Source: Chryseobacterium gleum
GTDB taxonomy: Bacteria; Bacteroidota; Bacteroidia; Flavobacteriales_D; Crocinitomicaceae
Assembly: GCA_945897755.1 (NCBI GenBank)
Contig: CAMDGH010000003.1
Location: forward strand, 1 to 57,411
DNA: 57,411 nt
Reading direction: 5' to 3'
Shown here: positions 1 to 57,411 of the stretch, in pieces
Layout of the letters: each line of letters begins with the position of its first letter
Numbering within the stretch: position 1 is the stretch's first letter
Program-made: the position numbers and the translations under genes
The notes under the pieces: model-generated
Told to the model about the DNA's origin: nothing
What the model saw: only the letters and a program-made list of their open reading frames with translations
The model's database searches: none

Positions 1-186
1 AAATTAAATTTACAAACTAAAATTATAAACGACTTAGAGATTATAGGTGAATCAACACATAATGTGAACCTGACAAAAAAAAATGAATATCTAGAAATAA
101 ATTTAGATAATAATACAGATGTTAAAAATAGTATCTATATTAATAGTAATAAATATGGGATTGTTTTTAAAATAACACCTAACTAA
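1..186 (+). CDS. 3' end of an unidentified protein (partial)
   Basis: An uninterrupted frame runs from the first base to a TAA at 184-186 and encodes the last 61 residues of a protein that begins outside the window. The residues are hydrophilic and rich in Asn, Lys and Ile, with no membrane segment. The next gene starts 2 bases later, so the two are probably co-transcribed. The fragment does not resemble a T9SS sorting domain or any family I recognise. The AT-rich composition makes a chance open frame of this length possible, but the tight spacing to the following gene favours a real gene. Confidence 0.5.
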   Translation, partial: KLNLQTKIINDLEIIGESTHNVNLTKKNEYLEINLDNNTDVKNSIYINSNKYGIVFKITPN

Positions 187-188
187 AT

Positions 189-1592
189 ATGGATAAAAAA
201 AGGATATTATTTTTAGATTTAATGAGAGTTCTTGCATTATTTATGATGATACAAGGACATACAACTTATGATTTTTTAGATTTAACAATTCGTGATGGAA
301 ATAGCACTGGAATAAAAATATGGACAAGTTTAAGAGGCTACACTGCCCCTTTTTTCATGATGGTATCAGGTGCTGTATTTACATACCTTATGTTATCACA
401 AGAAAATAAAGATGGATCTAACCCAAGGGTAAAAAGCGGTGTAAATCGGATATTTACACTCCTATTTTGGGGGTATTTCTTAAATTTTCCGATATATGAA
501 ATTACAAAAATATTTACTAAAGATGGATTAAACTTATTTTTAACCGTAACCACTGGTGAAACATTTTTCACCATTTTTTGGATAACAATTTGTTTATATA
601 TATACAAAGTGCTTACAAATACTGAAAATTCTTTTCAAGAAAACACCTTGAAAAAGTTATTTAGAGATGGAGCATTGAAACATATAAAGTCGAGACCAGT
701 ATTATTCAAAAAAGAATATTTCGAACAAGAAGATAAAAAGAAAAGATTACTTACATCTGTATTTTGGGCTGTTATAATCAGTTTTCCATTTTTGATAATA
801 TCTAACGTATTAACTCTTGAAGAAAAACAAAGGGCTTTGAGAGTAGATGTTCTTCATATAATTGCAATAGGATTACTTACCATTATGATGGTATACATGA
901 TGACAGCACACAAAAAATGGGTTATGGCGAGCAGTTATTTTATACTAATGCTAATTATAATCTCATCATTCCCATTATTAAACAATGTTGATTTATCCCA
1001 TTTACCCATTTTTATGGCACCCTATTTAAATGATTTTGAAACAAAATCGATGTTTCCATTAACCCCTTGGTTAGCTTATATATTTGCTGGAGCTTTACTC
1101 GGGTTATGGTTAAATCATGAAGTAAAAAAAGAAAAATTCGAGAAAATAATTGGCTATAAATTAGCTGCAATTGGAATTGGCTTTATTGCTATTTCGATAA
1201 TTGGAGATCAATTTGAAAGATATTACTATTCTAAAAGTTATTTTTGGCACGATAGTCCTAATTTAATTTACCACCGAATTGGAATTGTAATTAGCGTAGG
1301 ATCAGTAATGGCATTTTTAGGACTAATAATTAAAGATCTTCCTGTATTTGTTAAACAAATGACTAGAAATACATTATGGCTGTATGTCGGTCACTTAATC
1401 ATAATTTACCAAGTTATAAAGCCAATAATAGGATATGGAACACGATTCAATGTATTTACAACATTAATTTGTATTATAACCATGTTTACACTAATGTACT
1501 TTCAAACAAGAATTATACTATTTATTCAAAAAAATGATGGTTATGTTTCAAGTATAAATAAATTATATCTTAAACTAAAATCAAGAAAGTAG
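189..1592 (+). CDS. Membrane acyltransferase, HGSNAT/DUF1624-like
   Basis: This is a 467-residue polytopic inner-membrane protein. The N-terminus reads as the first segment of the heparan-alpha-glucosaminide N-acetyltransferase catalytic family (DUF1624), with Asp10, Arg13 and the Gly-His pair at 23-24. Members of this and related acyltransferase families move acyl groups across the membrane onto sugars or other envelope molecules. About ten hydrophobic segments follow, with a charged cytoplasmic-type loop at about residues 145-185. ATG at 189 lies 2 bases after the upstream stop, suggesting an operon. The 3' end overlaps the convergent HIT gene by 12 bases. The acceptor cannot be read from sequence, and the acyltransferase-3 family is an alternative assignment. 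Confidence 0.7.
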   Translation: MDKKRILFLDLMRVLALFMMIQGHTTYDFLDLTIRDGNSTGIKIWTSLRGYTAPFFMMVSGAVFTYLMLSQENKDGSNPRVKSGVNRIFTLLFWGYFLNFPIYEITKIFTKDGLNLFLTVTTGETFFTIFWITICLYIYKVLTNTENSFQENTLKKLFRDGALKHIKSRPVLFKKEYFEQEDKKKRLLTSVFWAVIISFPFLIISNVLTLEEKQRALRVDVLHIIAIGLLTIMMVYMMTAHKKWVMASSYFILMLIIISSFPLLNNVDLSHLPIFMAPYLNDFETKSMFPLTPWLAYIFAGALLGLWLNHEVKKEKFEKIIGYKLAAIGIGFIAISIIGDQFERYYYSKSYFWHDSPNLIYHRIGIVISVGSVMAFLGLIIKDLPVFVKQMTRNTLWLYVGHLIIIYQVIKPIIGYGTRFNVFTTLICIITMFTLMYFQTRIILFIQKNDGYVSSINKLYLKLKSRK

Positions 1593-1970
1593 TATTTTTC
1601 CCAAAACAGAATCAAGCTGATTAGCGGATAAATTAAGTTTAGGATTTGAAAAATTCATATCATTAAATGAATTTATTGGAATAAGATGAATGTGGGCATG
1701 AAGAACTTCAACACCAACTATAGAAAGACCAATTTTTTTACAGGGAAAAGCTTTTTTAATCTTTTTTGAAATAGACTTACTAAAGAGAATCATTTCAGAA
1801 AGGAGCGTATCATCAAGATCAAAAAAATAATCAACTTCAACCTTTGGAACTACTAAAACATGTCCTAGCACTAGGGGATTTATGTCTAAAAAGGCGATAA
1901 ATAAATCATTTTCAGAAACAATATAAGCTGGAATTTCCCTATTAATAATCTTAGTGAAAATAGAAGACAT
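1581..1970 (-). CDS. HIT family (histidine triad) hydrolase
   Basis: This 129-residue protein belongs to the histidine triad superfamily, whose members hydrolyse or transfer nucleoside phosphoramidates and related nucleotide conjugates in the cytoplasm. The catalytic triad is visible as His91-Ala-His93-Ile-His95 followed by Leu-Ile-Pro. The N-terminal FTKIINREIP stretch is the usual start of bacterial HIT proteins. The frame stays open further upstream into greA, but that extension is unlike the family, so ATG at 1970 is preferred. It lies 4 bases after the greA stop, giving a greA-HIT pair. The substrate is unknown. Confidence 0.92.
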   Translation of the reverse strand: MSSIFTKIINREIPAYIVSENDLFIAFLDINPLVLGHVLVVPKVEVDYFFDLDDTLLSEMILFSKSISKKIKKAFPCKKIGLSIVGVEVLHAHIHLIPINSFNDMNFSNPKLNLSANQLDSVLGKILLS

Positions 1971-1974
1971 GAAC

Positions 1975-2448
1975 TTACCTATTAATTTCAATAATCTCAA
2001 ATTTAATAACCCCATTTGGAGTATGAACATCCGCAATATCACCAATTGATTTACCTAAAAGACCTTTTCCAATAGGAGAATCAATAGAGATTTTTTTAAG
2101 CTTAATGTCAGCCTCATTTTCAGCAACAATCTTATATTCCATCTCCATTTTATTAGATAAATTTCTAATCTTTACATTAGATAAAATAAAAACCTTTGAC
2201 GTATCTATGGTAGATTCATCTATAACTCTTGCATAAGCAATGATTGAATCAAGCTTAGCTATTTTCATTTCTAAAAGTCCTTGAGCTTCTTTTGCTGCAT
2301 CATATTCAGCGTTTTCAGATAAATCACCTTTATCTCTTGCTTCTGCGATTTGATTTGATATTGAAGGTCTTAAAACGGACTTCATTTCGTAAAGTTCATC
2401 TTTGAGTTTTTTTAAACCTTCTTCAGTATAATAAGTTACAGTAGACAT
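1975..2448 (-). CDS. greA: Transcription elongation factor GreA
   Basis: GreA enters the secondary channel of RNA polymerase and stimulates cleavage of backtracked transcripts. The 157-residue length is standard. Residues 1-75 form the long antiparallel coiled coil, with the acidic tip region around DKGDLSENAEYD (39-50). The C-terminal half (about 83-157) is the FKBP-like domain, with a conserved SPIGKGLLGK segment. The gene follows the PorV-like gene after 23 bases and precedes the HIT gene by 4 bases, so it appears to share transcription with the large TonB/T9SS genes upstream. Confidence 0.96.
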   Translation of the reverse strand: MSTVTYYTEEGLKKLKDELYEMKSVLRPSISNQIAEARDKGDLSENAEYDAAKEAQGLLEMKIAKLDSIIAYARVIDESTIDTSKVFILSNVKIRNLSNKMEMEYKIVAENEADIKLKKISIDSPIGKGLLGKSIGDIADVHTPNGVIKFEIIEINR

Positions 2449-2471
2449 GTAAAATAAAATTAATAAATTAT

Positions 2472-3530
2472 TTATTTGATATTTATAGTAGTTCCAAAAG
2501 TATGAATTAAACCAAATGGACTTGATAATCTTGCTGCATATTCAAGACCAATAGCTGATTGATTTTTACCAAAAAAAGCATCAATAGAGAAGCCAGCAGT
2601 AAAACCAGTTAGTGCATTTGACCGATTAAGTGTATTCAAATCACTTTCATAGACATAACCAGTTCTTACATTAAAAGCAGTTTTATTAAGAACTACACAA
2701 TAATCTAAAGAAAGTCTAAATTGATCTTTCGAAAAGGAATTAGCTGTAAAAGAAAAAGAAGGAGTTAACTTATTAAGTTTAGAAAAAAGTAAATCGTATG
2801 AAATACCAATAGCTAAAAGAGAAGGCAACTCGTAAGCTTGACTTCTTTGATCTAAGGTCGCAAGATTTCCTGTAGACACATAATTTATTTGAGTCGACAA
2901 ACCATCACCAGTTTGTTTAATTGGTGGGCCAACATTTTTTAAAGTAATACCCATCTTCATCTCATCTTTATCCCCAGCAACATAACGAATACCAGCGTCT
3001 AAAGCAATCCCATTCGACTTCAAGTTGGAGATAGATTCGCTCACAATTTTTAGATTAATTCCCCCAGATATAGAATGCGTAAATAATTTAGAATATCCTA
3101 AACTAATAATGCTATAACGTGGGGTAAAAGAACCAATTCCACCCTCAGGATTGGATTCTGTTGTAAATGGAATTTCTCCAAAATTCATAGACTGAACAGA
3201 AATTCCTATTACACCAGTTTCTGAAATACGTTGTGCAATCCCAGCACTTGAAAATCGAATTCCAGACGAACCTAACCAATTCGTGTGATTAAATTTAAGT
3301 TGTGTTTTATCGGTATAAGCTAAACCAGCAATATTCGTAAATGTAGCTTCCAAGCCATTAACACTAGAAACATTTGCATCCCCAAGAGCAGTACTCCTAG
3401 CCCATGGATTAGCTAATAATTGTGTAGCACCAGCAGAACCAACCCTATCTTCATTACCCGCATAAAGTAAAGTGGAAAATAAACTAAAAACAAAAAAAGT
3501 TTTTATGTAAATAAGCGTATTATTTTTCAT
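2472..3530 (-). CDS. PorV/PorQ family outer-membrane beta-barrel protein
   Basis: This 352-residue protein has a signal peptide (about 1-24, ending LLYA) and then a barrel typical of the PorV/PorQ (UPF0164) group. The early segment AGATQLLANPWARSTALGDA and the NIAGLAYTDK turn are the parts I recognise. PorV carries T9SS cargo from the translocon to the attachment complex at the outer membrane, and paralogues are often encoded beside a specific cargo. Here it lies 11 bases downstream of a giant cargo-like gene, which suggests a dedicated partner. A housekeeping PorV elsewhere in the genome cannot be excluded, so no symbol is given. Confidence 0.85.
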   Translation of the reverse strand: MKNNTLIYIKTFFVFSLFSTLLYAGNEDRVGSAGATQLLANPWARSTALGDANVSSVNGLEATFTNIAGLAYTDKTQLKFNHTNWLGSSGIRFSSAGIAQRISETGVIGISVQSMNFGEIPFTTESNPEGGIGSFTPRYSIISLGYSKLFTHSISGGINLKIVSESISNLKSNGIALDAGIRYVAGDKDEMKMGITLKNVGPPIKQTGDGLSTQINYVSTGNLATLDQRSQAYELPSLLAIGISYDLLFSKLNKLTPSFSFTANSFSKDQFRLSLDYCVVLNKTAFNVRTGYVYESDLNTLNRSNALTGFTAGFSIDAFFGKNQSAIGLEYAARLSSPFGLIHTFGTTINIK

Positions 3531-3541
3531 AAATAGTTATG

Positions 3542-6500
3542 TTAAATGTTTTCTAAATCAAATTGTCTAATCCCTCCAAAGAATTTTAATATAGTTTCAC
3601 CAACTCCAGGAACTTCAATGTGAATTAAATAAACACCGCTTGAAATAGGAATTGATTGATGATTTTTCAAATCCCAATCAATGTAATTGAGAGGAGTATC
3701 TTTAATAAAAGTTCTAATTAACTTACCTCCAACGTTGTAAATTTTAACAGTACATTTATCAGGTAAATTAATAATCTTAACACGCGTGTCAAGTCTATTT
3801 CTCTCATAACTAGAAAAAGCATAATAAGGATTAGGAACAACATTTATAATACTTAAGGCATCTTTTCTCTGATCCAAACTTGCGGTTTTAGAAGTAATAT
3901 TATCCATAGACCAGCTATACATTGGTTTACCTTTATTTATATTCGAAGATACAAAATCATTATATTGCTTATTCACATTAACTGAAATTCGGACATTTGT
4001 AGATAAAAACTCAGATTTATCAACCGTGATTGTATTCGCAATCCAGAGCAAACTATGGTAAACGTATAAATAAGAAAGTTGTGTTTCCTCTTTCATTTTA
4101 TCATAAATCCAATTATTCTTCCCATCGTAATATGGACAATTCGCATTCTTAGACACATCATAGCCATTTACATTTACACCAAAAACATAAATAGGTTGTT
4201 GACCACCCATGTGTGGATTACCAGAAGCATCATACAACACACTAGAAGGATTCCATTTCATATCTTTACCATTATCACTGCCTAAAAAGGAATTTTCACC
4301 AAAACCCATATGTAATCTTTGACCTGTTTCTAGATCAATCGCATAGCCAGGAAACCAACTTAAACCAGTTGATCCAGGAATAACATTTCCTAGTTTATCA
4401 ATACTTTTACCTCTTCTTAATGTACCCATAGGTGCATTTCCTTCATTTAAAGCTTCTATTCTACCCAACTCAAAAACAGGGCATCTAGTCCATTTTGAAG
4501 TATCTGAAGTAATTATAATGCTAATGGAATTTAACCTAGAAATACTTGCTAAATCCCTAGCATTTGTAGGAGTAAAGTAAGATTTAGGATATGCTAGAGG
4601 CATAAAACTACCTTGATAACCAACTAAAGAATGAGGTGCTATTCCACCTGATAATAACTTAGTGTATTTCTTAAAAGGGTCTCTAAAAATAGGTTGTCCA
4701 TTAGCGTCTAAATACATAACTTCATCTGGATACAATGAAGGATTTCTTATACCTGAAGTAGGTTCATCTTCTGCTGGTTTAGGCGAGTAAGTTCCACTTC
4801 TAATCCAATTATTAGGACTGTAATCATCTTCATCATTTATAAAAGAAAGCCACTTCTTAGACGAGTCAGAAAAAGAAATTGAAGAAGAAATAGGTTCGGT
4901 AAATCGTTTGTATTCGTCAGAAATAGTATAGGAAGACTTATCAATATCAGTAAAATAATAATCACTTTGAGCAATTTGAACAGAAACACCCCAAGAAGGA
5001 ATAAGTTGCTCGTTATCGACTTTTATCGAAGCATCAGATTTTACAGAATCTAAAAGCACCCCTCCCATTTTATCATATCTATAAATAATCCAAGAAGCAG
5101 TATCCACGCCTTTATTGTTCTTCGCTTCATTTGCAGTTTCAGGAACATAATTTGTAAACTTACATTCAAAATAACCATCAACTAAATTCAGAGGATCTAT
5201 AACTTTAATTTCAATTGGACCATTTCCACTATTATAAGTAGGTGATTTAAAAAATCCATTTTTAACAACTGAATCTTCACTTTCACTTGTTAAAGACAAA
5301 GCTCTGTTGCCATTTCCTTTGCCATCAATACGTGTAATTTTTGGAGAAGAACCATAAACCGAACGAGAAACAATATTACTTGTAATTCGATTATGAGGCA
5401 TAGCTGCAGATGCAACAATAGGAGAGCCATCAAAAGAAACCCTCGAGGAAATATAAGGAGTTTTTTGTCCGTCTAGGTATGATGCATCGTTAGGGTTATA
5501 CTGTTTAAAATTATTATAAGCATAAGATACAGCAATAAAATAATATGTTTTAAAATTAACAAAGGTTTTAACGCCTGAAGCAAACTGATCTTCATTTAAC
5601 AAAAAAGAATGTTTAATGCCCTTATTTTCACCTTTCACTTTTTCAACAGGTAAAGAAAAACCTAATTCCTCATCAAATTCAAAATTGATCAATTTAGAGA
5701 CATTGTTTTTCACGTCACATTGAACAACCAGACGAGATTTATTCACATCACCAATATCTGAAATAGAAGCATCTTTAGACTTAACTTGATAGATTTGGTA
5801 ACCTTCAAAATGATAAAACTTATCGTACACAACTCCATTTCCTGGATCAATAATATTGGCTTTATCTTCTTCCCTGTATTTTTCATTTTTATTATTAGAA
5901 GATGATGGATTATCAATCGTTAAAATTATTTTTTTATCGAGTTCTTTAACAGTAAGTCTTGGAGCACATGGTGGCTCTAAAATTTTGAAACAATTGTCAA
6001 ACAGAAGCTGTGCTTTTGTATCAGCTCTTTTAAGAGCACGAAGTGAATTATCTCCTTCACTGCTTCGAGCATATATAATACCCACAGTTATGTTATTAAC
6101 AGCACCTGGTTTTAAAGTAAATGGACCCGCAGATTGAACAAACCTTCTATCACCAGGCTTATTGGAAACAGAACCAGTTAGTAATTCTGACCAATTATTA
6201 TTTCCAGGAGAAATACCAGCAGTACCCCAATTTAATGTATCTGAATCACCAGGAAACATATAATCGGAATTTATAGTAGTAGATCCTGGACTTCCAGGGA
6301 AACCTGTACCTCCATAAACCGTTTGATCCCCTTTATTCCATTTTCCTTTCATGTAATTGTAATATCCAGCAGCTGTCGTAGGATCACCTACACTTGAAGA
6401 AGAACCATTCGTGTAATATGAAAAGCGCTTCATTCCAAAACGTTCATTATCTTTAATCCCGTCACCATAACCAATGCCTAAACCAGCATAAACAATTCCT

Positions 6501-7750
6501 TTTTTAGCGATTGCATCTAAAACAGTAGGTAAAACCAATTTTCCATTCACAACGACTGGTCCAGGATTATCTAAATTATCAGCATCTTGATAAGGACCCT
6601 CAAAGAAGTCAATGCCAATCGCCGGTGGATTTATACCATACCCAATTTTACCAGCACTAGGCTCATCATTTGCATCTCCATTATAGCAATAACCAAGACC
6701 TCTAGTTACATCACAACCTACATAATCATCACTATAATTGCCTAAATCAGCATCTACATATTGACTAAAATAAGTGTTTTTTAAAGTTTGAGTACCCCTA
6801 TTAATCATTTCATAATTATAAAAGGTCATTCTATTAACTTCATCATTTGTTGAAAACACAAAAGCTTGTGCACGAATCTCCATTCCGATAGGATCACCGC
6901 CAGACTCTGAATGTATACTTCCTTTATCATTAAAAACCCACCAATGTGTTTCATCACCAAAAAGAGATACCCTTCTATCAGATCCACATACAATATCATT
7001 TCTATCCAAAATATCATCATACCATGGATAATCGCCTTTTTGTGGATTATACTCACCATCCTTATCATAATCATAAAAAGGGGCCAAATATTTATCCTGA
7101 TTTAAAGATACGTCACCATGAGCAGGCCAATTATTAATTCTATTTAATTCATCGTTAGTTGGTTCTTTAATATCTGGTCCGCAACCCCCATTAGCAGGAA
7201 TATTATTACACTCCCACCAAGAAATATACCTTACCACCTCTGATTTTCGAATAGTGAAAAATTCATCATAAGCAACACATTGATCAGAACTTATATTTGC
7301 ATCACCATAAGGTCTAATCGAATTATCTCCTACTGGTTGAAGGGGATTGTAATTACCTGAAGATACCCCAGCACTCAATGGACCTGTCCAAAAATCATTT
7401 CCAGAAGATCTAAACCGTTGAGCAGCTAATTTTAATTGTCCATTCACATCTTCTCCACCCATCCATAATGAACCAGCATAAATGGCTGTAATACCTGATC
7501 CTTTCGGTACTTCATAAGCACCAATTCCATTAGCTCTATCTAAAAACATAATACCACCCGTCTCCAAAAGAGCACTTACATCATTATACTGAAGGGTTAA
7601 TCGCTTACTTGCGGGAGCACAACCTGCCTTTAAAGTATTAGTTTTAGTTGGTTTATAATTCGGATTTAATAAATCATGATTAAATGATAAACTATAAAGG
7701 GAAACTGAAAAACTAAACGTAATTAGAAAATATTTCATATGTAATTTCAT
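3542..7750 (-). CDS. Giant secreted T9SS cargo protein, 1402 residues
   Basis: This very large secreted protein has a signal peptide near residues 1-25. A second ATG at 7738 (MKYF) gives a cleaner signal sequence and may be the true start. The mature part begins soon after a CAPAS segment, is rich in Gly, Asn, Asp and aromatic residues, and contains calcium-binding-like acidic clusters such as DYDKDGEYNPQKGDYP. The last 85 residues are a T9SS-type sorting region: VVPNPYYA, then a VKIYNVGG strand and a final SSGVYLIHIEV strand. It lies between a TonB receptor (19 bases upstream) and the PorV-like gene. I know of no assigned function. The arrangement suggests a surface-displayed partner of the receptor. 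Confidence 0.85.
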   Translation of the reverse strand: MKLHMKYFLITFSFSVSLYSLSFNHDLLNPNYKPTKTNTLKAGCAPASKRLTLQYNDVSALLETGGIMFLDRANGIGAYEVPKGSGITAIYAGSLWMGGEDVNGQLKLAAQRFRSSGNDFWTGPLSAGVSSGNYNPLQPVGDNSIRPYGDANISSDQCVAYDEFFTIRKSEVVRYISWWECNNIPANGGCGPDIKEPTNDELNRINNWPAHGDVSLNQDKYLAPFYDYDKDGEYNPQKGDYPWYDDILDRNDIVCGSDRRVSLFGDETHWWVFNDKGSIHSESGGDPIGMEIRAQAFVFSTNDEVNRMTFYNYEMINRGTQTLKNTYFSQYVDADLGNYSDDYVGCDVTRGLGYCYNGDANDEPSAGKIGYGINPPAIGIDFFEGPYQDADNLDNPGPVVVNGKLVLPTVLDAIAKKGIVYAGLGIGYGDGIKDNERFGMKRFSYYTNGSSSSVGDPTTAAGYYNYMKGKWNKGDQTVYGGTGFPGSPGSTTINSDYMFPGDSDTLNWGTAGISPGNNNWSELLTGSVSNKPGDRRFVQSAGPFTLKPGAVNNITVGIIYARSSEGDNSLRALKRADTKAQLLFDNCFKILEPPCAPRLTVKELDKKIILTIDNPSSSNNKNEKYREEDKANIIDPGNGVVYDKFYHFEGYQIYQVKSKDASISDIGDVNKSRLVVQCDVKNNVSKLINFEFDEELGFSLPVEKVKGENKGIKHSFLLNEDQFASGVKTFVNFKTYYFIAVSYAYNNFKQYNPNDASYLDGQKTPYISSRVSFDGSPIVASAAMPHNRITSNIVSRSVYGSSPKITRIDGKGNGNRALSLTSESEDSVVKNGFFKSPTYNSGNGPIEIKVIDPLNLVDGYFECKFTNYVPETANEAKNNKGVDTASWIIYRYDKMGGVLLDSVKSDASIKVDNEQLIPSWGVSVQIAQSDYYFTDIDKSSYTISDEYKRFTEPISSSISFSDSSKKWLSFINDEDDYSPNNWIRSGTYSPKPAEDEPTSGIRNPSLYPDEVMYLDANGQPIFRDPFKKYTKLLSGGIAPHSLVGYQGSFMPLAYPKSYFTPTNARDLASISRLNSISIIITSDTSKWTRCPVFELGRIEALNEGNAPMGTLRRGKSIDKLGNVIPGSTGLSWFPGYAIDLETGQRLHMGFGENSFLGSDNGKDMKWNPSSVLYDASGNPHMGGQQPIYVFGVNVNGYDVSKNANCPYYDGKNNWIYDKMKEETQLSYLYVYHSLLWIANTITVDKSEFLSTNVRISVNVNKQYNDFVSSNINKGKPMYSWSMDNITSKTASLDQRKDALSIINVVPNPYYAFSSYERNRLDTRVKIINLPDKCTVKIYNVGGKLIRTFIKDTPLNYIDWDLKNHQSIPISSGVYLIHIEVPGVGETILKFFGGIRQFDLENI

Positions 7751-7769
7751 TGTATCTTAAAATTAAAGT

Positions 7770-10700
7770 TTAAAAATCTAACTTAATACCCAAACGAACA
7801 GTTCTTGGAGCACTAATATTAAATGCATTTTGAACTTTCATCGTATAATAATCTCTGAAAGATTGTTCATCATATTGATTTTGAATAGATGATTGATATT
7901 GAGCAGCAGCTAAATAACCATCATCATCAGAATTCCCGGTTGCACGATATACGTTAATTATATTAAACTGATTTAATAAATTGGTTGCACGCACATATAG
8001 ATTTAAGAATACAACTTTCTTCTTCCCTTCATTGGAAAAATCTAAATCAAACGTTTTATCAAATTGCATATCTAATCTATAAGACCAAGGTTTACGAGAT
8101 CCATTTAAAGATCCAGTCATCCCAGAATAATTAGGACTTAAAGCAGCAGCATTCGTTATAAAAGTTTGAGATGAATATGGATTACCTGAATAAATATTTG
8201 TAATAAAATTCACTCCTGCGTTTTCAAAAACCTTAAAATCTCCAATCATTGGACCGCTATAATCTTTACCACTTCCGTATCTATAATCCGCAACAATATT
8301 AAATTGATGTCTTGTATCAAAATCATAAGGGAAAATATTTCGTAAATTAGGTAGTCCTGCATTGATAAAAGCCGCAGCAGAAGATGCATCAGAGCCAGTA
8401 CCCTCAGCAAACTGAAGCGTGTAATTAGCAGTCATACGAATATTCCCTGTCCGTCTAAGGTCATATGAAATAGTCATTCCTTTAACAGTACCAAAATCTC
8501 TGTTACCGTATGTTTTGTATGAATTCGGATAGGCATCAAATACATTAACTAACTGAACATTATTACGTTGCTCTCTATAAAAAGCGGAAATCTTCAAAGA
8601 AGATGTTGCATTTAAAACTTGTTGAAAACCGAGTTCATAATCAATTGTTGTTTCTGGTTTAAGATTTGGATTATTGATTAAAGGAGATGATGATTGAGCG
8701 ATAAACTGGTAATCAGTAGGGTTAAATCTCAGGGAATTTGTAGGACGTTTAGTTAATATGTCATAGTGTGCAAAAAAAGAAGCCTCATCTGAAATAGGGA
8801 ATGAGAACGCTACACGAGGCATCACATTTACTTGTTGCTTATACTTAGTGAATGCATCTGCCTTCACTTTTTTATCTGAAGGATCATTTAACCAGGGTGC
8901 AATTCCAGCTGCTCCTCTAATCTCTTTTGGGTCTTCAACTTGAACACCATCAGAATTATACCAATTAGAACCATTTCTAAACCCTTTAATGGATGATGGT
9001 TTTGAAATATCATTCACATATACGATATAATCATCGCCCATAGAAGATGGAATGCTCACCCATGGGTAAGTTGCACCATTATTACCGTCCTTTAGTTCAT
9101 TAGCCATACGAACTGTTTTAGCACTTTGAAGCAAATAAGGATCTTTTAAAACAGGTTGATTCGCATCAAAAACATCAACACGTACACCAACATTAAAAAC
9201 CAAATCACTAAACGAAAATTTATCCATTAAATATCCTGAAACATAAATTGGTTGAAAAGCGCCAACAAAGCGTTTATAATTTTTATTTTTATCAGTATCA
9301 TTAAAGTAACTTGAAATATCAGTATTGCCATTTACCTTATTTCCAGCAATATCATATCCATAATAAGACACATAGGAATTACCGTCATTAAGCAACTCAT
9401 CAGGAGAAAACATATCCAACGAAAGTTTACTTGGGTCAACATTATCAAGATCGACAAAAGAACTGTTTTTTCCACCACCAGCTAAGCCTAATTTATTTCT
9501 TAAATTATAATCAAAAAAGGATTGATTATCAGTATTACCGCCATATTCATTCGTTTTAGAAACAAAAGCATTTCCAGAATTTAAACGCTCATACGAAATC
9601 ATCGTATTACCATTAATAATTGAAGTATCACCTTGTGAAAAATCCAATTCACGCAAATGAAAATTAGTCTTCAAACGAGCAATAGACCATAAGCCAATTG
9701 GACTTACATTCCAACTTCTGTCAACACGCTCTTCATATTCAAAACCGAGTGATAAAGCATGATCTCCAATATTTAAAGACCCAGAACCAGAAACTCGAAA
9801 TTGAGAATTTTCAGTTTTACCCATCGAATTATAAGGTGTTCCTATATTATTCCAAATACCATATACTGATGCAGACTGATCCCCGTTTCTTAGAGCATTT
9901 CCTTGTTGAATTTGGAATAAATTTTCATAATGATTTTCGGGATTGTTCTTATAAATAGAATAATATTGGCTTGTTACAGATGCTAATTCAGAATTATTTT
10001 TATCTGGTGTGAAATCTACTCGAATATCTTTAGGAACACCATCTTGCTTATATGTTGAAGAAGCAACATCAAATTTATATTGAGGTTCTTGGGTTGTTTT
10101 GAACATCCCAACATGTCCGTAATTAAATGGATTAAATTGATGTTTATCATCATAGTTCGTATAATAATTTTGCGAGAAATCAACCATTAAAGAATAATAT
10201 GCGCTCTTAATTTTAGAACTAGATCCTTCTTGATTATTAACAAAACGTTGCGAAAGCCTTCCGTAAACCCTCCAATCCAGACCAGTTGAAGTGCCGAAAT
10301 TTGTAAAATTCAACAAAGAACCACTGTAAGAATATTGTTTACCAGTAGAGTAATTTAAAGAACCACCAAAAGTTAAATTAACAGTTGGTCCTGTTCTAAC
10401 ATCGATTTTACCATTTGCAGAAAACACTGTACGTCTAGAATTCATTCTCCAGGCATTTTGTTCAAAATCACTAGCATGCAAGAAATTTGAAGCATGAAGA
10501 GGAACTTGTCCATTCGGCATCTCTCTCAATGGATTAGCTAAAATACGATCTCTAACATCTTTTTTTATCCTATAGCCCCCTCCATTGCCAAGTGGCCTGT
10601 TATCTAATTCGTCCGTAAAATTTGCCGAAACTAAAAAACCTAACAAAGGCCTAACTTTTCTTCCTGTAGAATCTCGTTGCATTAAAAGTGGGCCAGACAA

Positions 10701-11549
10701 CATCCCCTCCATAAGATTATAGCCAAATTTGTCTAAACCAAACACTTTATCATCATACCCATTTACATCTTTTCCTTTAGAGTAAATTCCTGAAGAGACT
10801 AATTCAGCACTACCGAAGTAAGAAGCAGAAGGTCCTCTTGTGGTTACCGAAATAATACCACCAGTTGCATCTCCATAATTAGCAGGCAAGCCCCCAGTTA
10901 TAACGCTCACTTCCTCAATAGCAGATTTTGGTAAATTTGATGATCCCCTCACCTTAATTCCATCAATATAAAAATAGGTGTCATCAGATCTTGATCCACG
11001 GATAGACATTTCACCAGTGCCTTCGTTTGTACCAACACCACCAACTGTTTGAGCAACAGCAGCAGCATTACGAGCAGGTAAGTTCTTAATGTCTTCACGG
11101 GTTAAAGTTCCACCACTAGCAGTGTTATCTTTACTTATCAAAGGAATCTTATATGCTTTTACAACAACATCCTCAATCACTTGAACACCGTTACCATCTT
11201 TTTTAGTAGAAGGCTTAGCTAAAGTTAAGTTATCCAAGAACGTAATTTTATCTCCCGAAATAATAACACCCGTAGTTAAATTCGTTTGATAACCTTCAAC
11301 TTCATTTTTAATTTCAACATCATATTGCCCAGGAGCTATGTTATTCATTAAAAATTTACCTAAATCATCTGTTTTGACACGATTCTTTATCAAATCACCT
11401 TGCTTCAGAACAACTGTAGTATTATAAATAGGCTCATTTGTCTTTTCATCTTTAACGACACCTTTTAAAGTTCCTAAACCAGACTGAGAAAACCCAACAA
11501 AAATTGGAAAAAAAACAACTGTAAATAATAAACCTAGCTTCTTTAACAT
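7770..11549 (-). CDS. TonB-dependent receptor with carboxypeptidase-regulatory-like N-domain
   Basis: This 1259-residue outer-membrane receptor would import a ligand using energy from TonB-ExbBD. A signal peptide (about 1-22, ending GFSQ) is followed by a CarboxypepD_reg-like beta-sandwich (about 27-105, LKGVVKDEKTNEPIYNTTVV). The plug comes next, with the typical segments LPARNAAAVAQTVGGV, SIRGSRSDDTYFYIDG and GGLPANYGDATGGIISV, and then a long 22-strand barrel ending in a terminal Phe (RLGIKLDF). A GTG two codons upstream (11555) is also in frame, but ATG at 11549 gives a normal signal peptide. It heads the run receptor, cargo, PorV-like, greA, HIT. The ligand is unknown, and no SusD partner is present. 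Confidence 0.93.
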   Translation of the reverse strand: MLKKLGLLFTVVFFPIFVGFSQSGLGTLKGVVKDEKTNEPIYNTTVVLKQGDLIKNRVKTDDLGKFLMNNIAPGQYDVEIKNEVEGYQTNLTTGVIISGDKITFLDNLTLAKPSTKKDGNGVQVIEDVVVKAYKIPLISKDNTASGGTLTREDIKNLPARNAAAVAQTVGGVGTNEGTGEMSIRGSRSDDTYFYIDGIKVRGSSNLPKSAIEEVSVITGGLPANYGDATGGIISVTTRGPSASYFGSAELVSSGIYSKGKDVNGYDDKVFGLDKFGYNLMEGMLSGPLLMQRDSTGRKVRPLLGFLVSANFTDELDNRPLGNGGGYRIKKDVRDRILANPLREMPNGQVPLHASNFLHASDFEQNAWRMNSRRTVFSANGKIDVRTGPTVNLTFGGSLNYSTGKQYSYSGSLLNFTNFGTSTGLDWRVYGRLSQRFVNNQEGSSSKIKSAYYSLMVDFSQNYYTNYDDKHQFNPFNYGHVGMFKTTQEPQYKFDVASSTYKQDGVPKDIRVDFTPDKNNSELASVTSQYYSIYKNNPENHYENLFQIQQGNALRNGDQSASVYGIWNNIGTPYNSMGKTENSQFRVSGSGSLNIGDHALSLGFEYEERVDRSWNVSPIGLWSIARLKTNFHLRELDFSQGDTSIINGNTMISYERLNSGNAFVSKTNEYGGNTDNQSFFDYNLRNKLGLAGGGKNSSFVDLDNVDPSKLSLDMFSPDELLNDGNSYVSYYGYDIAGNKVNGNTDISSYFNDTDKNKNYKRFVGAFQPIYVSGYLMDKFSFSDLVFNVGVRVDVFDANQPVLKDPYLLQSAKTVRMANELKDGNNGATYPWVSIPSSMGDDYIVYVNDISKPSSIKGFRNGSNWYNSDGVQVEDPKEIRGAAGIAPWLNDPSDKKVKADAFTKYKQQVNVMPRVAFSFPISDEASFFAHYDILTKRPTNSLRFNPTDYQFIAQSSSPLINNPNLKPETTIDYELGFQQVLNATSSLKISAFYREQRNNVQLVNVFDAYPNSYKTYGNRDFGTVKGMTISYDLRRTGNIRMTANYTLQFAEGTGSDASSAAAFINAGLPNLRNIFPYDFDTRHQFNIVADYRYGSGKDYSGPMIGDFKVFENAGVNFITNIYSGNPYSSQTFITNAAALSPNYSGMTGSLNGSRKPWSYRLDMQFDKTFDLDFSNEGKKKVVFLNLYVRATNLLNQFNIINVYRATGNSDDDGYLAAAQYQSSIQNQYDEQSFRDYYTMKVQNAFNISAPRTVRLGIKLDF

Positions 11550-11790
11550 AATCACATAAATTTATAAACTCTGATGAGATTATTAATAATTTAAACATCG
11601 TCAACCCTAAAACTAAATTAACAATTTAAATTAATTAAAAAAATCATAAAAAAAAATTTTTAAAATAGACTAATTGGTAAAATTAGAAAAAAAAGTGAAA
11701 TCACGATTTATTGAGGCGAAAAATATTAGAAAATTTAGAATAAAGATAAATTGATCTTTATGAAATAAAAAACATTTGATTAAATTTGAA

Positions 11791-12405
11791 ATGAAAATGG
11801 AAAATTTAGAAATCATTACCTTATCCAACCAAGATAGCAATGTCTACGTTTTAGATGTGTCAAATTTAGAAATCGAAAAAAACAACATTCAACTAACAAG
11901 TCTTGATCTAATTAAACTCAGCTCAACAAATGTAGAGTCAAAAAAAAAAGAAATATTGGGAATTAGATATCTTCGAAACAAAATCATTGGGCTCACAGAC
12001 ATAAATTATGATTCGCAAATAGGATATCCGTTCATCTCTAACGGTCCTTACATAAGTATAAGTCATTCAAACAATTTAGTTGCATTAGCTATAAACCCGA
12101 AAAAAACAATTGGCGTTGACATTGAAAAAATATCAGATCGGGTGTTTAAGTTAGCCCATAAATTTCTATCAGAAAAAGAATTATCTCAATTAATGGAATT
12201 AAGTGCGTTAGAAATCACGAAATACTGGAGTATAAAAGAGGTGCTCTATAAAATAGCACATGTGAAATCAATGAGCTTCAAAAATGATTTAGAAGTAAAA
12301 AATGTGTGTTCAACATCTGCATACGGAATAATTAAAAAAACGAATACCATTGAAAATATTCGCATTCACCAGTTGAATAATATGATGATTTGTTTTAACA
12401 GTTAG
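11791..12405 (+). CDS. 4'-phosphopantetheinyl transferase superfamily protein
   Basis: The enzyme would transfer the phosphopantetheine arm of CoA to a carrier protein such as ACP. The family signature is clear: Gly-Val-Asp110-Ile-Glu112 for Mg binding, and Trp146-Ser-Ile-Lys149-Glu150 in the second motif. The 204-residue length fits the Sfp-like two-subdomain type rather than the short AcpS type. The frame opens earlier with a TTG at 11776, but ATG at 11791 (or 11797) is preferred. The stop lies 3 bases before the next gene, so the pair is probably co-transcribed with the lipid-precursor synthase that follows. Confidence 0.9.
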   Translation: MKMENLEIITLSNQDSNVYVLDVSNLEIEKNNIQLTSLDLIKLSSTNVESKKKEILGIRYLRNKIIGLTDINYDSQIGYPFISNGPYISISHSNNLVALAINPKKTIGVDIEKISDRVFKLAHKFLSEKELSQLMELSALEITKYWSIKEVLYKIAHVKSMSFKNDLEVKNVCSTSAYGIIKKTNTIENIRIHQLNNMMICFNS

Positions 12406-12408
12406 AAT

Positions 12409-13143
12409 ATGAAAGTCTCCTTACTCGATAAAATCATTTCAAAAACAGGTCAAATTGCGATATTAATAGATCCGGAAAAAACTAATTCAGCTGATAAATT
12501 AAATGAATTAATTTCAAGAATACATCAACATCAAGTAGATTACATATTTATTGGAGGTAGTTCGTGTACCAATATGGAATTTGAAAAAACAGCTTCCATT
12601 ATAAAACCCCTTACAAACATTCCAATCATAATTTTCCCAGGATCGTCTTCCCAAATAACAAAAAATGCTGATGGTATACTTCTCCTAAGTCTGCTTTCTG
12701 GAAGGAATAGCAAATACTTAATTGAAGAACACATAGATAGTTCATTAAAACTAAGAAAAAGTGTATTGGAAATTATACCGACAAGTTATATCCTTATAAA
12801 TGGAGAAACCGAAAGTAGCGTTAAGAAAATTAGTAATACAATACCACTATCCAGAAACGATTCAAAAGCAATATTAAAAACAACATTAGCTGGGTTAAAT
12901 CAAGGCAAAAAAATCACCTTTTTTGATTGTGGAAGTGGTGCAAAAAAATCAGTCCCATATAGTGTAATAAAGCTTATAAAACAAAACTCAAAAAGCCCAT
13001 TAATTGTAGGAGGAGGAATAAATTCAACTAAAAAAATAAACATCTTTAAAAAGTTAGGTGTAAACATAATTGTAGTTGGAAATTTTATTGAACAAAATAG
13101 TTCAAAAATAACCGAAATACTCCCTTTCAAATCCAAAGGATAG
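12409..13143 (+). CDS. Geranylgeranylglyceryl/heptaprenylglyceryl phosphate synthase family
   Basis: This 244-residue TIM-barrel enzyme condenses a polyprenyl diphosphate with glycerol-1-phosphate. The family is known in archaea and in some Bacteroidota and Firmicutes. Diagnostic segments are IAILIDPEKT near the N-terminus, DYIFIGGSSCT, IPIIIFPGSSSQI, the YILINGETESSV segment and the phosphate-binding LIVGGGINS with VVGNFIE near the end. It follows the phosphopantetheinyl transferase after 3 bases. Chain length (C20 or C35) cannot be decided from sequence alone. Its role in Bacteroidota lipids is not well established. Confidence 0.92.
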   Translation: MKVSLLDKIISKTGQIAILIDPEKTNSADKLNELISRIHQHQVDYIFIGGSSCTNMEFEKTASIIKPLTNIPIIIFPGSSSQITKNADGILLLSLLSGRNSKYLIEEHIDSSLKLRKSVLEIIPTSYILINGETESSVKKISNTIPLSRNDSKAILKTTLAGLNQGKKITFFDCGSGAKKSVPYSVIKLIKQNSKSPLIVGGGINSTKKINIFKKLGVNIIVVGNFIEQNSSKITEILPFKSKG

Positions 13144-13233
13144 AAACATTAATTTCAATTTAACATTAATAATACATAACCAAAATTAATGCGAGTTTAA
13201 TAATCCGTTAATGCTCTAGTTATTGAATTCAAA

Positions 13234-13241
13234 TAAATTTG
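13234..13241 (+). promoter_or_regulatory. Candidate -7 promoter element (TAnnTTTG)
   Basis: TAAATTTG matches the Bacteroidota sigma-ABfr -7 consensus exactly and lies 16 bases before the ATG of the TonB receptor gene, which would give a short leader. No -33 TTTG is evident at normal spacing, so the call is tentative. Confidence 0.35.
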
Positions 13242-13257
13242 TAAAAAAATAAATACA

Positions 13258-16155
13258 ATGAAAAAAATAATTACGGTAATATACCTTTTTTTAATTTGCT
13301 TATTAACAGAAGCAGTTGCACAAATCGGAGCTATTCAAGGTAATGTTACTGATGATCAGACAGGAGAAACATTACCCGGTGTGAAAGTAAGTCTTGATGG
13401 CACTACTAAAATAGTACTCACTGACTTTGATGGAAAATTCACGATACAAGGTATTGAACCAGGAATAGTAAGCTTAACTTTTAAGTATTCAACATACAAT
13501 TCTAAAAATATTACAGACATTATTGTCAAATCAAAAGAAACAACAAATATTGCCATTACACTTGGCTCCATTGTTAAAGAGCAAGAAGAAGTAGTCGTAA
13601 AAGCAACGATAAAAAAAGAATCAAACACAGCTTTACTTCTACAACAAAAAAACTCGGCATCCGTAAGTGATGGGATATCATCAGAATCAATTAAAAGAAC
13701 ACCCGATAGAAGCACAAGCGATGTTCTTAAAAGAATATCGGGAGCAAGTATTCAAGACAATAAATTTGCTATAATTAGAGGATTAAATGATCGATATAAT
13801 GCTGCATATATAAATGGTGCACCACTTCCTAGCTCAGAGTCAGATAGGAAAGCATTTTCATTTGATATATTCCCGGCAAACATGCTAGACAATTTGGTGA
13901 TCATAAAAACAGCAACGCCAGATTTACCGGCAGAATTCGCAGGTGGAGTAATTCAAATTAACACTAAAAGTATTCCGGAGGACAACTTCAAATCAATCAG
14001 CATAAGTTCGGGGTATAACACAATAACAACGGGTAAAGAACTCATCGGATATCAGGGAGGTAAATACGATTTTATTGGAATAGATGACGGTAAAAGAGCA
14101 ATGAACAAAAATATTCCTGGTTTATCTAATGATTTTCCAACAGATATCAATAAGCAAGGTGAATTAGCTAAAATAACGACAACCAATTGGGGTTTAAGAA
14201 AAGATATATTCGCACCAAACTTGAATTTTCAGTATTCCCAAGGTCTAAATTGGTTCATTGGCAAAAGAAGAATAGGTTTATTGGCAGCACTCAATTACAA
14301 TAAATCAAATGTTTACTCGGAAACAGAAAGACACACATACGACAATGGATCAGGGGATATATTATCATTAGAGACAAGTAACATATTGGATAAAAACTAT
14401 AGTTCTCAAGTATTTTCTGGTGCACTGATAAATGCAGCATTTAAAATTAATGAGAAAAATCAAATCAGTTTTAAAAATGTACTTAGCGTCAATACAGATG
14501 ATAAAACGATCATGCGATCAGGTGTTCTAAGCCCATCTCAAGATCCAACAAATTTAAAAGCGAATGTAAAATGGTTTACAAGTAATCAAATTTACACAAG
14601 CCAATTAATTGGAGAACATTTTTTTGAAAAATCCAAAATTAAATTAAATTGGAACGGATCATTTAGTGCTATTAAAAGAGCCATTCCTAACTTACGAAGA
14701 AGTATTTACACACAAAATCAGGGTGAAGGTGAAAAATTTACTGCAGCAATTGAAAGCTCAACAGGACCAAGTTATGGAGGTACAATGTTTTTTTCTGAGA
14801 ACAATGAAGGAATAAGAAGTTTAAAAACAGATATCATTATACCCTTAAATATAGGTGAAAACTTTAAAAATGAGATTAAATTAGGAGGGTTTACTCAACA
14901 TAGATACCGCGATTTTTCAGCACGTTTATTAGGATATGCAAAATACACAACAGGATTATTAGATTTTGATACTGACTTATTAACGATTGACGAAGATCAT
15001 ATTTTTGATGAAAAAAACATGGGTAAATTAGCAAATGGAAAAGGAGGTTTTAGGTTAATTGAAGGAACTAAACCGAGTGATTCATACACTGCTTCTTCTG
15101 ATCTTCAAGCAGGATTTATTCAATTTGACAATAAATGGAAAAAAAATATCCGACTTATTTGGGGGATTAGAGCTGAAAACTTTAAACAAAACCTGTACGC
15201 TGTCAAAAAAACGGGAGATACACTTAATCTCAACAATGAAGCCGTATTAGATGCATTACCATCAGCAAATCTGGTATATTCGCTTGGAAATAAACAAAAC
15301 GTAAGACTTAGCTACTCTCAAACACTAAACAGGCCCGAATATAGGGAATTAGCTCCATTTGCATTTTATGATTTTACTACTCAGTTCGTAATTTCAGGTA
15401 ACGAGTCATTAAAGCGTGCAAAAATTGAAAATTTAGATTTAAGATATGAATGTTTTCTTGGAAAAGGGCAATTAATTTCGGCTTCATTTTTCAAAAAAAC
15501 ATTTAGCAACCCTATTGAACAAATTTCACGACCAGATGTAGCTGATGCGATTTATTACGATAATGTAGCTTCTGCAGAAAACACAGGTTTAGAGATTGAA
15601 GCTCGATTATTACTTTCGACGCTATTTAATTTGGATTCAAATAGAATATTAAATCAATTTACCGTATTTTCAAATCTTGCTATTATTAGATCATCAATCG
15701 ATTTAAGCCAGGTTGTAGGTGCAAAAAGCAGACCACTTCAAGGACAATCTCCTTATGTCTTTAATGCAGGTATATCCTATACAAATTCAGAAAAAGAACT
15801 CTCATTAACATTAAATGCGAACCAAGTTGGACCAAGAATATTTATTGTTGGAAATATAAATGAACCAGATATTTGGGAAAATTCAAGGTTATTTATTGAC
15901 TTTCAAATAGCAAAATCCTTTACAAAACAAAAAAACAGTTTCGAATTGAAGCTTAACCTTCAAAACATATTGGCTCAAAAACAAATTTTCTATCAAAAAA
16001 GTGAAAAATCAGAAAGTATTGGTTCCCCATTTTTAAATAATGTGCTTTACGGAGATAAAAATCAAAAAACAACCTTTGATGAAAAAAATGACGATTTACT
16101 ATGGTCTACTGTATTTGGAAGGATAGCGTCAATTTCAGTCTCCTATAAATTTTAA
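13258..16155 (+). CDS. TonB-dependent receptor, 965 residues
   Basis: This second TonB-dependent outer-membrane receptor has a signal peptide (about 1-21, ending VAQ) and a CarboxypepD_reg-like domain (about 26-105) with GVKVSLDGTTKIVLTDFDGK. The plug contains RTPDRSTSDVLKRISG, AIIRGLNDRYNAAYING and DLPAEFAGGVIQINT. The barrel ends with an aromatic final strand (ISVSYKF). The plug style (RGLNDRYN, LPSSESDRK) is that of the non-SusC group often found beside a parallel-beta T9SS protein, and such a gene follows after 311 bases. The ligand is unknown. No SusD lipoprotein is nearby. Confidence 0.92.
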   Translation: MKKIITVIYLFLICLLTEAVAQIGAIQGNVTDDQTGETLPGVKVSLDGTTKIVLTDFDGKFTIQGIEPGIVSLTFKYSTYNSKNITDIIVKSKETTNIAITLGSIVKEQEEVVVKATIKKESNTALLLQQKNSASVSDGISSESIKRTPDRSTSDVLKRISGASIQDNKFAIIRGLNDRYNAAYINGAPLPSSESDRKAFSFDIFPANMLDNLVIIKTATPDLPAEFAGGVIQINTKSIPEDNFKSISISSGYNTITTGKELIGYQGGKYDFIGIDDGKRAMNKNIPGLSNDFPTDINKQGELAKITTTNWGLRKDIFAPNLNFQYSQGLNWFIGKRRIGLLAALNYNKSNVYSETERHTYDNGSGDILSLETSNILDKNYSSQVFSGALINAAFKINEKNQISFKNVLSVNTDDKTIMRSGVLSPSQDPTNLKANVKWFTSNQIYTSQLIGEHFFEKSKIKLNWNGSFSAIKRAIPNLRRSIYTQNQGEGEKFTAAIESSTGPSYGGTMFFSENNEGIRSLKTDIIIPLNIGENFKNEIKLGGFTQHRYRDFSARLLGYAKYTTGLLDFDTDLLTIDEDHIFDEKNMGKLANGKGGFRLIEGTKPSDSYTASSDLQAGFIQFDNKWKKNIRLIWGIRAENFKQNLYAVKKTGDTLNLNNEAVLDALPSANLVYSLGNKQNVRLSYSQTLNRPEYRELAPFAFYDFTTQFVISGNESLKRAKIENLDLRYECFLGKGQLISASFFKKTFSNPIEQISRPDVADAIYYDNVASAENTGLEIEARLLLSTLFNLDSNRILNQFTVFSNLAIIRSSIDLSQVVGAKSRPLQGQSPYVFNAGISYTNSEKELSLTLNANQVGPRIFIVGNINEPDIWENSRLFIDFQIAKSFTKQKNSFELKLNLQNILAQKQIFYQKSEKSESIGSPFLNNVLYGDKNQKTTFDEKNDDLLWSTVFGRIASISVSYKF

Positions 16156-16466
16156 CAAAGCAAGAAAAGGAGAGTCTTGAGTCATCCATAAAAAAAGCTT
16201 CTTTTTATCACATTAGCTTATCTCGGCCCATTCCGAGAATCAAGGATAGATTTAGCAAATCACAAAAAACATCTATAATAAATTGTAATGTCTCTAATTT
16301 TTACATATTATAGATAAATAATATGTTAATGTAACATTAAAAAAAACATCTTAAATTAATCTTATACTACCAAAAAGTTAAGCAATGAGAACGTTTATAT
16401 AAACACGGGTTAACATTCGTAAGGTTTTTTAACAAGAAATTTGTTTCGTATTTAAAAAAGAAATAA
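16156..16466. other. Intergenic region between TonB receptor and T9SS gene
   Basis: This 311-base AT-rich gap has no supportable gene. It holds a small hairpin at 16221-16238 (TCTCGG/CCGAGA, no U-tract), a larger imperfect inverted repeat at 16272-16314 and a 12-base perfect palindrome GTTTATATAAAC at 16393-16404, all upstream of the T9SS gene. These could be operators, RNA structures or both. No clear TAnnTTTG was found. Confidence 0.5.
16272..16314. promoter_or_regulatory. Inverted repeat upstream of T9SS gene (candidate operator or hairpin)
   Basis: The 9-base arms TCTATAATA (16272-16280) and TATTATAGA (16306-16314) are perfect complements. Inside them TGTAA and TTACA can pair after a 3-base bulge. 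The repeat sits about 150 bases before the start of the T9SS protein gene. No U-tract follows, so it is not a standard terminator. Confidence 0.4.
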
Positions 16467-18080
16467 ATGAAAAAAATTTACGGTATTACCTTGGCACTCA
16501 TTGTAAGTGTCAGTACAAAAGCTCAGGAAACAAAAACGTATCATGGAGCATTTGCACCAGCTCCTGCTGAATCATGGACAAATGATTGGGTAAATTGGAA
16601 CCCCCAAAAAGAAGCATATAACCCTTCAAAAAAGCCTATTGTTCAAGTTACTGCTAATATCATTGCAAATACAACATGGAATTCTGATAAAGTGTATCTT
16701 TTAAAAGGACAAATATTTGTCACTGATAATGCAACATTAACAATACCTGCAGGTACTGTTATTATGGGGGATAAAGCAGCACAAGGTGCATGTTTGGTAA
16801 TTACTCGGGGTGCTAAATTAATTGCGAATGGTACTAAAACATCTCCAATCGTGTTTACATCTGATCAAGATACGAATGCAAGAACAAAAGGAGACTGGGG
16901 AGGTATTGTTATTCTAGGTAAAGCTACTAACAATCAAGCTGGTGGTCAAGCTTATATTGAAGGTTATGCTAACTCAGCAAACACACAACATGGAGGAAAT
17001 GATGATGCTGATAGTTCAGGTTCATTGAAATTTGTAAGAATCGAGTATTGCGGATATGCTTATCAACCCAACCAAGAAATAAATGGATTGACATTAGGTT
17101 CAGTTGGATCAGGTACTACGCTAGAAAACATTCAAGTATCATATTGTAATGATGATGCTTTTGAGTGGTTTGGTGGAACAGTAAATGCAAAATATTTAGT
17201 TTCATATAGGAATTTAGATGATGACTTTGACACGGATTATGGATATAGAGGTCATGTTCAATTTGCATTGGGCATAAAAGATCCAACTATTGCGGACAAC
17301 CCATCTGTATCCACATCTGAAGGAATAGAATCAGACAATGATGCTACAGGAAGTAATGCTATACCTCAAACAAGTGCAACATTTTCAAACATAACATTAG
17401 TTGGTCCATTACGTGGAGATATACTAAGCACTTTAGCAGCAGGCCATAGAAGAGCAGTTAGAATTAGAAGAAATAGTGCGCAAAAAATAGAAAACTCGAT
17501 TTTTATAGATTTTAAAACAGGATTACATATAGACGGAATAGCTTGTGAAACAAATGCCACAACAAATAATCTTGTATTTAAAAACAATATTATAGCAGGA
17601 AGATCAACTACTGGAAAATTTGGAGAAGTAAACGCAGCTGTATATAACACGGATGGCACTTTAAAAACAGCGGCTTCTACATTCAAAATTTATGATTTCT
17701 TATCAAGTAACAATAATGATACAATAACTTCAAGTAAAGGTATACTTACAAAACCATACGATTATTTTAACCCTGACTATAGACCACTACCTATTGCTGC
17801 TGGAATTAACTCCATTGAAACTTCCATATCACAAATTTCAATATACCCTAACCCTAGCGAAGGTAAATTTTCATTGAAAATTGAAAGTGAAAAGAATCAT
17901 TTAATCAATATAAATATAAGTGATATTTCAGGGAAAACAGTTAAAACAATAACAAATACACAACTTATCGAAGGGCTTAACACGATTGATTTTAAAGAAT
18001 TAGATTTAAATCAAGGTACATACTTTGTAACTATTCAATCAAATGGAATTCAAAAAACAATTAAACTAGCTATAAATTAA
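16467..18080 (+). CDS. T9SS type A sorting-domain secreted protein (paralogue A)
   Basis: This 537-residue secreted protein has a signal peptide (about 1-19). A repetitive beta-rich body (about 60-400) follows, probably a right-handed parallel beta-helix, with TLTIPAGTVIMGDKAAQGA and the acidic run YCNDDAFEWFGG and NLDDDFDTDYGY. The C-terminal T9SS sorting domain (about 455-537) has ISIYPNPSEGKFSLKI and a final NQGTYFVTIQS strand. Residues about 50-300 are nearly the same as in the minus-strand gene at 21387-23873. Members of this family are sometimes annotated as multidrug transporter, which the sequence does not support. Proximity to the TonB receptor suggests a surface partner. A strong terminator follows at 18100. 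Confidence 0.88.
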   Translation: MKKIYGITLALIVSVSTKAQETKTYHGAFAPAPAESWTNDWVNWNPQKEAYNPSKKPIVQVTANIIANTTWNSDKVYLLKGQIFVTDNATLTIPAGTVIMGDKAAQGACLVITRGAKLIANGTKTSPIVFTSDQDTNARTKGDWGGIVILGKATNNQAGGQAYIEGYANSANTQHGGNDDADSSGSLKFVRIEYCGYAYQPNQEINGLTLGSVGSGTTLENIQVSYCNDDAFEWFGGTVNAKYLVSYRNLDDDFDTDYGYRGHVQFALGIKDPTIADNPSVSTSEGIESDNDATGSNAIPQTSATFSNITLVGPLRGDILSTLAAGHRRAVRIRRNSAQKIENSIFIDFKTGLHIDGIACETNATTNNLVFKNNIIAGRSTTGKFGEVNAAVYNTDGTLKTAASTFKIYDFLSSNNNDTITSSKGILTKPYDYFNPDYRPLPIAAGINSIETSISQISIYPNPSEGKFSLKIESEKNHLININISDISGKTVKTITNTQLIEGLNTIDFKELDLNQGTYFVTIQSNGIQKTIKLAIN

Positions 18081-18099
18081 CAAATAAAAAAAAGATGTT

Positions 18100-18132
18100 A
18101 AAGACTGTCACTAGTGTGGCAGTCTTTTTTTT
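18100..18132 (+). terminator. Rho-independent terminator
   Basis: The arms AAAGACTGTCAC and GTGGCAGTCTTT (one G-T pair) with a TAGT loop are followed by a run of T. It lies 20 bases after the stop of the T9SS gene and ends that transcript. Confidence 0.9.
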
Positions 18133-18229
18133 GTGTAAATCTGCCAAATACAAAAAGGCATAGAATTTGAAGATTTAAATTATCAAAAATAAAATTTCAT
18201 ACAAGCTCGTAATTTACCCACTTATACCA

Positions 18230-18892
18230 TTGCTATTTGTATGGTTATTTTATTGGGCACAATCACTTTTCACAACACAATTAAACCATCTTGGAATACT
18301 TCCAAGAAAGATAGTAGGTTTAGTAGGAATAGTATTTTCGCCTTTATTACATGATCAAGAAAATATTAATCACATCTTAAACAACTCAATTCCAATCTAT
18401 TTATTAACGCTATGCCTATTCTATTTTCACTCAAAAAACGCTAAAAAAATATTTATTTTAAATTGGGTATTAACAGGTGCTTTAACTTGGATAATTGCTC
18501 CATATGAAGGTATTTATCATATTGGAATGAGTGGGGTTATCTACGCATTAATCACATACTTGTTTATAACTTCGAGTTCAAGTAAAAATAGACAACTTCA
18601 GGCATTATCACTGCTAATTGTAATTGTATATGGAAGTTTAATATGGGGTATATTTCCAATGGATATTCACATCTCATGGGAAAGTCACTTGTCGGGTGTT
18701 ATAAGTGGAATCATACTCTCTATTATATACAAAGTAAATAAACCCATTACACAAGTGGAAATAAAGCACATTACAGCAGAAAAAAAAATAGCAAAACAAA
18801 TCATTGAGATACAAAAAATGCACAATGAAAATAAATCACACATTATAAAGTATAATTATATAAAAAAGGAAAATGATTCAAAAGAAGATTGA
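18230..18892 (+). CDS. Rhomboid family intramembrane serine protease
   Basis: This is a six-helix membrane protease that cuts transmembrane proteins within the bilayer. Counting from the TTG at 18230, the catalytic pair is Ser101 in HIGMSG and His153 in WESHLSG. The HxxxN motif of helix 2 is His48 to Asn52. The tail after residue 170 is charged and probably cytoplasmic. The start is uncertain: no in-frame ATG exists, yet the frame stays open back to 18179 and the upstream codons read ISYKLVIYPLIPL, which looks like the start of helix 1. A non-standard ATT start (18194 or 18179) is therefore possible. Its substrate is not known, but it sits among secreted-protein genes. Confidence 0.85.
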   Translation: MLFVWLFYWAQSLFTTQLNHLGILPRKIVGLVGIVFSPLLHDQENINHILNNSIPIYLLTLCLFYFHSKNAKKIFILNWVLTGALTWIIAPYEGIYHIGMSGVIYALITYLFITSSSSKNRQLQALSLLIVIVYGSLIWGIFPMDIHISWESHLSGVISGIILSIIYKVNKPITQVEIKHITAEKKIAKQIIEIQKMHNENKSHIIKYNYIKKENDSKED

Positions 18893-18897
18893 TAAAA

Positions 18898-19698
18898 TCA
18901 AAACCCCTTAATCGTTTTGTATTGATACTTTCTATTTAATGCCCTTAATTTAGGCGGATATCGAGAACCGGAACTAAACAAAAATGTTTTAATCATTCTA
19001 TAACCGATTTTTCGATTATGGATAAAAGAAAATCGAATAGATTTTAAAAGAGCATATAAAAATATAAATCCTGTTTCGTACATTTCACGACCAATGATAA
19101 AACCGTGATTTTTATTATCCTCTAAATTTACATACCTCAGTTTAGCATCCTCAACAACATTCGTCTTAAAACCCTTCGATTTTGCATATAATATTGGATA
19201 AGTAAACCAAGAATAATAATTAATGGGAAATTTAAATCTTAACATCGAAAAAAAAGAATCTCGAATTAACATCGCACTAACAAAATTAGATGGAAAAGTG
19301 ATGTTAGTATAAACACCATGGCAAATAACATTATACAAATTAGACTCTAACTTATCTGCAAGTAATGCAATATAATTTTCAGCTAAAATAGATGCAGAAT
19401 CAGTAAAAAAAATATACGGATAATATTCATTTATATGTTCACGTATGTAATCACAACCAACATTATAAACTAATGCTAAATCAGGTTTACCACTGACTGA
19501 AAAACCTCTATCTGGAAGATAAACTACTGTACAATCATGAGATAATGCAATTTTAGCTGAATCGTCATTAGAGCCATCATCTACAACTACTATATATGGT
19601 GTATACCCAGCAAAAAAACATGCACTTTTTATACTAATAATTGTATCAGAAAGATAAGCTGAAACATTTCTAACTGGAAGTACAATAGGGAGTATCAT
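18898..19698 (-). CDS. Glycosyltransferase family 2
   Basis: This 266-residue protein has a GT-A fold. The N-terminal strand LPIVLPVRNVSAYL and the nucleotide-binding VVVDDGSNDDSA (about 38-49) define family 2. A DSASI segment near residue 102 takes the place of the metal-binding DxD. The C-terminal part is basic and moderately hydrophobic but has no clear membrane helix. It transfers a sugar from a nucleotide sugar to an unknown acceptor. It is convergent with the rhomboid gene (5-base gap) and stands alone, with its own candidate promoter at 19718-19725. Confidence 0.85.
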   Translation of the reverse strand: MILPIVLPVRNVSAYLSDTIISIKSACFFAGYTPYIVVVDDGSNDDSAKIALSHDCTVVYLPDRGFSVSGKPDLALVYNVGCDYIREHINEYYPYIFFTDSASILAENYIALLADKLESNLYNVICHGVYTNITFPSNFVSAMLIRDSFFSMLRFKFPINYYSWFTYPILYAKSKGFKTNVVEDAKLRYVNLEDNKNHGFIIGREMYETGFIFLYALLKSIRFSFIHNRKIGYRMIKTFLFSSGSRYPPKLRALNRKYQYKTIKGF

Positions 19699-19717
19699 TT
19701 ATTAAAAAAATATAAAT

Positions 19718-19725
19718 CAAATTTA
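19718..19725 (-). promoter_or_regulatory. Candidate -7 promoter element for GT2 gene
   Basis: On the minus strand this reads TAAATTTG, an exact TAnnTTTG match, 19 bases before the GT2 ATG at 19698. No properly spaced -33 element is visible. Confidence 0.45.
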
Positions 19726-19959
19726 CACGTGATAAATGAAAATATAATTAAGAAAACATAAACAAAAAAACAAGTTTATGATTGGAGAAAATTAAACAAT
19801 CTTAAAGGGAATCTAAAAGATTAAAAAATAAAAACACTTTTATTAACAATGACATAAGATTCTTAAAATGAATTTTAAAAAAACCATTTACCATGGAAAT
19901 TTAAAAAAAACAAAAAAGAGTTAAAAAAAGATAAACCTAAAAATAGATTTGCAGAATAT

Positions 19960-19997
19960 GAAAAAAAAACAAAGGACTTTATGAAAAAGTCCTTTGT
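19960..19997 (-). terminator. Rho-independent terminator
   Basis: A perfect 12-base stem (ACAAAGGACTTT with AAAGTCCTTTGT, loop ATGAA) is followed on the minus strand by a run of T. It lies 16 bases after the stop of the T9SS gene at 20014. Confidence 0.9.
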
Positions 19998-20013
19998 ACT
20001 AAAATCAACTTAT

Positions 20014-21312
20014 TTAAATCTTCATCAATTTATAAGAAAAAGATGCAGAATTATTTTCAATAATTACAAAATATATACCTGGATTAAAAGAGTCAACATC
20101 AAACTCATGAACCATTCGTTTATCTTCAATATTTAAATCCTTATAAACTAACACCTTCCCTGTAAAATCACAGATTTTGATAGCTGAAATATCTGATAAA
20201 ACATTTTCAATATTAACAGTTAGATGTGATAATACTGGATTAGGAAAAATAGAAATATTACTGTAATCAGATTTAGTTGACAAAACACCCCCAAAATAAG
20301 ATTTAACATCCGCGCAATTTGAGGTATATCCAAGAACTTGGGCTTTTAATTGAACCCCTTTGAAGGATTGTTGCATTGTAAATTTAAAAACACTATCCAT
20401 GGTAACTTTATTATTACATAACCAATAATAAGATGAATCTTTTTCTTTAAAATACTTATACTTAAACCCAGACCATGTCAATAAATGATTCTTACCAATA
20501 GTTAACTTCGATGAACGAGAAAGTTCAACTTCATCTAAATTTTGTGGATTAACCTTTGAAGTAAAAGAAGATGCCTTAACAGAATAAGAGATTATCGGAT
20601 GAATCATCCAATCCCAATTAATTAAAGAGTCTGACTCAGCGCCAATCTCATACCCATAAGGAGAAGTAGCGGATGGTACAACCCCATCAAAATAATCTGA
20701 GACTAACTGCCATACTCCATACTTGTTGTTAAAAGGAGTCTGAACGCAACCTAGACCCTCACCAAAAGAAGTATCTGTTGCATTATTAGCAAATACTTTA
20801 ATTCGTGAAGTAGAAATAGGAGTTGTGAATGTAGTATTCTTTAAACCAATTGCAAAATTAGTGTTTACAAGACGCTGAACTGGAAAAACAGCAGTGTATA
20901 AGTTATCATTCAAAACATTAATTTCAACAGAATCAATCTTTTTATTTGGTAAGTAGGTATTTTCATCTATCCCAAATAAATAAACAGTAACCTTCACTGG
21001 ATCTTTAACAGCGGTGTAAATTCCACCAGAAACATTATATGCTCCCATTCTAATATTTGCACCATGAACCTTAACTGAATCATTATTTAAATAAATCTGG
21101 GCAACACTAACAGGATTAGTTAGATCAGCTTTCAATTTATTTTTACCCCAATGATTAAGGGAATCTTTCCTGTTTTTATTGATAAGCAGCTTAGACTTTA
21201 CTGCAGTATAATAAACAGTATCTGGAGAACAATTCGTTTTTCCAGAATTAACTTGTGAAAAAAGAGTAACTGAAAAAAAAGAAAGAATAGAAAAAAATAA
21301 ATATAGACGCAT
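20014..21312 (-). CDS. T9SS type A sorting-domain secreted protein, 432 residues
   Basis: A signal peptide (about 1-19, ending LFSQ) precedes a beta-rich body with no family I recognise. The C-terminus (about 350-432) is a T9SS type A sorting domain: ISIFPNPVLSHLTVNI, then IKICDFTGKVLVYKD and the final NPGIYFVIIEN strand. The protein should be exported by the Sec system, pass the outer membrane through the T9SS and be released or anchored to surface lipopolysaccharide. It lies 74 bases downstream of the large T9SS gene. The terminator of that gene sits between them, so it may be transcribed separately or by read-through. Confidence 0.85.
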   Translation of the reverse strand: MRLYLFFSILSFFSVTLFSQVNSGKTNCSPDTVYYTAVKSKLLINKNRKDSLNHWGKNKLKADLTNPVSVAQIYLNNDSVKVHGANIRMGAYNVSGGIYTAVKDPVKVTVYLFGIDENTYLPNKKIDSVEINVLNDNLYTAVFPVQRLVNTNFAIGLKNTTFTTPISTSRIKVFANNATDTSFGEGLGCVQTPFNNKYGVWQLVSDYFDGVVPSATSPYGYEIGAESDSLINWDWMIHPIISYSVKASSFTSKVNPQNLDEVELSRSSKLTIGKNHLLTWSGFKYKYFKEKDSSYYWLCNNKVTMDSVFKFTMQQSFKGVQLKAQVLGYTSNCADVKSYFGGVLSTKSDYSNISIFPNPVLSHLTVNIENVLSDISAIKICDFTGKVLVYKDLNIEDKRMVHEFDVDSFNPGIYFVIIENNSASFSYKLMKI

Positions 21313-21340
21313 AAAAAAATAGTTTAAATATATACAAGCA

Positions 21341-21365
21341 AAAAAAGCGGATCCGAAGATCCGCT
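21341..21365 (-). terminator. Rho-independent terminator
   Basis: The 8-base stem AGCGGATC/GATCCGCT with a CGAA tetraloop is followed on the minus strand by a T run. It lies 21 bases after the stop of the T9SS gene that ends at 21387. Confidence 0.85.
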
Positions 21366-21386
21366 ATAAATTATTAAAAAAAAAGA

Positions 21387-23873
21387 TTAGTTATTTGACT
21401 TAACAACTTTAAAGTTTGAAATAACACCATCTTGTTGAACAGAAACTGAGTACATACCTGGATGAGCATTTTCACCAAAAGTTATGTTTTGAAAATCAGA
21501 AGATGAAACAACTTTTGATTCTATTACTTTTCCTGTTAAATCAGAGATTACAACTTTAACATCTGAATTTGAATTAGTATCAAAAGCTAATTTAAAATTA
21601 GATGTAAATGGATTAGGATAAGAAACAACATCACCATTCGTATTGTTATCATTCTCAATTAATCCAGCTGTATTTAAAGTAATATTACAAGGAGCACTAA
21701 AGTTACCAAAAACACCATTGTATTCTGCTGCTACCTTTAAAGAGTATGTTGTTCCATTAACTTTAGATAATGCATTTTTAAAATAACTCATTCTTAAAGA
21801 TCTAGAAACTTGAATAACACTATCAGTATGTGCACCATTAGTTAAGATAAATTTATATTTTGTAGCTCCAAGAAAAACATTTGCATTAACATACGCTGAT
21901 AAATTAACTGTTGCATTACAAGAAGCAGTTGCTATTGCAGCTGTAGGTAAAGCTTGTGTAGTTATATCACACGCAAGAGAATAAGCAGACCATACATTAT
22001 CTGTTTTAACAGCTGCTTTCACTGAATATGTAGTAGCATACTTTTTAGATAAGGGATTTACAAATTTAGAAAAAGAGAAATAAGAAGATGTTGAGATCAA
22101 AGAGTCAAGGTGATTACCATCCTGAATAAGATACTTATAAGCTTGAGCTTTAGATACTGAATTTGCATAGACAATCGATGCCATAGCTGGTAAATTAGCA
22201 TCGCAATGAATGTTTTTAATAGATGTTGAAGCTATTGGAGTTGCAACAGTACATGTGTAAGCAAAAGGTTGAACAACACCACCATAAATTGGAGCTACTT
22301 GAACTTGATAAGTTGTATTATATGCAACAGTTGGAATCATAGACAAAGAAAAGAAATAAGATGATCTTACCGTATCTTTAACAAGATTTCCATTTAATGA
22401 AACTCTAAATTTATAACCTACCGCACCTGTTACTGGAATACCATAAATAACAGTATTTAAAGCAGCCACACTACCATTACACACATTTGCATTCAACTGT
22501 GTAGTTGCTATTGTTTTAACTAAACTTGTAATTGAAGCATCTACAAAATCAGATCCTTTAGATGCTACAGAACCAACTGATGGTCTAAAGTCAAAAGAAA
22601 GCTCATTATAAGGATTTGTTAATATATTCGCACTTGAAGTTATTGTATCGTTTTTGTTGCTTAATAGGAAACTGTTAATGTTAAATGTAGAACCTGAGTT
22701 TACCTCACCAAATTTTCCAGTTGTTGCTCTTCCAGCTAAAATATTGTTCTTGAAAATCAAAGTTCCAGCTGTTGCATTACCTTCTGTAGTTGCAGCATCA
22801 ATGTGTAAGCCATTTTTGAAATCCATGAAAATTGAATTGTAAATTTTCAATTCAGTATGTCTTCTTAATCGAGCACCTCTTCTGTAACCTGAAGCAACAG
22901 AAGCTGCTGGATTTCCTTTTAAAGGACCCACTAGGGTAATGTTTGAGAAACGAGCAGCTGTTTTTGGATTAGTATTAGTTCCAGTACCATCATTGTCAGA
23001 CTCAAATCCTTCAGATGTGGATACTGATGGGTTGTCCGCAACAGCTGGATCTCTATAAACTAAACCAAATTGAACATTACCTTTATATCCATAATCCGTA
23101 TCAAAGTCATCATCTAAATTTTTGTACGAAACTAAATATTTAGCATTTACTGTTCCACCAAACCACTCAAAAGCATCGTCATTACAATAAGATACTTGAA
23201 TGTTTTCTAGCGTAGTACCTGATCCAACTGACCCCATTGTCAATCCATTTATTTCTTGGTTGGGTTGATAAGCAAATCCACAATACTCGATTCTTACAAA
23301 TTTCAATGAACCTGAATTATCTGCATCGTCATTTCCTCCATGTTGTGTTAGTGGTGCGTTAGCATAACCTTCAATAAAAGCTTGACCACCAGCTTGATTG
23401 TTAGTAGCTTTACCTAGAATAACAACACCACCCCAGTCTCCTTTAGCTCTTGCATTCGTATCTTGATTAGATGTAAATACGATTGGAGATGTTTTAGTAC
23501 CATTCGCAATTAATTTAGAACCCCTAGCAATTACCAAACAAGCACCTTGTGCTGCTTTATCCCCCATGATAACAGTACCTGCAGGTATTGTTAGTGTTGC
23601 ATTACCAGTAACAAATATTTGACCTTTTAAAAGATACACTTTAGAAGAAGACCATGTCGTATTCGCAGTGATATTAGCAGTAACTTGAACAACAGCCTTG
23701 TTTAAAGGGTTATACGCTTTCTTTTGAGGGTTAAAATTAGTCCATGAATCTGTCCATTGCGCCACACCAGGAGCAAAAGCACCTCTGTAAGTCGTAGGTG
23801 TAAAAAATTGACTTTGACCAATTGCAGCATTTGCTAAAAGAGCAAAAAGAGCCGACTTGTAAATTTTTTTCAT
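21387..23873 (-). CDS. T9SS type A sorting-domain secreted protein (paralogue B), 828 residues
   Basis: A signal peptide (about 1-19) is followed by a beta-helix-like body (about 60-440) that closely matches the plus-strand protein at 16467-18080. Unlike its paralogue it then has three tandem modules of about 90 residues (about 455-545, 550-640, 643-733). Each has the look of an FN3/Ig-like fold (YKFRVSLNG, YKYLIQDG, YKFILTNG) and a pair of cysteines near its ends. The T9SS sorting domain is at about 745-828 (VVSYPNPFTSNFKLAF to PGMYSVSVQQ). The modules probably extend the protein from the surface or bind a ligand. It has its own candidate promoter and terminator. Confidence 0.88.
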   Translation of the reverse strand: MKKIYKSALFALLANAAIGQSQFFTPTTYRGAFAPGVAQWTDSWTNFNPQKKAYNPLNKAVVQVTANITANTTWSSSKVYLLKGQIFVTGNATLTIPAGTVIMGDKAAQGACLVIARGSKLIANGTKTSPIVFTSNQDTNARAKGDWGGVVILGKATNNQAGGQAFIEGYANAPLTQHGGNDDADNSGSLKFVRIEYCGFAYQPNQEINGLTMGSVGSGTTLENIQVSYCNDDAFEWFGGTVNAKYLVSYKNLDDDFDTDYGYKGNVQFGLVYRDPAVADNPSVSTSEGFESDNDGTGTNTNPKTAARFSNITLVGPLKGNPAASVASGYRRGARLRRHTELKIYNSIFMDFKNGLHIDAATTEGNATAGTLIFKNNILAGRATTGKFGEVNSGSTFNINSFLLSNKNDTITSSANILTNPYNELSFDFRPSVGSVASKGSDFVDASITSLVKTIATTQLNANVCNGSVAALNTVIYGIPVTGAVGYKFRVSLNGNLVKDTVRSSYFFSLSMIPTVAYNTTYQVQVAPIYGGVVQPFAYTCTVATPIASTSIKNIHCDANLPAMASIVYANSVSKAQAYKYLIQDGNHLDSLISTSSYFSFSKFVNPLSKKYATTYSVKAAVKTDNVWSAYSLACDITTQALPTAAIATASCNATVNLSAYVNANVFLGATKYKFILTNGAHTDSVIQVSRSLRMSYFKNALSKVNGTTYSLKVAAEYNGVFGNFSAPCNITLNTAGLIENDNNTNGDVVSYPNPFTSNFKLAFDTNSNSDVKVVISDLTGKVIESKVVSSSDFQNITFGENAHPGMYSVSVQQDGVISNFKVVKSNN

Positions 23874-24522
23874 ACTTTTTCTTTTTTAAGTTAAATTAAA
23901 CATGTCAAATTTAGACTCAAAAAAATCTATGTAGATTAAGTGCATGTTACTTTTAAAAAAAATAATTATAAAGAGAAATACCCAAAAACATTTAAAAAAC
24001 AAGGGTTTAAGATATACACTATTTTGTTATATTTTTAAAAAAAACTAATATTAACAAACTGTTAAGTGTCAACTTTGTTTAATTTGAACTTAAACTGCAG
24101 AATCAAATATGTATGTCAAAAAAATATTACAATAGCTGATGTTATTCATCCTACTATTTAATTAACGATCGCTTTAATTTGAAGTGGCATTAAATTCAAT
24201 GATTTTTTTCTAAAATAGGTGTATGTAATACTAAAACATGAATAATAGTTATTAAGTCTCGTGCTACCCTTTTAGTAATAAAGAAAACTGGAAAAGAAAT
24301 AAAAAACTCCTCCAACAATCAATTCCATTTATTTAGTCAACGATTAAGCGTTCTTTTGATTTTAAAGCAAAAACAGGAAAGACTTTCAAATACAACACAT
24401 TAATTCATTACTGTAACAGAAATTTCGAAGCAAGTGAACAGTAGCACGTAAAAATCACAGCAAAAAAGTTGGAGATCCAGGAATCTCTTTTAAAAAACCA
24501 TTTTGTAATACCGCATTAAAAA
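23874..24522. other. Long intergenic region, no gene seen
   Basis: This 649-base gap is AT-rich. Its left end holds the promoter candidate for the minus-strand T9SS gene. Its right end has a weak hairpin around 24472-24487 (GAGAT/ATCTC) with a T run on the minus strand, which could end sixA transcription. No open frame with coding character was found in the middle. Confidence 0.5.
23906..23913 (-). promoter_or_regulatory. Candidate -7 promoter element for T9SS paralogue B
   Basis: On the minus strand this reads TAAATTTG, an exact TAnnTTTG match, 32 bases before the ATG at 23873, giving a leader of about 28 bases. No -33 element at normal spacing. Confidence 0.45.
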
Positions 24523-24976
24523 CTAACTCAAAACAGCTTTAAAATGAATCACATCTGACCATTTATAACAATCGAAAGAGAGACAAACATATTCTCCTGT
24601 TTTTAAACAAATTGGTTCTCTCGACAAGAGTGAAACTAAATTTGAAAGACCCTCATTATGTCCAACAATAAATAAATCAATACAATCGACTTGAGAAAAA
24701 ATAAAATGAAGTAATTGTTCCTCATTCGCTAAATACAATAGATCCGAAAAAACAAAAGAAGCTTGAATATCATTAGATAACGCATTTAAAATAGTTTCCC
24801 TAGTTCGCGTACTCGTAGACGAAAAAAAAAAGTGTATTAGAAAATGTATGTTTAGAAAAAAAAACGCGCAAACGATCCGTTTGTAGCATACCTTTAATTG
24901 CTAATTTACGATCAATGTCCTTTCCAGACAAAGAATTTACCTCCGTTTTAGCATGACGTAGAATATGAAGCTTCAT
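24523..24976 (-). pseudogene. sixA: Phosphohistidine phosphatase SixA-like, frameshifted in a homopolymer
   Basis: The 5' part (ATG at 24976) encodes MKLHILRHAKTE, the RHxK/G phosphohistidine motif of the SixA branch of histidine phosphatases. The 3' part encodes LFIVGHNEGLSNLVSLL, the second catalytic His motif (GHN) of the same family. The two parts are in different frames. Reading through a run of ten T on the minus strand (24822-24831) leads to a stop within seven codons, whereas nine T would join them into one protein of about 150 residues (SSTSTRTRETILNAL at the joint). A second run of nine T lies at 24856-24864. The cause may be a real mutation, slippage-based switching or a sequencing error. 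Confidence 0.8.
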
Positions 24977-25017
24977 TGATTTATAATTTAAAATATAAAA
25001 ATAGAAACAAAAATCAC

Positions 25018-25025
25018 TATATTTG
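25018..25025 (+). promoter_or_regulatory. -7 promoter element of rnpB
   Basis: TATATTTG matches TAnnTTTG and ends 5 bases before the first base of helix P1, where transcription is expected to start. The same octamer stands before tRNA-Phe and the PASTA gene. Confidence 0.65.
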
Positions 25026-25029
25026 AATA

Positions 25030-25391
25030 AAGCAAGTCAGTTTGTCGCCTGATTTTAGATTAGGAGGAAAGTCTGGGCAGTATAGAGCACCGTACTTCCT
25101 AACAGGAAGGGTTAGTAAACGAACACAGAAAGTGCCACAGAAAGGAAAACTACCTGGGAAACCAGGTAAAGGTGAAAAGGTGAGGTAAGAGCTCACCGTG
25201 CTTTTGGTGACAAAAGCTGCAAGGTAAACCTTACGGACTGAAAGACCATGTAAACCGGGGATGTTTAGTAATAAACGGAATGGCTGCTCGCCAAACTCGG
25301 AGGGTAGGTCGATTGATTCTATGAGTGATTATAGAACTAGATAAATGACAAATAAGCGAAAGCGAAACAGAACCCGGCTTATGACTTGCTT
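25030..25391 (+). ncRNA. rnpB: RNase P RNA (class A-like)
   Basis: This is the catalytic RNA of ribonuclease P, which trims the 5' leader of tRNA precursors. The conserved 5' core GAGGAAAGTCTGGGC is at about 25052-25066 and the 3' core AAGCGAAAGCGAAACAGAACCCGGCTTA at about 25353-25381, with ACAGAAA and CTGAAAGACCATG-like conserved parts between. The ends AAGCAAGTCA (25030-25039) and TGACTTGCTT (25382-25391) pair as helix P1. A T run at 25389-25397 overlaps the 3' side and probably ends transcription. It is divergent from the broken sixA gene. Confidence 0.95.
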
Positions 25392-25460
25392 TTTTTTAAA
25401 CTAAATTCACTTTGCGGCTTGCGTTTGAACTTCAATTCACAAGCTACTAAATAGATTGAT

Positions 25461-26030
25461 ATGGAAAAGAAAGATACTATAGGACGTAAACAATTAAAAA
25501 TAACAAGCTTACTTGAAGACCTCAAATCAGATGATGTAAAAATAGTGAAAACAGCCATTGAAGGACTAGAAATAATTGGAGAGCCAACAATAATAGAGAC
25601 TGTAATTAAAGAGTTAGAGCCATCAACACCATCTGAAAAAAATACGCTTATATTAGAGTTTTTATTTTGCATAAAAAATCCGAGGGCAAAAAAAAGCATC
25701 ATGGATATTATTATAGCGCCAGAAAACATAGACCGCCGCCAATTAATACTTTCAAGTATATGGAACAGCACATTAGACTACAGTGAATACCTTGATACTT
25801 TTGTGAAAATAGCCATTGAAGGAAGTTTTATGGAAACACTTGAATGCCTTACCATAATTGAAAATATGGAAGGACCATTTAGTGAAAAAAATGTAATGGA
25901 ATCTCACGTTTTATTAAGTGAATGCAAAACAAATGACTTTGATAAACAAAAAATGCAATTTTTAAGTGAAATAGCATTAAAAATAAAAGACTTCCAACAA
26001 AATGTTGACTCAGATAATGATTTAGATTAA
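25461..26030 (+). CDS. Hypothetical HEAT-repeat-like protein
   Basis: This 189-residue soluble protein is acidic and almost entirely helical. Its helices alternate in the style of HEAT repeats: ITSLLEDLKSDDVKIVKTAIEGLEIIG at about 13-39, then IETVIKELE, RAKKSIMDIII and ETLECLTIIENM. No catalytic motif is visible. HEAT-like proteins usually scaffold other proteins. It follows rnpB by about 70 bases and is convergent with the alpha/beta hydrolase gene (22-base gap). Its function is unknown. Confidence 0.75.
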   Translation: MEKKDTIGRKQLKITSLLEDLKSDDVKIVKTAIEGLEIIGEPTIIETVIKELEPSTPSEKNTLILEFLFCIKNPRAKKSIMDIIIAPENIDRRQLILSSIWNSTLDYSEYLDTFVKIAIEGSFMETLECLTIIENMEGPFSEKNVMESHVLLSECKTNDFDKQKMQFLSEIALKIKDFQQNVDSDNDLD

Positions 26031-26052
26031 AAACAGCAATTTCATAGAAAAA

Positions 26053-26799
26053 TCAATGTAGAATATGCGCTAAAAGTTTATTTACTTCCTTAGCATTTTC
26101 AATAAAAGACATATGAGCAATGTCATTTATAACAAAAAAGTTTTTTTTACATCTCAATTCATTATTCATTTTTTCAAGAGATGAAGATGTATCAAATTCA
26201 CCTTGAATAATAAAAATAGAGTCTTTATTTAGAAACACGTAATCACTAAAAGAAACCCTATCACGCATAGCATAAGTTACATCAATCAATCCTTGAACAG
26301 GAAAAAGAATTGCCTTTGAAGCCAACATAGCAATCTCACGTTTGAATCGATTAGAGTCAAGAAATAAACTAGGTAATGCAGATGATATAAACAATTTTTT
26401 ATTTTGAGTCAATAAAGAAACAACGCGTTCTCTATCGCGTTGTTTCTTTACAGAATCAGACCAGAAATTAGAATTAAGTAATATGAGTTTTGTCTTAAAA
26501 AGTAACAAATTATGGATTTCTAAGGCAACATAAGCCCCCATAGAATGGCCAACCATATGAAATTGAGTCAGACCAATAAAATGCATGAGCTCCATTACAT
26601 CAAATGCCATTTGTTTAATGGAAGATTTGGATGACTGGCTAATTGATTTACCATGTCCATGTAAATCAACACGAATTTGCTGAATTCCAATTGGATCGAT
26701 GATCAAATAATCCCACATGGAACTATCCTCTAAAAAGCCATGTAAAAAAAGTACAGGGAATCCAGAACCAGAAATAGAATAATGTAAGCTATTATTCAT
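26053..26799 (-). CDS. Alpha/beta hydrolase
   Basis: This 248-residue protein has the alpha/beta hydrolase fold. The nucleophile elbow is Gly-His-Ser86-Met-Gly, the oxyanion HG pair is His20-Gly21, the acid is probably the Asp in QGEFDTSS, and the catalytic His is in DIAHMSFIENA near the C-terminus. No signal peptide is seen, so it acts in the cytoplasm. The start overlaps the end of the aminopeptidase gene by 8 bases, showing translational coupling. The substrate is unknown. Small esters or acyl-thioesters are typical of the family. Confidence 0.9.
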   Translation of the reverse strand: MNNSLHYSISGSGFPVLFLHGFLEDSSMWDYLIIDPIGIQQIRVDLHGHGKSISQSSKSSIKQMAFDVMELMHFIGLTQFHMVGHSMGAYVALEIHNLLLFKTKLILLNSNFWSDSVKKQRDRERVVSLLTQNKKLFISSALPSLFLDSNRFKREIAMLASKAILFPVQGLIDVTYAMRDRVSFSDYVFLNKDSIFIIQGEFDTSSSLEKMNNELRCKKNFFVINDIAHMSFIENAKEVNKLLAHILH

Positions 26800-28084
26800 T
26801 CATTATAGCTTCAATTTCTTCGATTAGAATTGGAATAGAACCCATCAAATTAAAAGGAGCGGCATTATCTCTTACTACTAAATCATCTTCAATACGAATA
26901 CCAAGACCTTCTTGAGGAATATAAATACCAGGTTCACACGTAAAAACCATATTGGCTTGAATCGGTAATTGATATAGACCTAAATCATGCGTATCAAGCC
27001 CTAAAAAATGAGATGTACCGTGCATAAAATATTTTTTATATGCCGGAAAATCCGAACGTTGATTTTTTATATCTGTCGCATCAATTAATTTTAATTTAAT
27101 CAATTCACTTTCCATTATATGTCCAACTTCCTTATGATAATCAGCAATAAGAGTTCCGGGAACCAATAGTTTTTGAGCTTCATTTTTAACCTTTAGAACG
27201 GCATTATAAACATCCTTTTGCCTTTGAGTAAATCGACCACTAATAGGAAAGCAACGGGTTAAATCTGACGCGTAATTTGCGTACTCAGCTCCAATATCCA
27301 ACAAAACCAAATCACCTGATTTACATTGTTTATTATTATCAATGTAATGCAAGATACAAGAATTACTTCCTGAAGCAATAATTGGAGTATAAGCAAAACC
27401 TTTAGAGCGATTTATTAAAAACTCATGCGCTAATTCTGCTTCAATTTCATATTCCCATACCCCCGGTTTAATAAACTTCAATATACGGTCAATTCCTTTT
27501 TTAGTAATATTACAAGCCAACTGCATCAAATCTAATTCATACGTCTCTTTAACCGATCGAATCTTATGCATAATTGGAGCGCTTCTCAACACATGATGTG
27601 TGGGGTATTTCTTTTTAAAAGAAGCAATAAAACGATCTTCTCTTGTTTCTACGATTGTATTAGCCCTTAAATGTTCATTCGTGTTTAAATAGATTGAATG
27701 AGATTCAGCAAGTAATTGATTAAAAATCAAATCAAACTGATGTAGCCAATAAACTGTCTTAATACCGCTAACCTCGAACGCTTTATTTTTTGTTAGTTTT
27801 TCTCCCTCCCAAACTGCAATCGTATCATTCGTTTCCTTTAAAAAAAGTATTTCGCGATGATTCTCATTAGTGCAATCTGGAAACAAAAGCAAAATCGATT
27901 CTTCCTGATCAACACCTGACAAATAAAAAATATCTCTGTGTTGACTAAATGGAAAGGTACTGTCTGCAGAAACTGGATAGATATCATTTGAATTGAAGAT
28001 TGCAAGGGAATTTGCAAGCATAGATAAATTGAACTTTTGACGATTTATAATAAATAAATCATTCGGTATTAAATCATATCTCAT
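26792..28084 (-). CDS. Aminopeptidase P family protein (Xaa-Pro aminopeptidase)
   Basis: This 430-residue metallopeptidase removes N-terminal residues preceding proline. An N-terminal creatinase-like domain (about 1-160) precedes the pita-bread domain. The metal ligands are visible in LLDIGAEYANYASDLTR (two Asp), HGTSHFLGLDTHD (His), CEPGIYI (Glu) and GIRIEDDLVV (Glu). No signal peptide is present, so it is cytoplasmic. It is the first gene of a pair with the alpha/beta hydrolase, with a promoter candidate at 28116-28123. Confidence 0.93.
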   Translation of the reverse strand: MRYDLIPNDLFIINRQKFNLSMLANSLAIFNSNDIYPVSADSTFPFSQHRDIFYLSGVDQEESILLLFPDCTNENHREILFLKETNDTIAVWEGEKLTKNKAFEVSGIKTVYWLHQFDLIFNQLLAESHSIYLNTNEHLRANTIVETREDRFIASFKKKYPTHHVLRSAPIMHKIRSVKETYELDLMQLACNITKKGIDRILKFIKPGVWEYEIEAELAHEFLINRSKGFAYTPIIASGSNSCILHYIDNNKQCKSGDLVLLDIGAEYANYASDLTRCFPISGRFTQRQKDVYNAVLKVKNEAQKLLVPGTLIADYHKEVGHIMESELIKLKLIDATDIKNQRSDFPAYKKYFMHGTSHFLGLDTHDLGLYQLPIQANMVFTCEPGIYIPQEGLGIRIEDDLVVRDNAAPFNLMGSIPILIEEIEAIMNE

Positions 28085-28115
28085 ATTTAAATTAATTAGT
28101 TTTTTTTAGCTAGTA

Positions 28116-28123
28116 CAAACATA
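28116..28123 (-). promoter_or_regulatory. Candidate -7 promoter element for aminopeptidase P gene
   Basis: On the minus strand this reads TATGTTTG, matching TAnnTTTG, 31 bases before the ATG at 28084. A -33 element was not identified. Confidence 0.4.
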
Positions 28124-28214
28124 AACTAAAAAAATAAAATAAAGTGAAAATACAAGAAGTACGGACTTATTTTACGTAGTACACTCATCACATTTGTATG
28201 AAAATTATAAAATC

Positions 28215-28544
28215 ATGCGAAAATTATTTGAAAAAATTAAAATTAAGACCATTGAATTTGAGTCTTCAATCAACGAAGTAAGCGTTTATTGTGAAATAAG
28301 TACACGAGAGAATAAATTTAACACCGAACTCATTGTAAGTTTTAGTGATTTAAACCGTTTATTAGGTCGTATTCAGAATGCTACAAATGAATTAAACTAT
28401 GAAGATGTAAGCAGTTTATTTGAAAAGCAAGTATTAGAAAACGGCGAAGAATATTATTCATTTTCGACAAAAAATTCCGCTTATGAAAACATCGAAATTG
28501 ACTATTTTGAATTCGAAGAGAACACACTTGAGATACGAGCATAA
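28215..28544 (+). CDS. Hypothetical protein, 109 residues
   Basis: This small acidic cytoplasmic protein starts at ATG 28215 (MRKLFEKIKIK). A TTG 21 bases earlier is in frame but less likely. It alternates short strands and helices (VSVYCEISTRENKFNTELIVSFSDL, then NRLLGRIQNATNELNYEDVSSLF). I recognise no domain. It is divergent from the aminopeptidase gene and stands alone before a lipoprotein gene 81 bases later. Coding character (few rare codons, sensible start) supports a real gene. Confidence 0.65.
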   Translation: MRKLFEKIKIKTIEFESSINEVSVYCEISTRENKFNTELIVSFSDLNRLLGRIQNATNELNYEDVSSLFEKQVLENGEEYYSFSTKNSAYENIEIDYFEFEENTLEIRA

Positions 28545-28586
28545 AATGAAAAAATAAAAAAAAAGAATACTATTGTTTTTTTTTTT

Positions 28587-28594
28587 TAAATTTG
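28587..28594 (+). promoter_or_regulatory. Candidate -7 promoter element for lipoprotein gene
   Basis: TAAATTTG directly follows a 12-base T run and lies 31 bases before the ATG at 28626. It matches TAnnTTTG, but the T-rich context raises the chance of coincidence. Confidence 0.4.
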
Positions 28595-28625
28595 ATTCGA
28601 ATAAAGAACAAAAACTTCATAAACT

Positions 28626-29276
28626 ATGAAAAAAATACTTTTTACATTTCTTATTTCTTACGGTTTTTTTAGTTGTACTAAGCACGAAATCATACCTGCT
28701 CCAGTAAAAAAAGTTGTGTTAAAAGCCAGTTTAAAAGCTACAATCATAAAAGATAATTCCCAAACCGATATAAATTGGATTCAAAATCTATCAGAGTGTG
28801 AGTTCGAGACTAGCAAAGCAAAATACATCACTCAAAATGAAGGAGAGGCATCTCGCACTACCTATTTTGCAGAAATGAACAACATTTCACTAAACAATTC
28901 GTTACGAATTGCGTTAGGAAATGCAACCTGGGACGCAAATACAGCAGCAGACCCTACACTAAAAATATTTAATGACTTTTTTAAAGAAAATGCGCTTCCT
29001 CAGTATTCCGTAACTTCTAATTTCGGATTTGAAGTAAAGTATAAAGACAAAAAAGGACAGGTTTGGATGTCTGATGGTTTACGAAATTACAGTACTTCAC
29101 CAAGAACTGTTGCATTCACAAATATTGTGCAAGAAAGCGATATTGAATTTGACTACTCAAAATTTACAGCAAATTTTTCTTGTTACCTATACAAAAAATA
29201 TACAGAGAATACTGTAACCACTCTTGATTCAATTAAAATTGAAAATGCACAATTCAAAGCTTGGTTTCAACGTTAA
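28626..29276 (+). CDS. Hypothetical lipoprotein
   Basis: The 216-residue product starts with a short lipoprotein signal (MKKILFTFLISYGFFSC), with Cys17 as the lipidated residue. The mature part is beta-rich with no recognised domain. It has an acidic NLSECEFETSKAKYITQNEG region and two tryptophan-containing segments, ALGNATWDAN and GQVWMSDG. It probably sits on the periplasmic side of an envelope membrane. The next gene starts 12 bases after its stop, so the two are likely co-transcribed. Function unknown. Confidence 0.75.
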   Translation: MKKILFTFLISYGFFSCTKHEIIPAPVKKVVLKASLKATIIKDNSQTDINWIQNLSECEFETSKAKYITQNEGEASRTTYFAEMNNISLNNSLRIALGNATWDANTAADPTLKIFNDFFKENALPQYSVTSNFGFEVKYKDKKGQVWMSDGLRNYSTSPRTVAFTNIVQESDIEFDYSKFTANFSCYLYKKYTENTVTTLDSIKIENAQFKAWFQR

Positions 29277-29288
29277 GAAATCATACTA

Positions 29289-29969
29289 ATGAAAAAGCAA
29301 ATCAGAATAGCAATCATCGGTGATTACAACTTCACATTCAATTCTCATCACGCAACAAACCTTTCCTTAGATCACGCTTCCTATTTTTTAGAAATCGAAA
29401 TCAATTATTATTGGATTAAATTACACGAAGCGACTTCCCTATCATCAAATCAATTAAAAGGATACGATGGAGTATGGATTAGTTCCGGCCCATATAAAAA
29501 TGAATTTCTCCTCTCTGGAATCATAGAATTGCTAACGCACTACAACCTGCCTGTTCTAATTACGGGAGAAGGATTTAAACGTTTTTTCGAACTGCTAATT
29601 TCAAAAAAAAACTTAAGTGCAAATGGGGAGAAACTGATTTCTGAAAACCTAATCTCTAATTCTACTTTTGATAAAATAGAATTAATTCCACATTCAAATG
29701 CTTTAATTCAACTTTATAAAAATCATAATAAAATTGAACTTACAACAACTCGATACAGTCTATACCCTTCCTTACTAAAAAATTTAACGCAAGAAACAAT
29801 TCAAATAGAAGCTTACAATGAGTTTGAGGATGTCGAAATTGTTAGCTTAAACAATAAAAACTTTTTTGTAGTTTGCGGTTATTGTCCCCAAATTTCATCT
29901 ACAAGAGACATCCCACACCCTTTGATATACACTTTCATCAAAGCATGCTATGTAATTGAAGAAAGCTAA
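29289..29969 (+). CDS. CTP-synthase-like glutamine amidotransferase domain protein lacking the Cys nucleophile
   Basis: This 226-residue protein resembles the stand-alone relatives of the CTP synthase amidotransferase domain. The N-terminus IRIAIIGDYNFTFNSHHATN, the WISSGPYKNE loop and the ending PHPLIYTFIKA are family segments. In active members the nucleophile elbow reads like T-C-G-G-F. Here it reads Thr92-Gly93-Glu94-Gly95-Phe96, so the Cys (Sec in some relatives) is absent, and the codon is GGA, not TGA. Ammonia production by the classical mechanism is therefore unlikely, and a binding or regulatory role may remain. It follows the lipoprotein gene by 12 bases and is convergent with rnhA (4-base gap). 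Confidence 0.75.
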   Translation: MKKQIRIAIIGDYNFTFNSHHATNLSLDHASYFLEIEINYYWIKLHEATSLSSNQLKGYDGVWISSGPYKNEFLLSGIIELLTHYNLPVLITGEGFKRFFELLISKKNLSANGEKLISENLISNSTFDKIELIPHSNALIQLYKNHNKIELTTTRYSLYPSLLKNLTQETIQIEAYNEFEDVEIVSLNNKNFFVVCGYCPQISSTRDIPHPLIYTFIKACYVIEES

Positions 29970-29973
29970 TATT

Positions 29974-30435
29974 TTAAGACTTTATCCTCTCGTAAACTTC
30001 ATCAATCAACAAATCATTTGATTCTGCAGCTTGAACAGCTAGTTGATCACAGCGTTCATTTTCAAAATGGCCATTATGACCTTTTACCCAGACATATTCA
30101 ACATTATACCTAGGTGCTACCGACAAATAACGACGCCATAAATCTTCATTCTTTTTTCCTTTAAACCCCTTTTTAACCCAAGATTGAACCCAACCAAGAT
30201 TAATGGAATCTATTACATACTTAGAATCAGAAACAATACGAACGGGATATTTATCAGACTTCAAACTCTCTAAAGCGACAATAACAGAAAGTAATTCCAT
30301 TCTGTTATTCGTTGTCAAACGATAACCTGCAGACAACTCTTTTACCACATTATGAAAACGTAAGTATATCCCATAGCCACCATTACCCGGATTACCCTTA
30401 GCAGATCCATCCGTGAAGATTTCAATGAGAGACAT
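29974..30435 (-). CDS. rnhA: Ribonuclease HI
   Basis: RNase HI cuts the RNA strand of RNA-DNA hybrids, for example R-loops and replication primers. The 153-residue length is standard. The four catalytic acids are Asp9 (FTDGSAKGNPG), Glu47 (NNRMELLSV), Asp70 (IVSDSKYV) and Asp130 (NERCDQLA). The KGHNGHFEN loop before the last Asp is typical, and the basic handle region VKKGFKGKKNEDLW is present. The start ATG directly abuts the stop of the small membrane protein gene upstream. Confidence 0.96.
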   Translation of the reverse strand: MSLIEIFTDGSAKGNPGNGGYGIYLRFHNVVKELSAGYRLTTNNRMELLSVIVALESLKSDKYPVRIVSDSKYVIDSINLGWVQSWVKKGFKGKKNEDLWRRYLSVAPRYNVEYVWVKGHNGHFENERCDQLAVQAAESNDLLIDEVYERIKS

Positions 30436-30660
30436 TTAATTGTTTGCTTTTTTCTGATCCTCTAAAAAAATTAAATGCTTAGCCATTCTTCTCATCATCC
30501 ACTTGCGAACAATAAACATCATAAAAGATAAGCCAGAAAAGAAATAATAAAAATACCATCTATCAAAACCTTCTAAAAAACCCATGACCGTAACTACCAA
30601 TAGCGAAGCAATGGATAGAGCTAGCCAAAAATAAAGCATAATCTTGTTGTATAAATTCAT
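30436..30660 (-). CDS. Small membrane protein, 74 residues
   Basis: Two hydrophobic helices (about 7-27 and 34-50) flank a short turn (GFLEGFDRWY). The basic C-terminus (RKWMMRRMAKHL) is followed by a hydrophilic end, suggesting both ends face the cytoplasm. The gene lies between lptC (11-base gap) and rnhA (no gap). No family recognised. Tight packing and an ordinary signal of coding sequence support it as real. Confidence 0.75.
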   Translation of the reverse strand: MNLYNKIMLYFWLALSIASLLVVTVMGFLEGFDRWYFYYFFSGLSFMMFIVRKWMMRRMAKHLIFLEDQKKANN

Positions 30661-30671
30661 CCTACTTTTAT

Positions 30672-31205
30672 TTAATTTAACGTTAATTTACCTCTTGGTC
30701 GCATAAAATCATACCGTTTAAAATCATGATTTGTTTTAATCCCATCACCCAATAAAACACCATCTTTAGAGTGAATTATCACTTGTCTGTTTGTAAAAAT
30801 TGATTTATGCTGTGTATGAAAATGTAACTCTTCTGTTTCTAACCATTGGTGATTAGCAACATTTTTGAACCGAACCGAATCCCACACCACAACTGAACCA
30901 TCTTCATTGATATTCCCATTCAGAGCAGTAAGATGAGATTTAATGACACCGATGGATGAAAAAAAGAACACTTCTACCCCACCCTTTAATTTAGTGATTT
31001 TTGAAGGATTAATAAAAGATTCAGCATAAGCGGCTTTAAGTCGAACTTTAGCAAAACCGCTGTCAGTATACATCAAATCTAAACCCTCAATTCTTTCAGC
31101 AGGATCTGAAGATTTGTATGTGATTTTTTTAATTGAATCTAACTCGTTTTCACAAGAAAATAAGACGAGAAAGAAGGCGAAAAGCAGAATAAAACTAAAA
31201 TTCAT
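30672..31205 (-). CDS. lptC: LPS export ABC transporter periplasmic protein LptC
   Basis: LptC links the inner-membrane LptBFG complex to the periplasmic LptA bridge that carries lipopolysaccharide. This Bacteroidota form (177 residues) begins with a lipoprotein signal (FLVLFSC, Cys18) rather than a permanent helix. The beta-jellyroll strands are recognisable in AERIEGLDLMYTDSGFAKVRL, GGVEVFFF and LETEELHFHTQHKSIFTNRQVIIHSKDGVLLGDGI. It follows the outer-membrane protein gene by 8 bases in the coaX run. Confidence 0.88.
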   Translation of the reverse strand: MNFSFILLFAFFLVLFSCENELDSIKKITYKSSDPAERIEGLDLMYTDSGFAKVRLKAAYAESFINPSKITKLKGGVEVFFFSSIGVIKSHLTALNGNINEDGSVVVWDSVRFKNVANHQWLETEELHFHTQHKSIFTNRQVIIHSKDGVLLGDGIKTNHDFKRYDFMRPRGKLTLN

Positions 31206-31213
31206 AAACCAAA

Positions 31214-32539
31214 TTAATCAATTTTAGTTTGTTTAAACCATCGCTCATAAACAGCTGGAGAAATAGAAACGCCCACAGAACATTGAAGAAGTGTTTCTTT
31301 CAATGACAAGTCAAGTGTAGAACGATTAATAAGTCCAAAAGCAATATTAAGAGAAGATAATGAACGTTGAACTATGATAGGCAATCCTAAGCCAAAGGTA
31401 AATCCAGAAGATACGACTTTAGAACCATTATACATCCATGGATCTGAACCTGTAAACCCTCCAATTCGATACCTAAGTCGACTTACTAATTTAATGCTCT
31501 TAGAACGATCTAAAAAGTCATAATGAGGAGCGTATTGTATGCCAAGATGATAAGAAGTCGTAGAATTAAATTCAGGAAAATTATCGTTTGATTTAACCTT
31601 ATTCCAATCAGAAAACTTACATTCTCCAGTAATAATAAATTGCATCTTTTTATTCGACGACATATTCACATTGGAATAGGGAATATATTCATATTTAAAC
31701 CCAAAAGACCCGCGATTAGGTAATGAAAAAACACGTGAAAATGATGTGTCAGTGAGGTAGTTGTAGTAAGCTACATTATTAACATCTATCGAAACTGCCT
31801 TAAAACTGAGAACGGAACTACTTAGCTTTATTTCAGGTTCAAGAACAGAAGCAATCGTAAAGCGATGATCTCTTAAAGCAGGTGAACTATACGAAAATCC
31901 AAACTTAAATTCATAATCCTTAAATTGAAATGATTTTTTTGAAATAGAACCAATCACAGGACTATTAAACGTTTTTGTTTCAATTGTATTTCTATTACCA
32001 AAAATATAAGCCGTATTAAGACCAAAAGACAAGGAATGATTTTGAAGCAACATTCGATATGATACCCCTAAAAAAGCTTCCGAAACAATTCCATTACCTA
32101 AAAAAGAAGATCTTAAGGTATCTGAATTAAGTATATTGATGGATGAAACTTCATATCCTGTGGTAGAAAAAGGCTTTATCCCCGCACAAATCCCAAAATT
32201 ATTAAAAAAAGAAAGCCCAAAAGCGAAATGATCAATTGAAATCAATGACCTATTAGTTTTTAATTGATTCTCCAATAAAGAATAATTCAAGGAAGACATT
32301 CCTAAAGAAAAAATAGGTTGACCTTTACCTAGACTACTATAAGAAGAAGGATTAAAAAAATTTAAGTTCGTAGAATCGATTAATGAAACCGATGCATTAC
32401 CGAGTGCCCCAAAGACAAAATGATTGGAGGAAGTTAAATCTCCAACACCATAATGAGTGAATGGGGAAGAAATAGATTGTTGGGCACTACTATACTGAAG
32501 AACACAACAGTAAAAAAAAATAAATAACTTAATACGCAT
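31214..32539 (-). CDS. Outer-membrane beta-barrel protein, unknown function
   Basis: The 441-residue product has a signal peptide (about 1-20, ending YSSAQ) and a body of alternating beta strands, consistent with a large barrel. SSPFTHYGVGDLTSSNHFVFGALGNASVSL near the N-terminus resembles the start of FadL/PorV-like barrels. I chose ATG 32539 (MRIKLF) because the earlier in-frame ATG at 32566 adds nine residues before the signal peptide. It overlaps the end of coaX by 11 bases. This order of coaX, barrel, LptC is, from memory, common in Flavobacteriia, so the barrel may serve envelope assembly. That is inference. Confidence 0.8.
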   Translation of the reverse strand: MRIKLFIFFYCCVLQYSSAQQSISSPFTHYGVGDLTSSNHFVFGALGNASVSLIDSTNLNFFNPSSYSSLGKGQPIFSLGMSSLNYSLLENQLKTNRSLISIDHFAFGLSFFNNFGICAGIKPFSTTGYEVSSINILNSDTLRSSFLGNGIVSEAFLGVSYRMLLQNHSLSFGLNTAYIFGNRNTIETKTFNSPVIGSISKKSFQFKDYEFKFGFSYSSPALRDHRFTIASVLEPEIKLSSSVLSFKAVSIDVNNVAYYNYLTDTSFSRVFSLPNRGSFGFKYEYIPYSNVNMSSNKKMQFIITGECKFSDWNKVKSNDNFPEFNSTTSYHLGIQYAPHYDFLDRSKSIKLVSRLRYRIGGFTGSDPWMYNGSKVVSSGFTFGLGLPIIVQRSLSSLNIAFGLINRSTLDLSLKETLLQCSVGVSISPAVYERWFKQTKID

Positions 32540-33266
32540 GAGAGTGAATCGAGTAATACAGACCATATAAAGTCAGGTTCTGTTCAACAAAGATGTTATT
32601 TTTTGAATCAATATCAAAACAATGCGCATCACCACCTGTGACAAATATTGTTAAATCCTGATAACGAGCAACATAATAAGACACGAAATGATTGATCTCG
32701 CCTTGTATTCCCTGCATTACTCCTGAATGCATACAACTCTCAGTAGAATCCCCAATAATTGGAGCATTAGAATCATCATTTAAGAGAGGCAATAAACCTG
32801 TGTAGTCGTGAAGCGACTTATACCTTAATTTTATTCCCGGTGAAATAGAACCACCTAAGTAACACTTATTTTGATCAATTACATCGAATTTAATACAAGT
32901 GCCAATATCGATGACTAAGGCACTCGATGTAGCTAATTTTGAAGCAGCTAGGACATTTGATAATCGATCTGAACCTAACGTTTCAGGAGTTTGATACACA
33001 TGCTTTAGAAGCAATTCTTGTGAGCCATTAAAAGAAATAGGGTTTTGTAGCATTTGTAAAATCCAACGTGTATCTTTATCTGATCGAACAGAAGAAACAA
33101 CGGAATTAGTAAATCGATACTCAAGAAGAAAAGATTTTAAATCATTCCATTCTTCATTTCCAAAACGTATAACTTCAACAAGTGCTTCATTTTTAAAAAC
33201 ACCTATTTTAATTCGCGTATTACCGGCATCAATAACTAACGTCGTGTCTTTATAGCTCTTAATCAT
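32529..33266 (-). CDS. coaX: Type III pantothenate kinase
   Basis: CoaX phosphorylates pantothenate, the first step of CoA synthesis, and belongs to the ASKHA fold. The 245-residue protein has the phosphate-1 motif LVIDAGNTRIKIGVF, the second motif ALVIDIGTCIKFDVID, the GGSISPGIKLR segment and the adenosine motif IFVTGGDAHCF. This is the type III enzyme, insensitive to CoA feedback. It is the first gene of a tightly packed minus-strand run that ends with rnhA. tRNA-Phe is encoded divergently about 140 bases away. Confidence 0.95.
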   Translation of the reverse strand: MIKSYKDTTLVIDAGNTRIKIGVFKNEALVEVIRFGNEEWNDLKSFLLEYRFTNSVVSSVRSDKDTRWILQMLQNPISFNGSQELLLKHVYQTPETLGSDRLSNVLAASKLATSSALVIDIGTCIKFDVIDQNKCYLGGSISPGIKLRYKSLHDYTGLLPLLNDDSNAPIIGDSTESCMHSGVMQGIQGEINHFVSYYVARYQDLTIFVTGGDAHCFDIDSKNNIFVEQNLTLYGLYYSIHSHAY

Positions 33267-33383
33267 GATACATATAGTTTAAACCGATAAATCAGTAATT
33301 TATAAAAAACCTTATAAAAGACAAAAATAGTTCGAATTTTTGAAAAAAAACACTAAAAAAACACCCTAATTAAATAATATAAC

Positions 33384-33391
33384 TATATTTG
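33384..33391 (+). promoter_or_regulatory. -7 promoter element of tRNA-Phe
   Basis: TATATTTG matches TAnnTTTG and ends 13 bases before the tRNA 5' end. It is the same octamer as at rnpB. Confidence 0.6.
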
Positions 33392-33404
33392 CATACTTAA
33401 AGGA

Positions 33405-33477
33405 GGGAGCGTAGCTCAGTCGGTAGAGCAAAGGACTGAAAATCCTTGTGTCGTGGGTTCGATTCCCTCCGCTCCCA
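33405..33477 (+). tRNA. tRNA-Phe (GAA)
   Basis: This 73-base cloverleaf has acceptor arms GGGAGCG and CGCTCCC, D-arm GCTC/GAGC, anticodon arm AAGGA/TCCTT and loop CTGAAAA with anticodon GAA at 33438-33440, and a T-arm with GTTCGAT. The 3' CCA is not encoded and must be added. It is a single-gene unit with a terminator just downstream. Confidence 0.97.
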
Positions 33478-33479
33478 CA

Positions 33480-33510
33480 AAAAAGGTGTTTCTATGAAAC
33501 ACCTTTTTTT
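33480..33510 (+). terminator. Rho-independent terminator after tRNA-Phe
   Basis: The perfect 10-base stem AAGGTGTTTC/GAAACACCTT with loop TAT is followed by a T run. It starts three bases after the tRNA. Confidence 0.92.
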
Positions 33511-33560
33511 GTTTTTTTTACAATACACATTAAAGATTGTATTAGATTTATAAAAAAACC

Positions 33561-34451
33561 ATGAAATCCATCCTATTATTCTTCTTTTTAACTTATTCTA
33601 TTTTCGCTAAAAGTCAATACAGTATTGGATTTGGCTATGCTGCAACCCACCCATTAGCTGATTTTTATAATGGCGAATATAAAGATGGCAATGGTTACGA
33701 CCTACATTTTTTAAGCAAACCATTTCCTAATTTTTCTAATATACAAATTCAAGTTGGAGCGGATATAAACTATTTTGATGCTGGAATTCGAAAAACAACC
33801 ATCAGTTTAAAAAACCCATCAGATGCACTTGCCGACTATAAAGTAAGTAATTCACATTCTGCCTTGAGTTTTAAAACACGATTTATTACACGACCAAATA
33901 GAGTGAGATTTCATGCAGATATTGACCTTGGGTCTAGAAAATTCAGGACTCTTGAAACAGTCAAATTACAAAAAGAAGATCCGAATTATGAATCAACACG
34001 TGATTCAAGTTTAATGAGTCAAAATGCTTTTTTTACAGGGTTAACTTCGGGTATAATGTATCGTATCACAGATTGGTTTTATATAGACCTCTATTCTAGG
34101 ATTGATTATGGCCTCAGCGCACAGTGGTTTAGAATAGATTCATATAGTGTAATAGACGATAGTCCGATTTATAAACTTTATGACTACAAAACAACAGATA
34201 CGCCTTTGTTATGGATAGGATTAACAGCCACATTTAATATTGGAAGAAATACAGAAGATGAACCTGAACAAAATTTTAATTCTTATCAATATAAAAAAAC
34301 AAGTCCTCCTTCAAACACGAAAAATAATACAAACGAACGAGATCAATACCAATATAATGAAACTATACCAATACAAAAATCGCCACGCCCTGCCCAAAAG
34401 CCTTATATTAAAAAGAAAGCAATTGAATTAAAAAGTCCCAGAGAAAATTAA
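33561..34451 (+). CDS. Hypothetical outer-membrane barrel with hydrophilic tail
   Basis: A signal peptide (about 1-19, ending AKSQ) is followed by residues 20-230, which show amphipathic strands of a small outer-membrane barrel (YSIGFGYAATHPLADFY, then FSNIQIQVGADINYF, finally LLWIGLTATFNIG). The barrel seems to end at about residue 230. A 65-residue tail then follows, rich in Asn, Gln, Lys, Pro and Tyr, with two NSYQYKKT/DQYQYNET-like stretches. Outer-membrane barrels usually end at the last strand, so the tail is unusual. It may be periplasmic and bind another component. No family recognised. Confidence 0.75.
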   Translation: MKSILLFFFLTYSIFAKSQYSIGFGYAATHPLADFYNGEYKDGNGYDLHFLSKPFPNFSNIQIQVGADINYFDAGIRKTTISLKNPSDALADYKVSNSHSALSFKTRFITRPNRVRFHADIDLGSRKFRTLETVKLQKEDPNYESTRDSSLMSQNAFFTGLTSGIMYRITDWFYIDLYSRIDYGLSAQWFRIDSYSVIDDSPIYKLYDYKTTDTPLLWIGLTATFNIGRNTEDEPEQNFNSYQYKKTSPPSNTKNNTNERDQYQYNETIPIQKSPRPAQKPYIKKKAIELKSPREN

Positions 34452-34567
34452 ACAGCGAATACGATAGCTATACATTTAAGAAAAACATACTAACATTTCT
34501 GAATTTTATAGCAAACATAACTACAAAACAGTCCAATCTACTTGTTCTTTTTCATCAATATATCTTC

Positions 34568-34609
34568 AAAAAATAGTTGCATAGCTTAGGCTATGCAACT
34601 ATTTTTTTT
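34568..34609. terminator. Bidirectional terminator between convergent genes
   Basis: AAATAGTTGCATAGC pairs with GCTATGCAACTATTT around a TTAG loop. A run of A lies on one side and T on the other, so it can stop both the plus-strand barrel gene and the minus-strand TPR operon. Confidence 0.88.
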
Positions 34610-34667
34610 ATCGTCTTGATAAAAAATCACTTCGCATATTTGGCCTATTTTATAATTACATTTGGTT

Positions 34668-35264
34668 TTACTTAAGTGCCTCATTAAACGTATTTACATC
34701 AGGATAAGATAATAATGCTTTATTAAAAAACGAAATTGCCTCCTCTTTTTTTCCTTGAGCAAACATAACCCAACCAGCCAAGCTATTTCCGTCAAAATCT
34801 AATGGGTAAAAACCCAGATAAGACGATAAAAAAACCCATGATTTATTATAATCAGCTCGATTATAATAAATCAAACCCAAACGATACAAAGAAGATGCAT
34901 GTGCTGGGTCAACAGCAATTATTGCTTTATATTGTTCAATCACTTTATCCCATTTTTCCATAGAAGCTAATGGATTAACATAAGCCAAACGTGCCTCGAT
35001 ATTTTTCGGATTTAAATCAACTACTTTTTTATAAAAAGCACAAGACTCAACAAACTTTTTATTCGCATAATTCAACCATCCTAAACGCATAGTAACCTCA
35101 TATACACCTTTATCATATGGAGTTATTTCTTCGATTGCTTTTGCATATTGAAACTGTGATTCAGCAGCATAACTTTTTTTAAATGCATTTCTAAGTGAAG
35201 CTGAATACTGAGAAAACCCAGGAAAAGAGATCAACAAAACAGCACTAATAATAAACCTTTTCAT
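34668..35264 (-). CDS. Secreted TPR protein (tandem paralogue 2)
   Basis: This 198-residue protein has a signal peptide (about 1-18, ending GFSQ). Helical TPR pairs follow from about residue 30: VYEVTMRLGWLNYANKKFVESCAFYKKVVDLNP, KVIEQYKAIIAVDPAHASSLYRLGLIYYN and EEAISFFNKALLSYP. It is about half identical by eye to the preceding gene (35293-35910), including the shared FYPLDFDGNSLAGW segment. It is probably periplasmic. It is the last gene of the run starting with the PqqD-like gene, and TPRs usually hold protein complexes together. Confidence 0.85.
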   Translation of the reverse strand: MKRFIISAVLLISFPGFSQYSASLRNAFKKSYAAESQFQYAKAIEEITPYDKGVYEVTMRLGWLNYANKKFVESCAFYKKVVDLNPKNIEARLAYVNPLASMEKWDKVIEQYKAIIAVDPAHASSLYRLGLIYYNRADYNKSWVFLSSYLGFYPLDFDGNSLAGWVMFAQGKKEEAISFFNKALLSYPDVNTFNEALK

Positions 35265-35292
35265 ACCTTTTTTTTAAATTAATTAAACCTAT

Positions 35293-35910
35293 TTATTTAA
35301 TTCCCAACACCTTATTGAAACTTGCATCATAGGGGTTAACCAACAATGCTTTTTTAAAAAAAACGAACGCTTCTTCTTTTTTTCCAACAGAAAATTTAAT
35401 CCAACCAGCCAAACTATTCCCATCAAAGTCAAATGGATATAAGTGGATATACTGTTGTATAAACTTCCAAGATAAGCTATACTCAGTTCGATTATAATGG
35501 ATTAAACCTAACCGATAAAGCGCAGTTGGATTTCCACTATCATACTTCAAAATAACTTTATAATGTTCGATTACATTATCCCATTTATCAAGTGTTCCTA
35601 AAGGATAAACAATTCCAAGACGCGCCTCAATGCTATATGGCATTTTAGCAATCGCTTTTTTATAAAACGATATTGATTCGAGGTACTTTCCAGCTTTATA
35701 ATGTAACCAACCCATACGAAGATTGACTTCATACAAAGATTGATCACTCACTTTATTGAGTTCTTCTATTGACTTCAGGTATTTCAACTGAAATTCAGCA
35801 TCATAACTTTTCCGAAAAGCCTCCTTATTATCAAGTTCAGATTGAGCATTTAATGATAAAAAGGAGAAAAAAACTCCAAAAATAAGCGCGTATCTAGTTA
35901 GAACTTCCAT
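35293..35910 (-). CDS. Secreted TPR protein (tandem paralogue 1)
   Basis: This 205-residue protein has a signal peptide (about 1-22, ending LNAQ) and TPR helices: LYEVNLRMGWLHYKAGKYLESISFYKKAI, NVIEHYKVILKYDSGNPTALYRLGLIHYN and EEAFVFFKKALLVNP. It is the sister of the gene 28 bases downstream. Its start overlaps the end of the TPR-barrel gene by 13 bases, so translation is coupled. It is probably periplasmic. The arrangement with the barrel protein suggests that the three form one envelope complex, which is inference. Confidence 0.85.
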   Translation of the reverse strand: MEVLTRYALIFGVFFSFLSLNAQSELDNKEAFRKSYDAEFQLKYLKSIEELNKVSDQSLYEVNLRMGWLHYKAGKYLESISFYKKAIAKMPYSIEARLGIVYPLGTLDKWDNVIEHYKVILKYDSGNPTALYRLGLIHYNRTEYSLSWKFIQQYIHLYPFDFDGNSLAGWIKFSVGKKEEAFVFFKKALLVNPYDASFNKVLGIK

Positions 35911-37226
35911 GTCAAAGTTGTTATAAGTGATTGGTTTAAAATTAATTCAGATGATGAAGACAATGCTGGATTATACCGATTTATTAGGCTTTCCCTTCGC
36001 ATTAAATCATATCGTAAAGCAGCAGAAAAGAAAGAAGTAAAAGGGTATTGTATATTGAATCCTGTCTTAGTAATTAATTTATCGGATATATTAAAAATAA
36101 CATACCCGTTTCCATCACAAAAATTTGTTAAGTCTCCACCAAAATAATAAAGATCAACCCACGATTTTTTACCAATTAAAAACCCCGTCTTTATGTTGTA
36201 TACCATTCTATTTTGTGAATCACTTTTAGAATATGCACAGCCAGATGAGACTAAAAAAGAACCATCTCCAAAAACATTACACGTTAATTGTGATCCAAAC
36301 TGAAGGAAAAGTGAAGAGTCAATATAGGCTGATGAAAGAGATAAAGAAGATGTCCATTTTCGAACAGTTTTACTAATACCTAACGTTGCTAAATAATTTG
36401 ATTGGTTTAACTTCAAAATATCATACTTGTAAACCTTAGAAGCAGTATCAAAACTCACACTATTTTTTATTGCGTGATAAGAAAATAAGTTCCCTCCTAA
36501 TTGAATTAAGAGGCCTTTATTGCACTGAATATTAACTCCAGTATAAAGTTGATATTGTTTAACTCCATAGTGGGCAAGAGAGTCGAGGGATATTGAATTT
36601 TGAGAATATGAAATATATTGCTTTCGTTTATTTTGAATGTAAGTTATACCATGATAAAATGAAAATCTTTTTCCTAACTGATACCCTAAACCTACCTGAT
36701 TATATACTACCTGACTAAGCCGATCGCTTTCTGCATACAAACCATCAGAAGTTAAAAATGCATTTCGATCAGTAAATAAAGCAGATGGATTAACCCATTG
36801 AAATCCGGATTCGATAACAAGAAGATTTTGATTCCCTAATAATCCCAAATAAAAAGAACGATTTGATAAAGGAAACTTAGATGCAATAAGCCGCGCAGAA
36901 GACACATCGTTAAGATAAAGATAAGCGAAAAAGAGCTTGTCTTTTGAATACAAGTCAGCAGGATAAAAATTCAACGCTTTCTCTAAATGATAAATAGCAT
37001 GTGCATAATTCCCTATTCCAAAATAAAGTAAACCCAAACGAAGACGTAAATAATAAAAATCATTGCCTTGATTTATGGATTGATTTACTAAATATCTTAG
37101 ACTAACTATATCAGATGAAGAATAATACACCAAAGACATACTATCAATATAAGATTCCTTCATGTTCTTCTGTGAAAAAAAAGTATTTGCACTCAGCATA
37201 AAAAAAAACACTACGAAATAACGCAT
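35898..37226 (-). CDS. TPR-containing outer-membrane beta-barrel protein (YaiO-like)
   Basis: This 442-residue protein has a signal peptide (about 1-18, ending FFSQ), an N-terminal TPR part (about 20-130: LRLRLGLLYFGIGNYAHAIYHLEKALNFYP) and a C-terminal beta-barrel (about 150-442) ending in Phe (LITTLTWKF). A TPR domain ahead of a barrel recalls YaiO and exopolysaccharide-export porins such as AlgE/PgaA-like proteins, but no specific match is claimed. It overlaps the end of the urea-transporter/M23 gene by 16 bases and the TPR gene by 13, so the genes are tightly coupled. It is a candidate outer-membrane exit or uptake pore for the system. Confidence 0.75.
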   Translation of the reverse strand: MRYFVVFFFMLSANTFFSQKNMKESYIDSMSLVYYSSSDIVSLRYLVNQSINQGNDFYYLRLRLGLLYFGIGNYAHAIYHLEKALNFYPADLYSKDKLFFAYLYLNDVSSARLIASKFPLSNRSFYLGLLGNQNLLVIESGFQWVNPSALFTDRNAFLTSDGLYAESDRLSQVVYNQVGLGYQLGKRFSFYHGITYIQNKRKQYISYSQNSISLDSLAHYGVKQYQLYTGVNIQCNKGLLIQLGGNLFSYHAIKNSVSFDTASKVYKYDILKLNQSNYLATLGISKTVRKWTSSLSLSSAYIDSSLFLQFGSQLTCNVFGDGSFLVSSGCAYSKSDSQNRMVYNIKTGFLIGKKSWVDLYYFGGDLTNFCDGNGYVIFNISDKLITKTGFNIQYPFTSFFSAALRYDLMRRESLINRYNPALSSSSELILNQSLITTLTWKF

Positions 37227-39433
37227 ACAGCTTTTAAATTTAAGTGTTTACCAAATACATAAAACTCATACAATTGACTGTCTTTTAACACCGTATTATA
37301 TTCAAATGCCTTTTGTTTAATTCCTCCTATTCTAATTTCAGCTTTTGATTCTAAGGTAATCTGATTCGATAAATTAGCATCATCAATATTCGCATAGCAC
37401 ATTGAATAATGTGTTTTGAAAAACTGATAAAATGGCGCAATAAAATCTTGTAAAACCTGAAGGAATTTTATGGATAATGTATCCATCGGATATTGCTCTT
37501 CAATGATTAAACCTTTGTAAAAACCAAAAATCAACTTGTAGTGTGCTAAATAAAAATGATGAAGTAATCCAGACTTATCTCCGATAAAACTCGTGAAAAT
37601 GAGCATATTACCATCATTATAGAAATATGCGTACGATTTAGATTCACTACAATATAAAAAGGTTAAATTATATGCATCTGTAAAAATTTCCCAATTTTCT
37701 GAACCTGAAATAACACCCTCATCATAAATATCAAAGTGAAATTTCTTACCAGGAATAAAATCGAATGCCGATTTAAGCAACGGATTGACATCTATCGTTT
37801 GAATAAGCTGACCTTCTTGAGGAATATCAAACGTTTTTAACTTCCATTCTTTATGTTCATTTAATAAATAATAAGCCAACGGATAAGAGCGTGTTTTTTC
37901 TCCAATCAAAGGAGTTGCTTGCAATTGAAAATGAATATGCGGTTCTGGCGACCTACCCGAATTACCGCAATACCCAACAATTTCACCCCTTTTAACAAAA
38001 TCACCTACAGCGACTTTAATACTCCCTTTTTTCAAATGACTTAACTTACTATATAATCCATCAACATGAAAAATAACAATTGAATTCCCCCAATTTTGGA
38101 GGGTATTAACACCTCGTATTTCATTATCATCAACATGATCAACAATTGATGAAACATATCCATCAGCACAAGCTACTACCGGCTTATTGAAACAATAAAA
38201 ATCAGTAAGATTCGTCCCAGATTGCTCGTAAGACTTCATTTCTTCATCAAGTACAATGAAGTCAAACGCTTTAGACCAGTCACCCAAATGCGTTATTTTT
38301 CCATCATGTGCTTGAGAAACCATCCACTCACCCCAAAATGGCAAATGAATCGGAATGTAATTAAACTGACGTAATCGGTTATTAGAATTTAAATGAGCAG
38401 CTAAATTTTTTTCTGGAGAATGCAATTGATAAATAACCTTATGAATGTAACTTACCCTAATTCGATAATAAAGAATGTATAAAAATAAGACCACTATCAA
38501 AGAAAAAGGCAAAGAATAAACAGGTAAGTCCAAAGGAGTTAAAATCCTATTCAATCCAAAAAAAAGTAAAATCATAATTGGCATTAAGACCATTGAAAGC
38601 AGATAACTCACAAAAGAAGGAACTAAGTATATTCCACCAATTGCAATTGAAAGAAAAATGAAACTTAATCCAACAAAATTAGTCGATAAATCAGCTAAAT
38701 TGCCCCCGAAAAAAGAATAACAAAAGTATCCTACAAAAAAACCAAGTAAACTAAGCGAAAAAGCGATCCTAGAATAGACAATCAAAGCAATTGCCATAAG
38801 TGTACCTGAAAGTAAATTTGGCAAGAAAAATAAAGCCCCTAATGATTTTAAATAAATTCTAAAAAAAGAAGGAATACCACTAAAAACAGTATCTAGCTGA
38901 TTTAGGAAAAGTAACCAATCTGAAATTGTATTACCCGAAGATGGATGAAGTGTGTTTAACGGGTAAAGTATGTGGTGATGAACATCCAATGCAGTCATTT
39001 CAGTCGATGCACTAAGAACAATCCAAGCAGTGAAAACGAAAGGAATACTCAGTGAAGGTAACAGGTATTTATGTAATACTGCATGAATGAAATTCCCTAT
39101 TAAAACAGACAAAAATCCCACACAAAAAATAACTGCAACTAAAATTAAATTAAGCTCAAAAGTATACACCAATCCAAAAGCAACCAACATAGCGTCAAAT
39201 CCATAATATCCTTTCCTAATGGATTCAGTATTTAGACCAATAAGCAAAGAAAAAACATTCGCAGAAAGAAGCCCTAACAAACCAGCTATTCCTGCTATTG
39301 GGTTAACAAATGAAGCTATCAAAAATAGAAATCCAACTATTTTATTTGTTGAGAAAAATAAAATAGCATGCGTATTCAAGATAGATTCAATCCACCAAAA
39401 AGGATGTTTAATACTATAATACTGCTCTTTCAT
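37211..39433 (-). CDS. Urea transporter family protein fused to an M23 (LytM-like) peptidase
   Basis: The 740-residue product has two parts. Residues about 20-325 are hydrophobic and follow the urea transporter family plan of two similar halves: NPIAGIAGLLGLLSANVFS with KGYYGFDAMLVAFGL, and later FFGGNLADLSTNFVGLSF. These channels conduct urea or other small neutral solutes. Residues about 365-525 are an M23 zinc peptidase domain with His382, Asp391 (AFDF), His466 (LSHLKKG) and the His499-Ile-His501 motif. The peptidase must lie on the periplasmic side. A tail of about 215 residues follows, of no clear family. It lies 72 bases downstream of the decarboxylase gene with a hairpin between. Confidence 0.85.
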   Translation of the reverse strand: MKEQYYSIKHPFWWIESILNTHAILFFSTNKIVGFLFLIASFVNPIAGIAGLLGLLSANVFSLLIGLNTESIRKGYYGFDAMLVAFGLVYTFELNLILVAVIFCVGFLSVLIGNFIHAVLHKYLLPSLSIPFVFTAWIVLSASTEMTALDVHHHILYPLNTLHPSSGNTISDWLLFLNQLDTVFSGIPSFFRIYLKSLGALFFLPNLLSGTLMAIALIVYSRIAFSLSLLGFFVGYFCYSFFGGNLADLSTNFVGLSFIFLSIAIGGIYLVPSFVSYLLSMVLMPIMILLFFGLNRILTPLDLPVYSLPFSLIVVLFLYILYYRIRVSYIHKVIYQLHSPEKNLAAHLNSNNRLRQFNYIPIHLPFWGEWMVSQAHDGKITHLGDWSKAFDFIVLDEEMKSYEQSGTNLTDFYCFNKPVVACADGYVSSIVDHVDDNEIRGVNTLQNWGNSIVIFHVDGLYSKLSHLKKGSIKVAVGDFVKRGEIVGYCGNSGRSPEPHIHFQLQATPLIGEKTRSYPLAYYLLNEHKEWKLKTFDIPQEGQLIQTIDVNPLLKSAFDFIPGKKFHFDIYDEGVISGSENWEIFTDAYNLTFLYCSESKSYAYFYNDGNMLIFTSFIGDKSGLLHHFYLAHYKLIFGFYKGLIIEEQYPMDTLSIKFLQVLQDFIAPFYQFFKTHYSMCYANIDDANLSNQITLESKAEIRIGGIKQKAFEYNTVLKDSQLYEFYVFGKHLNLKAVCVIS

Positions 39434-39451
39434 GTAGGTTGATAGAATAAC

Positions 39452-39492
39452 AAAAAAAGCAATTATTGAACATAATATTCAATAATTGCTTT
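39452..39492 (-). terminator. Intercistronic terminator-like hairpin (possible attenuator)
   Basis: The perfect 15-base stem AAAGCAATTATTGAA (39456-39470) with TTCAATAATTGCTTT (39478-39492), loop CATAATA, is followed on the minus strand by seven T. It lies between the decarboxylase stop and the ATG of the urea-transporter fusion gene, only 18 bases from that ATG, so there is no room for another promoter after it. It probably limits read-through rather than ending the operon. Confidence 0.7.
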
Positions 39493-39505
39493 GAGATAAC
39501 TCATA

Positions 39506-40870
39506 TTATAAATTAATGGATTTTAAATATTCTGGCATACGCTCCATTTGAGTAATGGTATCTACCGTTTCATTTTCACGAATAACGTGAGGTTTACCAT
39601 TCGTATCAATCAAGACCACTTTTGGACGCATCGCAATAAACTGCATCCACTGAGTCATATTATAAGCTCCAACTTTATGGACAACCACCTGATCACCTTT
39701 ATTCAGAGCAGGAAGAGTAACACTCTGTCTCACAACATCAATATTCATACATAAAGGACCGTATAAGACCATCTCTTCTGTATGTGAAGAAAATTCTTGA
39801 GCAGGGGTAATTTTATGTTCATACCAAAATGCTGTAAATAAAATATTGACACCAAAATCCATTATTGTTGCTCTACGCCCATCAGACAATCGTTTATTCG
39901 CAATAACACTGCCTAATAAATAACCAGCATCATCAATCAAAGCCCTTCCAGATTCTAGAATTAATAATGGAAGATCTTCTTTTGGAAATCCATAGTTTAA
40001 AATCGTAGTTGTAATAGCCTCCGCAAATTCATCAATCGATGGAATAACATCTGAACCAGGTAAATAAGAACCTCTTAGGTTGTTAGCAGAAGGGAAACCT
40101 CCCCCTAAATCTAAGTATTGAATACTTTTCTTATATACATATTTAATATTAACAGCTAAATCAGCTAATTTTGAAGCAGCAACAGAATAAGGAGCAGTAG
40201 ATAACATAAATGTTCCAATATGAGAATGAAGCCCTACCAATTCTAAGTATTCAGAAGCCATAATTTTAGTAATCGCATTCCAAGCTTGACCTGACTCATA
40301 ATTAAATCCAAAACGATCCCATACAGGATATACTCCAGTATCCATATTAACCCTGATTGCAACCTTTGCAGATTTTTCCAATTTAGTAGTTAACTCAATT
40401 AAATCATACAATTCATCAAAATGATCAATATGAATGTAAGAACCGTTTTCTATGGCAACTTGCATATCATCTTTGGTTTTTTCTGGGCCATTAAAAATGA
40501 TTTTATTTCCAGGAACACCATTTTGAATTGCTTTAGTATACTCAAAAATCGATACTACTTCCGCCCAAGAACCCTCTTGATGAAATACATTACAAACCGC
40601 ATCTATGTAGTTGGTTTTGTAACTCCACGCAAATTGAACTTTAGGATAACGTGTTTTAAAAGCCCGAACTGCATTTTGATATGTTTTACGAATCGTTCTT
40701 TCAGAAATAACAAAACATGGAGATCCATATTTTGCAATTAACTCTTTCACCGAAACTCCATCAATATGAGTGAAAGGTGCATATTCTGTTCGAGTACCAT
40801 ATTTATTCATCAATCCCGTATTCATTTTACGAATGGCAGGTCTTTCATATTTCATTTTTTGCGTTTCCAT
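39506..40870 (-). CDS. Fold-III PLP-dependent decarboxylase (diaminopimelate/ornithine decarboxylase-like)
   Basis: This 454-residue enzyme has an alanine-racemase-type TIM barrel and a C-terminal beta domain. The PLP lysine is Lys85 (SYKTN). Other hallmarks are LVGLHSHIGT, the phosphate-binding LDLGGGFPS, ILESGRALID, the catalytic GPLCMNID and GAYNMTQW. Such enzymes remove a carboxyl group from amino acids like meso-diaminopimelate, ornithine or lysine. The specificity loop does not tell which. The first 30 residues precede the domain and contain Tyr8-x-x-Pro11-x-Ile13 and Gly19, like a lasso-peptide leader. It is the third gene after a PqqD-like and an ATP-grasp gene. Confidence 0.88.
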   Translation of the reverse strand: METQKMKYERPAIRKMNTGLMNKYGTRTEYAPFTHIDGVSVKELIAKYGSPCFVISERTIRKTYQNAVRAFKTRYPKVQFAWSYKTNYIDAVCNVFHQEGSWAEVVSIFEYTKAIQNGVPGNKIIFNGPEKTKDDMQVAIENGSYIHIDHFDELYDLIELTTKLEKSAKVAIRVNMDTGVYPVWDRFGFNYESGQAWNAITKIMASEYLELVGLHSHIGTFMLSTAPYSVAASKLADLAVNIKYVYKKSIQYLDLGGGFPSANNLRGSYLPGSDVIPSIDEFAEAITTTILNYGFPKEDLPLLILESGRALIDDAGYLLGSVIANKRLSDGRRATIMDFGVNILFTAFWYEHKITPAQEFSSHTEEMVLYGPLCMNIDVVRQSVTLPALNKGDQVVVHKVGAYNMTQWMQFIAMRPKVVLIDTNGKPHVIRENETVDTITQMERMPEYLKSINL

Positions 40871-40905
40871 ATTATTCTAATTTTACTATTAGTTAATTTA
40901 AATAT

Positions 40906-41961
40906 TTACAATTCTCCGAAAGCGGATATTTTTTGAAATTCAGATACATCCGTAATTAAATCCCATGCATATCTAATAAAAAGTTTTCCAACATCATAAC
41001 CTTTATAAGGATCTACTTTTTGACCTAAAGCTAACTTTGCTAATGCGGCTGGTTGATTTTGTCCTGCACCAACAGTCAAATAAATCCAAGCAGGAAAACG
41101 AGGATTGACTTCCATAATATATGGTTTTCCTTCTTTTGTTCTCATAATTTCAATTTCAAAACCTCCCCTCCAATGAGTAGCTTTAATGAATTTTTCAGCA
41201 AGTTCAATTAAAGTAGGTTCTTCTAGCGTAATCCCAGCCCACGCTTTTCCTTTGTCAGTAATAAACAATTTACGCATTGGCACTGCACTAATGGTAACTC
41301 CATTTCCATCACCTAAAGCAGCAATATTAACCTCAGTACCTGAAATAAACTCTTGAACAATAATAGGGAGTCCCCATTTTGCATTCAATGCATGAAATGC
41401 TTTCTGAGCTTGCTCAAGGGTGTAGGCAACCGTAGCTTCATAGTATTTCCCTTTAATAACCATTGGATAACCAAATTCTTTCGATACTGAATGTAAATCC
41501 GTTATATCGTAAATTGTTTTGTCTTTTGGCACTAAAAACCCATGTTTCTCACCAAATTCAAACAAATTAATTTTATCTCTCGATTCTAATTGTTCAGCAG
41601 TAGGAAGAAAAGTAGCGGTACCCATTTCTTTTAAAGCTGGGCCAATTTTAATAAAATTAAATAATTCAGCATCAAAATTTGGAATAATAACATCCACTTT
41701 TTCAATAGAATGAATATATGCTAATCTGTTTAATAATGCTTCAGTTCCGGCAGCAGGATATGGGATTTGATATACTTTATCAGCAATACCTTCCATGTAA
41801 ATTCCAGGTTCAAGAGATTCATAAGACAACCCAATAATTCTTAAATCAAAATCGACACAATCTCTTAAGCCACGAATAACAGCAACTCCGGGTCCAGGGC
41901 TATCTACAGCGTTGAGACCAGTAACAGCTATTGTTAATTTAAGTTTTTTAGAATTAGTCAT
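40906..41961 (-). CDS. ATP-grasp carboxylate-amine ligase
   Basis: This 351-residue ATP-grasp protein follows the carbamoyl-phosphate-synthetase-like type. The N-terminal pre-ATP-grasp domain begins LTIAVTGLNAVDSPGPGVAVIRGL. The central domain has the ATP-binding FGYPMVIKGKYYEA and IIVQEFISGTEVNIAALGDG. The Mg-binding C-terminal part has GGFEIEIMRTKEGKPYIMEVNPRFPAW. These enzymes activate a carboxylate as acyl-phosphate and join it to an amine. It overlaps the PqqD-like gene by 8 bases and is followed after 35 bases by the decarboxylase, so the three work in one pathway. Substrates are unknown. Confidence 0.9.
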   Translation of the reverse strand: MTNSKKLKLTIAVTGLNAVDSPGPGVAVIRGLRDCVDFDLRIIGLSYESLEPGIYMEGIADKVYQIPYPAAGTEALLNRLAYIHSIEKVDVIIPNFDAELFNFIKIGPALKEMGTATFLPTAEQLESRDKINLFEFGEKHGFLVPKDKTIYDITDLHSVSKEFGYPMVIKGKYYEATVAYTLEQAQKAFHALNAKWGLPIIVQEFISGTEVNIAALGDGNGVTISAVPMRKLFITDKGKAWAGITLEEPTLIELAEKFIKATHWRGGFEIEIMRTKEGKPYIMEVNPRFPAWIYLTVGAGQNQPAALAKLALGQKVDPYKGYDVGKLFIRYAWDLITDVSEFQKISAFGEL

Positions 41962-42199
41962 GATTTACTAAATAATGATCTTTTAACTGAGCTATAAAAT
42001 CTTCAACGTCTTTTTCTAATAGAATTGGGTCTACATCATACGTTTCAAGTAATGATTGCATAATTTGACTCATTGACTTATTTTCTTTCAATAATCTAAT
42101 TAAATCCGCACCAACATTATTAGTAGAGAAGGAATCTCCATTGTAAGGATTAAAAATAAACCCGTTATCACTGACTGCTAAATTTGAATGTATCTTCAT
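41954..42199 (-). CDS. PqqD-like (RRE-fold) small protein
   Basis: This 81-residue protein has the PqqD plan: three N-terminal strands (SNLAVSDNGFIFNPYNGDSFSTNN) then helices (VGADLIRLLKENKSMSQIMQSLLETYDV and PILLEKDVEDFIAQLKDHYLV). The PqqD fold is the RiPP recognition element that holds a leader peptide for tailoring enzymes. No radical SAM or cyclase gene is nearby. It is the first gene of the run and overlaps the ATP-grasp gene by 8 bases. No separate precursor peptide gene was found in the adjoining gap. Confidence 0.85.
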   Translation of the reverse strand: MKIHSNLAVSDNGFIFNPYNGDSFSTNNVGADLIRLLKENKSMSQIMQSLLETYDVDPILLEKDVEDFIAQLKDHYLVNHD

Positions 42200-42332
42200 A
42201 ATTATTAATTTTTAATGACTCTTTATCTTATGAAACAAAGATTAAAAATAAATATACATAAATAAAAAAAATGATACCTAAAAGGAAAAGAAAAGGATAA
42301 AGAGGTGTTTTTCGTCGAAAATAAACAAAGCA

Positions 42333-43058
42333 TTAATCCTCAGACAAATCTAATCCTAAGGCTTTATATAATAAAAGTCTATAATTGTCACCTATAAGAA
42401 GTTCGTTTCCATCAATAATAAGGCGAGATTTCTTGATGGATGAAATTTTACATAAATTAACAATATATGATTTATGAATTCTCTTAAACCCTAACAAATC
42501 CAAACGATCTTCAATCGATTTCAAACTCATACGAGTTATAATCGATTTTGGATTTCCACTAATGAAAATTTTTATGTAATCTTTTAGACCTTCTATAAAC
42601 GAAATGTCTGAAATCGATATTTTAATTAAACTATAGTCCGAATTTACGAATAAGAAATCGGGTGGTAATTGCTTTAAGACAGAGGGAGTAGATTGTTTTG
42701 TTAATAATTGCACTTCCCTTACCTTAGAGACACTTTTATAAAATCGATCAAAAGAAAATGGTTTTAAAAGGTAATCAATCACATCCAGCTCAAATCCCTC
42801 TAAGGCATATTTAGTGTATGCAGTTGAAAAAATAACATAGGGACGTTGTTTTAGTGATTTAATAAATTGAATTCCAGAAATCTCAGGCATTTCAATATCA
42901 ATAAATAGAAGGTCAATTTGCTCTGTTTCTAAAATAGTAAATGCATTAATCGGATTATTACAAATAGCAACTAATTGTAAAAAAGGAACTTTACGAATAA
43001 AATCCTCCATCATCTCTAGAGCAAGAGACTCATCATCAATACATAAACAACGTATCAT
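42333..43058 (-). CDS. LytTR-family response regulator
   Basis: This 241-residue regulator has a receiver domain (1-120) with the acidic pair DDE near residue 8, phospho-acceptor Asp54 (LLFIDIEMPEI) and Lys99 (YLLKPF). A C-terminal LytTR DNA-binding domain (about 145-236) carries ISFIEGLKDYIKIFI and RIHKSYIVNL. LytTR proteins usually bind repeated sites upstream of envelope genes. The start overlaps the kinase stop by 4 bases. It may control itself or the PqqD-like operon 134 bases downstream. Confidence 0.94.
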   Translation of the reverse strand: MIRCLCIDDESLALEMMEDFIRKVPFLQLVAICNNPINAFTILETEQIDLLFIDIEMPEISGIQFIKSLKQRPYVIFSTAYTKYALEGFELDVIDYLLKPFSFDRFYKSVSKVREVQLLTKQSTPSVLKQLPPDFLFVNSDYSLIKISISDISFIEGLKDYIKIFISGNPKSIITRMSLKSIEDRLDLLGFKRIHKSYIVNLCKISSIKKSRLIIDGNELLIGDNYRLLLYKALGLDLSED

Positions 43059-44089
43059 TTATCAAAATTTAGTTTGAAATCTACGTAAAAAAAACGTTCA
43101 TCTTTACTTAACTTTAAGTCAAATCTTCCTGGATAAAGCAATTCAAGTCTTCGCTTAACATTCACTAAACCAATACCATGATCATTTTGATCCTTAATTC
43201 GTATAACAGAACTATATTTATTTTGGGTAAATAAGCGTATGTATTCAGCTGTAATCTCAATATCAATTTTAATAAAAGGAGTTTCTAACACATTTGTTCC
43301 GTGCTTAAACGCATTTTCAATAAATGGAATTAAAAGCATTGGCTCTATAAATCGATCTATTTTTTGATCATAAATGATTTTTTTTTGTATTTCTACGGTC
43401 TTTCCAAAACGAATATCTTGAAGAGAAATATAACTATTTATGTATTCTAATTCATTTTCAATACTTACTTTTTCTTCATCAGAATCATACAACATGTAGC
43501 GAAGGATATTAGATAACATAAGGAGGGAATCTTCCGCTAAAGCAGATTTTTTTCTCACTAAAATGATACTACTATTTAAAGCATTAAAAATAAAATGAGG
43601 GCTTATCTGAGATCTTAAAAAAGACACTTCCATTTTTGATTGCTGATGTTTATTTTCTTCTGTTATTTTAAGAATAGCTATATAATCAAAGATAATCCGG
43701 TATAAAAAACTTATAAAAAAAACAATGAAAAACGGGAAGCTAAATCTTATAAAATTGAATGAAAAAAAATGATGAATATGAAAATTAAACGGAAGCACAG
43801 TTTGATTAAGCTGAAATTGAAATCCGAAAAACAACAAAAAAGATAAACAAAAAGAAACAGAAATCAAATAATATAATCTATTGAAAGAATAAACATTAGG
43901 CATTAAATAATAAAAATTAAAATAGAATAAAAAAACATGTAGAATTTGATTTAGTATCAAGTCTGTGCTAAATAAAGAAGCAGATGATACATCATTGAAC
44001 TGAGAAAAAATAAATGAAATAAAATAAAAACCAACCCAAGATAAGGTGTGTATTAATTTAGTGTGCAATTTTATAAATGAATAAGACAT
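43055..44089 (-). CDS. LytS/YehU-type sensor histidine kinase
   Basis: This 344-residue protein has about four transmembrane helices in the first 135 residues and almost no extracellular loop, so it probably senses within the membrane. A His_kinase (PF06580-type) domain follows, with His165 in SQISPHFIFNALNS, and an HATPase region with PFIENAFKHGTN and HGIGLVNVKRRLELLYPG. The partner is the overlapping LytTR regulator. The PorE-like gene lies 24 bases upstream on the same strand, and the signal is unknown. Confidence 0.94.
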   Translation of the reverse strand: MSYSFIKLHTKLIHTLSWVGFYFISFIFSQFNDVSSASLFSTDLILNQILHVFLFYFNFYYLMPNVYSFNRLYYLISVSFCLSFLLFFGFQFQLNQTVLPFNFHIHHFFSFNFIRFSFPFFIVFFISFLYRIIFDYIAILKITEENKHQQSKMEVSFLRSQISPHFIFNALNSSIILVRKKSALAEDSLLMLSNILRYMLYDSDEEKVSIENELEYINSYISLQDIRFGKTVEIQKKIIYDQKIDRFIEPMLLIPFIENAFKHGTNVLETPFIKIDIEITAEYIRLFTQNKYSSVIRIKDQNDHGIGLVNVKRRLELLYPGRFDLKLSKDERFFYVDFKLNFDK

Positions 44090-44113
44090 TTACATAAAAT
44101 TATCTGTTAGAAA

Positions 44114-46261
44114 TCATTTCTTTTTCTTTTCTTTCTTGTCTTTCTTTTTTGTTTTTGTTGTTTTTTTCAAATCAGACTTAGGAAGAATAAGCTGCTGAAC
44201 TGCTAAGTCTGGATCAAAATCCATTCCACGAACAAATCCTTCCGTTCTTCGATTTAAAGCATGTAAATATTCAAATCTGACCAACTCTTTCTCTTTAAAT
44301 TGATTGATATACTTTTCATTTAACACATTTGATTTACCCTTTGAGTCAATAAATTTAACCGGATCTTTCTCTCCTTTACCAACAGGGATTAACCTTCTAA
44401 TATCAATTCCTTTTTCTTCTACCAAGTACTTGACGCATTCATTTGCTCTACTGTTAGATAATTTTTGATTTAATTCATCAGAGCCCCTAGAATCAGTATG
44501 CGAGCTTAATTCGAGGATAAGTTTGGGGTACTTCATCATTACATCATAAACAAAATTTAATGAATCCTTAGAGTTAATTGTCGAATCGTTTAGTAAATCA
44601 GATTTCCCATAAGCGTATCTAACCTCTGGTATTCTAATTTTTTCTTCTGGAATTAACAATGGAACATCTATAATAAAGTTTTGATCTGATCGCAAGCCCC
44701 TTGTAGTAAACTTTGTTTCACTTTTATTTTTTTCAGCCCCCTCTTTATAAGTTAAAATAGTATAGTCTGTATTTTCTTTAATTACACGTTCTCCATTTGA
44801 CTTAAGATCAAAAAAGATTGCTCCATTTTTATTCGTAAATCCTTCAAAAGTAGAACTATCAGAACCAATAAGGACAATTTTTACATTTTGAAGCTTTTTT
44901 TCAGACTGGCCTAATTTACTAACCAGAATTTTCAAATCATACACATTAGGAGGTAATTGATACTTATATAAGTCTGGTTTAAATGTATTACCCAAGCTTC
45001 CTTTTCTTTCTGAGGTAAAATAACCCTCTCCTTCATTAACCTCGATAAGACTATAATCATTAGACTCTGAATTTCTCGGTAACCCAATATTTGTAGGATT
45101 TTCCCATAAATACATTCCAGAACTTATCTTTTTATCCGCTTTAAATATATCAAGACCTCCAAAACCAGGCAACCCATCACTTGCATAGTAAAGATCTTCA
45201 TATGCATTAAATGAAGGAAACATCTCATTCCCTGCAGTATTTATTTCAGGACCTAAATTTACTGGTGGAGACCATATAGCCGCTTTTTTAGAATATTGAG
45301 AAGACCATAAATCTTTACCTCCATATCCTCCTGGTAATTCAGCCGTAAAAACCAAGAACAGTCCATCAGCTGAAACACAAGGATGCCCAATGGAAATGGT
45401 ATCATTCGTTTTGATAGGTAGTTTAATCGGTTCAGCCCATTCCTTTCCTCTTACTTCAGACATCCATATTTCACACCCTAAATTTTTATTTTTTTCAAAT
45501 GGACAACGTGTAAAAAACATTTTTTTGAATTTACTATCGAAACAAATCGTACCCTCATTAAATTCAGTATTTACTTTTTCACCAGGAAAAAGCTGTGGTT
45601 CTCCCCAATTGCCTTTTTTATCGATCTGAGACACCCACAAATCCATATGAGATTGACATGATCTAGGGTCAACACCTCCATTATTCGCATTAAATCGATC
45701 AGAACTAAAAACCAATTGTGTTTTCTTTTTATCTGAAAAAACAGGAGACATTTCAAAACCATCTTTATTTAACACTTGAATATTGGATACAAGGTAGCTA
45801 GATTTGTTTGTCTCTGAATCTGTTGACATTTTACATGATTGAATTCCAGCATCAGCCCTTGAGTCTCCTGGAACTAATTGCTTGTAAACTTGATAATTTT
45901 CAAGTGCCAATTTGTGATCACCAAGATAACGTATCATCTCAGCATAATAAAAAACGACATCTGGCTTGAAACGTTGGTAATTATGAATCATTGCTTTTTG
46001 ATACCAATCTAAGGCATTTTTAAAATCTTCTAATTTTCGATAAGCATCAGCCGTTTTATATGCCATATCACCTTTTCTTTCGGAAGATTTCCTATGTTTA
46101 ATGTTTACCTTTTCATAAGCATCAATAGTCAACTGAATTGCATCACAATAATTTTCATTAACATAACTTCTATTTGCTTTCTTTATCTCCTTTGGATCTT
46201 GTTGACCAAAAGAAATAAAAAAGGAAAAAACTAAAAAAAATAAAATGAAAAATTTCAGCAT
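44114..46261 (-). CDS. PorE-like OmpA family protein (TPR, beta-propeller, OmpA)
   Basis: The 715-residue secreted protein has a signal peptide (about 1-19, ending SFGQ), TPR helices (about 20-140) and a WD40/PD40-like beta-propeller (about 160-410: QLVFSSDRFNANNGG, KMFFTRCPF, FLVFTAELPGGYGGKDLW, DLYYASDGLPGFGGLDIF). A carboxypeptidase-regulatory-like segment (about 425-530) comes next, then an OmpA domain (about 545-670) with ELSSHTDSRGSDELNQKLSNSRA that binds peptidoglycan. A Lys-rich tail ends the protein. PorE has this architecture and anchors the T9SS to peptidoglycan, but Bacteroidota carry several paralogues, so I do not assign the symbol. Confidence 0.88.
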   Translation of the reverse strand: MLKFFILFFLVFSFFISFGQQDPKEIKKANRSYVNENYCDAIQLTIDAYEKVNIKHRKSSERKGDMAYKTADAYRKLEDFKNALDWYQKAMIHNYQRFKPDVVFYYAEMIRYLGDHKLALENYQVYKQLVPGDSRADAGIQSCKMSTDSETNKSSYLVSNIQVLNKDGFEMSPVFSDKKKTQLVFSSDRFNANNGGVDPRSCQSHMDLWVSQIDKKGNWGEPQLFPGEKVNTEFNEGTICFDSKFKKMFFTRCPFEKNKNLGCEIWMSEVRGKEWAEPIKLPIKTNDTISIGHPCVSADGLFLVFTAELPGGYGGKDLWSSQYSKKAAIWSPPVNLGPEINTAGNEMFPSFNAYEDLYYASDGLPGFGGLDIFKADKKISSGMYLWENPTNIGLPRNSESNDYSLIEVNEGEGYFTSERKGSLGNTFKPDLYKYQLPPNVYDLKILVSKLGQSEKKLQNVKIVLIGSDSSTFEGFTNKNGAIFFDLKSNGERVIKENTDYTILTYKEGAEKNKSETKFTTRGLRSDQNFIIDVPLLIPEEKIRIPEVRYAYGKSDLLNDSTINSKDSLNFVYDVMMKYPKLILELSSHTDSRGSDELNQKLSNSRANECVKYLVEEKGIDIRRLIPVGKGEKDPVKFIDSKGKSNVLNEKYINQFKEKELVRFEYLHALNRRTEGFVRGMDFDPDLAVQQLILPKSDLKKTTKTKKKDKKEKKKK

Positions 46262-46342
46262 AAAAAATCTTTTAAAAAGAAATGAATGCTATAAATATAA
46301 TGATAAAATACAAATACAAACATTCAAATAGAACTGAATTTA

Positions 46343-47392
46343 TTACGAGTCCTTTAAGGTTGCAGTATAATTCTCCCATTTAGCAATCAGTTCTTGGAAT
46401 CCTTTCGGTAAATCAGTATTAAAAAACAAAGGCTCATCTGTGATCGGATGAACAAAACCTAAGGTTTTGGCATGAAGCGCTTGCCCAGGCAACAAAGAAA
46501 AACAGTTATCTATAAATTGTTTATACTTTGTATGTGTGGTTCCTCTTAATAATTGATCTCCACCATATTCATTATCATTAAACAAAGGATGACCTATCGA
46601 CTTTAAATGAGCTCTGATTTGATGAGTTCTTCCTGTTTCAAGTTTACATTCAATCAAAGTAACAAGACCAAATCTTTTTAAAACGGTGTAATGAGTAACA
46701 GCATGTTTACCATAATCTCCATCTGGGAAAACAGTCATCATTTTTCTGTTTTTTAGAGATCTTCCTATATGACCAACAATAGTGCCCTCATCTAAATCAA
46801 TATCACCCCATACTAAAGCATTATAAACTCTTTCTGTCGTTCTATCAAAAAATTGTTTGGCTAAATGTGTTAAACAAAATTCTGTTTTAGCAATAACCAT
46901 AACACCTGTTGTGTTTTTATCTAAACGATGAACTAAACCCGGTCTACCAAAATAATCCTCGGATTTGGTTGGTAGATTATCAAAATGATAAACAAGTGCA
47001 TTCACTAATGTTCCCGTGTAATTGCCACAACCAGGATGAACCACCATTTTTGATGGCTTATTAACAACAGCCAAATAACTATCCTCATATATAAAATCTA
47101 ATGGGATATTTTCAGGCAATAACTCAATTTCACGAATAGGATAAGGGAAAACGATTGATATCTCATCTCCCGGCTTGACTTTATAATTTTGTTTAACAAC
47201 AATTTTATTAACAACTACATTCCCATTACGAGCAGCTGTTTGGATTTTACTCCTAGAGGTATTTGGCAGTCTATCTAATAAAAATTTATCAATACGAACT
47301 ACCTCTTGACCTTTATCAGCACTAATTCGATGATGCTCATATAATTCATCTTCTTCTAGTTGAATTCCATCTTCCTCTTCTTCCTCTATCAT
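46343..47392 (-). CDS. RluD family 23S rRNA pseudouridine synthase
   Basis: This 349-residue enzyme makes pseudouridine in 23S rRNA. An acidic N-terminal tail (1-20) precedes an S4 RNA-binding domain (about 33-90: VRIDKFLLDRLPNTSRSKIQTAARNGNVVVN). The catalytic domain has the nucleophile Asp158 in VHRLDKNTTGVMV and the GRTHQIRAHLKSIGHPL segment near residue 255. The gene follows the T9SS gene by 4 bases. An RluD next to a PASTA and Ddl region is, from memory, a common order in Flavobacteriia. Confidence 0.93.
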   Translation of the reverse strand: MIEEEEEDGIQLEEDELYEHHRISADKGQEVVRIDKFLLDRLPNTSRSKIQTAARNGNVVVNKIVVKQNYKVKPGDEISIVFPYPIREIELLPENIPLDFIYEDSYLAVVNKPSKMVVHPGCGNYTGTLVNALVYHFDNLPTKSEDYFGRPGLVHRLDKNTTGVMVIAKTEFCLTHLAKQFFDRTTERVYNALVWGDIDLDEGTIVGHIGRSLKNRKMMTVFPDGDYGKHAVTHYTVLKRFGLVTLIECKLETGRTHQIRAHLKSIGHPLFNDNEYGGDQLLRGTTHTKYKQFIDNCFSLLPGQALHAKTLGFVHPITDEPLFFNTDLPKGFQELIAKWENYTATLKDS

Positions 47393-47396
47393 ACAA

Positions 47397-49682
47397 CTAT
47401 AGTTTAATTAATTTACGCGTAATTCCAGAAACCTTATCTTTTAAAAAATAAGTACCTATTTCTAATTGAGAAACTGAAAACTGTAATTGAGTAGGTGCAA
47501 ATTCGAACAAAATTCTACCCATACCATCAATTAATTGAGATCCAAGATAGTTTGGTGAGCGACTTGTAATATTCACTTCCTCAGAAGCAGGATTTGGCGA
47601 GAAAGAAAATAAAGGGATAGATATTTGATCCGAAAGAGACAATTCATTATTAATGTTTGATTGAAAAACAGGGCGCATCATTAAAGATCCAATTTCATTA
47701 GAAGATTTCCAATTAGACAATTGGTCATTTGAATAAAAAAGTTTCTTTTGTGCATACCCATTCCTGTCAAATCCAATATTTAATGGATCTTGGTCAATCT
47801 GTCTTAAACCAATAAAAAACTTACCTGTAATCGGTAATCTTCGGTAATCTTTAAAATAATAATTTGAGAATCCATTTTTAAGATTCTGGTATATTGGTTG
47901 ACGTAATGAAAAGTCATCGTCTTCGTAAAGTAAAACACCCGGTTTACCATTATTTTCAGCCCAAATCTTTAAACCAAAAATCTTATTCGATTTATCAGAC
48001 ACAGAAGGTGCAAAATGAATTGAAACACCAACAAGACTATCATTATACACATAAGGGTCAAACAAATAAGCAAGTTGAGCATGGGAAGACTTTAATCCGT
48101 ATGCTGCCTCAGCAGTACCATCATCATAAGCATAAAAATCTTCAAAAACTTGACTATAAATAGAAAAATCATTTTCAGGCAGATTTTCAAACTGCGCAGA
48201 AACAAACGTTTTCACAAAAAAAGAAGCTTTTTTAGACGACAATTGAGAGTTGAAAAAGAATTTATTTTTCAACTCGTGAAAACTCTCATACAAGGTATTC
48301 GCTTTATAATTTAAATCAGAATTTGATAAAATATCACCTGAAATACTTTGTTTATAGAGTGTTGAATTAGCATCATAAACCTCAAAAAAAGCACCACTTT
48401 GATTATTTGCATCGGAATTACTTAAATTACGTAAACTAATTTTAAGTGAATCAGTCAACTTATCTGATTGATTAATCAAAAAATGAGCCCAAGGAACTGA
48501 TTCATACTCTTTAAGAATAGATCCCGAAGGATATACCAACGCAAAATCTTTAAAAATCTCTTCTTGATACCCTGAAAACTTTTTAAAGCTCACATAATCA
48601 AGATGGAAATGATCTAAACTTCCCGACAAATCTCCAAAATTCACAAACCGGAATTGAAATCCAAGACCTAGAAATGTTGAATCTAAAATAGGGAAATGGA
48701 CTTTTTTAAATTCTTTACTTTCTTTTAAAAAATCAGTTTCATTATCAGCTACCGTAGAAGACCATACAGAAATCCATTTCGCAGATTTAGGATTGTAAAA
48801 CTGAAGACAAAGAGAATCGTGTTGTTGCTTTAGCCCAACAGACATGTTTTCTGGTGCGTCTCCGAAACCCTTGGGTTGAAATAAAAAACTAAAATAAACA
48901 GAGTCTTTCAATTTTAATCCATTCAAATCAAAAGGTTTAGATGTCAAATAATCTGCATATCCCCTCATTTGAGAATTTATATAATACGGATAACCATATT
49001 GGTTTAATCCATCAAAAGTGACAACACCTAAAGTTGGAGGGTTAACTGCATAATGATCATTTCGGTAAGCATTACTATCTAACCAAAACGCATTTTTATC
49101 ATTTAATTTACTAAAAAAAAGCACTACCGAATCCTGAACAATATCGGAATAAAGATTCACGGTATCCATTATATTAAGTGATCCGCCTATCGTATCAAAC
49201 AAAGAATAAGCCGGATAACAATTTATAGCTGACTGTTTAATTGGATATGCTGATAGATCAAAAAAAATAAGAGGTAAATTCGGAAGAGGTATTACCGTAT
49301 CTTTTTTTGAAACAAAATCATGCCTAAAAAGATATGAATTTTTATACCCATATCTAAGAGTAGGGTCAATTGGTTTTAAATCTGCTAATTTTAAATACTT
49401 AAAATACTTTTTAGAGTAAACATTTAAATCGTTATAGTCACTTAGGTAACTCTGAAAATGATTTTGAGAAAAGTCATCGACAAAACGCTTATTTATATTT
49501 AATGTATCAGAAATATAGATAAAAGAAGAGTCTAATGACCCTCTTTTCTTTAAAGAAAAACTTTCCGCAGATTTAGCAAAAAGAGGACCGCAAAATTCTT
49601 GACAAAAACTAAATTTGGTAAACAAAAAAAGTAGAAGGAAAAAACTGATTTGAACTAAATACAAAAAAAAATTATTCTTCAT
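47397..49682 (-). CDS. T9SS type A sorting-domain secreted protein, 761 residues
   Basis: The protein starts with MKNNFFLYLVQISFFLLLFLFTKFSFC, a signal peptide that ends near residue 28. ATG 49682 is chosen because upstream in-frame codons extend into the PASTA gene without a signal sequence. It overlaps the PASTA stop by 11 bases. The body is beta-rich, with possible jelly-roll segments (LGFQFRFVNFGDLSGSLDHFHLDYVSF, about residue 310). The T9SS sorting domain lies at about 680-761 (FSFSPNPASEEVNITS to IGTYFLKDK). From memory, a T9SS protein between PASTA and RluD is a familiar arrangement. Its role is unknown. Confidence 0.85.
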   Translation of the reverse strand: MKNNFFLYLVQISFFLLLFLFTKFSFCQEFCGPLFAKSAESFSLKKRGSLDSSFIYISDTLNINKRFVDDFSQNHFQSYLSDYNDLNVYSKKYFKYLKLADLKPIDPTLRYGYKNSYLFRHDFVSKKDTVIPLPNLPLIFFDLSAYPIKQSAINCYPAYSLFDTIGGSLNIMDTVNLYSDIVQDSVVLFFSKLNDKNAFWLDSNAYRNDHYAVNPPTLGVVTFDGLNQYGYPYYINSQMRGYADYLTSKPFDLNGLKLKDSVYFSFLFQPKGFGDAPENMSVGLKQQHDSLCLQFYNPKSAKWISVWSSTVADNETDFLKESKEFKKVHFPILDSTFLGLGFQFRFVNFGDLSGSLDHFHLDYVSFKKFSGYQEEIFKDFALVYPSGSILKEYESVPWAHFLINQSDKLTDSLKISLRNLSNSDANNQSGAFFEVYDANSTLYKQSISGDILSNSDLNYKANTLYESFHELKNKFFFNSQLSSKKASFFVKTFVSAQFENLPENDFSIYSQVFEDFYAYDDGTAEAAYGLKSSHAQLAYLFDPYVYNDSLVGVSIHFAPSVSDKSNKIFGLKIWAENNGKPGVLLYEDDDFSLRQPIYQNLKNGFSNYYFKDYRRLPITGKFFIGLRQIDQDPLNIGFDRNGYAQKKLFYSNDQLSNWKSSNEIGSLMMRPVFQSNINNELSLSDQISIPLFSFSPNPASEEVNITSRSPNYLGSQLIDGMGRILFEFAPTQLQFSVSQLEIGTYFLKDKVSGITRKLIKL

Positions 49683-50499
49683 CCTTTCCATAATCAGGAT
49701 CTCGTTTGAAAAATCTTTCCAAATAAATAACAATATCAGATCCAGGAGACCTTAGATTACCTTTAAAAAATTCTGGAGTCTGCATAGCTACACGAGCACT
49801 TAAAGTGTCTTGCCTTGTAATACATTCTTTACAATCACCAACAATTATTGAAACTGATGGAAGGTCGTAAATTAATGAGTCTACTTCTGACAACCTTAAC
49901 CCATACAAATCTGGGACTTGAAAAGGAGATGCATCTGATTTTTTTCCAATCACTAAATAAATAACCGAACCATAAGGAACCTTATCACCCTCTGTAATAA
50001 TTCTTCCATTAAACTTTTGATAAATCACAGCATCAATTTCATTTGGGCTTAACTTATATGTAAAATCGAACTTTAATCCCCTGTTTTTTAGTATACATTC
50101 TGCATAACGCTTTGATAGTCGTCTTAAATCAGGAACATTTACAAATCGAACCTTTTTGGAAACACTTATTTCTAATAAACGAGTACTCTTAACAAAAACA
50201 CGCGATTTTGATGTTGGTTCTGGATACTGTTTCAAAATTAATCCCTCTTGCATTTCAGGACGATAAACAGAATCAACTATCAAATAATCTAAACCACACT
50301 CATCAATAATATCATCAATATCTGATGCATTTTTACCTACAAGATTTGGCACAGCAATTTTTTCACCATGATGAGTTGTCAAATCAAGATACAACATAAC
50401 ACCACCAAGAACAATTATATAAATCAATATTAATAAGCCCAGTTGCTTAAGAAACATTGTTGTTAAAATAATATTATTTAATAAATGTTTAAACGACAT
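49672..50499 (-). CDS. PASTA domain membrane protein
   Basis: The 275-residue protein has one N-terminal transmembrane helix (about 18-38) and three PASTA modules (about 47-116, 118-189, 192-263). Each begins with a conserved VPNLVG, VPDLRR or VPDLYG segment. PASTA modules bind peptidoglycan fragments and usually occur on Ser/Thr kinases or penicillin-binding proteins. Here no kinase or transpeptidase is fused, so it is a stand-alone anchor. The gene is divergent from ddl, and both concern peptidoglycan. A -7 candidate lies at 50518-50525. Confidence 0.88.
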   Translation of the reverse strand: MSFKHLLNNIILTTMFLKQLGLLILIYIIVLGGVMLYLDLTTHHGEKIAVPNLVGKNASDIDDIIDECGLDYLIVDSVYRPEMQEGLILKQYPEPTSKSRVFVKSTRLLEISVSKKVRFVNVPDLRRLSKRYAECILKNRGLKFDFTYKLSPNEIDAVIYQKFNGRIITEGDKVPYGSVIYLVIGKKSDASPFQVPDLYGLRLSEVDSLIYDLPSVSIIVGDCKECITRQDTLSARVAMQTPEFFKGNLRSPGSDIVIYLERFFKRDPDYGKDEE

Positions 50500-50517
50500 T
50501 TGATGTAAATTACAAGC

Positions 50518-50525
50518 AAATATAA
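50518..50525 (-). promoter_or_regulatory. -7 promoter element for PASTA gene
   Basis: On the minus strand this reads TATATTTG, the same octamer as at rnpB and tRNA-Phe, 18 bases before the ATG at 50499. Confidence 0.5.
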
Positions 50526-50680
50526 AAATATCTAACTGAATATACGTGATTAATTTATTTTTTGTCTATTCAAGTTTTAAATACATTAATGCTAATAACT
50601 TTAAATATTATACTAATTTAAGTACCAATTTCTTCTTTAACTTCGACTTCAATATTTGTTATTAATTTATAATTATACTA

Positions 50681-51652
50681 ATGATAAACATAGGTATTCT
50701 ATATGGTGGATACTCATCTGAGTTTGAGATCTCAAAGAAAAGTGCTACAACAATCTTCAACAACTTTCCTAAAGCTCTAAAACCCTATTTAATTGAAGTA
50801 ACCCGTGATAATTGGTATGCCATTATCGGTGAAAAAAAAATAGAATTAAATATTTGGGAACTCACTTTTTTTACTGATCAAAAAAATGAACTTGACGCAT
50901 TTTTAATATACACCCATGGTAAACCTGGTGAAAATGGACAACTACAAGCATATTTAGAAATGAGGGAAAAGCCAGTAATAAACTCAGGTTTTTTAGCTTC
51001 TGCCCTTTCATTCGACAAATGGTATTGCAATCAATTTTTAAGAAATTTCAATATACCAGTTGCTAATTCAATTGTTCTAAACAAAACATCAGAAATAAAC
51101 ATAAAGCAGATCATTCAGAAATTGTCCCTTCCATGCTTTGTAAAACCTACAGATTCAGGGTCAAGTTTTGGAATATCCAAAGTAAAAAAAGAAAGCGATT
51201 TAATTCAATCTATTGAAAATGCATTTAAAGAAGGAAATCGCGTCGTAATCGAATCAAACTTAGCAGGTGTAGAAGTTACATGTGGTATTTATAATACAAA
51301 AAACGGATTAAAAACACTTCCAATCACTGAAATCGTAAGTGAAAATGACTTCTTCGACTATGACGCAAAGTATAATGGAAAATCAAATGAAATCATACCA
51401 GCAAGAATAAGTGAAACCATAGAACATAAAATTTATGAACTAAGCAAAGAAATCTACGAATTGCTAAATCTAAAATCAGTTGCTCGAATAGATTTTATGA
51501 TTGTTGATAATAAGCCTACAGTTATAGAAGTAAACACTACTCCGGGTTTTTCTTCTGCAAGTATTGTTCCTCAGATGCTAAATTATGCAAATATAAAAAT
51601 AGAAGATTTCTGGAATGAAATCATAACGTTTGAATTAGCAGATCTAATATAG
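50681..51652 (+). CDS. ddl: D-alanine--D-alanine ligase
   Basis: Ddl joins two D-alanines for the peptidoglycan stem peptide. The 323-residue ATP-grasp protein has the N-terminal motif ILYGGYSSEFEIS, the HGKPGENGQLQAYLE segment, SGSSFGISKV, and the metal-binding VIEVNTTPGFSSAS near the end. ATG 50681 gives the normal N-terminus. It is divergent from the PASTA gene. The 3' end overlaps the convergent carboxypeptidase gene by 9 bases. Confidence 0.96.
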   Translation: MINIGILYGGYSSEFEISKKSATTIFNNFPKALKPYLIEVTRDNWYAIIGEKKIELNIWELTFFTDQKNELDAFLIYTHGKPGENGQLQAYLEMREKPVINSGFLASALSFDKWYCNQFLRNFNIPVANSIVLNKTSEINIKQIIQKLSLPCFVKPTDSGSSFGISKVKKESDLIQSIENAFKEGNRVVIESNLAGVEVTCGIYNTKNGLKTLPITEIVSENDFFDYDAKYNGKSNEIIPARISETIEHKIYELSKEIYELLNLKSVARIDFMIVDNKPTVIEVNTTPGFSSASIVPQMLNYANIKIEDFWNEIITFELADLI

Positions 51653-53107
51653 ATACAACGCATTCATAATTGGCTCAATCTTTTTCACTAATTGAGATGA
51701 GCTACAATTAAAATTATTTACAATAATTGTAAAAGCTAACTTTTTTCCAGATTTAGTATATACATAACCAGCAAAGGATTTAACATTTTTCATCGTACCA
51801 CTTTTTGCTTTTACATTACCCTCTGCAGGTTGACCAAGACAAAAACTTTTAAGGGTCCCCGTTTTACCAGCTATTGGAAGTGATGATTCAAAATCAAACA
51901 AATAACTAGAACCTTGAACATGTGTCAGCAAATCGCAAAAATTACGAGCACTTAACCGATTATATGAAGAAAGTCCACTCCCATCAGAAAAAACAGAATT
52001 AGACAAATCAAAATACTTATCCCAATATTGTTTTATATACTTAGCACCATTAGAAACAGAACCTTGACTAGTTTTTTCATTTGCGATCCATGAAACAATT
52101 GATTCAGCAAAAACATTTACACTTTTTAAATTTGTCCAGTAAACAACATCATTTAAATTCCTTCCTTTAACTGAAGCTAATTCAACAAGGGAATTATATC
52201 CAATATGATTGAATTGATTTAAAGAATCTAGGCGGATAGTTTGAATAAATCCATTTACAACAATCCCTTTTCTAAAAAAAGCATTCTTTAATTCTTCCAT
52301 AAATTGAAATTCAGGATCAGGCAAACTTCCCTTAACAAGCATTTTAGGTGAGTCAGATTCTAAAAAACCTTTTGCAATTCGATCTACATTATATGGCATA
52401 CCATTAATAAAACTTCCATCGCCGACACCATTTCGGGAAAGAAGAAAATTAGTGAATTTTAAACCGGAAACTTTCGGGAAGACACTATCTAAAACAGGAA
52501 TTGTATTGGGTTTTTTAACATTAAAATAAAACCGTAACGAATTATCATAAACAGATAATCCACTGGGAATAGCACCATAATAATTTCCAGCATCTGAAGG
52601 AAACCAACCATTTAACAATCCTTTATAGCCAAAAGCAGAACCATCGCCAATCAAATTCCCATTTAAAGTCCTCAATCCTTTGCTGTAAAGAACATTAACA
52701 AATGTATCTAACGAAAATAAGACGCTATCTTCTTTGTTAAAGTAATAGCTACCAATTGAAATATCTGCCCCTCCTTTTACAAATAAATCACCATTTAACA
52801 CCCCATACTTATCAATATTTTTATCGGAAAAAAAAGAAGTTGAAGGAGCATAATCCCGACCTAAAATCTCATAACCAGAAGCAGTAGTAAATACCTTCAT
52901 AATTGAAGCAACAGGCAAGGTAAGGGAATCTTTATAGGAAAAAACGGTGTTGCCGCTATCTAAATCTACAACACAAAAACTGATTTTAGATTTTTCAATG
53001 TGTTTTAAATTTTTAAAACTAAAAAAAACACTATCAATATTAGATTGACAATAAGCTTTATTAAAAAAAAAGAAACAAAAAATAAAATAAAAAGACCTAT
53101 ACCTCAT
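51644..53107 (-). CDS. dacB: D-alanyl-D-alanine carboxypeptidase/endopeptidase (PBP4 family, S13)
   Basis: The 487-residue exported protein (signal peptide about 1-20, ending AYCQ) belongs to the S13 family that trims or cleaves peptidoglycan stem peptides in the periplasm. The nucleophile is Ser68 in LPVASIMKVF (SxxK). The SxN-type motif is in VFSDGSGLSSYN, and the KSGTMK motif (KTG box variant) is near residue 437. It lies tail-to-tail with ddl, so enzymes that make and remove the D-Ala-D-Ala bond share one locus. Confidence 0.93.
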   Translation of the reverse strand: MRYRSFYFIFCFFFFNKAYCQSNIDSVFFSFKNLKHIEKSKISFCVVDLDSGNTVFSYKDSLTLPVASIMKVFTTASGYEILGRDYAPSTSFFSDKNIDKYGVLNGDLFVKGGADISIGSYYFNKEDSVLFSLDTFVNVLYSKGLRTLNGNLIGDGSAFGYKGLLNGWFPSDAGNYYGAIPSGLSVYDNSLRFYFNVKKPNTIPVLDSVFPKVSGLKFTNFLLSRNGVGDGSFINGMPYNVDRIAKGFLESDSPKMLVKGSLPDPEFQFMEELKNAFFRKGIVVNGFIQTIRLDSLNQFNHIGYNSLVELASVKGRNLNDVVYWTNLKSVNVFAESIVSWIANEKTSQGSVSNGAKYIKQYWDKYFDLSNSVFSDGSGLSSYNRLSARNFCDLLTHVQGSSYLFDFESSLPIAGKTGTLKSFCLGQPAEGNVKAKSGTMKNVKSFAGYVYTKSGKKLAFTIIVNNFNCSSSQLVKKIEPIMNALYLY

Positions 53108-53200
53108 TTAAAAACATCCTTAAATCAAAACATATAATATATTAACAAATCATTGTCGATGAAGACGTTTATAGTCTAAGTCAAAGTTAATTATAAAGAT

Positions 53201-53208
53201 TAAATTTG
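53201..53208 (+). promoter_or_regulatory. Candidate -7 promoter element for GT4 gene
   Basis: TAAATTTG matches TAnnTTTG and ends 7 bases before the ATG at 53216, which would give a leader of only about three bases. Either transcription is nearly leaderless or the match is chance. Confidence 0.3.
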
Positions 53209-53215
53209 TAACCAT

Positions 53216-54400
53216 ATGCCAAAAGTTCTTCGGATAATAAATAGATTTAACCTAGGTGGCCCAACCTATAACGCCACTTTTCTAACTAAATTTATAAGCT
53301 CTGACTTTGAAACCCTTCTAATAGGAGGACTCCCAGAACAAGGAGAGTCTGATTCATTTCACATACCTGAAGAGTATGGTATAAATCCATTAATCATACC
53401 TGAATTAAAGAGAAAACCAAGTATTAAATCAGATAAAGAAGCATATCAAAAAATAAAAAAAATCATACTCGAATTTAAACCTGACATTGTTCATACGCAT
53501 GCTTCTAAAGCGGGAGCTCTTGGAAGAAGAGCCGCATATGCTTGCAAGGTTCCTGTTATCGTTCACACTTTCCATGGACATGTATTTCATTCTTATTTTA
53601 ATTTAATAAAAACAAACTTCTTTAAACTAATAGAACGAAGACTAGCTAAAAAAACAACGGCTATTATTGCGATTAGTGAAACACAAAAAAAGGAATTGTC
53701 GACCATACATAAAATTTGCCCTAAAGAAAAGATAAAAATCATTCCTTTAGGCTTCGATTTACTGAAATTTCAAATTAAGATTAAAGAAAATAGAATTATA
53801 ACCAGAACAAAATTTAACATTCAAGAAGATGAAGTCGCAATTGCAATCATAGGACGTTTGACAAAAATTAAAAATCATGCTTTTTTTCTTCAGGTATGTG
53901 AAAAAATACTTTCTGCAGGTGAAAAAAAAATAAAAATATTTATTGTCGGAGACGGCGAATTAAAAATGCAAATCTGTAAAGAAATTGATCGATTAAACAA
54001 GTTATTCAACAATGAACTAATATTTACCTCTTGGATTAAAGACATTGCAGAGTTTAACGCCGGTATGGATATTATATGCCTCACCTCTGACAATGAAGGC
54101 ACGCCAGTTAGCTTAATAGAAGCACAAGCAAGTAATGTAGCGGTAATATCTTCGGACGTAGGTGGAGTAAAAGATATCGTTAATGAGGGGGAAACTGGTT
54201 TCATTGTCCCGAAAGGAAATTTAGAGGAATATGTTCAAAAATTGGGATTATTAATAAAAAATAAAGAACTTCGCACTAGATTTTCTGAAAACGGATGGGG
54301 TTTCGTTAAAGAACGATTTCATTACACACGTTTAACATCCGACATGGAGGCTTTATATTATGAACTTATAACGAAATCAAATGAAAAAAAACTTCGTTAG
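53216..54400 (+). CDS. Glycosyltransferase family 4
   Basis: This 394-residue GT-B enzyme would add a sugar to a growing exopolysaccharide or lipid-linked oligosaccharide. The N-terminal domain (1-170) has INRFNLGGPTYNATFLT and DIVHTHASKAGALGRRAAY. The C-terminal nucleotide-sugar domain has VAIAIIGRLTKIKNHAFFLQV, the E-x7-E type DNEGTPVSLIEAQA (about 300-315) and FIVPKGNLEEYVQKL. It overlaps the Wza-like gene by 20 bases. The donor and acceptor are unknown. Confidence 0.92.
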   Translation: MPKVLRIINRFNLGGPTYNATFLTKFISSDFETLLIGGLPEQGESDSFHIPEEYGINPLIIPELKRKPSIKSDKEAYQKIKKIILEFKPDIVHTHASKAGALGRRAAYACKVPVIVHTFHGHVFHSYFNLIKTNFFKLIERRLAKKTTAIIAISETQKKELSTIHKICPKEKIKIIPLGFDLLKFQIKIKENRIITRTKFNIQEDEVAIAIIGRLTKIKNHAFFLQVCEKILSAGEKKIKIFIVGDGELKMQICKEIDRLNKLFNNELIFTSWIKDIAEFNAGMDIICLTSDNEGTPVSLIEAQASNVAVISSDVGGVKDIVNEGETGFIVPKGNLEEYVQKLGLLIKNKELRTRFSENGWGFVKERFHYTRLTSDMEALYYELITKSNEKKLR

Positions 54401-55133
54401 ACTAAGCATTTTTGTTATTTCCATAACACTTATTTCTAGTTGTTTTTCTCCTAGAAATAAGATGTTCAAAATACCTAAAGGATCTGACTTTGTATTTGAT
54501 ACTATGCCATCACCTCCTTACGATGATTATAAATTAGCCGTAGATGATCGCATTTCATTTACAGTAGTTTCAAATAATGGAGAACGAATTTTTTCAGGCG
54601 GTGCGTCATCAGGTGGTGCAGGAGAATTTACAGTAAGAAAAGATGGATTTACCTATATCCCATTACTTGGAGACGTAAAATTGGAAGGGATTTCAGTAAA
54701 ACAATGCGAAGATTTACTAGCAAAAGAATTCTCGAAATACATCAATGACCCGTATATAAAATTGACAGTTTCTAATTCACGTGTTATTGTAATATCAGGA
54801 AATGGAGGTGCCGCAAAGATAATACCTATTAATAATGCAAAAACAACACTCCTTGAAGTGATTACATCAGCGGGAGGAATTCCAGAAAGAGCCTTCGCAA
54901 ACAATATAAAATTAATGAGAACTATTAATGGAAAACGGAAAGTGTTTTTGATTGATTTATCTACCATAGACAAATTAGAAACTGCGGAAATGCTTGTTCA
55001 AGCAAATGATTATATATTTATAGAAGAAAACCCGATTTTCGCCCAAGATTTTTTTAAAGAAATAACGCCTTACCTAAGTTTATTTACAGTAACGTTGAGT
55101 ACATTAACCATCTTTAAAACAATTACTAAGTGA
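54381..55133 (+). CDS. Wza-like polysaccharide export lipoprotein (SLBB domain)
   Basis: This 250-residue protein has a lipoprotein signal (LISSC, Cys21), then a poly_export domain (about 50-125: LAVDDRISFTVVSNNGERIF, then RKDGFTYIPLLGDVKLEG) and an SLBB module (about 128-210: VIVISGNGGAAKIIPI). A C-terminal hydrophobic helix (about 228-246) is present, as in outer-membrane-embedded Wza. It would form the exit channel for exopolysaccharide. The stop overlaps the GTG of the next gene (GTGA), a clear sign of coupling. Confidence 0.92.
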   Translation: MKKNFVRLSIFVISITLISSCFSPRNKMFKIPKGSDFVFDTMPSPPYDDYKLAVDDRISFTVVSNNGERIFSGGASSGGAGEFTVRKDGFTYIPLLGDVKLEGISVKQCEDLLAKEFSKYINDPYIKLTVSNSRVIVISGNGGAAKIIPINNAKTTLLEVITSAGGIPERAFANNIKLMRTINGKRKVFLIDLSTIDKLETAEMLVQANDYIFIEENPIFAQDFFKEITPYLSLFTVTLSTLTIFKTITK

Positions 55134-57411
55134 ACGAAACTTCAAATAGTGTCATTGTAAATAAAGGATTCTATCCACACATACTTCGAAATATTGTAAG
55201 AAGATTTTGGTATGTGCCTCTTATTTTAACCGGATTCTTCTACATAGTTGGGTTCTTTTACCTTCGCTACACCAAGCCCATTTACGAATCTTTTTCCGTA
55301 ATTCAAATTAAAGACGAAGATAAAAGTGCAGAGGTAATTGGAGTTCAAAATGTGAATACACAAAAAGGAATAAACGCAGAAATTCAATTCCTAAGTTCAC
55401 CATTTCTATTTGAAAAAGCATTATCTACGCTCGATTTAAGAATAAACACATATGCTGAAGGAAAAGTTTTAACAGAAGATTTATATAAAAAAAGTAACTT
55501 TAAAATTATTCCAATTCGACTAACAGATTCAACGTTATGTGATATTCCAATACAAATTCAGTTTATCGACGGATCAAAAATAAACCTAACATTCATACAA
55601 AACAACGAACGTTTTAAAATTCAGGGGAAAATTAATGAAGAAATAAACTGTGATAAATTTAACATTTCAATCCAGGTAAAAGATTACAAAAGTTTCATAA
55701 CCTCAATTGAAGGAAATTCAGTTTATTTTAAATTTAATAATAAGACAAATTTAATCAACTCTCTGCTAAGCAAGCTAGTCGTGGCACCACTAGATGTTGC
55801 AGCACAAACCATTAGGATAAGCTTCACGGATTACAATCCCATCCTATGTCATGACATCGTAAATGCAATAACGACATCCTTTTTCAATTACGATGAAGAA
55901 ATAAGAACGCAAGGAAATAATAACTCGTTAGAATTTATAGATAAGCAACTTGATTCGCTAGCAAGAGAAATGCAACATTCTAATGATACCATTCTGCAAT
56001 TTCAGCAAGATATAAAAATGAATGATCCTAAGGATAAGGAACTAGAAATGATCACTGAAATTAATTCATTAAAAGAAAAAATAGAAGAAGCTGAAGAAAA
56101 TATACTAGCACTTAACAAAATCCAATTAAAAATAGACGGAGATCCAAACAGGGTAGAATTATATAAAACATTGCCGGAAATTGCAGAAAATCCAAATTTC
56201 AGTTCGCTAAACTCAAGTGTTCAAAGTTTAATTTCACTCCATGATAAAAGAGAAGAATTATTATATGTGTTTACTTCAAACAACAGAGAAATTAGAAACA
56301 TAGATAAAAGAATCAAAAGCTTACTAAATACAATACGAAAAAACCTAAAAACTACTGAAGAAAAACTAAGTGAATCAGTCATCACATTTACTAATGAGAT
56401 TAACGAACTTGAGGAAAATAAAACGACGATACCTTCAATAAAAAGAAAATATCTGAAACTTAAGAATGTAATTGAAGTGTCAGAAAAATATTACAAAATG
56501 TTTGAGGAGAAGAAATTCACTTATTCAATGTCAAATGCCGGATACCACCCATCGAATCAAATTTTAAGTTTTGCAAACATTCCTTCAGATCCATTTAGCC
56601 CTAACACTCAATTAATTTTCATAAGCTTTATTAGTTGCGGTTTAATTCTTGGTTTAGCATACCTAACATTAAAATACCTTACATTTAATGAAATAAACAA
56701 CATTGAGGAACTTAAAAATCTTCTGCCTACAAGAGTAAATGTATTAGGTGGTATTCCTTTGGCAAAACAAAATATGGAATTTTCTCAATTGGTCGTTCAA
56801 GAAAATCCTAAATCAATGCTCGCTGAAGCTCTTAGAAATATTCGATCGAACCTTGCTTTTATAAATAAAAACGCCCAAACGATAGTAATTAGTTCATCTA
56901 TATCTGGAGAAGGTAAAACTTTTGTTGCACTTAATTTAGCAGGTATTTTATCAATGTCAGGTAAAAGGACAATTGTTCTTGACTTAGACTTACGTAAACC
57001 TAAGGTTCATCTTGGATTTAATGAAACTAATGAACTTGGTATGAGTAATTTAATTGTAAACCAAATAACAATTGATGAAGCAATTAAAAAATCAAAATTC
57101 AACAACTTAGATTTTATTACTGCAGGTCCAATTCCTCCAAATCCATCAGAATTAATTTTAAGTAAAGAGTTTCAGGACATTTTACAAGAACTAAAAAACA
57201 AATACGATATCATAATCATTGATAATCCGCCTGTGGGACTAGTTTCTGATGGTATTCAATTACTAGCTAATGCTGATATCCCAATTTATGTATTTAAAGC
57301 GCACTATTCTAAGAGAATATCTGCATTTAAAGTAGCAGAACTATTAGAAATTGAGCAAATAAAATCCTTAAATGTGGTACTTAACGGTATTGACCCTAAA
57401 AGAAGTGGGTA
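55130..57411 (+). CDS. Wzc-like polysaccharide co-polymerase with BY-kinase domain (partial, 3' end outside window)
   Basis: The gene begins at GTG 55130, overlapping the Wza-like stop by 4 bases, and stays open to the window edge (760 residues). An N-terminal helix (about 28-50) and a Wzz domain come first, then a long coiled coil (about 275-460) and a second membrane helix (about 495-520). The bacterial tyrosine kinase domain has Walker A SSSISGEGKT (Lys596), Walker A' IVLDLDLRKPK and Walker B YDIIIIDNPP. Such proteins set polysaccharide chain length and phosphorylate their own C-terminal tyrosines. That tail is not in the window. Confidence 0.93.
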   Translation, partial: MNETSNSVIVNKGFYPHILRNIVRRFWYVPLILTGFFYIVGFFYLRYTKPIYESFSVIQIKDEDKSAEVIGVQNVNTQKGINAEIQFLSSPFLFEKALSTLDLRINTYAEGKVLTEDLYKKSNFKIIPIRLTDSTLCDIPIQIQFIDGSKINLTFIQNNERFKIQGKINEEINCDKFNISIQVKDYKSFITSIEGNSVYFKFNNKTNLINSLLSKLVVAPLDVAAQTIRISFTDYNPILCHDIVNAITTSFFNYDEEIRTQGNNNSLEFIDKQLDSLAREMQHSNDTILQFQQDIKMNDPKDKELEMITEINSLKEKIEEAEENILALNKIQLKIDGDPNRVELYKTLPEIAENPNFSSLNSSVQSLISLHDKREELLYVFTSNNREIRNIDKRIKSLLNTIRKNLKTTEEKLSESVITFTNEINELEENKTTIPSIKRKYLKLKNVIEVSEKYYKMFEEKKFTYSMSNAGYHPSNQILSFANIPSDPFSPNTQLIFISFISCGLILGLAYLTLKYLTFNEINNIEELKNLLPTRVNVLGGIPLAKQNMEFSQLVVQENPKSMLAEALRNIRSNLAFINKNAQTIVISSSISGEGKTFVALNLAGILSMSGKRTIVLDLDLRKPKVHLGFNETNELGMSNLIVNQITIDEAIKKSKFNNLDFITAGPIPPNPSELILSKEFQDILQELKNKYDIIIIDNPPVGLVSDGIQLLANADIPIYVFKAHYSKRISAFKVAELLEIEQIKSLNVVLNGIDPKRSG

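Follow-up and report, generated by a model that had tools for sequence, protein, structure and literature searches.

A linked six-gene operon of Bacteroidota as a candidate route for the synthesis and export of a small amine

Why would a bacterium encode a protein with a leader-binding fold, a ligase, a decarboxylase, a channel fused to a peptidase and an outer-membrane barrel in a single run of genes? The question is raised by a locus in the 57,411-nucleotide stretch of DNA analysed here (the window), in which seven co-directional open reading frames occupy positions 34668-42199 of the minus strand and either overlap their neighbours by 8-16 bp or are separated from them by gaps of 28-72 bp. 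The first core gene (41954-42199) encodes an 81 amino acid PqqD-like protein with a RiPP-recognition-element fold (PF05402, 2.4e-12) and overlaps by 8 bp the gene for a 351 amino acid ATP-grasp ligase (40906-41961; PF15632/PF02655). These are followed by genes for a 454 amino acid fold-III PLP decarboxylase (39506-40870; PF02784, 3.3e-28, and PF00278), a fusion of a urea transporter (UT)-like channel to an M23 peptidase (UT-M23, 37211-39433; PF03253, 1.3e-47; PF01551, 1.5e-14), and a secreted 442 amino acid protein that combines TPR repeats with an outer-membrane beta-barrel (35898-37226; AF2 model and Foldseek) and whose gene starts within the 3' end of the UT-M23 gene. The last core gene (35293-35910) encodes a secreted periplasmic TPR protein of 205 amino acids (PF07719, Sec signal read from sequence), and is followed by its tandem duplicate (34668-35264; 198 amino acids, PF07719), likewise secreted. 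The open reading frame positions and domain profile matches bear out the original prediction of seven co-directional genes with these domains. Its count of seven holds for the window; the conserved core is six genes and the seventh is a TPR duplicate specific to the window's clade.

The genes co-occur as a unit. The ATP-grasp ligase and the full UT-M23 protein are found, adjoining, in the identical 34 of 395 Bacteroidota genomes and neither ever occurs alone, while the decarboxylase gene lies beside them in all 34 carriers, which belong to 16 families and make up about 9% (one in eleven) of the sampled genomes. Co-occurrence extends to the six core genes and not to the seventh. Cultured carriers include Maribellus, Yeosuana marina and Mucilaginibacter pedocola. 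A weak match to the ligase in one further genome (G369) sits in an unrelated locus. Because almost every one of 80 related loci retains the order PqqD, ATP-grasp, decarboxylase, UT-M23, barrel, TPR and the ligase and UT-M23 share the same genomes, the linkage of the six genes is far beyond chance; the protein distances of the six correlate at 0.78-0.96. So perfectly linked a set in about 9% of the genomes sampled from a major phylum would mean that a metabolite and an export route are missing from current descriptions, and no described system with this gene set was found, in agreement with the original prediction. Beyond Bacteroidota, the spread was examined by a close-relative genome scan and in plasmids and phages only. 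Phage or plasmid mobility was rejected as an explanation after phage, plasmid and viral-contig searches, which returned one weak generic phage match, no Bacteroidota plasmid match and no viral-contig relative. An anti-phage defence system was also rejected, as PADLOC models gave no match for the seven proteins.

The reading favoured here, at a probability of roughly 40%, is that the six genes form a biosynthesis-and-export operon in which PqqD-guided ligation and decarboxylation would be followed by release through the M23 module and export of a small amine. The pairing of a ligase and a decarboxylase with inner- and outer-membrane proteins fits the amine or peptide-like product, made and moved across the envelope, that had originally been suggested.

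The nearest solved relative of the decarboxylase is the N-citrylornithine decarboxylase FigC/FslC, with a profile score of 271.8 bits to 7kh2 compared with 191.8 bits to diaminopimelate decarboxylase. Like FigC, in which a Met stands next to the catalytic Cys (PMC7857480), the operon's enzyme has a Met adjoining the catalytic Cys, and this Cys374-Met375 pair is invariant in 77 of 77 decarboxylases. As in FigC, the enzyme has lost the acidic residue by which a free side-chain amine is recognised, and because Met375 takes the place of that residue the side-chain amine of its substrate is probably masked. The window's decarboxylase scores 221.9 bits against NF041039 (N-citrylornithine decarboxylase; cut-off 500) and 218.5 bits against TIGR01048 (LysA; cut-off 297.9), the latter score ranging from 213 to 248 bits across all carriers. 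It is hardly credible that the gene merely encodes the organism's diaminopimelate decarboxylase, oddly placed: no LysA above the cut-off was found in genome G000 and four other carriers, but a separate true LysA is present in 29 of the 34, the gene is always linked to the ATP-grasp ligase and the acidic residue adjoining the catalytic Cys is replaced. This identity was rejected on the score below the TIGR01048 cut-off and on the separate LysA.

In the FigA-FigC rhizoferrin pathway, as in the scheme proposed for the operon, acylation of the side-chain amine precedes the decarboxylation of the amino acid, and the Cys-Met motif is common to both. The rhizoferrin ligase, however, is an NIS synthetase and that of the operon an ATP-grasp enzyme, and FigC His357, proposed to contact citrate (PMC7857480), corresponds to Ile377 in 77 of 77 operon decarboxylases. 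The kinship with a rhizoferrin enzyme would suit a product that acts as a small metal chelator, an N-acyl diamine resembling the N-citryl amines of NIS siderophores and secreted under metal stress. This is quite improbable, given the loss of the citrate-contacting His, an operon devoid of siderophore receptor and NIS synthetase, and a UT pore for which a siderophore is too large. A second parallel to the biosynthesis-and-export reading is found in butirosin, where BtrJ is the ATP-grasp ligase of the BtrI-BtrJ-BtrK set; by analogy a small protein (a carrier in butirosin), an ATP-grasp enzyme and an AR-fold decarboxylase may work in series in the operon as well. The operon's small protein differs in being PqqD-like instead of an acyl carrier, its decarboxylase is nearer to FigC than to BtrK, and the butirosin set has no counterparts of the UT-M23 and outer-membrane genes. 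BtrK, which is among the solved relatives of the operon decarboxylase, decarboxylates carrier-bound glutamate (PMC7857480).

Because the ATP/Mg residues of the ATP-grasp ligase (K170, E269/E271, E284 and N286) are invariant, the enzyme is predicted to be active. It is of the PRK12767 type, falls under every NCBIfam cut-off and carries the family-specific motifs GL.YE.LEPGIYM and PNFDAEL. That ligase and decarboxylase act in series is supported by a Streptomyces zaomyceticus protein (WP_327166871.1) in which relatives of both are fused, and because the pair occurs fused in Streptomyces its chemistry may extend beyond Bacteroidota. The PqqD-like protein, characterised by the family motif S..GF.F....G.SF..N, shares fold and sequence with the leader-binding B1 proteins of lasso peptides, its nearest solved relatives being TbiB1 (8e-13) and TfuB1, and both profile and solved-relative matches identify it as a PqqD/RRE protein such as RiPP pathways contain. 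It is conceivable, although unlikely, that the operon is a true RiPP pathway, in which the PqqD-like protein would bind the leader of a precursor whose gene lies elsewhere. A residue would be added or crosslinked by the ATP-grasp enzyme, the peptide would be the substrate of the decarboxylase and the M23 module would be the leader protease. The match to lasso leader-binding proteins and the 8 bp overlap of the PqqD and ATP-grasp genes speak for such a pathway, but the ligase matches no graspetide ligase model and the fused Streptomyces gene has no annotated PqqD beside it. Unlike lasso and PqqD systems, the operon has no precursor, B2 protease, cyclase or radical SAM enzyme. Among small open reading frames of 18-80 amino acids around the 80 loci none is conserved, only antisense or clade-specific noise being seen, and a local precursor was rejected on this ground; any precursor gene would lie elsewhere. 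This negative result counts against the biosynthesis-and-export reading too, as it gives the PqqD-like protein no evident partner.

The UT-M23 protein consists of a UT-like channel (residues 1-322), an M23 module (residues ~365-520) and a C-terminal beta domain. Its AF2 model (pLDDT 88.1) matches dvUT (3k3f, TM 0.84 on target) as well as LytM folds, and the UT fold is evident from both the PF03253 profile and the dvUT match. In dvUT the polar filter is formed by Q24, E187, T130 and T294, positions that are treated in PMC4357013. The fused UTs share the fold of the urea channels dvUT and UT-B and retain Phe27 and Phe203, but the site of the filter Glu (E187) is Ala, Ser or Gly in 61 of 61, the filter Thr is mostly Ser, and the Q24 site is hydrophobic in the window protein. 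They further differ in the attached M23 module and in having no link to urease, which in its real form is present in only one of the 34 carriers. By contrast, stand-alone UTs from ten Bacteroidota genomes keep Gln, Glu/Gln and Thr, and the three examined lie in urease operons. Because the filter Glu/Gln is lost throughout and urease is so rare among carriers, the UT part is predicted not to be a urea channel, contrary to the original prediction. Despite the clear UT fold, it is therefore very improbable that the operon serves in the uptake or release of urea and that its enzymes yield a compound related to urea or guanidine, and urea metabolism was rejected on the lost filter residues and the rarity of a real urease among carriers. 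Domain-based labels such as "urea transporter" and "diaminopimelate decarboxylase" call for caution here, since both activities are defined by residues that these proteins have lost.

The M23 module has a LytM fold with His/Asp zinc ligands, and its His/Asp set (H382, D391, H466, H499 and H501) is invariant, from which it is predicted to be catalytically intact. It shares this fold and catalytic set with the M23/LytM endopeptidases Csd2, DipM and ShyA but differs from them in a His-to-Asp spacing of 9 positions as opposed to 4, in its fusion to a channel and in its predicted location. Lys and Arg are denser on the side of the N- and C-termini in 61 of 61 UT-M23 sequences (9 versus 0 in the window protein), a charge bias that would place the M23 module in the cytoplasm. 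Because of this placement the cell-wall use of a periplasmic M23, as originally envisaged, is doubtful. In such a system the M23 module would trim peptidoglycan, the UT part would be an anchor or a channel for wall fragments, and the enzymes would produce an amine for decorating the wall. The invariant catalytic residues and the fold matches to peptidoglycan hydrolases would suit it, and so would the nearest stand-alone relatives of the M23 module, which have signal peptides, act outside the cytoplasm and thus count against a cytoplasmic M23; Cys content is uninformative as a test of location, secreted relatives having a similar content. Homology to dvUT and UT-B joins the positive-inside bias in placing both termini in the cytoplasm, however, and the AF2 model has no signal peptide or additional membrane helix between UT and M23, which makes the cell-wall system an unlikely explanation.

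The AF2 model of the TPR-barrel protein (pLDDT 90.5) comprises a signal helix, helical TPR hairpins (24-130) and beta-barrel strands (135-441). Its best Foldseek matches are the barrels of FadL, TodX, OmpG and BcsC, all generic with TM <0.5 on query. Signal peptide, TPR and barrel are arranged as in outer-membrane TPR-barrel exporters, and on the strength of the model the protein may serve in export. Like BcsC and PgaA it places TPR before an outer-membrane barrel, but it is much shorter, has no accompanying polysaccharide genes and has lost the TPR part in the most divergent loci. The core TPR gene is conserved directly after the barrel gene. The second TPR copy is confined to loci L002, L003, L005-L010 and L021, and L011 has one copy, upstream of the PqqD gene.

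Under the biosynthesis-and-export reading, the PqqD-like leader-binding fold would position or carry a partner that bears a carboxylate or a peptide, and the ATP-grasp enzyme, to judge by its conserved active residues, would attach an amino acid to this partner through an amide-type bond. The decarboxylase would then strip the alpha-carboxyl group from the conjugated amino acid and leave an amine, as FigC does on N-citrylornithine and BtrK on carrier-bound glutamate; this step, and with it the order of ligation before decarboxylation, is indirectly well supported. We infer the guidance by PqqD, the release by the M23 module, the export step and the nature of the product from the predicted parts. 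The M23 module, sitting at the cytoplasmic mouth of its own channel, would cut the product free, the UT-derived pore with its lost urea filter would let the small product leave the cytoplasm, after which its passage over the periplasm and outer membrane would fall to the TPR proteins and TPR-barrel. A point against this reading is that UT pores are narrow: only a very small product could leave through one, unless the UT part serves simply as an anchor. That the UT-descended channel and the cytoplasmic M23 module together release and export a small amine built on a PqqD-bound partner by the ligase and the decarboxylase is a tentative suggestion, made with more doubt than assurance. If true, it would amount to a biosynthetic system of a new class and to a small-molecule export route with a fused release enzyme, for which there is no described counterpart.

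Upstream of the operon lie, on the same strand, genes for a LytTR-type response regulator (42333-43058; PF00072 and PF04397) and its partner, a LytS-type histidine kinase (43055-44089; PF06580) that is conserved in L002-L011 and L021. This two-component pair (42333-44089) probably regulates the operon in the window's clade. A LytTR gene is found within 2.5 kb upstream in 17 of 64 loci compared with 3 of 95 background windows. The promoter region (42236-42300, minus strand) contains a direct repeat with a clean downstream copy, GGTATCATTT, at 42278-42269 and a degenerate upstream copy at about 42300-42291, as well as a -7-like element, AATCTTTG, at 42243-42236. Within the window's clade a pair of CGTATCTTTT-like copies with a spacing of 21 bp occurs together with CATnTTTG, and the direct repeat is a putative LytTR site. 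In Bacteroidales the operon often adjoins an HMA-like AraC regulator, DUF2202 or metal-resistance genes. Across the loci, the HMA-like AraC gene lies within 2.5 kb upstream in 15 of 64 (1 of 95 background windows) and DUF2202 in 11 of 64 (0 of 95), and Metal_resist genes are among the neighbours; these counts favour the metal chelator, against which the window's clade has LytTR instead. Because of these Bacteroidales neighbours, which accompany a minority of loci, the context points to an envelope or metal-stress role.

Between the decarboxylase and UT-M23 genes of the window, a perfect 17-bp hairpin is followed by T residues (39456-39492, minus strand). Because the corresponding gap is only 9-15 bp in close relatives, the hairpin is considered specific to the window, where it may be an attenuator or terminator-like element.

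On the minus strand of the window, positions 34668-42199 hold seven genes in one direction, and ORF and domain searches return the domains named in the original prediction: a PqqD-like protein, an ATP-grasp ligase, a fold-III decarboxylase, a urea-transporter-like channel fused to an M23 metallopeptidase module (UT-M23, 37211-39433, minus strand), a TPR-barrel protein and two TPR proteins. A scan of 84,980 species, each represented by one genome, yielded 80 retained loci, labelled as Bacteroidota or Chlorobiota groups with the exception of a few "uncultured bacterium" records; the order PqqD, ATP-grasp, decarboxylase, UT-M23, TPR-barrel, TPR is conserved in nearly all of them, and most departures are contig ends. 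In an independent sample of 395 genomes drawn evenly across the phylum Bacteroidota, the ATP-grasp (at least 376 bits) and the full UT-M23 (at least 327 bits) occur in the same 34 genomes, distributed over 16 families, and none of the 395 has one without the other at these levels; a further weak ATP-grasp match (G369, 120 bits) belongs to an unrelated locus. The decarboxylase adjoins both genes in all 34 carriers. The six core genes appear to be co-inherited since the pairwise identities of their proteins correlate at 0.78-0.96 (49 loci), a correlation to which the shared ancestry of the hosts alone contributes part. The predicted seven-gene set is reduced to a core of six, the window's second TPR gene being a duplicate restricted to its clade. 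Five divergent carriers (L082-L086) keep PqqD, ATP-grasp, decarboxylase and UT-M23 with the barrel protein shortened or replaced, and one of them has a UT-M23 that lacks the final domain. In another relative (L014, CP096135.1, 12570-14752) two overlapping ORFs make up the UT-M23 reading frame, reflecting a frameshift or sequencing error.

The ATP and metal residues of the ATP-grasp are retained as invariant alignment columns, as are the PLP lysine, glycine loop, arginine and catalytic cysteine of the decarboxylase, and from their sequences both enzymes look active. The nearest solved relative of the decarboxylase is N-citrylornithine decarboxylase of the rhizoferrin pathway (271.8 bits versus 191.8 for DAP decarboxylase), in which a methionine next to the catalytic cysteine replaces the acidic residue that binds the free side-chain amine, and His357 of FigC is the proposed contact of the citryl group (PMC7857480). 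This methionine is invariant in the operon decarboxylases (77/77) and the His357 position is isoleucine in all 77, so that the substrate is probably an amino acid with a masked distal group, the mask being other than citrate. The operon decarboxylase is not the enzyme of lysine synthesis in most carriers, because 29 of the 34 encode a separate true LysA; the window's own genome (G000) and G031, G116, G124 and G365 gave no match to LysA (DAP decarboxylase) above cut-off. G000 is 94% complete, and the absence there may be missing data.

The sole strong relative of the ATP-grasp in the plasmid search is the N-terminal half of a Streptomyces zaomyceticus protein (L094, plasmid NZ_CP108525.1, 12001-14277), the second half of which is a fold-III decarboxylase that shares the Cys-Met motif. 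The joining of both activities in one chain, a single fusion in one record, lends good support to a ligase and decarboxylase acting in series. We regard ligation before decarboxylation as likely. The next genes after the fusion encode an unknown protein of 195 aa and a desaturase of fatty acids, with no annotated PqqD or UT gene nearby, and this locus possibly represents a separate undescribed pathway.

The predicted structure of UT-M23 (pLDDT 88.1) matches the urea channel dvUT (TM 0.84 on target) and also several M23/LytM domains. Of the filter positions treated for dvUT and UT-B (PMC4357013), the E187 site carries Ala, Ser or Gly throughout the 61 fused proteins, the pore threonines are mostly serine, and the window's protein has a hydrophobic residue at the Q24 site. 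Stand-alone UTs from ten genomes of the same phylum retain Gln, Glu or Gln, and Thr, and in three genomes their tested neighbours are urease accessory genes. A real urease alpha gene is present in one of the 34 carriers, the remaining above-cut-off matches being partial (about 23-25 bits). The assignment as a urea channel is not borne out by the sequence, and the UT part very probably no longer acts as one. The phenylalanines lining the path are retained, and it may therefore still conduct something small.

In the UT fold, as in UT-B, both chain ends lie on the inner side. Lysine and arginine are denser on the chain-end side in 61/61 sequences (9 versus 0 in the window protein), also when internal loops alone are counted, with loop sides assigned by hand on the basis of helix prediction and the UT fold. 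Since this bias marks that side as inner and, in the predicted structure, no further span separates the M23 module from the last membrane helix, the module is likely to be cytoplasmic, although its nearest stand-alone relatives bear signal peptides, which counts against this placement. The catalytic set is intact and its His-Asp spacing is longer. Secreted M23 proteins of one stand-alone family (L088-L092) share this unusually long spacing with the fusion; some members have substituted histidines and may be inactive.

The best solved matches of the PqqD profile are leader-binding lasso proteins. No candidate precursor peptide was found among the small ORFs around the loci, which leaves a remote peptide or a protein as its partner, or a role for PqqD itself as carrier or scaffold. 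In its predicted structure (pLDDT 90.5) the barrel protein starts with a signal helix and continues through TPR hairpins into a beta-barrel; the best structural matches, the FadL, TodX, OmpG and BcsC barrels, are all distant. In many Bacteroidales loci (L046, L056, L061, L063, L064, L069, L071, L072, L075 and L076) a type-IX-secreted Por_Secre_tail protein of about 265 aa lies directly 3' of the operon and may be an extra partner.

Conservation, linkage, predicted folds and residue states form the observed side of a model in which PqqD would guide the chemistry, the ATP-grasp would perform a ligation, the decarboxylase would act on the ligated conjugate and the M23 module would release a product that moves outward via the UT pore and then the barrel; we assign it a probability of roughly 0.4. 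The UT pore is narrow, so that the product would have to be very small unless the UT part is solely an anchor. The operon logic is similar to that of butirosin BtrI-J-K (carrier, ATP-grasp ligase, decarboxylase) and of FigA-FigC. In agreement with the original prediction, no description of this protein set was found in the literature searched, which lay mostly outside subscription journals so that an earlier account is possible, and the operon proteins tested all fall below the NCBIfam cut-offs. That the operon is a new kind of system is a tentative and rather doubtful proposal.

A LytTR/LytS pair lies upstream of the operon in the window's clade. The intergenic region there contains two CGTATCTTTT-like repeats, spaced at exactly 21 bp in most relatives, and a CATnTTTG element that resembles a Bacteroidota -7 box lies at a constant distance 3' of them. 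The downstream repeat is clean and the upstream one degenerate in the window, and we infer a tie to the LytTR regulator. In other lineages, an HMA-like AraC regulator is found within 2.5 kb upstream at 15/64 loci versus 1/95 background windows, DUF2202 at 11/64 versus 0/95, LytTR at 17/64 versus 3/95 and heavy-metal-resistance proteins at 6/64 versus 2/95, a correlational pattern that hints at metal or envelope stress. Between decarboxylase and UT-M23 the window has a perfect 17-bp AT-rich hairpin with a T tail (39456-39492), which is excluded at that site in close relatives because the gap there is only 9-15 bp. Elsewhere in the window, a 1402-aa protein with no Pfam match (3542-7750) has a PorV-like gene (2472-3530) on one side and a TonB-plug protein (7770-11555) on the other, and a bacterial RNase P class A RNA (Rfam RF00010, 260.5 bits) is located at 25029-25396 on the plus strand.
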